Shown here: piece after piece, positions 1-32,236 of the stretch
How the letters are laid out: each line of letters opens with the position of its first letter
Position numbering within the stretch: position 1 is the first letter of the stretch
DNA from: Aureispira sp.
GTDB lineage: Bacteria > Bacteroidota > Bacteroidia > Chitinophagales > Saprospiraceae
Assembly (NCBI GenBank): GCA_024222455.1
Contig: JAAEPD010000278.1
Span: forward strand, 1 to 32,236
Direction: 5' to 3'
Length of the DNA: 32,236 nucleotides
Notes under the pieces: generated by a model
The model's database searches: none
What the model was told of the DNA's origin: nothing
The model's input: only the letters and a program-made list of their open reading frames with translations
Position numbers and translations under genes: made by a program

Positions 1-82
1 ATTAATTGCCTATCAATATTTAGATAAAAAACCAGCTATTTATTATCCTTCATTAACTAATGTTCAACATAAAGCTGCTTAA
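1..82 (+). CDS. 3' end of a possible truncated gene
   Basis: From base 2 one + strand frame stays open for 26 codons and stops at TAA (80-82), ending in Val-Gln-His-Lys-Ala-Ala. The start lies outside the window. The tail is hydrophilic with several Tyr and Pro, and I do not recognise a family. The next gene is convergent and no + strand terminator follows closely. A run of 26 open codons in AT-rich DNA can occur by chance, so this is only a likely gene end. Confidence 0.35.
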   Translation, partial: LIAYQYLDKKPAIYYPSLTNVQHKAA

Positions 83-162
83 TTTCTAATCCTTAGTTCA
101 CGTTAGAATTAATGAATGGCACTTATGAGTTGATGAATAGGTGAATTTTGGGAATGAGCAAT

Positions 163-199
163 AAAAAAAGGTCGAATAACATACATTTGTTATTCGACC
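163..199 (-). terminator. Intrinsic terminator of the dsbD gene
   Basis: There is a perfect 11-bp inverted repeat (170-180 with 189-199, 8-nt loop). Read on the minus strand it is followed directly by seven T (169-163). It lies 24 nt after the dsbD stop codon. The + strand side has no T run, so it acts for the minus strand only. Confidence 0.85.
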
Positions 200-222
200 C
201 AGTCTAATAAAAGACGACCAAT

Positions 223-2817
223 TTATTTCATTCCGATATAAGTATTCATCGCTTTAAATTTCTTTAGCCCTTCCTCCAAAAAGCCTTTGTACGTAGCAAT
301 ATCTGGAGTATATGCTCTAGGGCTATTTAGTACATCCTCATTCGGACTAATTAGTATATAATAAGGTTGAGACTGCTTCTCAAAGTTGACCAGTTGGAAA
401 GTAGCCCACAAGCTACCAACTGTACGTAGTTTTTGACCATTTTTATCAACTAGTGTTTTTTCTAACTTTTTACGATCATCTACATAAAGAGAAACCAAGA
501 TATAATCCTCATTTATAATTCTATTCACCTCTTCATCTACCCATACATTTTCTTCCATTTTACGGCAGTTTACACAACCATAACCTGTGAAGTCAACTAA
601 GACTGGCTTATTAATTTTTTTAGCATATTTCAAAGCCATATAATAATCATCAAAACACTGATTGATACCTGGAGGACAGTGATCGCTCAAGCCTTCTATC
701 TCACTACCAACAGGAACATCTGCTCTAGGACATTCTTTGATGTAAGAATAACAAGCTGAAGGAGCCAAACCACTCAATAAAGATGGAGTATGGAACGCAC
801 CTGTTTTAGGATTTGTCATGAAACCAGAAGCAATATATACTGCAAATACAGCAGTTAACGCAGCTAATCCTTTTCGAGCATTACCAATTTTAGCGTTAGG
901 ATTATCGTGTGGGAATTTTATAAGCCCAAAGAGATATAAGGAAGTGGCTGCAAAAACTAATGCCCAAATAGCTATAAATGCCTCATAAGGTAATATTCCC
1001 CAATGTTCTGTTAAGTCAGCAGTAGACAAGAATTTGAAGGCAAAAGCCAACTCTAAAAATCCTAAAACTACTTTCACGCTAGTCATCCAACCTCCCGAAC
1101 GAGGAAGTGAGTTGAGCCAACCTGGAAATATAGCAAATAAGGTAAATGGTAAAGCTAAGGCAATAGAGAATCCAAGCATTCCTGCAAAAGGACCAGCTAC
1201 ATCACCATTAGCTGCAGCTTGCACCAACAATGTCCCAATGATAGGACCTGTACAAGAAAACGATACTAAGGATAAAGTAAAGGCCATAAAGAAAATACCA
1301 ATCAAACCACCTTTGTCAGCAGCTTGATCTGATTTATTACTCCAAGACGAAGGCAATGTTATTTCGTAATAACCAAAGAAAGAAAATGCAAATACTGTAA
1401 ACAGTACAAAGAACCCTAAGTTGGCTACCCACCAAGTAGAAAACCAGTTCAAGAAATCAGGTCCCAAAAGAATAGTGACCAAAAGTCCTAAACCTGTATA
1501 AATGGCAATAATAGAAGCACCATATATTGTTGCATTACGGATACCTTCTGCTTTAGATTTACTACGTTTAGTAAAGAAAGATACGGTCAATGGAATCATT
1601 GGAAAGACACAAGGTGTCAACAAGGCAATCAGACCACCACCAAAACCTAAGATAAATATAGTCAACCAACTTTGTGATTTTTCGTCACTAGCTTGCTTAC
1701 GTGTCTTGATCAACTGTGGACGCTCTGGATGAAATACCTCACCATCTGTAGGTAGACCTTCTATACCAGGATTATCAGTTGCAGCAGCTTTTAGTGCAAA
1801 TGAAAAATCCACATCTGTAGGAGGTAAACATTTAGTAGCATCACAAGTTTGGAAGGTTAAATAACCTTTGATTGGTTTAGCAGCATCGCTTACTTTTATA
1901 CGTTGCGTAGAAGTATAGTCATGCTTGAATTTGATTAGATTCATATCAAACATCTTATCATGTCCTTCTATACGGTTAGCAGGATCACCTGTACTTTCCA
2001 CAGCTTTACCAACCAATTCAAAAGCATCGCTATCATCATAAGTCATTGTGATTGGAATCACATCGCCATCTTCCAAAAACTGAGAATAAGTATACCAACC
2101 ATCAGCTAATGCAGCTGTGAAAGTCAAGTCATACTCTGTTTCGCTCACCTGATTGAAACTAAAAGCCCAAGTAACAGGCTTGTCATTGTCTGGTGTATTT
2201 GGTGTTGGCTGATCAGGGTTATCTATTGGAGTATCAGGCTGTTCATCAGTTGTGTTATCAGGCTGATTATTGTCTGTGTTATTGTTGTCAACAACAGGAT
2301 CTGTATTATCTGTTTTGTTGTTGTTATTTTGATTATTATCTGTTTTTACAGGTTCAGCTGCTTTAGGAACAGCTATAGAAAAATCAAAATCTTTGGGAGG
2401 TAAGCAACGCTCATGATCACAGGTCATGAAGGTAAGATAGCCAACTATAGGTTCATCTGCATTGGTTACTTTTACACGTTGTGTGATGGTATAATCATGC
2501 TTGAAATAAATCAAGCTCATGTCAAATACAGGATCATGCCCTTCGTGGCGATATTCTGGCTTACTAGCTGATTCCTCTGCTTTGCCAATGAGTTGGACAT
2601 TTTTGCTATCGTAATTTATTTCTGTAGCTACAGGCCCTTCATCACTTTCTAAAAACTGAGAATAAGTCTTCCAACCATCTTCAATAGTGGCTGAATAAAT
2701 CAAATCATATTCTTGACCTTTTACATGTTTAATGCTTGCTTTCCATTTTACTGGATTTTGAGCAAGAAGTAAAGTTGTGGTCACACTCAGCAATAATGCT
2801 GTCCATAAAAATTTCAT
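223..2817 (-). CDS. dsbD: Thiol:disulfide interchange protein DsbD with a duplicated alpha domain
   Basis: DsbD carries reducing power from cytoplasmic thioredoxin across the inner membrane to periplasmic proteins. What is seen: a signal peptide (1-20); an N-terminal DsbD-alpha domain (about 21-153) with Cys133 and Cys138 before LPP; a low-complexity Asn/Asp/Pro/Thr linker (about 155-213); a second alpha domain (about 214-345) with Cys325 and Cys330; a CcdA-like membrane domain (about 385-665) with the two transport cysteines Cys403 (TPCVFP) and Cys522 (SCTGP); and a C-terminal thioredoxin-like domain with Cys748-Val-Asn-Cys751. At 864 residues it is much longer than E. coli DsbD (about 565), mainly because the alpha domain is doubled. 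The alpha cysteines are spaced CX4C here, against CX5C in E. coli. A third, free-standing alpha domain is encoded just upstream (3076-3531). The family call is firm; the purpose of the extra domain is unknown. Confidence 0.93.
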   Translation of the reverse strand: MKFLWTALLLSVTTTLLLAQNPVKWKASIKHVKGQEYDLIYSATIEDGWKTYSQFLESDEGPVATEINYDSKNVQLIGKAEESASKPEYRHEGHDPVFDMSLIYFKHDYTITQRVKVTNADEPIVGYLTFMTCDHERCLPPKDFDFSIAVPKAAEPVKTDNNQNNNNKTDNTDPVVDNNNTDNNQPDNTTDEQPDTPIDNPDQPTPNTPDNDKPVTWAFSFNQVSETEYDLTFTAALADGWYTYSQFLEDGDVIPITMTYDDSDAFELVGKAVESTGDPANRIEGHDKMFDMNLIKFKHDYTSTQRIKVSDAAKPIKGYLTFQTCDATKCLPPTDVDFSFALKAAATDNPGIEGLPTDGEVFHPERPQLIKTRKQASDEKSQSWLTIFILGFGGGLIALLTPCVFPMIPLTVSFFTKRSKSKAEGIRNATIYGASIIAIYTGLGLLVTILLGPDFLNWFSTWWVANLGFFVLFTVFAFSFFGYYEITLPSSWSNKSDQAADKGGLIGIFFMAFTLSLVSFSCTGPIIGTLLVQAAANGDVAGPFAGMLGFSIALALPFTLFAIFPGWLNSLPRSGGWMTSVKVVLGFLELAFAFKFLSTADLTEHWGILPYEAFIAIWALVFAATSLYLFGLIKFPHDNPNAKIGNARKGLAALTAVFAVYIASGFMTNPKTGAFHTPSLLSGLAPSACYSYIKECPRADVPVGSEIEGLSDHCPPGINQCFDDYYMALKYAKKINKPVLVDFTGYGCVNCRKMEENVWVDEEVNRIINEDYILVSLYVDDRKKLEKTLVDKNGQKLRTVGSLWATFQLVNFEKQSQPYYILISPNEDVLNSPRAYTPDIATYKGFLEEGLKKFKAMNTYIGMK

Positions 2818-2835
2818 AGTGATCTATTTTAGTAA

Positions 2836-2878
2836 TAGTTTGTGGGATTATACTATGGGATTCAAAACCCACAAACTA
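2836..2878 (-). promoter_or_regulatory. Hairpin in the leader of dsbD
   Basis: A perfect 11-bp inverted repeat (2836-2846 with 2868-2878, 21-nt loop) ends 18 nt before the dsbD start codon on the minus strand. It has no T run after it, so it is not an obvious terminator. It may be a leader structure or a protein-binding dyad. Function is inferred from position only. Confidence 0.4.
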
Positions 2879-2977
2879 GTGTTTGGTATATAACGTTTGT
2901 TATTATGGGAAATAGGAAGTTGATCTCTACAGTCAATTTCTCAAACACTAAAATAGGAAGCATTTATCAAAACAAGA

Positions 2978-3022
2978 AATCCTATTTTGAATATTCTGTA
3001 CAGTTCTATTCAAAATAGGATT
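2978..3022 (-). terminator. 15-bp perfect hairpin after the stand-alone alpha-domain gene
   Basis: The arms 2978-2992 and 3008-3022 are perfect reverse complements over 15 bp with a 15-nt loop. The loop itself contains the palindrome CTGTACAG. On the minus strand the stem is followed by TCTTGTTTTG, a moderately T-rich stretch. It sits 54 nt after the stop of the 3076-3531 gene and most likely ends its transcript. The stem is long enough to serve both strands. Confidence 0.65.
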
Positions 3023-3075
3023 CTAGCAGTCTTAACGCTTGATTAACACCAAAAAGACTTATGAGTTTTTTTTCA

Positions 3076-3531
3076 TTATTCTACCTTTATAGCAAAGTCA
3101 ATATCTGTAGGAGGCAAGCATTGATGGTTGTCACAGGTCATGAAAGTTACATAACCTTTTAGGGTAGAAGCAGATTTGATTTTAACCTTTTGAACAAACT
3201 TTACATGTTTTTTATACTTAGCTATGTTCATTTCAAACATGCTATCAAAGCCTTCAATTTTATCACCAACTTCTTCTACTTTGCCCAAAAGCTCTAATCC
3301 ATCTGCTTTTTCAAAGTTAAAAGAGGTAGCAATAGGTCCATCTTCGCTTTCTAACTCCTGTGCATATATACACCATTCAGGTTCTAATACAACATCAAAA
3401 ACAACATTATATTCATTTTCGGTTTCTGCAATCTTTTCTACTGAGAAAGTCCATTTTGTAGGATCTGCTTGTGCAAAGCTGCTTAATTGTGTTCCAATTA
3501 GTAAAAAAGTTAAAAATACTAAGGTTTTCAT
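3076..3531 (-). CDS. Secreted stand-alone DsbD-alpha domain protein
   Basis: A 151-residue exported protein with a signal peptide (about 1-21) followed by one DsbD-alpha (DsbD N-terminal, immunoglobulin-like) domain. It aligns throughout with both alpha domains of the neighbouring DsbD: KW near the start, GPIATS, then FMTCDNHQCLPPTDIDF with Cys133 and Cys138. In E. coli this domain takes electrons from the DsbD membrane part and passes them to periplasmic partners such as DsbC. A free copy could shuttle electrons from the same hub to other substrates; this is inference. It is encoded on the same strand as dsbD, 258 nt upstream, with a strong hairpin between them, so it is probably a separate transcript. 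One additional Cys (Cys54) is present. A degraded copy is unlikely because both redox cysteines are kept. Confidence 0.85.
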   Translation of the reverse strand: MKTLVFLTFLLIGTQLSSFAQADPTKWTFSVEKIAETENEYNVVFDVVLEPEWCIYAQELESEDGPIATSFNFEKADGLELLGKVEEVGDKIEGFDSMFEMNIAKYKKHVKFVQKVKIKSASTLKGYVTFMTCDNHQCLPPTDIDFAIKVE

Positions 3532-3640
3532 GTGCTAGTATAGTTTTAATAGTCCGTAATAACCTAAAAGTAAGCATTTACAATTAAGTTTTTAGTTAAA
3601 GAGCTATTAAAAATGATGCCATGCTTTTATAAGAAGCCGA

Positions 3641-4546
3641 TTATTTGGTCAATTTTTGGAATACGTTTTCTATCGTAAACAGTTCTTGATGCATTTCTAA
3701 TAGTACAAGTTTGTTTTGTACCGCAAACTGAAATAGGTCTGGACGTATATCTTTTTTGCTAGAAGCATGAATTTGGAATCGGCTATTACTAAGTTTTTCT
3801 ACACTAGTGATGCCTTCGATCGTTTTCAGACGATTAGGGTCTATAGTACCAGCAAATTCTAGTGTGATCAGCGTTTCTCCTGCTGCCTGATGTTGCAGCT
3901 CCTCTATACTACCATCAGCAACCATTTTACCTTTATTGATAATAATAACATGGTCGCACAAGGCCTGTACTTCTTGCATAATATGTGAAGAGAAAATAAC
4001 AGTTTTTTCTTCACTCATTTTTTTGATTAAGCTTCGGATTTCTATCAACTGATTAGGGTCTAAACCAGAAGTAGGTTCATCCAATATCAGCACTTCTGGG
4101 TTGTGAAGCATAGCTTGTGCCAGGCCTACCCGTTGGCGAAAACCTTTAGATAAAGAACCTATTATTTTGTGAGCTTCTCTAGTCAGGCCAGTCTGCTCAA
4201 TCATAGCATCTACAGCTTGTTTTTTGTTCTTGATCTTGTGTAAACCTGCAATGAAGAGCAAGTATTCACGTACATACATATCCTTATACAAGGGGTTATG
4301 TTCTGGCAAATAACCTATGCGTTTGCGTACTTCCATTGGACTCTCCGCTGTGTCAAAACCCGAAACAGTTACCTGTCCTGAGGTTTGGGGAATAAAGCAG
4401 GTAATGATTTTCATGGTGGTGGTTTTACCCGCACCATTAGGCCCTAAAAAACCTAATATTTGTCCTTTAGAGGCCTCAAAAGAAAGATTGTCCACTGCAT
4501 TTTGTGGACCATATGTTTTGGTTAAATTCTGAACAAGAACAGACAT
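3641..4546 (-). CDS. gldA: Gliding-motility-type ABC transporter ATP-binding protein GldA
   Basis: Cytoplasmic ATPase subunit of an ABC-2 type exporter; in Flavobacterium, GldA works with the membrane subunits GldF and GldG. What is seen: Walker A GPNGAGKTT (35-43), a Q-loop region with IGYLPEHNPLY typical of GldA (77-87), the signature LSKGF (132-136) with RQRVGLAQA, Walker B VLILDEPTSGLDPNQL (from 152), and the H-loop SSHIMQEV. At 301 residues the length fits the family, and the C-terminal accessory part (about 220-301) is present. No GldF/GldG permease gene lies in the window; in flavobacteria gldA is also apart from gldFG. The name rests on motif resemblance. A general ABC-2 ATPase remains possible, and gldA does not prove that the organism glides. 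A partial repeat element lies in its upstream region (4579-4612). Confidence 0.82.
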   Translation of the reverse strand: MSVLVQNLTKTYGPQNAVDNLSFEASKGQILGFLGPNGAGKTTTMKIITCFIPQTSGQVTVSGFDTAESPMEVRKRIGYLPEHNPLYKDMYVREYLLFIAGLHKIKNKKQAVDAMIEQTGLTREAHKIIGSLSKGFRQRVGLAQAMLHNPEVLILDEPTSGLDPNQLIEIRSLIKKMSEEKTVIFSSHIMQEVQALCDHVIIINKGKMVADGSIEELQHQAAGETLITLEFAGTIDPNRLKTIEGITSVEKLSNSRFQIHASSKKDIRPDLFQFAVQNKLVLLEMHQELFTIENVFQKLTK

Positions 4547-4578
4547 AAATAAGATTTATGATTGATAATTTACTGCTG

Positions 4579-4612
4579 TTTTTAACCGAGTTGGGTTAAA
4601 AATGCATGGACT
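4579..4612. repeat. Partial copy (C) of the three-stem repeat element
   Basis: The arms 4579-4587 and 4594-4602 form a perfect 9-bp stem, followed by TGCATGGACT. This matches the last hairpin and right end of the elements at 11708-11788 and 24680-24759. The stem sequence differs from those copies but pairing is kept. The left third of the element is absent, and relative to the downstream gene (gldA, minus strand) the copy is inverted compared with the other two. Confidence 0.55.
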
Positions 4613-4627
4613 ATTTTTTATAATGAA

Positions 4628-4642
4628 AGAGTAAAATACTCT
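4628..4642 (-). terminator. Possible weak terminator after the 771-residue membrane protein gene
   Basis: A perfect 6-bp stem (4628-4633 with 4637-4642, loop AAA) lies 38 nt after the stop at 4681 on the minus strand and is followed by TTTCATT. The stem is short and the T run is broken, so termination would be weak at best. Confidence 0.3.
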
Positions 4643-4680
4643 AAGTGCTAAATTACAAACGTTTTTTCTGAACAATTATT

Positions 4681-6996
4681 CTAGTAAACTTTGTGGACAA
4701 CCTTAAAATCGTCTAACCAAACAGTTGTAGGTTTGTTGTTCCAATAATAAAATTTTAGAGTTCCTTGCTCAAAGTTATTAGGTATAATACAGTTCGTTTT
4801 TATGAATTGCCAATTTCCTTCAGTGGTCACTACATCCTCTTGAGAAATGTAATAATCCTTTCCTTGCACTACCAAAAGCCCTTTTGGGGAGTCTTTGTGT
4901 CTCCAGACACTAACTTCAACTTGATCATTAGCTTTTACATTATTGATAGTAGAAGTAAATCCGTAAGGATTGTCTGTATCTAGTTGAATACTAAAATTTC
5001 CTGAACGAGCTTTGTCTGAACTTTGAACAGTAGTGCCATGACAGGTGAGCAGTTTATCAGAGCTAATAAGCACTTTGCTACTATCTGATATTTGTTCTGC
5101 ATCTAACTCAAAGGTTTGAATACTAACAGGAGGTGCTGGATTTTTAAGCCTAGTCAAATCCCATTTATAAAAAATGAATTGAGCACTTTCTGCAACTTTT
5201 TGCATATTATATTTCTGAATAATGTGTTTGCCATTGGTTGCTACATTTTTACCAGGTTGCGCAGAGGGTATAGCCATAGGGATATTGGCCGTTTCTTTGA
5301 GCAAGGCAACCAATATTGGTTTTTCAGAGAATTGGTCAAGCAATTCAGCTTGAGGCTGAGGGTCTGTGAATATAGAAAATACCTGTTTGGTGTGTTTGAT
5401 AGGAATTCTAGAACTTTGGATACTGATAGTAGGTAGTCCTGTTTGCAAGGACATACTAAAGATCATTCTATTATACTTACCTCCATTACCATTCAATACA
5501 TAGCCACTTTCTTCAGAGCTATCATGATAAAAAGGAACAGGCAAGATAGCTTGATAATCCTTTGTTGGTAGTTTTGCAAGTTCAGCAATTTGCTGTTCTT
5601 GAAAGTAGTTCTTATGACTATGTGTATTCTGAAAAGCAACAGTGTCCCTCAGATCAATCAGAGATAAGAATACTAAGAAGAGGATTATACCTTTTGTATA
5701 ATTATTGTTAGAATTTCGCCAATAATAATCTGCTATGAAAACAGCTCCAATGCTCCATATCCAAAAGGCTACCCAAAAGAATCGAACTAAAGACCTAAAG
5801 TGTTCCACCATTGTGGTCACTTTATGTAGATAGAAAAAAGGATTGAGGTAGTTGAATAAGATATAGTCATCTCCAACCTTATATTCTTCACCAATGGCTA
5901 TCAAGAAGATAATAATAGAAGTGGCAAACAGGGTTAAGAATAAGCGTTGTTGAGCAAATATAGTTTTTAGCTTAATGGCTTTTGAGGGTAAGAACAAACG
6001 TAAACTTGTAAGTACCAATAGACCATACAGCGTGAAACTGCCAAGGTAACTAGCTCCATCAAAATAACCTTTTTTATAAGCAAAAGGGAAGGTGATACTG
6101 TTCACCGCTGGACGGTAGGTAAACAAAGAACCCACCTGCAATTTAATAGCATCCCAACCATAAGAACTATTAGTTGTGGAGCGTAAGTGATAATAGCTGT
6201 CCATTGTTCGGACAATACCCATCACTACTATAAATTCTAAAGCCAATAAGGCTCCTATACTGAATAAAGGAACTAAGCTTTTTTTGAATTCTTTCTTCTG
6301 AATAAGCCACAAATCTATAAACCAAAATAGCGCAAAAAAGGAAGAACTGACTGCTATAATCATTAGGTAATACAAATGTATAAAAGCAATAAAAACAGTC
6401 AATATACCTAAGCGAGCAAAGTGTTTTTTACCCGTACTAAAATTGCCATGTTCTTGGTAGTGATCATAAATCTTGAGTAGAGCCCATAAGGGCGCTAGTA
6501 TACAAAATCCTAAGCCTAGATTGAATGTACCGTGATATAAACCAAAGAATTGAGGGCTAATCCAAACTAAACAAATGCTCATGAAGGAGGCTAGCCATTT
6601 TGTTTTGATAAACCTGCTGATTAGTTTATAACTAAAAAATACAGAGATCAGTTGTAATAAAATACAAGCTAAGTTGAACAGTGTAACTCCATAAGGTGAT
6701 AGGTCATAGATATATGTCGAAAAAAGCTTGATAGGAACAGCTATAGAGGGGCTAAGATCTGCATAAAAGATATAATCTCCATAGGGATAACCTTGTTGCA
6801 TAAGCTTGCCAAATCCTAAAGAGGGATCTTGCTCTAAGTAGGCTTGATAGGTGAAATAGTTTTTAATACCATCATACCTATTCGAAAACATATAGTCGTT
6901 AGGACTTCCAAAAAACTTATTGAAGGCAATGATACACAATACTGCTTGTATTGCTAACAAAACTAATAGCTGCCTGTTTTTTTGAAGAAATTGCAT
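4681..6996 (-). CDS. GT-C-like multi-pass membrane protein with C-terminal beta-sandwich-like domain
   Basis: A 771-residue integral membrane protein. About a dozen hydrophobic segments run to roughly residue 455, followed by an exported soluble part. After the first membrane segment comes a loop with YDGIKNYF (Asp42) and then YPYGDYIFYADLSPSIAVP (Asp80). This placing of acidic residues in the first external loop is as in GT-C glycosyltransferases, which use polyprenyl-phosphate sugars. The middle soluble part (about 455-620) is shared with its neighbour (YQAILPVPF). The last ~145 residues form an additional domain rich in beta-strand patterns (ending TVWLDDFKVVHKVY) that resembles carbohydrate-binding-module-type sandwiches. 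It is the third gene of a unit with a GT2 enzyme (9071-9811) and a close paralogue (7173-9068). A glycosyltransferase role is inferred from topology and neighbours; no exact family is recognised. Confidence 0.68.
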   Translation of the reverse strand: MQFLQKNRQLLVLLAIQAVLCIIAFNKFFGSPNDYMFSNRYDGIKNYFTYQAYLEQDPSLGFGKLMQQGYPYGDYIFYADLSPSIAVPIKLFSTYIYDLSPYGVTLFNLACILLQLISVFFSYKLISRFIKTKWLASFMSICLVWISPQFFGLYHGTFNLGLGFCILAPLWALLKIYDHYQEHGNFSTGKKHFARLGILTVFIAFIHLYYLMIIAVSSSFFALFWFIDLWLIQKKEFKKSLVPLFSIGALLALEFIVVMGIVRTMDSYYHLRSTTNSSYGWDAIKLQVGSLFTYRPAVNSITFPFAYKKGYFDGASYLGSFTLYGLLVLTSLRLFLPSKAIKLKTIFAQQRLFLTLFATSIIIFLIAIGEEYKVGDDYILFNYLNPFFYLHKVTTMVEHFRSLVRFFWVAFWIWSIGAVFIADYYWRNSNNNYTKGIILFLVFLSLIDLRDTVAFQNTHSHKNYFQEQQIAELAKLPTKDYQAILPVPFYHDSSEESGYVLNGNGGKYNRMIFSMSLQTGLPTISIQSSRIPIKHTKQVFSIFTDPQPQAELLDQFSEKPILVALLKETANIPMAIPSAQPGKNVATNGKHIIQKYNMQKVAESAQFIFYKWDLTRLKNPAPPVSIQTFELDAEQISDSSKVLISSDKLLTCHGTTVQSSDKARSGNFSIQLDTDNPYGFTSTINNVKANDQVEVSVWRHKDSPKGLLVVQGKDYYISQEDVVTTEGNWQFIKTNCIIPNNFEQGTLKFYYWNNKPTTVWLDDFKVVHKVY

Positions 6997-7172
6997 AACT
7001 AAGAATGTCTATTTTTTTGATATTTAGGACTGACCTACTTTAAGCTTTAAATATCTTGACGTACTCTAATTGGGTTTATAATAGAAAAAATATTTAGCGA
7101 AAATAAAGTAAAATCAGTGTTTCAATAGCTTTTGTCCAAACATTTTAAACAACTTAGGCTTCAAAAGTAGAT

Positions 7173-9068
7173 TTAGTTGCTTTTGAGTTGGGCAATATTC
7201 CATTCAAAAAGGATATAGGTAGGGTCTTCAGCTATTTTGGTTAACTGATATTTACCAGGAAATTGTTTGCTCGAAAGCACAACACTTTTGCTTGGGTCTT
7301 TAGATGGAATTCTAAATTTAGAAGCTTTTGTAATATTCTGGTTAAACCCTTTATGATAAACGACCAATATAGGTTTGTCATTGAGTTGTTTTAGGAGTTG
7401 CTCATTGGGCTTTTGCTCTAAGAAAATAGAAAATAGGTCTTCTGTATGTTGTTGAGGAATTCTAGAGCTTTGAGTGCTCATAAGAGGTAACCCTGTATGT
7501 ACCGAAAACAATAGAACACTACGACTATAGGCCGCATTCCCATCTAGATTGAAGCCTTCACCATTGCCACCTGTATTGATATAAGGCACAGGTAGAATAG
7601 CTTGATATTTTTGTAGGTTAGTATCCTTTATTGCTTTAGATTTTAGATGCTTTCCTGATTGATGAAAGTAGTTTTGAGCATGTCCCTTCTGCTGAACACC
7701 TATGATATCTTTAGCATCCACTACCGATAAAAGAACAAGAGCTCCAAATGTTAGTTGAACGACTTTGCTAGAATGCTGACGCCAGTAGTAGTCGGCTAAA
7801 TAGGCCATAGCAAAACTAAATACCCAGAATGTAGGCCATACAAATCGAGCTAAACACCTAAATTGTTCTATTTGTGAAGTAAACTTATGTATATGGAAGA
7901 ACGGATTCAAGTAGTTAATAAAGGTGTATCCATCTTTTGAAAATGTATAAAAATCGCCCATTCCTATAAGAATACATATAACTCCAATCCCTAAAAATGG
8001 AGCTAGGATAGGTTGTTCTGCAAATGCTTTTTTGAAAAACGAAGTGTTATCTCTTTTCCATATTTTAAGCATAACCAAAAAGCTAAGGCCATAAAGTACA
8101 AATGCTCCTAAATATAGATTAGACTCATAGTTAATTTTTCCATTGTAGGAGAAAATGAATTTAAACCCATTGAAATGTCGAGCAGTGAAAAGAGAGGATA
8201 AAGTTAGTTTCCAAGCATCTACATCATAGCCAGGGTTCCCAACATCCCTTAACCCATAGTAACTATCTGTTAACCAAATAGTAGAAAACACAGCAACTAA
8301 ACTAATAAAAGAGGTAAGCCCTAATGCTAATACTGGGGATAAACTAATGGACCATGTCTGTTGCTGTTTTGTTTTTAGGTGTAAGGCATAAAACAAGGCA
8401 AAAAATGCGATACACACTCCTAATATAGGCAAGAAATATAGATGTGTAAATGCTGCAAAATACACTAGTATTCCAAGTGCTGCAAGTTTCTTTTTATGGG
8501 TGCTAAAATAGTTTTGAGGTGATTCTTGATGTCCTTTGTAAATCTGAATAAGCATAAGAAAACACCACAAAATAAAGAGTGTGATGTGTAAGTTGAAATG
8601 GCCATTCTGAATCCTGAAAAATTGAGGATTAGTCCATGTTAGGCTAATGCTCAATACCCATAATATCCAAGGTGTTTTGACAAAATATTTTAATATTTTA
8701 TAGGTGAGCACTACCGAAAAACAGTGCAACAGGATAATAATAAAATTGAAAATAGGAATGCCATAAGACGATATATCATAGATATAGGTAGAAAATAACT
8801 TGATTGGAACAGCTATAGTGGGAGTCATATCTGTATAAAAAATATAATCTCCGTAAGGATAGCCTTGTTGGACCAGTTTAGTGAAACCCAAAGAAGCATC
8901 TTGATCTAAGTAGGCTTGGAAAGTGAAATAGTTTTTGATCCCATCATATAAATCCATAAACATAGAGTCTCCTGGATTCATCCAATATTTATTGAAAGCA
9001 ATAAGACATAGAATAAATTGAGCTAAAAGAAGCAACAATATTGTCTTATTCTTTTTCCAAAAACCCAT
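7173..9068 (-). CDS. GT-C-like multi-pass membrane protein (paralogue)
   Basis: A 631-residue membrane protein, clearly paralogous to the product of 4681-6996. Both carry YDGIKNYF with Asp42, YPYGDYIFY followed by Asp80, IAVPIKLFSTYIYD, and the later YQAILPVP segment, in the same register at the N-terminus. It has about a dozen hydrophobic segments and then an external domain, but lacks the additional C-terminal sandwich-like domain. It starts 2 nt after the stop codon of the GT2 gene, so the two are almost certainly translated from one message. A GT2 enzyme that loads a polyprenyl phosphate, next to a GT-C-like protein that could use the loaded lipid outside the membrane, is the known GtrB/Gtr-type arrangement. 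Applying that here is inference. 176 nt separate it from the second paralogue. Confidence 0.68.
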   Translation of the reverse strand: MGFWKKNKTILLLLLAQFILCLIAFNKYWMNPGDSMFMDLYDGIKNYFTFQAYLDQDASLGFTKLVQQGYPYGDYIFYTDMTPTIAVPIKLFSTYIYDISSYGIPIFNFIIILLHCFSVVLTYKILKYFVKTPWILWVLSISLTWTNPQFFRIQNGHFNLHITLFILWCFLMLIQIYKGHQESPQNYFSTHKKKLAALGILVYFAAFTHLYFLPILGVCIAFFALFYALHLKTKQQQTWSISLSPVLALGLTSFISLVAVFSTIWLTDSYYGLRDVGNPGYDVDAWKLTLSSLFTARHFNGFKFIFSYNGKINYESNLYLGAFVLYGLSFLVMLKIWKRDNTSFFKKAFAEQPILAPFLGIGVICILIGMGDFYTFSKDGYTFINYLNPFFHIHKFTSQIEQFRCLARFVWPTFWVFSFAMAYLADYYWRQHSSKVVQLTFGALVLLSVVDAKDIIGVQQKGHAQNYFHQSGKHLKSKAIKDTNLQKYQAILPVPYINTGGNGEGFNLDGNAAYSRSVLLFSVHTGLPLMSTQSSRIPQQHTEDLFSIFLEQKPNEQLLKQLNDKPILVVYHKGFNQNITKASKFRIPSKDPSKSVVLSSKQFPGKYQLTKIAEDPTYILFEWNIAQLKSN

Positions 9069-9070
9069 AT

Positions 9071-9811
9071 TTAAGATGGTTTATTTTTTTTTCGAAAAAA
9101 AGATCTAAAGACTAACTTTAAGAAACTTCTACTTTCCGTAAATAAAATTTTGAAGTTAACTTTAGAAAATACAACTCCTGGTTTTAGAGCAACAGGAAGG
9201 GATTCTATTCCAAATGATGGTGTATGAGATGATGAAAATACAAATTCTAAATCAAATAGATATCGATCAATTTTTGTTTCTAAAAAGACCTTTCTTCCTT
9301 TTTGGTTAAAACCTTTGATTCCACATTGAGTATCTGTTATTTTTATGCGAAGCAAAAGTTTGATAAAGAAACGTAAGATTTTTGAAATCCATTTTCGGAT
9401 AGTAGGTACATGCTTGTAATATTCCGCATCCTTGATACCAACCACTACATCCAATGATTCGTTGTACAGTTTTTCAAAAATGGCAACAAAACTATCTGTA
9501 GTATAAGGAAAATCTATATCGGTATAAATACACAGGTCATAAGATACCTGTTCTATACCTTGTCTTAACGCATGCCCCTTTCCTCTATTTTTTTCGTAGT
9601 TTATGTATAGGAAATCGTCAATTCCATTCTCCAGTTTTTTGACACTTTCTACATCAATATTCTTGCTAGAGCCATCATTAACTACAATAAGTTGTATTAC
9701 TAAATAAGGTAATCGTTGCTGAATTTCTTGCATGGAGCTAAGAATCGTATCAGCCCAGTCTGGTAAAGGGTTGTAACATGGTAAGACAATGCTTAAATTT
9801 ACTTTATCCAT
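9071..9811 (-). CDS. GT2 family glycosyltransferase, polyprenyl-phosphate type
   Basis: A 246-residue cytoplasmic GT-A fold glycosyltransferase of the dolichol/undecaprenyl-phosphate sugar transferase type. Seen: LSIVLPCYNP near the N-terminus, VVNDGSS (nucleotide binding), NRGKGHALRQG, the metal-binding D-I-D in YTDIDFPY, and DTQCGIKGF, a hallmark of the DPM1/GtrB branch. An amphipathic, strongly basic helix lies around LRFFIKLLLRIK; there are no clear C-terminal membrane segments, unlike GtrB. It probably moves a sugar from a nucleotide sugar to a polyprenyl phosphate for the downstream GT-C-like proteins. The start chosen is ATG at 9811, just before the first beta strand. An in-frame TTG at 9826 would add five residues but has no support. 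A TATCTTTG box (9918-9925) upstream is a possible -7 element without a clear -33. Confidence 0.83.
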   Translation of the reverse strand: MDKVNLSIVLPCYNPLPDWADTILSSMQEIQQRLPYLVIQLIVVNDGSSKNIDVESVKKLENGIDDFLYINYEKNRGKGHALRQGIEQVSYDLCIYTDIDFPYTTDSFVAIFEKLYNESLDVVVGIKDAEYYKHVPTIRKWISKILRFFIKLLLRIKITDTQCGIKGFNQKGRKVFLETKIDRYLFDLEFVFSSSHTPSFGIESLPVALKPGVVFSKVNFKILFTESRSFLKLVFRSFFRKKNKPS

Positions 9812-9965
9812 AGTATATACATTCAATAGACCGTCGTCCTGCAGGTTGTTAATTGTTTGGGTATAGGGGCAATGCTAAAAACTATATTGTACACCCTCCA
9901 TACCATAATTAAAGCACCAAAGATAACGATTTTTATGAATATACCTATAGACGTATATAATCTTT

Positions 9966-10000
9966 AAGACCGAGCATAAGTTTAGCTTATACTCGGTCTT
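9966..10000 (-). terminator. Hairpin terminator of the 174-residue protein gene
   Basis: The arms 9966-9980 and 9986-10000 pair over 15 positions with one mismatch around a 5-nt loop. The hairpin lies 22 nt after the stop codon of the minus-strand gene at 10022. The T tract after it is weak, so it may be a factor-aided or purely 3'-end-protecting structure. Confidence 0.6.
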
Positions 10001-10021
10001 AATAGAAAAATTTAGGAGATC

Positions 10022-10546
10022 TTAGGTCCTATCAAAAACTAAAGTCCCTCCATGAACTTCCCAACCTTTGTTAAGATTAAATTTTCTGCTTTTAGTGATC
10101 AGAATAACTCCTGTGACCAACATTGCTGCACCTCCTGCTACAAGAGCTACAGATCCTCCTGTTTTTAGGGTAGAGAAGAAGGCGCTTCCAAATATAAGTG
10201 TACCTAGGCCTAGACCAGCTGAAACACCTCCTACCAATTGAGCTTCACTTTTGATACGACCAGAAATAAAACTACAATCTTTGTACTCTATTTTTTGACC
10301 ATTAACCACCATTGATTTAGGGTTTATCTCTTGCAATACCCCTTTTATAGTGCGTTTGGTCTTACGCAGTTGATAACGTACACGGCCTCCTTCTCGTATA
10401 AGCTTAGTAAGTTGCTTATCGGCATGTTGAAATACAAGAACCGAAATAGTATCCTTGTCATCAATCAAGTCAGGATCTTGAGCATAAAGGTTTTGAGAAA
10501 TAAAGAGCATTGTAAGGAATAGGAATAATATCTTTGGTAGATGCAT
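10022..10546 (-). CDS. Exported protein with small beta domain and two membrane segments
   Basis: A 174-residue protein of unknown role. It has a signal peptide (about 1-22, cleavage after YAQ). Next comes a segment (about 40-95) with alternating Lys/Arg-rich strands, containing GGRVRYQLRKTKRTIKGVL and SMVVNGQKIEY; this looks like the small SH3/Sm-like barrel often seen in Bacteroidota exported proteins. Then come two Gly/Ala-rich hydrophobic segments (about 102-125 and 130-150) and a short polar tail. It stands alone on the minus strand, divergent from the gene at 10755, with its own hairpin terminator. The barrel assignment is by pattern only. Confidence 0.65.
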   Translation of the reverse strand: MHLPKILFLFLTMLFISQNLYAQDPDLIDDKDTISVLVFQHADKQLTKLIREGGRVRYQLRKTKRTIKGVLQEINPKSMVVNGQKIEYKDCSFISGRIKSEAQLVGGVSAGLGLGTLIFGSAFFSTLKTGGSVALVAGGAAMLVTGVILITKSRKFNLNKGWEVHGGTLVFDRT

Positions 10547-10679
10547 ATTCTATTGTTTTTGTTTTATAGCCACAAATGAACTAAGGCGTTATTGTATATG
10601 ATTATCCAGCAACAATGATAAGAAAAATCCGTTTTTTTTATTATATTCGTTATAATATATAATTATAAAACTCTGTTTC

Positions 10680-10713
10680 TTGAAAACTATTTTATAGTTC
10701 CATTTTATTTTTG
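10680..10713 (+). promoter_or_regulatory. Bacteroidota-type promoter for the 299-residue secreted protein
   Basis: A TTG (10680-10682), 23 nt, then TATTTTTG (10706-10713) fits the -33/-7 pattern TTG...TAnnTTTG of Bacteroidota promoters. It would give a leader of about 35 nt before the ATG at 10755. Confidence 0.5.
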
Positions 10714-10754
10714 ATTTTTGGCAAAAAAATCTTCATTCCCCAAATATACTGGTC

Positions 10755-11654
10755 ATGTATTTAAAAAAATTATCTAGTTGGGTATTGGTCCTACTCCTAA
10801 GTTCTAGTTTTTTGCAATCTATTGATGCTCAAGATCCAAAGTTTGATGGCTATTGGGGGCATGGAGACGCTGAAATTACTAGTTTTGAACTAGAACAAGC
10901 TAGATATGGTGAGATAAGAAAAGGACAAGCTGTACAGATTTTTGTTACAGAAGATTTTTCAAGATCGAAGCAAGTTAAGTTAGATCAACCCGAAACAAAG
11001 AAACTAGATGCGGTCAAAATTCTGAAAATGAATTTGAACAAAAAGTTTAACACCGGTTTATATGACTATTCTATGATGCAATCGGTGTTTACACCTGTAG
11101 ATGAGGATAAGTATCCTTATACTATGAAAACAACGACTAGTATACAAGATTGGTGTGGGCAAACATTTACACAAGTGAATTTGCAAGCTTATCGTTATAA
11201 GGTTTCTATACGATCTTATTTTGAGTCAGAAGGTGATGTAGAAGAAGTATTGGAGCAGGCTATCTTGGAAGATGAAATTTGGAATAGAATACGCCTCAAT
11301 CCAGAAGAATTGCCAACTGGAGAGTTTGCTATGATTCCAAGTGCTGCTATGGCAAGGCTGATACACAAGACTCCTGTAGTGACAGATGTAGAGGCAAGCA
11401 ATGAGAAACACAAAAGCAACTCCTCTTTAATGACTTATACAGTCAAGTTTTTGGAGCCAGAACGTGTATTAGCTATTGATTATCATAAAACATTTCCACA
11501 CCATATCGTTGGTTGGAAAGAAACTTATGAAGATAATGGCAAAAAATTAACAACTAAAGCAACGAAGAAAGCTACTTTAATGATCGACTATTGGAATAAA
11601 AACAGTAGTAGTGACAGTAAGTTAAGGAAGGTTTTGAAGTTGGATGAAGAATAG
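10755..11654 (+). CDS. Secreted protein of the family often labelled 'septum formation inhibitor Maf'
   Basis: A 299-residue exported protein with a signal peptide (about 1-25, cleavage near DAQ). Diagnostic-looking stretches include YWGHGDAEITSFELEQARYGE, VFVTEDF-like VTEDFSRSKQV, NKKFNTGLYDYSMM, QDWCGQTF and LNPEELPTGEF. This pattern matches a conserved Bacteroidota family that is often labelled Maf in databases. It has no resemblance to the real cytoplasmic Maf nucleotide pyrophosphatase and carries a signal peptide, so that label should not be trusted. Function unknown. It is a single gene with its own predicted promoter; the next gene (11822) is separated by 167 nt containing repeat element A. 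Confidence 0.72.
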   Translation: MYLKKLSSWVLVLLLSSSFLQSIDAQDPKFDGYWGHGDAEITSFELEQARYGEIRKGQAVQIFVTEDFSRSKQVKLDQPETKKLDAVKILKMNLNKKFNTGLYDYSMMQSVFTPVDEDKYPYTMKTTTSIQDWCGQTFTQVNLQAYRYKVSIRSYFESEGDVEEVLEQAILEDEIWNRIRLNPEELPTGEFAMIPSAAMARLIHKTPVVTDVEASNEKHKSNSSLMTYTVKFLEPERVLAIDYHKTFPHHIVGWKETYEDNGKKLTTKATKKATLMIDYWNKNSSSDSKLRKVLKLDEE

Positions 11655-11707
11655 ATAAGTATCCATTTGTTGAGAATTGATACTGATGTAGTAGTATTAT
11701 AATCTAT

Positions 11708-11788
11708 AGTCTGTGAGGCTTTTCTAACCAATTGGTTAGAAAAATTGACTACTATTTTTAGCTTGATAAAGTTAAAAATGCACAGACT
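11708..11788 (+). repeat. Three-stem repeat element, copy A, before the GHMP kinase gene
   Basis: 81 nt able to fold as a three-way junction. The outer stem is AGTCTGTG (11708-11715) with CACAGACT (11781-11788). Stem 2 is a perfect 10-bp hairpin (11720-11729 with 11734-11743). Stem 3 is 9 bp (11754-11762 with 11771-11779, loop TTGATAAA). The same layout occurs at 24680-24759 with paired changes. It ends 33 nt before the ATG at 11822. It could be an RNA leader or a small mobile palindromic repeat. Confidence 0.7.
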
Positions 11789-11821
11789 GTTAATAATAAA
11801 TAACAAAAAAAATAAATCGAC

Positions 11822-12775
11822 ATGAATTTTTCAATGCGTACCAACGGAAAATTGCTCCTAACAGGAGAATATTTCGTAACGGAAGGCGCTGTAGCTTTAG
11901 CGCTGCCTACCAATTTGGGGCAGGAGCTATCCGTTACAAGCAATCCGGAAGGCGAAGCAGCTACCTTACATTGGGATAGTTGTGATAGCGAGGGTAATGT
12001 TTGGTTTTCAGCCAAATTTGAATTGCCCAAAATGGATATCCTCGAAGTAGAAGAGGATAAAGAAATGAAGGACTTGGCAACCAACCTTCAAGATTTGCTT
12101 AAGGCAGCTAGAGCACTTAATTCTAAGTTTTTGAAGTCGGATGAGGCGCTTTATGCTAAAACAACTTTGGAGTTTCCTAGAGATTGGGGATTGGGCTCAA
12201 GTTCTACCTTAGTGACTATGGTTGCTCAGTGGGCAGATGTTGATCCTTTTGAGTTGTTAGAAAAAACATTTGGAGGTTCTGGCTATGACCTAGTAGCAGC
12301 TACAGCTGATGGTCCTCTACTATTTCAAAAGTTTAATGGCAAAAACCGTTGGGATAAGTCAGGATTCAATCCTTCTTTTAAGGAGCAATTGTATTTTGTG
12401 CATTTAGGCAAAAAACAGAGTTCTAAAGAGGCCTTGGTTTACTATATGGTTACGCCACCTGATGAGCGTGAAAAACCAATGGGACGTATCACACAGATCA
12501 CTTATGATATTGCTAAGTATACAGATTCTTTAGAGCAATTTGAAGAGTTGATTGCAGAGCATGAAGAATTGGTACAAAGTATAATCAAGCACCCTAGAGC
12601 TAAAGAGGAATACTTTGGTGATTATTGGGGAGAGGTGAAATCGCTTGGTGCCTGGGGCGGTGATTTTGTTTTAGCAACTAGTGATAGAAGTGAAGATGAA
12701 ACCAAAGCTTATTTTCAGGGCAAAGGCTTTGAAACAGTCTTAACCTACAGCGAAATGATAAAGGAATACGAATAA
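11822..12775 (+). CDS. GHMP kinase, mevalonate-pathway type (GYDIA-like family)
   Basis: A 317-residue cytoplasmic GHMP-fold kinase. Seen: an N-terminal strand with GKLLLTGEYFV, typical of mevalonate/phosphomevalonate kinases; the phosphate-binding loop WGLGSSSTL (122-130); and GSGYD (152-156), followed by LVAATADGPLL. This closely matches the Bacteroidota 'GYDIA' GHMP kinases, which are thought to phosphorylate mevalonate or phosphomevalonate. Diphosphomevalonate decarboxylase is encoded 8 kb further on (20946-21980), which supports that role. The exact substrate cannot be told from sequence alone. Its upstream region carries repeat element A, and a strong terminator follows, so it is probably a single-gene transcript. 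A second in-frame Met at codon 5 could also serve as start. Confidence 0.85.
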   Translation: MNFSMRTNGKLLLTGEYFVTEGAVALALPTNLGQELSVTSNPEGEAATLHWDSCDSEGNVWFSAKFELPKMDILEVEEDKEMKDLATNLQDLLKAARALNSKFLKSDEALYAKTTLEFPRDWGLGSSSTLVTMVAQWADVDPFELLEKTFGGSGYDLVAATADGPLLFQKFNGKNRWDKSGFNPSFKEQLYFVHLGKKQSSKEALVYYMVTPPDEREKPMGRITQITYDIAKYTDSLEQFEELIAEHEELVQSIIKHPRAKEEYFGDYWGEVKSLGAWGGDFVLATSDRSEDETKAYFQGKGFETVLTYSEMIKEYE

Positions 12776-12797
12776 ACATTTTTATGAATATATATAG

Positions 12798-12845
12798 CAA
12801 AACAGACTTAGCACATATTGGCGTTTAAGTCTGTTTTGTTGTTTT
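12798..12845 (+). terminator. Intrinsic terminator of the GHMP kinase gene
   Basis: A perfect 13-bp stem (12798-12810 with 12826-12838, 15-nt loop) lies 23 nt after the stop codon and is followed by TTGTTTT. It ends 16 nt before the next start codon, so the hydrolase-like gene may depend partly on read-through. Confidence 0.85.
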
Positions 12846-12860
12846 AAAAACCCAAAGTCA

Positions 12861-13685
12861 ATGAAAAAGTATATTATCACGAGTGTATTATTAGTTTTAG
12901 CATATGCAGCTTTTGCGCTCAATCCATCTCGAACCTATAAGCAACGCCCCGAAAAGTATAATATGGAGTATAAAGAGGTGAAAATAAAAACAAACGATGG
13001 CAAAGCTGAACTTAATATTTGGGACTTTCCTTGCAAATCAAAAAAGACAACAGCCTTAGTGCTTATTGCACATAGTGGAGAAGGCAACATGGCAGACTAT
13101 CTGCGTAGGGTAGATATGCTTAGAGCTGAATATAATGTAGTTCTTTTTGATTATAGAGGCTTTGGAGAAAGCAGCGAGTTTGAGATAGATAAGAATATGT
13201 ACATCTACCCACATTTTACAGATGATTTGGAGTCTATGATTGATTATTGCAGAAAGCAACATGTACAGACATTTAACCTATATGGATGGGGAATTGGAGC
13301 AGGAATGGCATTAGGTGTAGGCTATAACCGAACAGAAATCAATAGAATAATAGCAGATACTCCCTTTTTGAGTATGGAGGACTTAGAGAATCGTTTTGAG
13401 AGTTGGGATGAGCCTATGGAAGTACCTTTTGCAGGTTACGAAAAAAGATTTGAACCTATCAATGCATTTGACAATCCTCCAGCTAAAAATTTGACAGCTG
13501 TCAAATTTATTATTGGAAGCAATGATATACTCTACAAGGCAGCAGATCTTAAAACATTGCAAGCTAAGCAGAAAAAACTGGTGGGTAAAAATATTTATGT
13601 AGTAGAAAATCCTGACCGAAAAGATAATTTTAAGATAAATAAAGCAGCTTACACTAAGGAGGTATTGTCTTTCTTGAAAGGCTAG
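12861..13685 (+). CDS. Exported alpha/beta-hydrolase fold protein lacking catalytic Ser and His
   Basis: A 274-residue protein with a signal peptide (about 1-19) and a clear alpha/beta-hydrolase core. The oxyanion region is LVLIAHSGEGN (66-76), then VVLFDYRGFGESS (93-105), the elbow YGWGIGAG (141-148) and GSND (219-222). In active relatives the elbow reads GxSxG; here it is G142-W-G144-I-G146, so the nucleophile position is Gly (codon GGA). Asp222 stands where the acid is expected. The last 70 residues contain no histidine at all; the usual His position falls in NPDRKDNF. It is therefore probably a non-catalytic member (binding or scaffold), or uses other residues. The next gene starts 6 nt later, suggesting a two-gene unit. 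Confidence 0.78.
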   Translation: MKKYIITSVLLVLAYAAFALNPSRTYKQRPEKYNMEYKEVKIKTNDGKAELNIWDFPCKSKKTTALVLIAHSGEGNMADYLRRVDMLRAEYNVVLFDYRGFGESSEFEIDKNMYIYPHFTDDLESMIDYCRKQHVQTFNLYGWGIGAGMALGVGYNRTEINRIIADTPFLSMEDLENRFESWDEPMEVPFAGYEKRFEPINAFDNPPAKNLTAVKFIIGSNDILYKAADLKTLQAKQKKLVGKNIYVVENPDRKDNFKINKAAYTKEVLSFLKG

Positions 13686-13691
13686 TTTTGT

Positions 13692-14237
13692 ATGGAGGTA
13701 AATGTAAGATTAGATCAAAGTCCTAACGCTTTAGCTTTGTCGAAGCGTTGTACTCGCAATGGATCAGATGATTCTGATCCTTTCTATATGTCAGAGCTGA
13801 ATATCCTTGATGTGGAGAGCTTAGGGCCTATCACAAAGCAGAATATCTATTATTTCTTGTACTCCTTTGTGTTGAATATTCCGATAGAACGGTACCAAAA
13901 ACATATGGTACCTGATGTGCGAAATGAAAGGAATGAAGGCACAGACGCTTATTACTTCAATTTTGAACAAAAAAAGGTAGAGGAAAGGCTTTATGGTTAT
14001 TTGTGTGAGTATAAAGAATGGGTGCGTTCTCCTCTAAAAAAAGAAGAATACAAACCCTTTATGGATGAACTCTATGCTTATTTAGGGAAGGTTAAATTTT
14101 TTGTAATAAGTTGTGGCGATCTGTTCAAAACACCAAACTACTATTGTAGCAATATCAATATATTTGTAATAACACAAAACGAGCAACCTCAAACTAAAAA
14201 TAAGGTTGCTCTGTTTTCTTTTTTTGCTTCTGATTAG
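13692..14237 (+). CDS. Hypothetical protein, 181 residues
   Basis: No family recognised. It is a soluble, Tyr-, Glu- and Lys-rich protein without signal peptide or membrane segment. The middle part is helical (YYFLYSFVLNIPIERYQKH; VEERLYGYLCEYKEWV). It begins 6 nt after the hydrolase-like gene and is probably cotranscribed with it. Oddity: a good intrinsic terminator (14181-14225) lies inside the last 19 codons, so the end of the reading frame runs through a hairpin and T tract. The original stop may have been upstream and lost, or a frameshift may have extended the frame. The C-terminal part after about residue 150 should be treated with caution. Confidence 0.6.
   Translation: MEVNVRLDQSPNALALSKRCTRNGSDDSDPFYMSELNILDVESLGPITKQNIYYFLYSFVLNIPIERYQKHMVPDVRNERNEGTDAYYFNFEQKKVEERLYGYLCEYKEWVRSPLKKEEYKPFMDELYAYLGKVKFFVISCGDLFKTPNYYCSNINIFVITQNEQPQTKNKVALFSFFASD
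14181..14225 (+). terminator. Intrinsic terminator overlapping the end of the 181-residue ORF
   Basis: A 9-bp perfect stem (14181-14189 with 14203-14211) can be extended by AAAAC/GTTTT around one bulge, and is followed by TTTTCTTTTTTT. It would end the + strand transcript before the convergent gene at 14247-15272. It overlaps the coding frame, which is unusual. Confidence 0.75.
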
Positions 14238-14246
14238 TTCTTGCCC

Positions 14247-15272
14247 TTAAGGTCTATAGATTAAGTTTTGGTATTTCCAGTATTCATCAGAATCTATGTA
14301 CTCCTGTTTTACCACTTCTCCAGTTGCTGAAAGATATTTTTTGAGGACTAACTTCTTCTTTTTATCGTTCGTTTCTATATTGCCATCTTGATCATCAATA
14401 TCTGCTAATTTTTGTTTTAGCAAATCAATATTTTTGAGTTCAAATTCAAGGCTAGCTACTTCTAGTTTCTTTTCGCTATAAGGAATATTTTTAAGTTGCC
14501 CTTTACTATCTAAATAGTTGATCTTCCTTAAAAAACCATCTTCAAAATCATTGTGTAAGTAGGCTACTTCATAAGGATACAAGCGGCCAATTATTTGTTC
14601 TGAAAAGGAATATAAAAAGCGCAATATATCACCATTCTCATCTGTTAAAGTAACTTCTGATAATGATAATTGGCAATCGATATCAACTATCTTTTCCTTG
14701 AAATTGGTCGCTTTTTGGACAGCATATACAGCTGGCTCCATTATATTAGAAGACTTTTGGTACAAGGTAGCATCACTCAAAATATCTTGCACTATACTTT
14801 TGTCTTGCATAGCTTTTTTGTCAGAACTAATAACTAGGCTACCTTCTTTGAAATAGTATCGGTGTTTAGTGGTATCTGTTTCCTCTTTTTTGTAGGCATC
14901 TGAATGCATTGAAGCATTATACGTTAAGCGTGTTTTTTGCACCAAAAAAACTTGATCACTATCAAAGTAATATTCAGACAATAAAATACTATTAGGTCCA
15001 CTAAATTTTAAGGCTATTTTTTTGAGAGAATGCCTCTTGTAATGTTTGCTAAGGTGAATCATCCCCAAATTGTAGACAGACTCACCTTCTTTAGAATAGG
15101 CTTTGGGGTCACTTTCCTTATAGAAATCTGCGTCGGAGAATATGACATCTGTATACCCGTTACGTTCTAGGTCTATTTTTTTTGCTCGAGCATCATGCTG
15201 TTGAATGTCTTGAGCCTGTATATTCAGAAGGAAAAAACTACTCAGAAGTAGTGTCGTTATAAATATTTTCAT
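14247..15272 (-). CDS. Exported protein of unknown function, 341 residues
   Basis: A signal peptide (about 1-20, cleavage after IQAQ) is followed by a mainly beta-patterned polar region (LSEYYFDSDQVFLVQKTRLTY; YYFKEGSLVIS). The final ~70 residues include a Lys/Asp-rich helix with KKKKLVLKKYL. No known domain recognised. It is the last gene of a run of minus-strand exported proteins (14247-17541), 21 nt after the lipoprotein gene 15294-16415, so cotranscription is likely. The repeated 'change of text in, direction out' style segments (residue-rich YF.DS / YLDSKGQLKNI) are seen in many Bacteroidota outer-membrane-associated proteins, but I make no functional claim. Confidence 0.65.
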   Translation of the reverse strand: MKIFITTLLLSSFFLLNIQAQDIQQHDARAKKIDLERNGYTDVIFSDADFYKESDPKAYSKEGESVYNLGMIHLSKHYKRHSLKKIALKFSGPNSILLSEYYFDSDQVFLVQKTRLTYNASMHSDAYKKEETDTTKHRYYFKEGSLVISSDKKAMQDKSIVQDILSDATLYQKSSNIMEPAVYAVQKATNFKEKIVDIDCQLSLSEVTLTDENGDILRFLYSFSEQIIGRLYPYEVAYLHNDFEDGFLRKINYLDSKGQLKNIPYSEKKLEVASLEFELKNIDLLKQKLADIDDQDGNIETNDKKKKLVLKKYLSATGEVVKQEYIDSDEYWKYQNLIYRP

Positions 15273-15293
15273 AATAGTATTTCTAATTTTAAT

Positions 15294-16415
15294 TTAAAAT
15301 ATGCGAATAGATTCTATTGTTGCAGTAGGTTCAAAGTCAATGATTTTAAGAATAGTCATATCACTAGGGTTTTTAGGCAATTTACCTTTGAAATCCTTTG
15401 GGCTGAGCAAAAACTGGATACTACTCACAGCATCTATAGATTTAGCTTCTAAAACAAAACGATCGCTTACATAAGTATGCCATATTGTATATTGGGGATA
15501 AGTTTTTATGAACTCTTCTAAGGTAGAACCTATGCCAATATTTTCTTTAGTTTTGAGCAATGGAGATGTAATAAATAATTCAGCATTGGTTTCTTGTGCA
15601 GCCTGATCTAAAAAATGCATAGACTCTATGCTAGCCTGTCCCTCTAGAATTTTATAAACAAGACGTCGCCATGTGTTAATTTGTAAAGGATGTTCTGGCA
15701 AGTCTTGGTGCAAATAGCACAAGTTTTCTAGCTGTAGCGCTTCGTTTAGCAAATCTATGTGATGATTTACGCCACCTCTTATAGTACCTTCTGTCCACTT
15801 ATGAGTAGTTTCTACAATAGAACGATCTGCTATTCGATGAGCCTTGTTCAACCTCAATATATCAATATCATGACCAATACTGTCTTTTGAGGTATAAAGC
15901 AGGTAGAGCCTAAGATCATTACTATTGGTGTTATCCAACGCTTGTATATCACTTTGACTAAGCCCTTTAGGAAATGTAAACTCGTCTAATTCAAATGTTT
16001 TCAGAACAGCATCATTATTCTCAACATTAATAGATTTGCCCAACTCATTGGAGTGTGTTGTATATATTGTTTGCAAGCTAGGATAGTAACGATAGCTAGA
16101 ATGAGCTTTAGTAGCAACAGCATCACCTGTAACTGATCTATAATGCATTGGGAATTCAAAAAAAGGAAGGATAGCCGTTATAGGCGCAGCCTTAGTCACT
16201 TTTTTAGTTGAATTGTGAAGTTCCAATAATATAGGAGTCAAAATTTGAGCTTCTTCTTCTGAGAACTTCTTCTGAGATTTGAGCTTCTTAGCTTCTTGGT
16301 TATTGTAAAGGAATAGATCATCTATATGATAAGACTCCTTATTAATAGGGCTAGAACATGCAGCTAACCATAATCCTAATCCTATAAGTAGTATTGTATT
16401 TAGAATGTTTTTCAT
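15294..16415 (-). CDS. Lipoprotein of unknown function
   Basis: A 373-residue protein beginning MKNILNTILLIGLGLWLAAC, a standard lipoprotein signal with lipobox L-A-A-C (Cys at residue 20). Start choice: two more in-frame ATGs lie upstream (16424, 16436) but fall inside the previous gene. The ATG at 16415 comes 1 nt after that gene's stop codon and begins exactly at a normal signal peptide, so it is preferred. The mature part is mixed alpha/beta with no recognised domain; one stretch reads QINTWRRLVYKILEGQASIESMHFLDQAAQE. Its translation is likely coupled to the upstream lipoprotein gene. Confidence 0.68.
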   Translation of the reverse strand: MKNILNTILLIGLGLWLAACSSPINKESYHIDDLFLYNNQEAKKLKSQKKFSEEEAQILTPILLELHNSTKKVTKAAPITAILPFFEFPMHYRSVTGDAVATKAHSSYRYYPSLQTIYTTHSNELGKSINVENNDAVLKTFELDEFTFPKGLSQSDIQALDNTNSNDLRLYLLYTSKDSIGHDIDILRLNKAHRIADRSIVETTHKWTEGTIRGGVNHHIDLLNEALQLENLCYLHQDLPEHPLQINTWRRLVYKILEGQASIESMHFLDQAAQETNAELFITSPLLKTKENIGIGSTLEEFIKTYPQYTIWHTYVSDRFVLEAKSIDAVSSIQFLLSPKDFKGKLPKNPSDMTILKIIDFEPTATIESIRIF

Positions 16416-16416
16416 C

Positions 16417-17541
16417 TTAGTCATTTTGAGGGCCATAAGCTGCTCTTAGTTTACGATACGTTTCAGACGTTTGATATTGTACACAACGTTCTAATAGATT
16501 AGATTCCCATTCTTCATTTTCGGTAGGGCCATGTCCCATAGAGATCATATCTATATCTATATTGTCTTTGATATAATAAATGCAGGACCAAAGCCATTCA
16601 TGTGGAGCATTTTTAGGAACATATTCGATACTTTCAGAAGTAAAAATAAGTTCACCGTTTTGGAGGACTAAAGCATCTCTGTATTCATGCCCATTAGTAT
16701 CATTATATACTACCTTATATCTATCTGGATCTGTAGTTGCAGGAACCGTTACAATAATAATTTCTAGGTTAGGTTTCTCCAAAAAACAATAATGCCAATC
16801 TTCTGTAGGGTGTGTCATTTTTGGTGTAGATTCTAGACAAGTAGATACTTTATTTCCTACTAAAGAATCAATCTCTTTTACATAACTTTCTTTATCAAAA
16901 GCACTATTTTCTTTTTCTGTTTTTTGTTCAGATACTATTTTGAGTTGATCTCCATTTAATTCAAAAACTATAGTAACTTTATAATCTTGGAAAAATTCCT
17001 CTCTAACATTAACATAACTATAGCTATAATTGATCTTGATTTGCTGTTCAGTTTTCTCTAGTTCTATTTCCTCAAAACCCGTTTGTATAGTTGCTGTATA
17101 AGGTGTCGTGCCACAGTTTTCTAAGTTTTTAAGAGCAGTGGCATCTTGTGAAAATGCTTTTTTGAGTGGCCCTAAGTGTTCTTCAGAGCATTGGCAGCCC
17201 AAGTTTAGGGCAGAGAGTAGGAGACATTCTAGATTGCTACGATCTTCATTAGGTTTGTCATCCTTCCACCAACAGTCTGTGCCAATAGATAAGGCTATAT
17301 AACCTAAAGCCATCCGTTCGGGCTCTGTTATGTTGGTCATGAAGTCGTTGTCTATAACATACTCTGCGGTATTGTCAGGACCACCTATTTCTGTCCAAAG
17401 CACCTTTGTTGTTTTTGGAGTAGGGGTGGTGTTTTCTACAGAATCTTGTGCAGAAGTATTGTTTGTAGTTGAGTTGTTGTTGTCTGTTTGGGTACAGCTG
17501 ACAAGACTGATAAAGAATATAAGAATTGCTAAAAATTTCAT
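16417..17541 (-). CDS. Lipoprotein of unknown function with Cys-rich N-terminal half
   Basis: A 374-residue lipoprotein: signal MKFLAILIFFISLVSC with lipobox L-V-S-C (Cys16), then a Thr/Asn/Ser-rich tether (about 17-45). The following part holds several cysteines (CWWK, LECLLLSALNLGCQC, ENCGTT, CLEST, CFLEK, CIYYI, ERC), which suggests disulfides in an exported domain; no family recognised. Start choice: the frame extends to a TTG at 17559, but ATG 17541 starts the signal peptide and lies just after a good promoter (17557-17588), so it is used. It is first in a unit with 15294-16415 and 14247-15272. Confidence 0.68.
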   Translation of the reverse strand: MKFLAILIFFISLVSCTQTDNNNSTTNNTSAQDSVENTTPTPKTTKVLWTEIGGPDNTAEYVIDNDFMTNITEPERMALGYIALSIGTDCWWKDDKPNEDRSNLECLLLSALNLGCQCSEEHLGPLKKAFSQDATALKNLENCGTTPYTATIQTGFEEIELEKTEQQIKINYSYSYVNVREEFFQDYKVTIVFELNGDQLKIVSEQKTEKENSAFDKESYVKEIDSLVGNKVSTCLESTPKMTHPTEDWHYCFLEKPNLEIIIVTVPATTDPDRYKVVYNDTNGHEYRDALVLQNGELIFTSESIEYVPKNAPHEWLWSCIYYIKDNIDIDMISMGHGPTENEEWESNLLERCVQYQTSETYRKLRAAYGPQND

Positions 17542-17556
17542 AATAATAATTTTTCT

Positions 17557-17588
17557 CAAAGTTAGATAGTGTGTGTTAGAAGAGCAAA
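17557..17588 (-). promoter_or_regulatory. Bacteroidota-type promoter for the lipoprotein unit
   Basis: Read on the minus strand: TTTG (17588-17585), 20 nt, then TAACTTTG (17564-17557). This is an exact fit to the TTTG...TAnnTTTG pattern. Transcription would begin about 10 nt before the ATG at 17541, giving a very short leader and arguing against a start at 17559. Confidence 0.6.
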
Positions 17589-17620
17589 TGATTTTTCTTT
17601 AAAAGTTAAAGCTTCAAGCC

Positions 17621-18583
17621 TTAAAATCCAAGAGTACAACGAGGAAGCCTTTTTTTTAGCTGTTTGAGATCTTGTAAAAGTGATTCTGTTAGTTCTTCTG
17701 GTTGATAAAAATAAAAATATCGAAGTTTTGTTAGGTTTTGTAGTTCCTTAGGAAGGGAGGGGATAAGGCCATTATATGAAGAAGTAAAACTTAAATCTAA
17801 GTATTCTAAATTTTTTAAATTACCAATAGAGGAATCGAGTTCTATTAATGGATTCATTGTGAAATCAAGAGCTTTAAGGTTAGAAAGTTGACCTAATATT
17901 TTGGGGGTTTTATGGAAGAAGCAAGATGTAAAGTTTAGTTTTTGGAGTTGTTGGAGGTTAGCCATTTCTTTGGGTAAGGACTTGATAGGAGAATAAATCC
18001 AATCTAAGCGATTTAGATTTGTTAAGGAAGTTATTCCTTTAGGAATACTGTCTAAGCCTGAAAAGACAACAAGCAATGAATTGATATTAGGATGTGTTGT
18101 TTCCCAAAATTTATGATCAAAAATATCTTTTTTAGGACGGATTAAACATAGAACTTCTGTAGTTTTTGAAACTTCCTCTAAGCTAAGAGCTAATTGATAG
18201 GGGCGAGTGAGTTGATCTGCATATATAATAAAATTTTGTCCACTAGTATCTTGAGTAATAAAAAAAAAGTTTTGCTCTGCGTTTCCTATATCGATCACCT
18301 CCTCATACATATACTCAAACTCATCGTCTGTACCATCTAGAATCCAATATTCTAAATCTATAGCTTGGCAAAGCATTTTTACAGACTTCCATACTCCTAA
18401 GTTTTTAATAATCTTGCCTCGTTTTTTCTTGAAATACCAAAGGCTATCAGCTTTTTGGGTGAGTAAAAGTTTTTTGATGTTCCATGTTTTAGATTCATCA
18501 GTTGGATTACTTTGAGCTAGTGTGTGCGGAGTAGTACAACTACCAATAAAAAATAAGGAAAAAAAGAGGATTGAAAATTTCAT
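17621..18583 (-). CDS. Leucine-rich-repeat lipoprotein
   Basis: A 320-residue exported lipoprotein: signal MKFSILFFSLFFIGSC with lipobox I-G-S-C (Cys16). The first half (to about residue 165) is unrecognised. The second half holds about five leucine-rich repeats of 22-24 residues, for example SLTNLNRLDWIYSPIKSLP, NLQQLQKLNFTSC, QLSNLKALDFTMNPL, NLKNLEYLDLSF and NLTKLRYFYFY. LRRs of this type bind proteins at the cell surface; the partner is unknown. Start choice: the frame continues upstream to 18682, but ATG 18583 begins a proper lipoprotein signal and is preceded by a TATTTTTG box (18602-18609). It is separate from the downstream lipoprotein unit. Confidence 0.78.
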   Translation of the reverse strand: MKFSILFFSLFFIGSCTTPHTLAQSNPTDESKTWNIKKLLLTQKADSLWYFKKKRGKIIKNLGVWKSVKMLCQAIDLEYWILDGTDDEFEYMYEEVIDIGNAEQNFFFITQDTSGQNFIIYADQLTRPYQLALSLEEVSKTTEVLCLIRPKKDIFDHKFWETTHPNINSLLVVFSGLDSIPKGITSLTNLNRLDWIYSPIKSLPKEMANLQQLQKLNFTSCFFHKTPKILGQLSNLKALDFTMNPLIELDSSIGNLKNLEYLDLSFTSSYNGLIPSLPKELQNLTKLRYFYFYQPEELTESLLQDLKQLKKRLPRCTLGF

Positions 18584-18601
18584 GTGCTGTGTTTTATAGT
18601 A

Positions 18602-18609
18602 CAAAAATA
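18602..18609 (-). promoter_or_regulatory. Possible -7 box for the LRR lipoprotein gene
   Basis: TATTTTTG on the minus strand, 19 nt before the ATG at 18583, matches TAnnTTTG. No clear TTG/TTTG is seen at the -33 distance, so support is partial. Confidence 0.35.
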
Positions 18610-18738
18610 TTAGTGAATTTACAGTCTTGCTTCTAGACAGAAAGTGTGCCATGAGGATGGAAAAGAATACAAAAAGGAACAAGTGATAGCATAGCTTTAG
18701 TAAGTGGTCAAATTCCTTATTCTTTGGGGACGTTAATT

Positions 18739-18771
18739 AAAAAAGGACCAGCCAAGTTATTGACTAGTCCT
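18739..18771 (-). terminator. Intrinsic terminator of the ppk2 pair
   Basis: On the minus strand, AGGACTAG (18771-18764) pairs with CTGGTCCT (18751-18744) over 8 bp with one G-U, loop 12 nt, followed by six T. It lies 27 nt after the stop of the second ppk2 gene. Confidence 0.75.
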
Positions 18772-18797
18772 AAGTATATTGTTATTTGTCACTGTAG

Positions 18798-19598
18798 TTA
18801 TTCTTCATCTAAAGTACCATCTTGATAAGGGATTGTATCTAAAATGTATTGCAATGCTTCGATGCGAGCCTCTGTTTTTCTATTGGCATTGATAACAACC
18901 CAAGGAGATGCTTCTGTATTGGTATGCTTAAACATCTGTTTTTTGTACATACTATACTTGCCCCAAAGTTCCTGAGCTTTTTTGTCTACATCAGTCATTT
19001 TCCATTTTTTGAGTGGGCTATTTCTAATTTCTTTGAATCGAGTAGCTTGTTCTTCTTTAGATATAGAAAAGTACAGTTTGAGAAGGTAGGTGTCTGATTG
19101 TAAAATCATTTTTTCAAAATCGTTGACCTGATCCATAAAAATTTTATACTGTTCATCTGTACAGAAACCATTTACAGGTTCTACTATTGCTCTATTGTAC
19201 CAACTTCGATCAAAAAATACAATCTCGCCAGGTTTGGGGAGTTGATTTACATAGCGTTGGAAGTACCATTGACCAGCTTCTTCGCTAGTAGGTTTTGGGA
19301 GAGCTACCTTCCTGAAATAACGAGGGTTGATATGAGCTGTGATACGTCGTATAGCACCACCTTTGCCAGCAGCATCACGTCCTTCAAAAATAATGACGAT
19401 CTTTTTTTTATTTTTCATCGTCCAATTTTGGACTTTGATAAGCTCTGTTTGAAGCTCTTTGAGTTTAGTCTCGTATTTAGCAAAACGAAGAGCCTTTTTT
19501 ATATCCGTTTTTTTATCTGCAAAAAGGTTTTTTAGGCCAACACGAGTATTGAGTAGTTCCAGTTCTTCTGGAGTAATATCCAATAATTTATTTTTCAT
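18798..19598 (-). CDS. ppk2: Polyphosphate kinase 2 family protein (second of a tandem pair)
   Basis: A 266-residue cytoplasmic PPK2 enzyme, which moves phosphate between inorganic polyphosphate and nucleotides. Seen: Walker A EGRDAAGKG (72-80), the lid-entry QWYFQRYVNQLPKPGEIVFFDRSWYNRA with Walker B FFDRSWYNR (128-136), and downstream KKWKMTDVDKKAQELW. The length and single PPK2 domain fit class I-type enzymes; whether ADP, GDP or AMP is used cannot be read from the sequence. Start choice: ATG 19598; an in-frame TTG at 19613 would add five residues without support. It follows the paralogue at 19622-20476 by 23 nt, so they form one operon ended by the hairpin at 18739-18771. Confidence 0.9.
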   Translation of the reverse strand: MKNKLLDITPEELELLNTRVGLKNLFADKKTDIKKALRFAKYETKLKELQTELIKVQNWTMKNKKKIVIIFEGRDAAGKGGAIRRITAHINPRYFRKVALPKPTSEEAGQWYFQRYVNQLPKPGEIVFFDRSWYNRAIVEPVNGFCTDEQYKIFMDQVNDFEKMILQSDTYLLKLYFSISKEEQATRFKEIRNSPLKKWKMTDVDKKAQELWGKYSMYKKQMFKHTNTEASPWVVINANRKTEARIEALQYILDTIPYQDGTLDEE

Positions 19599-19621
19599 AA
19601 TAAGAATGTTCAATTGATTGA

Positions 19622-20476
19622 TTAAATATCGATTTGTTCCATGTGTCTATAGTATCTTAAGATCACATTAGGGTCGGGCAAAATGCTTGTTTTGCTTCTA
19701 GTATGCCCTGTATAATTAAATCTAGAAAGAACATATCGAATACTCTCTAGGCGTGCAACTCGTTTTTGATTTGTTTTGACAATAATCCAAGGACTAAAGG
19801 TCGTATGTGTTTTAGAAAACATTTGTTCCTTATAATGACTGTATTTGTCCCAAAGTTCTTGACCTTTTTTATCAACAGGACTGAATTTCCATTTTTTGAG
19901 TGGATTTTCCAATCTAGATTGGAAGCGTTTACTTTGTTCTTCTTTAGAGATAGAGAACCAAAATTTGATTAGAATAACCCCATCCTCATACAACATATGT
20001 TCAAACTCAGGCACCTGAACCATAAATTTATCATACTGTGCCTTATTACAAAAACCCATTACAGGCTCTACTACAGCTCTGTTGTACCAACTACGGTCAA
20101 AAAAAACAATTTCACCAGGGTTTGGTAGTTCTTTGATGTATCTGCGGAAGTACCACTGTCCTGTTTCTACTTCTGTAGGTTTAGATAGTGCAACCACTCG
20201 CATTGATCTAGGGTTGAGGTGTTCCGTAAATCGTTTGATAGAGCCTCCTTTACCTGCTGCATCACGCCCTTCAAATAAGATGGCAACACGCAATTTTTTT
20301 CTAGAAACCCATCGTTGAAAATTAACTAATTCTGCTTGTAGCAGCTTCAATTCCTCTTCATAGCGCAAGTTTCGTAATACTTTTTTGATATTAATACCTT
20401 TTTTGGCAGCTATATCCATCAAGTCTTTACGCTTTGATACTTTCCTCAAGTCTTCGAGGTTATACCTATTCTCCAT
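19622..20476 (-). CDS. ppk2: Polyphosphate kinase 2 family protein (first of a tandem pair)
   Basis: A 284-residue PPK2 enzyme. Seen: Walker A EGRDAAGKGG (69-78), QWYFRRYIKELPNPGEIVFFDRSWYNRA with Walker B (125-133), and KKWKFSPVDKKGQELW. It is clearly similar to the product of the next gene over the whole core, but differs at its N- and C-termini; here there is an additional basic tail with SKTSILPDPNVILRYYRHM. Having two PPK2s suggests different nucleotide preference or opposite preferred directions (polyP-driven NTP synthesis versus polyP storage); this is inference. It is first in the two-gene operon, divergent from the mvaD unit across a 469-nt gap. Confidence 0.9.
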   Translation of the reverse strand: MENRYNLEDLRKVSKRKDLMDIAAKKGINIKKVLRNLRYEEELKLLQAELVNFQRWVSRKKLRVAILFEGRDAAGKGGSIKRFTEHLNPRSMRVVALSKPTEVETGQWYFRRYIKELPNPGEIVFFDRSWYNRAVVEPVMGFCNKAQYDKFMVQVPEFEHMLYEDGVILIKFWFSISKEEQSKRFQSRLENPLKKWKFSPVDKKGQELWDKYSHYKEQMFSKTHTTFSPWIIVKTNQKRVARLESIRYVLSRFNYTGHTRSKTSILPDPNVILRYYRHMEQIDI

Positions 20477-20839
20477 TTTAGCTTTGTTTTGTAGTTTTAA
20501 AAATGACCCTTAAGATCGCTATCTCAAAGGATGTAGAGTATGACCTAAGTCATTATAAATAGTGATTATGATAAGCTGTTTTCTATATAGTGAGTGAGTG
20601 TATTCACAAGACAAAATTGCTCTAAGGTTGAATGTGTTAATGTTGAATAAAAACAAGGAAGATACCCCTTTTTGAGTCTTGAAAACGAAGCTTAAATAAT
20701 AAGATTTTCCTAAAAATAAGAGTAAAAAAATACCAAAAAAACATTAGACTTTCAACATTCAACCAATAAACATTGAGAATGAGCATCTAAATTCCCTTTA
20801 GAGATTTAGATGTGTTTACCCTAAGTGTATCTATGCTTT

Positions 20840-20872
20840 TTTGTTAGAGATTGATGGATTTTATTATTTTTG
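20840..20872 (+). promoter_or_regulatory. Bacteroidota-type promoter for the mvaD unit
   Basis: TTTG (20840-20843), 21 nt, then TATTTTTG (20865-20872) matches the -33/-7 pattern. Transcription would start near 20877 and give a leader of about 70 nt that contains the dyad at 20894-20929. Confidence 0.6.
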
Positions 20873-20893
20873 CTGAACAATTCGCTAAAAGTG

Positions 20894-20929
20894 ATATTAC
20901 TAGTGCATTATTTGACATATTAGTAATAT
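20894..20929 (+). promoter_or_regulatory. Dyad in the mvaD leader
   Basis: ATATTACTA (20894-20902) and TAGTAATAT (20921-20929) are perfect 9-bp reverse complements around an 18-nt loop, 16 nt before the mvaD ATG. They could form a leader hairpin near the ribosome site or a dimeric regulator site. Confidence 0.4.
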
Positions 20930-20945
20930 ACAAAATCTATAGATA

Positions 20946-21980
20946 ATGAAAATAACTTGGCAGAGCCCATCTAACTTAGCATTAATAAAATATTGGGGCA
21001 AACACGGAAGACAATTACCCCAAAATGCTTCTATTAGTTTGACCTTACAAAACGCATATTCTGAGACTTCTTTATCCTATGCAGAAAAAGAGGATGATGG
21101 GAAACTAGATTTAGATTTTTATTTTGAAGGTAAATCTAACCCTGCTTTTGGAGCACGTATAGAGAAGTTTTTAAACTCTATAGTAGAGGAAGAATTTCCA
21201 TTCTTGACAGCATATAAGCTGAAAATTGAGTCACACAACTCATTCCCTCATTCTGCAGGTATTGCTTCTTCGGCTTCAAGTATGAGTGCATTGGCACTTT
21301 GCCTAATGTCTATGGAGCGGATGGTAAGCATAACACTGCCTAACGAAGAACTCTTCTATAAAAAAGCCTCTCATATAGCACGTTTGGGTTCTGGGTCAGC
21401 AAGTCGCTCTGTTTATCCTTATGTTTCGGTGTGGGGTAAGACTAGCCATATCCCTAAAGCGGATGACGAATTTGCTATTCCTTATGCCAATGAGGTACAC
21501 AGTACCTTCCAAAACTTCCATGATGATATTCTAATGGTGAGTAAACAGGAAAAAAGTGTGTCTAGTTCGGCCGGACATGGTCTAATGGAAGGCAACCCAT
21601 TTGCAGCTATACGTTATCAGCAAGCGCATGAAAATATGGGTAAATTATTGCCAGCAATGCAAGCTGGAGATCTAGAAACTTTTGGAGAGATTACAGAGGC
21701 AGAAGCGCTAATGTTACATGCTTTGATGATGACATCTAAACCTTCTTATATATTAATGGAGGGCAACTCTCTAGAAATAATTAAGCGTGTGCAAGCATGG
21801 AGAAAGGAGACTAAAAATCCTTTGTATTTTAGTTTAGATGCTGGACCTAATTTGCATTTGTTATATCCCAATAGTATTCAGCAAGAAGTTAGCGATTTTA
21901 TCAACAGCGATTTAATTCAATTTTGCCAAGATGGTCAGTACCTAAAAGATAGAATAGGAAACGGACCAAAACAATTATAG
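20946..21980 (+). CDS. mvaD: Diphosphomevalonate decarboxylase
   Basis: Last enzyme of the classical mevalonate route: ATP-dependent decarboxylation of diphosphomevalonate to isopentenyl diphosphate, in the cytoplasm. It is a 344-residue GHMP-fold protein. Seen: N-terminal SNLALIKYWGKHG (KYWGK 15-19) and NASISLTL, characteristic of the family; the phosphate loop HSAGIASSASS (102-112); ARLGSGSASRS (145-155); and near residue 292 DAGPN, containing the catalytic Asp. Length is within the usual 310-400 range. It lies first in a + strand unit, 4 nt ahead of the parvulin-like lipoprotein gene. With the GHMP kinase at 11822-12775 it shows that isoprenoids are made by the mevalonate pathway, although the other enzymes are not in this window. 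Confidence 0.93.
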   Translation: MKITWQSPSNLALIKYWGKHGRQLPQNASISLTLQNAYSETSLSYAEKEDDGKLDLDFYFEGKSNPAFGARIEKFLNSIVEEEFPFLTAYKLKIESHNSFPHSAGIASSASSMSALALCLMSMERMVSITLPNEELFYKKASHIARLGSGSASRSVYPYVSVWGKTSHIPKADDEFAIPYANEVHSTFQNFHDDILMVSKQEKSVSSSAGHGLMEGNPFAAIRYQQAHENMGKLLPAMQAGDLETFGEITEAEALMLHALMMTSKPSYILMEGNSLEIIKRVQAWRKETKNPLYFSLDAGPNLHLLYPNSIQQEVSDFINSDLIQFCQDGQYLKDRIGNGPKQL

Positions 21981-21984
21981 TATA

Positions 21985-22827
21985 ATGCATAAATACGGAT
22001 ATTTACTAATCTTTATATTAGGTTTGGTAGCCTGTGGAGGTACTGAAACAGAGGAAAAACAAGATGAACCTGCATTGGCCAAGGCACACGATCAGGTATT
22101 GTATGCCTCTGATATGGATGGAATAGGGGCAGGTCTTTCGAGTGAGGATAGTCTTTATCAAGTCAAGATGTATATTGAGAAATGGATACAAGATAAGCTT
22201 TTGCTAGAGGTAGCAGAAAGCAATGTATCTAATTTGGGTAAGATAGATCGTCTAGTAGCAGAATATAGAGCTTCTTTGATCCTCAATCAATACGAGCAAG
22301 CTTTGGTACAAGAGCGGTTAGACTCTTCTGTGACACCTCAACAGTTGGCAGATTATTATACCAAAAACAAAGAACAATACCAGTTTGGTTTGAGTTGGGT
22401 ACGTTGCCATTTTGTAAAAGTCTATCGGAAAATGGACGGGGTAAAAGACTTAAGGAAATGGTTTAAATCTGATGATGGGTTAGATTTTGATCGAGTCAAA
22501 TTATATTGTTCTGAGAACAAAACTGTACATATCTTAGACGAAGATACTTGGATCCGATTTGATAAATTGTTAAATCAAATTCCGAAGTCGGCTATCGAAC
22601 GTAGGCATTTGGAAGGTAGGTCTGTTTTGGACAAAACGGATGATAATCATCAATATTTACTTAGAATATTTGAATATAGAGATAAAAACGAGGCAACCCC
22701 TTTGCAAGAAGTAAAAGAAGAGGTGCGTCGAATAATCTTGCATCAACGACGTTCTCAAATATTGCAGGATGTACGTCGAGAAATTTACCAAAAAGGTAAA
22801 ACAGATGACAGTTTTGAAATTTATTAA
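21985..22827 (+). CDS. SurA/parvulin-like periplasmic lipoprotein
   Basis: A 280-residue lipoprotein with lipobox L-V-A-C (Cys17) in MHKYGYLLIFILGLVACGG. Next comes a helical chaperone-like segment (YIEKWIQDKLLLEVAESN...IDRLVAEYRASLILNQYEQAL), the link SVTPQQLADYYTKNKEQYQ, a region placed like a PPIC rotamase domain (about 130-235), and a final helix TPLQEVKEEVRRIILHQRR. This order is that of SurA-type peptidyl-prolyl isomerases, which help outer-membrane proteins fold. The rotamase part lacks the usual GGxLGW motif, so it may act only as a chaperone. It sits 4 nt after mvaD and is probably cotranscribed with it. The family is inferred from architecture. Confidence 0.68.
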   Translation: MHKYGYLLIFILGLVACGGTETEEKQDEPALAKAHDQVLYASDMDGIGAGLSSEDSLYQVKMYIEKWIQDKLLLEVAESNVSNLGKIDRLVAEYRASLILNQYEQALVQERLDSSVTPQQLADYYTKNKEQYQFGLSWVRCHFVKVYRKMDGVKDLRKWFKSDDGLDFDRVKLYCSENKTVHILDEDTWIRFDKLLNQIPKSAIERRHLEGRSVLDKTDDNHQYLLRIFEYRDKNEATPLQEVKEEVRRIILHQRRSQILQDVRREIYQKGKTDDSFEIY

Positions 22828-22848
22828 TGAATGTAATTTTTAATTGAA

Positions 22849-23481
22849 ATGAAGAATCTATCCCTTTTTCTCCTAACAGTATTAGCCTTTTCTTTATGGT
22901 CTTGTGGTGATGCAGAACCAACTAACAATTCGGAGTCAGATCCTAACACAACAGAGCATAACGAAACTGAAAATACAGATGCAACTGTTGACCATACCAC
23001 AGATGCTCCTGCTACATTGTCTATTGCACAAGATGTAAAAATAACTGCCGAAAAAGAACCTGATGAGCGAGGCTCTTATTGGGGGAGTCCTATGAAAGCA
23101 GAGTTGGCTGAAGGCTTTAGTATAGTAACTAAATCAGCTGATAAAGGTACTAAAGATTGGATGTTGGAAGAGTATACACTCCAAAAAGGAGGAGAGGTGC
23201 TTTATACATTTCCACACAAGGAAGAAGATATGCGTAGTGCTTTAGTCAATGCTACTCCAGATGCACAATGGTACCCTAAAGTACTTACCAAAGGCACACA
23301 AACAGCTATAGTTATGGCTCGTTATATGGGAGAAGATGCACCTAAGGCACATTTGGTAGATGTTATCAAAATTGAAGATGGGAAATATGTGGATTATTTA
23401 GAAGATGTAGCAGAGTATAATTATACAGATGACCTAACTAAAGAAGCTATAGAAGCATTGTTTGCCAAGACCTTTGAATAA
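22849..23481 (+). CDS. Lipoprotein of unknown function, 210 residues
   Basis: Signal MKNLSLFLLTVLAFSLWSC with lipobox L-W-S-C (Cys19), then an Asn/Glu/Thr/Asp-rich tether (about 20-60). The compact C-terminal domain (about 62-210) contains SYWGSPMKAELAEGF, WYPKVLTKGTQTAIVMARYMG and a final helix DLTKEAIEALFAKTFE. No family recognised. It lies 21 nt after the parvulin-like gene, so it is likely third in the mvaD unit. The acidic low-complexity tether is like those used to hold domains away from the membrane. Confidence 0.65.
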   Translation: MKNLSLFLLTVLAFSLWSCGDAEPTNNSESDPNTTEHNETENTDATVDHTTDAPATLSIAQDVKITAEKEPDERGSYWGSPMKAELAEGFSIVTKSADKGTKDWMLEEYTLQKGGEVLYTFPHKEEDMRSALVNATPDAQWYPKVLTKGTQTAIVMARYMGEDAPKAHLVDVIKIEDGKYVDYLEDVAEYNYTDDLTKEAIEALFAKTFE

Positions 23482-23526
23482 AAAGCGTGGAAACTTCAAA
23501 TTATTAAAAAGATAATAACTATATTT

Positions 23527-23690
23527 AGAGCATGTTAAAATTTATTCTAATTGTTAATATGAAATGCCAATTTCTATAGCTTAGCAGCTTTTTTTACCAC
23601 AATAGCTAAGGCTATTATTCTAAAAAAGAGCTTTAATCTCTAAAAATTACATGCTCATATTATTCAAAATAATAACTTTAAACATGCTCT
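23527..23690. repeat. Palindromic intergenic block bounded by a 10-bp inverted repeat
   Basis: AGAGCATGTT (23527-23536) and AACATGCTCT (23681-23690) are perfect inverted ends of a 164-nt block. Inside, ATAGC-TTAGC pairs with GCTAA-G-GCTAT across one bulge, and a further short hairpin lies at TTATT...AATAA. No transposase is present. It could be a MITE-like insertion or a structured 3' region. Confidence 0.5.
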
Positions 23691-23719
23691 TAACCAGAAG
23701 AGAGCTTTCCTAGCCAATT

Positions 23720-24589
23720 ATGAATATTCAACAGCCAAAAACTATGAGAACCCATACTTTACTGCTGGTTTTGCTATATATAGTACTGTATTTACCCTCT
23801 TGTGTAACTATTACAAATGAGGAAATGTCTGATGGTGTATTGCCAGATACAGTTGTTTTATCTATAGAGCCTAAGCGTACAGATGTCCAAATACAACAAA
23901 CAGATACTACATACGATATTATTTCGTATTGGACAGATCCTGTTACAGGACGTATTTTGTATACAGCCGAGACAGAGTCTTATAAGCACGGACAGTTGCA
24001 TGGGACTAAAATAGAATGGAACGAAAACGGAGATACTGTTCACCTTTCTTTTTGGGAGGATGGTATTCATGTAGATTCTTCTCTCAACTGGTATGACTCT
24101 AGAGTGGTGAAACAACGCGTTTTTTATTCGCTAAAGCGTAATGGCAATAAAGAGTATGAAGTAAACTATCATCCTAATGGAAAATCTTCTACAGATACAA
24201 TCTGGTATACCAATGGATGGAGAAATGGTGCAGTAACGTACTATGATACTACAGGATATAGAGCTACTGAAACTTACTTCTATGCAGATAATGAGTTGAT
24301 CGGTATTGAGATATATAATGATCAATACTTAGCTCTAGACCGAAATGCAAGAAACTTACGTCAACAAATTTATTTGGATTCTATCAAGCAGTCTAAAGAT
24401 ACTTTATTGACTACTGTATTTGCAGAGCAAGAGAAGAAGCAACAAGATGAGTCTTCGGCAGCTTATAGCGAATGGGACAATTCAGATGAAGATTCTGAAT
24501 ACCTACTGAAAGAGTTAAAAGGCGAATTGCCTGAACCTAAGGCAGATTCTGCCGAAACAAAAGATGGAGAGACAGGACAAGGGACATAG
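23720..24589 (+). CDS. MORN-2-like repeat lipoprotein
   Basis: A 289-residue lipoprotein (lipobox L-P-S-C) with tandem YwqK/MORN-2-like repeats in the middle: YKHGQLHGTKIEWNENGDTV, EYEVNYHPNGKSSTDTIWY, NGWRNGAVTYYDTTGY, then ETYFYADNELIGIEIY. Such repeats (W/Y-x-NG-x2-G-x4-Y) are common in Bacteroidota exported proteins; some are labelled 'YwqK antitoxin', but there is no toxin gene here. The C-terminus (about 225-289) is a charged, low-complexity Glu/Asp/Lys tail. Start: ATG 23720 is given; ATG 23744 would start right at the signal peptide and is equally possible. A strong terminator follows. Confidence 0.72.
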   Translation: MNIQQPKTMRTHTLLLVLLYIVLYLPSCVTITNEEMSDGVLPDTVVLSIEPKRTDVQIQQTDTTYDIISYWTDPVTGRILYTAETESYKHGQLHGTKIEWNENGDTVHLSFWEDGIHVDSSLNWYDSRVVKQRVFYSLKRNGNKEYEVNYHPNGKSSTDTIWYTNGWRNGAVTYYDTTGYRATETYFYADNELIGIEIYNDQYLALDRNARNLRQQIYLDSIKQSKDTLLTTVFAEQEKKQQDESSAAYSEWDNSDEDSEYLLKELKGELPEPKADSAETKDGETGQGT

Positions 24590-24641
24590 TGTTTCTGTAG
24601 GGTTTAGTAAACTATAAATTAAAATTTGAAGCAAAATATAG

Positions 24642-24676
24642 AGCGAAGGACTAGTTCCTTCGCTTTTCTTATTTTC
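24642..24676 (+). terminator. Intrinsic terminator after the MORN-like gene
   Basis: A perfect 9-bp stem AGCGAAGGA/TCCTTCGCT (24642-24650 with 24656-24664, 5-nt loop) is followed by TTTTCTTATTTT. It separates the mvaD-side unit from aroB; repeat element B starts immediately after it. Confidence 0.88.
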
Positions 24677-24679
24677 ATT

Positions 24680-24759
24680 AGTCTGTGAAGTTTTTCTAAC
24701 GGTTTGTTAGAAAATAGCACTACTATTTTTAGCTTGATAAAGTTAAAAATGCATGGACT
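24680..24759 (+). repeat. Three-stem repeat element, copy B, before aroB
   Basis: 80 nt with the same layout as copy A. The outer stem is AGTCTGTG with CATGGACT (two G-U pairs instead of Watson-Crick). Stem 2 is 9 bp perfect (24692-24700 with 24706-24714). Stem 3 is identical to copy A (24725-24733 with 24742-24750, loop TTGATAAA). Stem 2 loop and flanks differ from copy A while pairing is kept. It ends 22 nt before the aroB ATG. Confidence 0.7.
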
Positions 24760-24781
24760 ATTAATTAAAAAATAGCATTAT

Positions 24782-25855
24782 ATGATAGATGCAGGAACTT
24801 ACCAGATTGTATTTGAGCAAGATTCATTTAGTTATTTGAATGAGTTACTTAGCAAAAAAAAATATTCTAAGCATTTTGTATTAGTTGATGAGAATACTCA
24901 GGAGCATTGTTTACCTATTCTTCAAGGAGCTTTAGGAACTTATGAACTCCAAGTTATAACTATTGCAGCAGGGGAGGAACATAAAAATTTGGAAACCTGC
25001 CAGCAAATATGGCAACAACTTTTGGCACTTGGAGCAGACCGAAAAGCTGTCTTGCTCAACTTGGGTGGTGGAGTGATTGGCGATATGGGTGGTTTTTGTG
25101 CAAGCACCTTCAAGAGAGGGATGGATTTCATACAACTGCCTTCTACCTTGCTCTCACAAGTAGATGCTTCGGTTGGTGGTAAGTTGGGAGTTGATTTTGA
25201 GCAGGTGAAAAATATAATAGGCCTATTCAATACTCCTCAAGCAGTGATTGTGCATAGTGATTTTTTGAAAACATTGCCATTAAGAGAAATATACAGCGGT
25301 TTTGCCGAAACGATCAAACATGCCTTAATTCAAGATAAGGAACAATGGACTAAAATAAGTCAGTGGACTAGTTTAGAAAATGTAGATTGGGCACCTGTAA
25401 TAGAACATTCCATTCAAATTAAAAATAGGATTGTCCAACAAGATCCGACAGAACAGAATATTCGAAAGTCTTTAAATTTTGGACATACTATAGGGCATGC
25501 TTTAGAGAGTTTGAGTTTTCAGACTGCTGCGCCTTTATTGCATGGTGAGGCTGTGGCTATTGGGATGATTTGTGAGAGCTATTTGTCTCATAAATTGTTG
25601 GGTATGTCTCCACAGGGGTTGAAAGAAATTACCGATTTTATTTTGAACTTATACACCTTCCCACCATTAGCCGCACTAGAAGAAAAAGCTTTTTTGCAGT
25701 TGATACAACAAGACAAAAAGAACGAACAAGAACAGCTCTGTTTTACCTTGTTGAAAGGGATAGGTGAATTTGCTATTAATATAGACATTGGAGTGGAGGC
25801 TATTTTGGAAAGTATTGAGTACATACAAAAAGAGTTAACTATTAAACAAATATAG
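24782..25855 (+). CDS. aroB: 3-dehydroquinate synthase
   Basis: Second step of the shikimate pathway: closes DAHP to 3-dehydroquinate with NAD+ and a divalent metal, in the cytoplasm. At 357 residues the length is usual. Seen: NAD-binding GGGVIGDMGGF (95-105), QLPSTLLSQVDASVGGK (118-134), KNIIGLF (143-149), and the three metal ligands Glu176 (FAETIKH), His235 (FGHTIGHALE) and His254 (LHGEAVAIGM). It is the first gene after a strong terminator, with repeat element B in its leader region. aroC follows after one intervening gene, so two chorismate-pathway steps are probably expressed together. Confidence 0.95.
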   Translation: MIDAGTYQIVFEQDSFSYLNELLSKKKYSKHFVLVDENTQEHCLPILQGALGTYELQVITIAAGEEHKNLETCQQIWQQLLALGADRKAVLLNLGGGVIGDMGGFCASTFKRGMDFIQLPSTLLSQVDASVGGKLGVDFEQVKNIIGLFNTPQAVIVHSDFLKTLPLREIYSGFAETIKHALIQDKEQWTKISQWTSLENVDWAPVIEHSIQIKNRIVQQDPTEQNIRKSLNFGHTIGHALESLSFQTAAPLLHGEAVAIGMICESYLSHKLLGMSPQGLKEITDFILNLYTFPPLAALEEKAFLQLIQQDKKNEQEQLCFTLLKGIGEFAINIDIGVEAILESIEYIQKELTIKQI

Positions 25856-25957
25856 CTTCCCTAAAATAAACTGCTTGTTGGCCATAAATATTAGCCAATT
25901 ATCCTATATTATAATAGCTTTAGTCAAAACTAGTTAAAACCCTAAAGTATTAAAATA

Positions 25958-27286
25958 ATGGCTAAAAAAGTTATACGTGTAGGAAAATGGGACTGCAATA
26001 GTTGTGGGCAAATAGGAATACATGGTCCCTCTACAAAATGTCCTAAATGTGGCTCTACAAGACCCCAAAATGTTAAATTTTATCTGGATGATAATGCTCC
26101 TATAGTCAGAGATGTCCGAAAGATTAGGGAGGCTTATGCTGGTGCAGACTGGATTTGTGATCATTGTCAGGCACACAATAAAGCTAAGGATACACACTGT
26201 AAATCCTGTGGTAATATTCGGGATGGTTTAGACCGAACAACATTGGATGTTGTAGGTCGAACAGCTAAATCCAGGACAAAAACTAAGCGAGCTAAAGGTT
26301 TGTTGGCTTGGTGGGATAGGCAAAATATGGTGACTAAGACCATAATTGCTATAGTCTTAATTTATGGTTTAACTTTTATGTATAGAACAACATTTAAAAG
26401 TAAACCAACTGAATATTATAGCTTTGCGAATAATCGTTATAAAACAGAAATACCTATAGTAAGTAGAATGGGAAAGGTGGAAAATTTCTATTTTAAAACT
26501 AGTGTTTTGATTAGTTATGACACTACGCATCAATTAGAAGGTTGGGATTTGCCAGAAGGTGCCTATAAGGTCAAGTCTAAGAAAGAAGTAAAAGAATATG
26601 AATCTAGAAAGGTAGGAGAAAAGGATGTAACCAAGACTGGAAATGGAACTTCGCCACCTCGTTCTAAAAGAGGGTTCCGAATTTTGAGTAAGAAAGCGAA
26701 AAAAGAAAAAGATGGGTATGAAAAGGTGCGAGATGGCTATACAACAGAAAGAAAGCGAGAAAGAGTAAAAGTAGGAACAGAGGAGTATAAATGTGGTACT
26801 AAAAATATGGGCAATGGCTATTTTGAAGATAAATATTGTTCAAGGGCAGTTTATGACTATGAATGGGTTGAAAAGAGAGTGAAAAAGTATAAAAAGGTGC
26901 CTAAATATAAAAAGGTAACCTACTACAGTTGGTCTTATATAGAGTCTGAACCGATTTATAAGAAGTTTCCTATTTATGCTCAATATCACAGATACAAATT
27001 AGATGTTCGAGATATACGAAGAGTGGAGCTAACAGAACAAAGCCGAGCTTTCAGGTATCCTTTGTACTCGCTTCGTAAAAAGAAAAATGAAGTAGTAGAA
27101 GGACAAGAACAAGATTTTGGACTATCTCTTTTCTTACTTAGAGATGAAAGAGATTTTGAGAAAGTAGAAGAGGTGTTGGTTAATCAGAAACAATGGAAAA
27201 AGTATAATAGAAACGATCAGGTAATCTTATTTTATGATAAAAAGGGGGAGCCTTCTGTAGTAACCCCTAATTATTGGATGAATTAA
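25958..27286 (+). CDS. Membrane protein with two N-terminal zinc ribbons
   Basis: A 442-residue protein. The first ribbon is Cys13-x2-Cys16...Cys28-x2-Cys31. The second is Cys67-x2-Cys70...Cys81-x2-Cys84 within DWICDHCQAHNKAKDTHC, matching the RanBP2-type zinc finger layout (W-x-C-x2-C-x3-N-x6-C-x2-C). Then come a basic stretch, one membrane segment (about 125-142), and a long, very Lys/Arg/Tyr-rich part. That part includes Cys-Gly-Thr...Tyr-Cys near residues 281-297 and KKYKKVPKYKKVTYYSWSYIE. With no signal peptide, the zinc part would be cytoplasmic and the basic part outside. RanBP2-type fingers can bind RNA or ubiquitin in eukaryotes; the bacterial role is unknown. It lies between aroB (102 nt) and aroC (25 nt), probably in the same transcript. 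Confidence 0.75.
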   Translation: MAKKVIRVGKWDCNSCGQIGIHGPSTKCPKCGSTRPQNVKFYLDDNAPIVRDVRKIREAYAGADWICDHCQAHNKAKDTHCKSCGNIRDGLDRTTLDVVGRTAKSRTKTKRAKGLLAWWDRQNMVTKTIIAIVLIYGLTFMYRTTFKSKPTEYYSFANNRYKTEIPIVSRMGKVENFYFKTSVLISYDTTHQLEGWDLPEGAYKVKSKKEVKEYESRKVGEKDVTKTGNGTSPPRSKRGFRILSKKAKKEKDGYEKVRDGYTTERKRERVKVGTEEYKCGTKNMGNGYFEDKYCSRAVYDYEWVEKRVKKYKKVPKYKKVTYYSWSYIESEPIYKKFPIYAQYHRYKLDVRDIRRVELTEQSRAFRYPLYSLRKKKNEVVEGQEQDFGLSLFLLRDERDFEKVEEVLVNQKQWKKYNRNDQVILFYDKKGEPSVVTPNYWMN

Positions 27287-27311
27287 TATTAAGAGAGAAG
27301 AATAGAAGAAT

Positions 27312-28391
27312 ATGGCAGGAAATACATTTGGGAAGCTGTTCAAAATCATGACTTATGGCGAATCGCATGGAGCAGGTATAGGTGTGGTGATTGATGGTTG
27401 TCCAGCAGGAGTAGAATTGGATATTGAATTTATAAAATACCAATTGAGCAGAAGAAGACCGGGGCAGTCCAAAATAGTAACACAACGTAAAGAAAAGGAT
27501 CAGTTTGTAATTCAGTCTGGAGTGTTTGAAGGTAAAACTACAGGTACTCCAATCAATCTGTTTATAGCCAACACAGATCAACGATCCAAGGATTATAGTC
27601 ATATCCAAAACACATTTAGACCTTCGCATGCAGACTATACCTATTTTGCAAAGTATGGCGATGTGAGAGACTATAGAGGAGGAGGACGTTCTTCTGCTAG
27701 AGAGACTGCTGCTCGTGTAGCTGCTGGAGCTATAGCACAATCTATTCTGAAGCAAAAAGGAATAGAAATAACTGCTTATGTAAGCCAAGTAGGCTATTTA
27801 AAGCTTGATAAAAACTATACAGAGCTAGATTTTTCTAGATTAGAAGAAAACCCAGTACGTTGTCCAGATTTAGATTTAGCTGCGGAAATGGAGACATATA
27901 TTAAACAGATAAAAAAAGAAGGAGATACAGTAGGTGGTGTAGTATCTTGTGTAGTGAGAGGTTGCCCAGCTGGTTTGGGTGAACCTGTTTTTGACCGATT
28001 GCATGCAGAGCTAGGCAAGGCTATATTGAGTATCAATGCTTGCAAGGGTTTTGAGTATGGTTCTGGTTTTGATGGAGTGGTTATGTGTGGTTCTGAGCAT
28101 AACGATTTGTTTTATAAGGATAGTGAGGAAATCAAAACTAAAACCAACTATTCGGGAGGTGTGCAAGGTGGTATTTCTAATGGTATGGATATTTATTTTA
28201 GAGCAGCTTTTAAGCCTGTAGCAACCATTATGCGAGATCAGGCATCTATAGATAAAAAAGGTGAAGAAGCTACAGTATCTGGCAAGGGAAGACATGATCC
28301 TTGTGTGGTGCCTCGTGCAGTACCTATAGTGGAAGCTATGGCTGCTTTGGTACTCTTGGATGCATGGTTATTGCATCAAGCAAAAATATAA
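27312..28391 (+). CDS. aroC: Chorismate synthase
   Basis: Last step of the shikimate pathway: 5-enolpyruvylshikimate 3-phosphate to chorismate, requiring reduced FMN, in the cytoplasm. At 359 residues the length is usual. Seen: GESHG (16-20), SRRRPGQS (46-53), [35 protein letters not shown] (signature region about 106-140), and near the end [21 protein letters not shown]. The start ATG is firm because NTFGKLF follows immediately, as in the family. The following gene starts 4 nt after the stop, so the membrane-protein array is joined to the aro transcript. Confidence 0.96.
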
Positions 28392-28395
28392 ATAT

Positions 28396-28911
28396 ATGGA
28401 AGTTTTAGATGAACAGGAAGATAATTTTAGAGATAATTCAAAGTATTATCTAATCTATGGAATAGTGCTGTTCACTATTATTCAAACAGCTTTCTTATTG
28501 GATAGAAGAAACTATATTAGCTTAATTCCTACGGTAGATTCAGGAATGAGTCCTTATGTACTACTTGTTTTGATGGGGCTGTGCACTTGGTGGTTATTCT
28601 CAGAGATTTTAAGGTATAAAGATGAGGGTGAAAAAAAAGATTTTTTCTTTATACTTAGATCTGGGTTGCCTTCTCTTATTGGTGTGTTATGGGGTGTGCT
28701 CCCTATTCGATTCACCTTTCCTGATATTATGTATGAGGGGTCACCTGCTTCTTTTATTAATGGCTTAGTGATGTTTTTTACCTATTTCTTAGGGTCAATG
28801 TTTGTTGGAAAATTCTTTGAATTAAGCAAACTATCTAGGACTGTAAGGGATTTTGGAAAGACCCCTAAAGAACGTGCTGCAAAGTATTCAACTAAAAAAC
28901 GTAATAAATAA
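28396..28911 (+). CDS. Membrane protein, array member 1 (MEVLD family)
   Basis: A 171-residue protein with about four membrane segments (roughly 19-37, 48-68, 85-103, 112-135) and a basic C-terminal tail. It opens with MEVLD, a start motif shared by the four genes that follow. The larger size and weaker match make it the most distant member. Start choice: the frame is open upstream inside aroC to 28360, but ATG 28396 gives the shared MEVLD start 4 nt after the aroC stop. The stop overlaps the next start (TAATG). Function unknown. Confidence 0.7.
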   Translation: MEVLDEQEDNFRDNSKYYLIYGIVLFTIIQTAFLLDRRNYISLIPTVDSGMSPYVLLVLMGLCTWWLFSEILRYKDEGEKKDFFFILRSGLPSLIGVLWGVLPIRFTFPDIMYEGSPASFINGLVMFFTYFLGSMFVGKFFELSKLSRTVRDFGKTPKERAAKYSTKKRNK

Positions 28912-29342
28912 TGCAAGTTTTAGACAATTTTGGAGCTAAGCCTAAAGGGCAAAAAGGGGGAGGACACAAACTCTTATACTATTATATATATAGTATGGGC
29001 TTGTTTTTAGCAGTACCCGGACTTTTAGGGTTAGTGAGTATGGGAATACTTGATGATGATACAGTGTTTAATACCTCTTGGGGCTTTGTATGGTTAGGCT
29101 TACTCTTTGTGTTGCTGGTTGTTTTTTATAACAAGGTGATGCAGGGCCTTTTGATGGCAATAGGAGGGGCAATGCTGGCCTTTTTTATTAGTTTTTGGGT
29201 GACTGGTTTTTTTGTAGACTCCCTCTTGCATATCAGTAGAGATGAGCCTATTTATGCAGGGCTAGTAGCTTATTTGTGTCACTGGGTGACCACTGTGCTG
29301 ATTCCTGCGCTTCATTATGTGGGTACCGAAAAATTAGAGTAA
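28911..29342 (+). CDS. Membrane protein, array member 2
   Basis: A 143-residue protein with four hydrophobic segments. Start motif MQVLDN, then HKLLYYYIYSMGLFL, LDDDTVFN between segments 1 and 2, and RDEPIYAG before segment 4. These same marks occur in member 3 (HKILYYLIYSLSLFL, LDDDTLFN, RDQPLLSG), showing recent duplication. The start overlaps the previous stop by one base (TAATG), so translation is probably coupled. No known domain recognised. Confidence 0.72.
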   Translation: MQVLDNFGAKPKGQKGGGHKLLYYYIYSMGLFLAVPGLLGLVSMGILDDDTVFNTSWGFVWLGLLFVLLVVFYNKVMQGLLMAIGGAMLAFFISFWVTGFFVDSLLHISRDEPIYAGLVAYLCHWVTTVLIPALHYVGTEKLE

Positions 29343-29768
29343 ATGGAATTACTAGATAACCAGAATAAGGACTTTTTGAAAAAAAAAGCAGAGCATAAAA
29401 TCTTATACTACCTGATTTATAGCCTAAGTTTATTTCTTGTAGTCTTAGGGGCTTTGAGTTTAGTCAAAGGAGGCCATTTAGATGATGATACCTTATTTAA
29501 TTCAGAGTTGTTTGTTGCTTGGCTTAGCATTTATTTTGTCTGTACTTTATTGTTTTATCGTAAAGTGATCACCTCTTCTTGGTGGTTTGTAGTTTGGGCT
29601 GTTGCAGGATTTGTAGCAGGGTTCTTTTTGGCTGGGTATATGGTCGATGTTTGGTTTGATACAGGAAGAGATCAACCTCTTTTATCTGGAATACTGATTT
29701 ATTTAGGTTATTGGATTGGTACACTGCTTTTGCCTGTAGGGCATTATATTTATAGTAAAGCAAAATAG
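29343..29768 (+). CDS. Membrane protein, array member 3
   Basis: A 141-residue protein with four membrane segments. It shares MELLDN, LYYLIYS, LDDDTLFN, LLFYRKVIT and GRDQPLLSGILIYLGYWIGTLLLP with its neighbours. Its ATG follows directly after the previous stop codon with no gap. The 'F-Y-[NR]-K' turn after segment 2 and the Asp/Glu-Pro before segment 4 are the best-kept polar positions in the family and may be functional. No known domain recognised. Confidence 0.72.
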   Translation: MELLDNQNKDFLKKKAEHKILYYLIYSLSLFLVVLGALSLVKGGHLDDDTLFNSELFVAWLSIYFVCTLLFYRKVITSSWWFVVWAVAGFVAGFFLAGYMVDVWFDTGRDQPLLSGILIYLGYWIGTLLLPVGHYIYSKAK

Positions 29769-30197
29769 ATGGAAATATTAGATGATTTAGAACTGGAAGG
29801 TAAACCCCAGTTACCCAAAGTGAATGTTGGAGATTATGGGATTTATGCATTTATTTTGTTTTTAATGGTCGTCGGAACTTTTACATTGTCAAGTATAGAT
29901 CTTGTTGAGCCCTTTCCTCTATTGGAATCGCCAGTAGGTTTATTGTTTTGCTTTGCCTTATTTTGTGTAACTACGCTATTTTATAGAAAGACAGTTACTC
30001 CAAAACCTTGGGTGTTATTATGGGGAGTTATTGGTTTTTTGGTGGGAGGATTTATAGCTGCTTTTATGGTGGATGAAATGATGGGAATAGGGCGAAGTGA
30101 ACCTATTTTAGCAGGGGTGTTTATGTGGTTCTTTTACTGTGTAGGAACTTTGATTTTATCTTTAATTATCTTTGGGATAAAACGGCAACGAGCTTAG
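29769..30197 (+). CDS. Membrane protein, array member 4
   Basis: A 142-residue protein with four membrane segments. It shares MEILDD, TLFYRKTVTPKPW, GFLVGGFIAAFMVDEM and GRSEPILAGVFMWFFYCVGTL with members 2, 3 and 5. Its ATG follows directly after the previous stop. The LDDDT loop of members 2 and 3 is replaced by IDLVEPFPLLES, so the loop between segments 1 and 2 is the variable part. No known domain recognised. Confidence 0.72.
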   Translation: MEILDDLELEGKPQLPKVNVGDYGIYAFILFLMVVGTFTLSSIDLVEPFPLLESPVGLLFCFALFCVTTLFYRKTVTPKPWVLLWGVIGFLVGGFIAAFMVDEMMGIGRSEPILAGVFMWFFYCVGTLILSLIIFGIKRQRA

Positions 30198-30239
30198 TTT
30201 TAAACGACAATATTTAATTTAGATATTATTATATAATAT

Positions 30240-30244
30240 AGGAG
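30240..30244 (+). promoter_or_regulatory. Clear Shine-Dalgarno site before array member 5
   Basis: AGGAG lies 4 nt before the ATG at 30249. Most genes in this window have no such site. It fits the fact that this gene, unlike members 2-4, is not directly joined to the previous stop codon (51-nt gap) and needs its own ribosome entry. Confidence 0.45.
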
Positions 30245-30248
30245 ACTG

Positions 30249-30710
30249 ATGGAGTTATTGGATGATTTAGGAATAGGGAATGTTGTTCAAATTCGAAAGC
30301 CTGAGCGCAAGCATTATTTCATTTATGCAGGGGTGCAGTTACTCCTGTTTGTAGGTTTGTATGTTGCTGTGAAATCTGGTATAGTCGCCTATTATGTTGA
30401 AGTTTTGGAAGCTAAGGAAGGGGGTGTTCTATGTGGATTGATTATTTTTGCTACACTTATATTTTATCATTTTACGATTACAATTATTAGTAAAATATAT
30501 CTGTTTATAGGAACATTTATAGGTGTTTCAATAGGTTTGTTTGTAGCTGTTTTGGGGACGAGTCTGATCGTAGATATAGATGTAGATGAGCATGAATTGA
30601 TCGCTTTTTGTTTGTGGTTAGGTTATCTATTAGGAACTGCAAGTTTGCCCCCTTTTATTGCTTGGGCTAGGAGAAATTTGATAGTCGTTGATAAAGAAGA
30701 AGAAAGCTAG
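30249..30710 (+). CDS. Membrane protein, array member 5
   Basis: A 153-residue protein with four membrane segments. Start motif MELLDD, then KHYFIYAGVQLLLFVG, FATLIFYHFTIT, a Gly-rich segment 3 (FIGTFIGVSIGLFVAVLG), VDEHELIAFCLWLGYLLGTASLP, and a charged tail. It aligns with members 2-4, but the Asp/Glu-Pro mark before segment 4 has become DEHEL. It is separated from member 4 by 51 nt and has its own Shine-Dalgarno site. No known domain recognised. Confidence 0.7.
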   Translation: MELLDDLGIGNVVQIRKPERKHYFIYAGVQLLLFVGLYVAVKSGIVAYYVEVLEAKEGGVLCGLIIFATLIFYHFTITIISKIYLFIGTFIGVSIGLFVAVLGTSLIVDIDVDEHELIAFCLWLGYLLGTASLPPFIAWARRNLIVVDKEEES

Positions 30711-30715
30711 TTTTG
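30688..30715 (+). promoter_or_regulatory. Possible promoter for the STAND-like gene
   Basis: TTG (30688-30690), 17 nt, then TAGTTTTG (30708-30715) fits the Bacteroidota pattern and overlaps the end of array member 5. It would give a leader of about 65 nt before the ATG at 30784. Confidence 0.4.
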
Positions 30716-30783
30716 TAGCCATCTTCTATTATTTCAGATATAACTTATATATTAATTCTACATCTGTAAAAAAAACTTAAGAA

Positions 30784-32100
30784 ATGCTTCAGATTACCCC
30801 AGCCTATTTAGGTGGAAAAATAGGTATTCAACATATTTTGAATAACTATTATGAAGAGCAAATTCAATCTATTGAAGATGTTCAACAGAAGCTTATTGCC
30901 CGACAGGTGATAGAAGAGGGATTGATTGTAGGAGGTGTTCGGGTCAGTTTGGCAGAGGCTATTGTCAAGAGAAATTACAGGGTCAGCGATGAATTGCTGA
31001 GTCAATTGCTAAAAACCCGATTGATACGCATCGAAAACACCCATCTGGGTAGAGCTTTTGAGGTTTCGCATGATACTTTAGTTGAGCCAATTCTGGAGTC
31101 GTTTTCTAAACGATTTGAAAAAGAACAAGCCATAAAACTACAAGAAGAGTTAGAACGCCAGCAGGCAGCAGAACTCAAGAAACTGGCAGAGGAGAACAAG
31201 GATCTGAAACTGGTTCGGATGCGTCAGCATATTGCTGGAGGAATCGTTACATTTGCTTTATTGGTCTGTATTCTTATTTTGTTGTTTTTATCCTTTTCTA
31301 ATCAGGGTAGACATTTGGAACTTACAGAAAGAGAATTGACATCAGGTGTTTATGAAAAAAAATACTTCAATGCCCTTCGTTTACACTTGGTCGAAAATAA
31401 ATACCAAGAAGCTTTAGATGCTTACCATGAAACTATTGCTCATGTTTTGGAGGGATATTCTACTGAAAATTTAGATACCTTTAATTATGGGGTAGAAACT
31501 AATGGTCAGGGAAACGTTTTTTATTACAAACTCAGATTTGGAATTACCCCCAGTATTGATAGCTTGAGCCAACCTATTCAAGACTATATTACAGCTTGCA
31601 AAGCAAAACTTACTCAAAAAAATAAGGCTCAAAAATTACAAAGCTATTATTATTATTTTATAGAATCTGGGCAGTTGGATAGCGCTATATTGATTGGGAA
31701 ACAGGCTATTGATGTACAATATAGTATGTCTGAAGTATGGGAAATGGTTTCCTCTCATGATAATTTATTTCGTCAATGGTTAATCCAGCATCCTGATGAA
31801 GTTTTGTATCAAGAAATTTTCCAGATACATTTCAAACTGTTGCAGTTTTATCAAAAACAGCATATTTGGATGTGGCTTGCAGAATATAGCAAGATTGGCT
31901 ACCAAACCAATAGACCAAAACGATTGGAGCGTTATCATCATCAACTTCAAGAGTTATATCATATTCTACAATATTATGAGCCATTAATAGCCCCGAACTT
32001 GCCCGAAGATTGGCCATACTGCAAAAGATGGATGACCCATTTAGACAGATTTGAAAAGGGTGTAATATTTGAAGAACCTGCTTTTATTAAAGGCTATTAA
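30784..32100 (+). CDS. C-terminal part of a STAND-ATPase-like protein, ATPase domain missing
   Basis: A 438-residue protein that begins inside a recognisable architecture. Residues 1-105 look like the winged-helix segment following the ATPase in nSTAND-type proteins: ITPAYLG, EDVQQKLIARQVIEEGLI, LLKTRLIRIE, and the typical AFEVSHDTLVEPI (91-103). Then come a Glu/Gln/Lys-rich coiled coil (about 108-145), one membrane segment (about 150-172), and a helical, TPR-like exported or cytoplasmic part to the end. No Walker A or B is present, and an in-frame TAA lies 3 nt before the ATG (30778-30780), so the ATPase half has been lost rather than overlooked. It is either a 5'-truncated pseudogene or a reduced stand-alone protein. 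The long intact frame and a possible promoter favour some retained use. Family assignment is from pattern only. Confidence 0.6.
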   Translation: MLQITPAYLGGKIGIQHILNNYYEEQIQSIEDVQQKLIARQVIEEGLIVGGVRVSLAEAIVKRNYRVSDELLSQLLKTRLIRIENTHLGRAFEVSHDTLVEPILESFSKRFEKEQAIKLQEELERQQAAELKKLAEENKDLKLVRMRQHIAGGIVTFALLVCILILLFLSFSNQGRHLELTERELTSGVYEKKYFNALRLHLVENKYQEALDAYHETIAHVLEGYSTENLDTFNYGVETNGQGNVFYYKLRFGITPSIDSLSQPIQDYITACKAKLTQKNKAQKLQSYYYYFIESGQLDSAILIGKQAIDVQYSMSEVWEMVSSHDNLFRQWLIQHPDEVLYQEIFQIHFKLLQFYQKQHIWMWLAEYSKIGYQTNRPKRLERYHHQLQELYHILQYYEPLIAPNLPEDWPYCKRWMTHLDRFEKGVIFEEPAFIKGY

Positions 32101-32236
32101 TTCAATCAATCTTTAGGGGTATTCAGGAGTAAAATAAATAAACATTTTAGTTATTTTAATTAACTATAAAGGCCTTATAACCATTGCTATAAGACAAAAC
32201 AAAGTGTTTTTTGAGGTGTATCAATTTAGCGGGACA

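Follow-up and report, generated by a model that had tools for sequence, protein, structure and literature searches.

We asked what kind of element stands in front of two metabolic genes on contig JAAEPD010000278.1 of Aureispira sp., in a stretch of 32,236 nucleotides (the window). A preliminary description of the window had pointed to two copies (A and B) of one three-stem element, had argued from pairing-preserving changes that its structure is selected, and had left two readings side by side: an RNA leader, or a small mobile palindromic repeat that had landed in gene spacers. The features are collected below; gene calls are open reading frames of at least 80 aa, made without annotation.

Positions of the two element copies, their stems and the genes beside them in the window
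Feature	Position	Strand	Basis
Copy A, short form, end motif CTATAGTC to GACTGTTA	11704..11792	+	Covariance-model score 102.8 bits
Copy A, P1 5′ strand (left terminal repeat)	11706..11715	+	RNA folding
Copy A, P2 hairpin, 10 bp, AATT loop	11720..11743	+	RNA folding
Copy A, P3 hairpin, 12 bp, GATA loop	11753..11780	+	RNA folding
Copy A, P1 3′ strand (right terminal repeat)	11781..11790	+	RNA folding
Gene 3′ of copy A, 29 nt past the copy end, putative GHMP kinase	11822..12775	+	
Terminator-like hairpin immediately 5′ of copy B, outside the element	24640..24666	+	
Copy B, short form, CATTAGTC to GACTATTA	24676..24763	+	Covariance-model score 93.1 bits
Copy B, P1 5′ strand	24679..24687	+	RNA folding
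Copy B, P2 hairpin, 9 bp	24692..24714	+	RNA folding
Copy B, P3 hairpin, 12 bp, GATA loop	24724..24751	+	RNA folding
Copy B, P1 3′ strand, two G–U pairs where copy A has Watson–Crick pairs	24752..24760	+	RNA folding
aroB (3-dehydroquinate synthase), 18 nt past the end of copy B	24782..25855	+	Pfam PF01761, PF24621

Both copies were found where the preliminary description had placed them, and RNA folding recovered the same three stems in each, arranged as a three-way junction of P1, P2 and P3. Folding-energy z-scores are −7.2 for copy A and −5.0 for copy B, and none of 200 shuffles folded equally well. P3 (ATTTTTAGCTT GATA AAGTTAAAAAT) is identical in the two copies and P2 keeps 10 and 9 bp, respectively, despite different tips, both as first described; the spacing of 22–33 nt to the start codons (ATG 11822 and ATG 24782) and the identity of aroB, which rests on two Pfam matches, were likewise confirmed. 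Two other points stood only in part. The 3′ strand of P1 differs between the copies by C to T and A to G, and these changes do give G–U pairs in copy B, but they are one-sided, so the window alone holds no true compensatory pair in P1. The protein encoded at 11822–12775 resembles GHMP kinases in its motifs but matches no Pfam family at E ≤ 0.001, and its name therefore reflects motif resemblance.

A covariance model built from 21 copies returned 110 matches at E ≤ 0.01 from 150 scored candidates in the 7.76-Mb host genome (an assembly of 683 contigs), three of which are mere shadows of a match on the other strand; given this number, the repeat seen twice in the window is far beyond chance. The model found no match in 39 other genomes of the same family and order, none of them of the same genus, and none in a viral collection from which the host's own records and those close to it may be missing. 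The single match in a species collection with the same possible omission (L137, in a gammaproteobacterial MAG) was rejected as not being an element, and no description of the family was found in the literature searched. For further analysis we used 96 matches (E < 0.001, one opposite-strand shadow omitted); one of these, C87:12338, was added late, and 79 of the remaining 95 copies were two-ended by fixed anchors. Addition of 18 of 25 extra 5′ ends and of three other copies, removal of C81 and correction of the 3′ ends of C531 and C682 yielded a set of 99 two-ended copies. Several tests were run on smaller sets from before these additions (87 or 79 copies). Ends were placed with a score that rewards pairing, G–U included, which may inflate pairing slightly.

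The element spans CATTAGTC...GACTATTA, with 6-bp direct repeats directly outside. These duplications are exact in 14 of the 99 two-ended copies and agree at five of six positions in 16, compared with 0.2 and 2.2 expected from shuffled pairings. The excess of flank identity spans six positions (79 copies), and good duplications (five or six of six) are present in every size class; neither window copy has kept a clear one. The terminal inverted repeats consist of P1 and neighbouring bases (about 12–20 bp by eye), and 585 of 632 P1 pairs are formed, against 539 expected from shuffled halves (79 copies). There is a short form of about 83 nt, a long form of about 140 nt in which P2 is extended to 21 bp, and a range of internal-deletion derivatives; the distance between P1 ends runs from 33 to 145 nt among the 99 copies, which are probably non-coding. 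By eye, several of the deletion derivatives resemble slippage between short repeats. A pattern search for 5′ ends gave 96 places, against 10 expected from a reversed control, and two more were found separately. The 25 extra 5′ ends examined, all outside the model list, belong either to elements no longer than about 145 nt or to isolated ends, and no larger autonomous form lay behind them; 11 further places with one mismatch lay outside this set. Retroposition through 5′-truncated copies was considered and rejected: among seven apparent lone 3′ ends examined, two 6-mer matches, 90 and 187 nt upstream, are compatible with chance. To the eye, one of the seven, C471, could be a complete copy that has diverged.

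Many short, non-coding copies dispersed through the genome, terminal inverted repeats and a fixed 6-bp duplication are the marks of a MITE and, together with unrelated neighbours and both orientations, bear out the proposal of a mobile palindromic repeat in spacers. We consider it very probable that copies A and B are insertions of one non-autonomous, MITE-like family with about 100 copies in the genome and a fold under selection. As a MITE-like family with covarying ends, it is new.

Such copies would have been mobilised in trans by a transposase making 6-bp staggered cuts, one since lost or not found; an autonomous partner, if any, would be a gene block flanked by CATTAGTNNRTGAAG and its counterpart. 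Among 12 matches to candidate enzymes (five DDE_Tnp_1, two rve, one Y1_Tnp and four RVT_1), none is bounded by element ends, and the sole Y1 match in the genome is a fragment at a contig end. REP/RAYT elements are not known to make a target duplication and are accompanied by a RAYT (Y1) gene in the genome; membership in that group was rejected on the 6-bp duplications and the single Y1 fragment. The position of the best-scoring copy, C470, 44 nt 5′ of a type XIII retron reverse transcriptase, raised the question of a retron msr-msd RNA. This too was rejected, as the retron has its own distinct tandem ncRNA-like units upstream and three of the four RVT_1 loci are without the element.

The covariation that the window alone could not provide is seen across the family. 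Pairing holds in 97.4% of cells in the 21 copies (38–51% in a slid control) and in 93.8% in 23 long copies (37–47%). In the 21 copies, 23 cells at six pairs have both sides changed; column shuffles give 3.2 such pairs, and 11 of 500 reach the observed number. The long copies have 11 such pairs against 7.9 (reached by 26 of 500 shuffles), and in long-form P2 both sides have changed at 8 of 21 pairs. The excess of pairs changed on both sides over column shuffles is thus only modestly high; none of the 500 shuffles reaches the observed number of cells in either set. Cells are non-independent events, and the shuffles ignore relatedness.

Further evidence for concerted change comes from the middle of the terminal repeats, where a P1 triplet varies among copies and is nevertheless perfectly complementary within the copy in 42 of 99, with 10 triplet types (null mean 10.6, maximum 22 in 5000). 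Triplet type rarely tracks interior relatedness, the nearest neighbour having the same type in 6 of 50 cases. Matched triplets occur in 14 of 29 antisense and 16 of 37 sense copies and are about equally common in recent and old insertions, so the matching probably arose before insertion; since it is as frequent in antisense as in sense copies, selection by host genes cannot be the origin of the matched ends. Ordinary MITE biology gives no cause for covarying ends.

The mismatches that remain are strand-biased. With pairs of G–U consensus excluded, G–U outnumbers A–C by 83:20 in the 23 long copies and by 34:7 in the 21 short ones. The + strand is the better folder in 89 of 99 copies, a figure that is partly inherited because the copies share the G–U pairs of P3 through descent. 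Within P1, the G–U:A–C ratio is 25:5 in sense and 10:12 in antisense copies (permutation p 0.0075), a contrast picked post hoc; the sense ratio fell to this value (37 copies) from 21:1 (27 copies) once deletion forms were added, copies near a divergent sense start depart from the contrast (6:5), and the gap in folding energy between the two strands is similar in sense and antisense copies (p 0.12). Ends that change together and a preference for G–U over A–C on the + strand indicate that the folded + strand matters, and in this respect the early argument for a selected structure was well founded. From these patterns, a folded single strand, most likely RNA, seems to be under selection, and we infer that the element functions as RNA. 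As a single strand it would fold with its terminal repeats paired as P1 of the three-way junction and with P2 and P3 as arms. Between co-directional genes it would be transcribed with the mRNA, as a folded leader or a folded segment between cistrons, where it may, by analogy with BOX- and ERIC-type repeats, change mRNA stability or processing. Most simply, the transcribed RNA of the source-copy lineage would have been the target of selection, and sense insertions would have stayed under some constraint.

An alternative that we judge unlikely is that the element itself cycles through the folded + strand, as RNA copied back or as single-stranded DNA in the manner of attC, with 6-bp duplication and with a machinery that recognises pairing rather than sequence, so that the ends drift in concert. 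Recognition of this kind would account for end covariation in all copy classes, and it agrees with matched triplets of 10 types regardless of gene orientation and apparent age, with their loose relation to interior relatedness, with the one-strand G–U bias and with covariation in long-form P2. However, duplications of a constant 6 bp are characteristic of staggered double-strand cuts, and to our knowledge the known single-strand elements (IS200/IS605, attC) make no fixed target duplication; moreover, some copies with exact duplications carry imperfect end triplets, and no candidate enzyme for the cycle was identified. The retron reverse transcriptase beside one copy has different tandem units of its own. 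Were it true, the element would be a bacterial counterpart of SINEs, or a novel class intermediate between MITEs and folded sites of the attC type.

Somewhat less probable again is template switching in DNA replication (quasi-palindrome correction), which would keep the ends matched without any structural selection. Perfect hairpins are known template-switching substrates, and both the slippage-like look of the deletion derivatives and the antisense P1 ratio would fit. This process predicts exact Watson–Crick repair, with G–U and A–C left over in equal numbers, whereas the ratios in the long and short copies are far from even, as given above.

The right-hand gene is co-directional in 77 of 98 copies and opposed in 21, where symmetry would give one half; contexts are tandem in 42 (++) versus 14 (−−), divergent in 32 and convergent in 6. 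In 41 of the 77, the next co-directional start lies 9–45 nt past the element, a count without a genome-wide background of spacer lengths. Ten of 47 downstream proteins were searched, and all 10 had Pfam matches of diverse function, with a response-regulator domain common to two of them; copies precede unrelated genes, in both orientations. The genome-wide covariance search proposed at the outset thus returned pairing-preserving changes, closeness to genes and an orientation bias, but in what is nevertheless a mobile repeat. A cis-regulatory leader (riboswitch or attenuator) of a regulon, the other initial reading, could draw on these features and on conservation of the three-way junction and of its joining sequences (AAG, ACTGC), but is highly improbable given the target-site duplications, the 14 tandem antisense copies, the equal matching of antisense triplets, the graded internal deletions, the presence in 1 of 40 genomes searched, the absence of a common pathway among the 10 proteins, the lack of Rfam matches at gathering score anywhere in the window (at E ≤ 10, copy A gave only chance-level ones) and the absence of a terminator-like site (GC-rich hairpin plus T run) within copies A and B, the two that were scanned.

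Several known systems are comparable. BOX and RUP of Streptococcus pneumoniae are small interspersed repeats treated as MITEs, with ends that pair in the predicted RNA; BOX is modular, has longer forms and is transcribed as 5′ or 3′ operon extensions, and effects of ERIC and Correia repeats on mRNA cleavage are mentioned in the same source (PMC3049150). Our family, compared by description rather than sequence, is likewise made of small repeats with paired ends and, as in BOX, longer forms, but differs in its three-way junction and 6-bp duplication, and the matched end variation seen here is not mentioned for BOX or RUP in the excerpt of that paper (PMC3049150). The bcr1–bcr3 repeats of the Bacillus cereus group are MITE-like and often lie within untranslated regions or operon spacers; bcr1 has 147–167 nt and a conserved structure, and of the three repeats only bcr3 is reported to correlate with mRNA decay rate (PMC3446304, PMC2267715). 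By description, they share the MITE-like character of our family but differ in host phylum and in duplication length. The duplication of bcr1 is 5 bp. ERIC and Correia (NEMIS) repeats of Gram-negative bacteria lie beside genes, have paired ends and come in short and long versions that differ by internal deletion, and Correia inserts at TA. Our family resembles both in its internal-deletion forms, paired ends and gene adjacency (sequences were not compared) and, unlike Correia, makes 6-bp duplications. Integron attC sites are recognised as folded single strands, with a conserved structure, free sequence and a variable terminal loop; in our case no cassette arrays were seen, on which ground attC/integron identity was rejected, and a 6-bp duplication is present. 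Porphyromonas, like Aureispira, belongs to the Bacteroidota. In Porphyromonas gingivalis, the BrickBuilt MITE has predicted stem-loops, internal repeats of 23 nt, ends GAGACCTT, duplications of variable length and both ends in 4 of 19 copies; according to its authors, SNPs in it could point to compensatory mutations (PMC4596501). It is thus, like ours, a Bacteroidota MITE with predicted stem-loops, but the duplication in our family is fixed at 6 bp.

The usual view of bacterial MITEs is of double-stranded DNA whose two ends are recognised by their sequence, yet here the middle of each end varies among copies and is often still matched within a copy. Matched ends, found also in antisense and recent copies, and the G–U strand bias are a countable sign that a folded single strand counts for the element. 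On the host side, dozens of operon spacers and leaders share one folded module, and the roughly 100 natural variants offer a test of whether structured repeats such as BOX, bcr1 and ERIC are selected as RNA or passively carried.

The two folded stretches that the preliminary description placed before two metabolic genes, copies A and B, are as described there, and each has a fold far more stable than that of shuffled sequence (z −7.2 for copy A, −5.0 for copy B). With copy A as the query, the host genome (the same assembly) yielded 43 matches, including some short opposite-strand ones, while the genome-wide covariance-model search proposed in that description, using a model and alignment built from 21 clean copies, scored 150 candidates and returned 110 matches at E ≤ 0.01, of which 3 were opposite-strand shadows. 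The element is a three-way junction in which the terminal repeats pair as P1 (approximately TAGTNYRT with AYRNACTA) around two hairpin arms, P2 (TTTTCTAA.../...TTAGAAAA) and P3 (approximately ATTTTTAGCTT-GATA-AAGYTAAAAAT), with conserved joining sequences AAG between P1 and P2 and ACTGC between P2 and P3. There are two main forms, of ~83 nt and ~140 nt, the longer having a P2 of 21 bp and a loop of ~45 nt; the catalogue of 99 copies holds 51 of 61–95 nt, 6 of 96–130 nt, 22 of >130 nt and 20 of ≤60 nt. Deletion derivatives of 33–60 nt keep both ends and have lost internal parts; by eye, short direct repeats seem to bound the loss in several of them. Eight are minimal hairpins of ~33–57 nt (loci L138, L154, L156, L157, L162, L165, L166 and L169), some of which carry exact 6-bp duplications (L156, L157).

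Features in the window and in host genome contigs (C-numbers)
Feature	Sequence	Coordinates	Strand	Observation
Copy A	window	11704–11792	+	no terminator-like hairpin before it
Gene after copy A	window	11822–12775		
Two adjacent similar genes	window	18798–20476	−	271 and 284 aa; look by their motifs like polyphosphate kinase 2 paralogues
Terminator-like hairpin	window	24640–24666		ends directly before copy B
Hairpin and copy B	window	24640–24763		
Copy B	window	24676–24763	+	
aroB	window	24782–25855		Pfam match
Four tandem small membrane protein genes	window	28911–30710		141–153 aa, alike by eye
Tandem array (locus L122)	C470	1–960		three complete units plus a partial one
Retron reverse transcriptase gene	C470	1102–2649		type XIII; PADLOC RT_XIII, E 2.4e-201
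Y1 (IS200/IS605-type) transposase fragment	C662	1–144		at contig end
Element copy	C662	3685–3764		3.5 kb from Y1 fragment

A 6-bp direct repeat lies just outside the element ends (CATTAGTC...GACTATTA). Across 79 copies, flank identity at these six positions was 0.46–0.58 versus 0.33–0.41 expected, and was near background to either side. Among the 99 copies, 14 duplications match at 6/6 positions and 16 at 5/6 (for example, GCTAGA, TTAGAT and AGAGAA), compared with 0.2 and 2.2 expected from pairing the left flank of one copy with the right flank of another; around copies A and B the duplication is no longer visible. Together with the dispersed copies, these duplications support the earlier suggestion of a small mobile palindromic repeat, best accounted for as a MITE-like family whose mobilizing enzyme would make 6-bp staggered cuts. 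None of the host genome matches of four enzyme families (DDE_Tnp_1, rve, Y1_Tnp and RVT_1) was found to be bounded by the element ends. The only Y1 match in the host genome is a fragment, on a contig that also carries an element copy.

The covariance model found no match in 39 other genomes (24 of the family and 15 of the order; 112 candidates scored per genome). A 23-base core pattern gave nothing in viral contigs and, in 84,980 species genomes, one match that was rejected as not an element; either collection may lack entries for the host or for organisms close to it. Features of ERIC, Correia, attC, IS200/IS605 and REP/RAYT, and the bcr1 duplication length, entered the comparison as background. 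No description of this element family was found in the literature searched. To judge from excerpts of the sources, the element resembles BOX/RUP (PMC3049150) and bcr1–bcr3 (PMC3446304, PMC2267715) in kind, and is a different thing from BrickBuilt, a P. gingivalis MITE (PMC4596501).

Separately, the array on C470 lies 5′ of a retron reverse transcriptase gene and has a unit spacing of 256–286 nt, the contig beginning inside it. The flanks of its units are conserved, as is a 30-nt segment that surrounds the loop (ATTCACGGATTCGAGTCGTAGACTCTAAAT), and each unit has its own 35-nt inverted-repeat stem (97–100% complementary), that of unit 2 being unrelated and those of units 1 and 3 partly alike. 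The arrangement resembles a retron that has more than one ncRNA, several in all, with differing msd stems.

The right-hand gene is co-directional with the element in 77/98 cases, and left-hand genes are split 49 and 46, the 46 reading away to the left. Tandem settings comprise 42 sense and 14 antisense copies, with 32 copies between divergent genes and 6 between convergent genes. Co-directional right genes start 9–45 nt past the element in 41/77 cases and left-reading genes within the same range in 16/46, both as raw counts. Functions were diverse among the 10 of 47 listed downstream proteins searched with Pfam. These placements and proteins indicate that the element is not a leader for one pathway; a riboswitch-like leader is further disfavored by the tandem antisense copies and by Rfam, which gave no match in the whole window at gathering score and only chance-level matches for copy A at E ≤ 10. 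The element thus settles, or is tolerated, in short pre-gene spacers, mostly in sense. Pfam confirmed aroB after copy B, and gave no match at E ≤ 0.001 for the protein after copy A, previously named a GHMP kinase. Because the terminator-like hairpin just 5′ of copy B leaves only ~115 nt, mostly element, for an aroB promoter, aroB may be transcribed from a promoter within or very close to copy B; a scan for sigma-70-like sites, which does not cover Bacteroidota promoters, found none there.

Pairing is maintained across the family. The share of cells that pair in 21 short copies is 97.4%, against 38–51% with partners slid and 94.9% with 3′ letters shuffled within columns, and 23 cells (6 pairs) changed on both sides versus 7.1 (3.2) after column shuffling. 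The corresponding values for 23 long copies are 93.8%, 37–47% and 90.5%, with 48 cells (11 pairs) versus 20.5 (7.9). For P1 in 79 copies, 585/632 pairs were kept, a count slightly favorable because end placement rewarded pairing; in 2000 shuffles of the halves the expectation was 539 and the maximum 553. Between copies A and B, P1 pairing is kept as first described, but the changes are one-sided, to G-U. P1 varies most in its middle three pairs: 42/99 copies have perfectly complementary triplets, of 10 types, whereas 5000 shuffles gave 10.6 on average and never more than 22. Triplet type tracks interior relatedness only weakly in 50 short copies (p 0.055 left, 0.005 right), nearest neighbors by interior agreeing in 6/50, so a few founder subfamilies are not an easy explanation. 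Since perfect triplets are equally common in antisense (14/29) and sense (16/37) copies and with good (14/30), middling (14/38) and poor (14/31) duplications, the end matching was probably already present in active copies before insertion.

Deviations favor one strand. With pairs having G-U as their commonest form excluded, G-U:A-C was 83:20 in the long and 34:7 in the short alignment, and the + strand (the element's own forward strand) folds better in 89/99 copies, by a mean of 7.1 kcal/mol, an advantage partly inherited because P3 G-U pairs are shared. In P1, G-U:A-C was 25:5 in 37 sense and 10:12 in 29 antisense copies (permutation by copy, p 0.0075), a split made after the data were seen; among copies ≥70 nt it was 22:1 (26 sense) versus 10:10 (26 antisense). 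Unpaired P1 pairs per copy numbered 0.35 in sense versus 0.86 in antisense (p 0.013). Against this setting effect, copies before a divergent sense start gave 6:5, and neither the P2 and P3 G-U bias nor the strand energy difference (p 0.12, sense versus antisense) depended on setting. We read this as the folded + strand having been important along the line of descent of the active copies and, more weakly, as some further constraint on P1 where a copy lies in mRNA.

Ordinary MITE biology gives no explanation for the covarying ends. Candidate causes are selection acting on RNA transcribed from source copies and a cycle through a folded strand; repair of imperfect palindromes is a third, although the strand bias argues against it as the sole cause. 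The element would be a non-autonomous, MITE-like sequence mobilized by 6-bp staggered cutting; at many of its sites it should be transcribed into mRNA as a folded segment.
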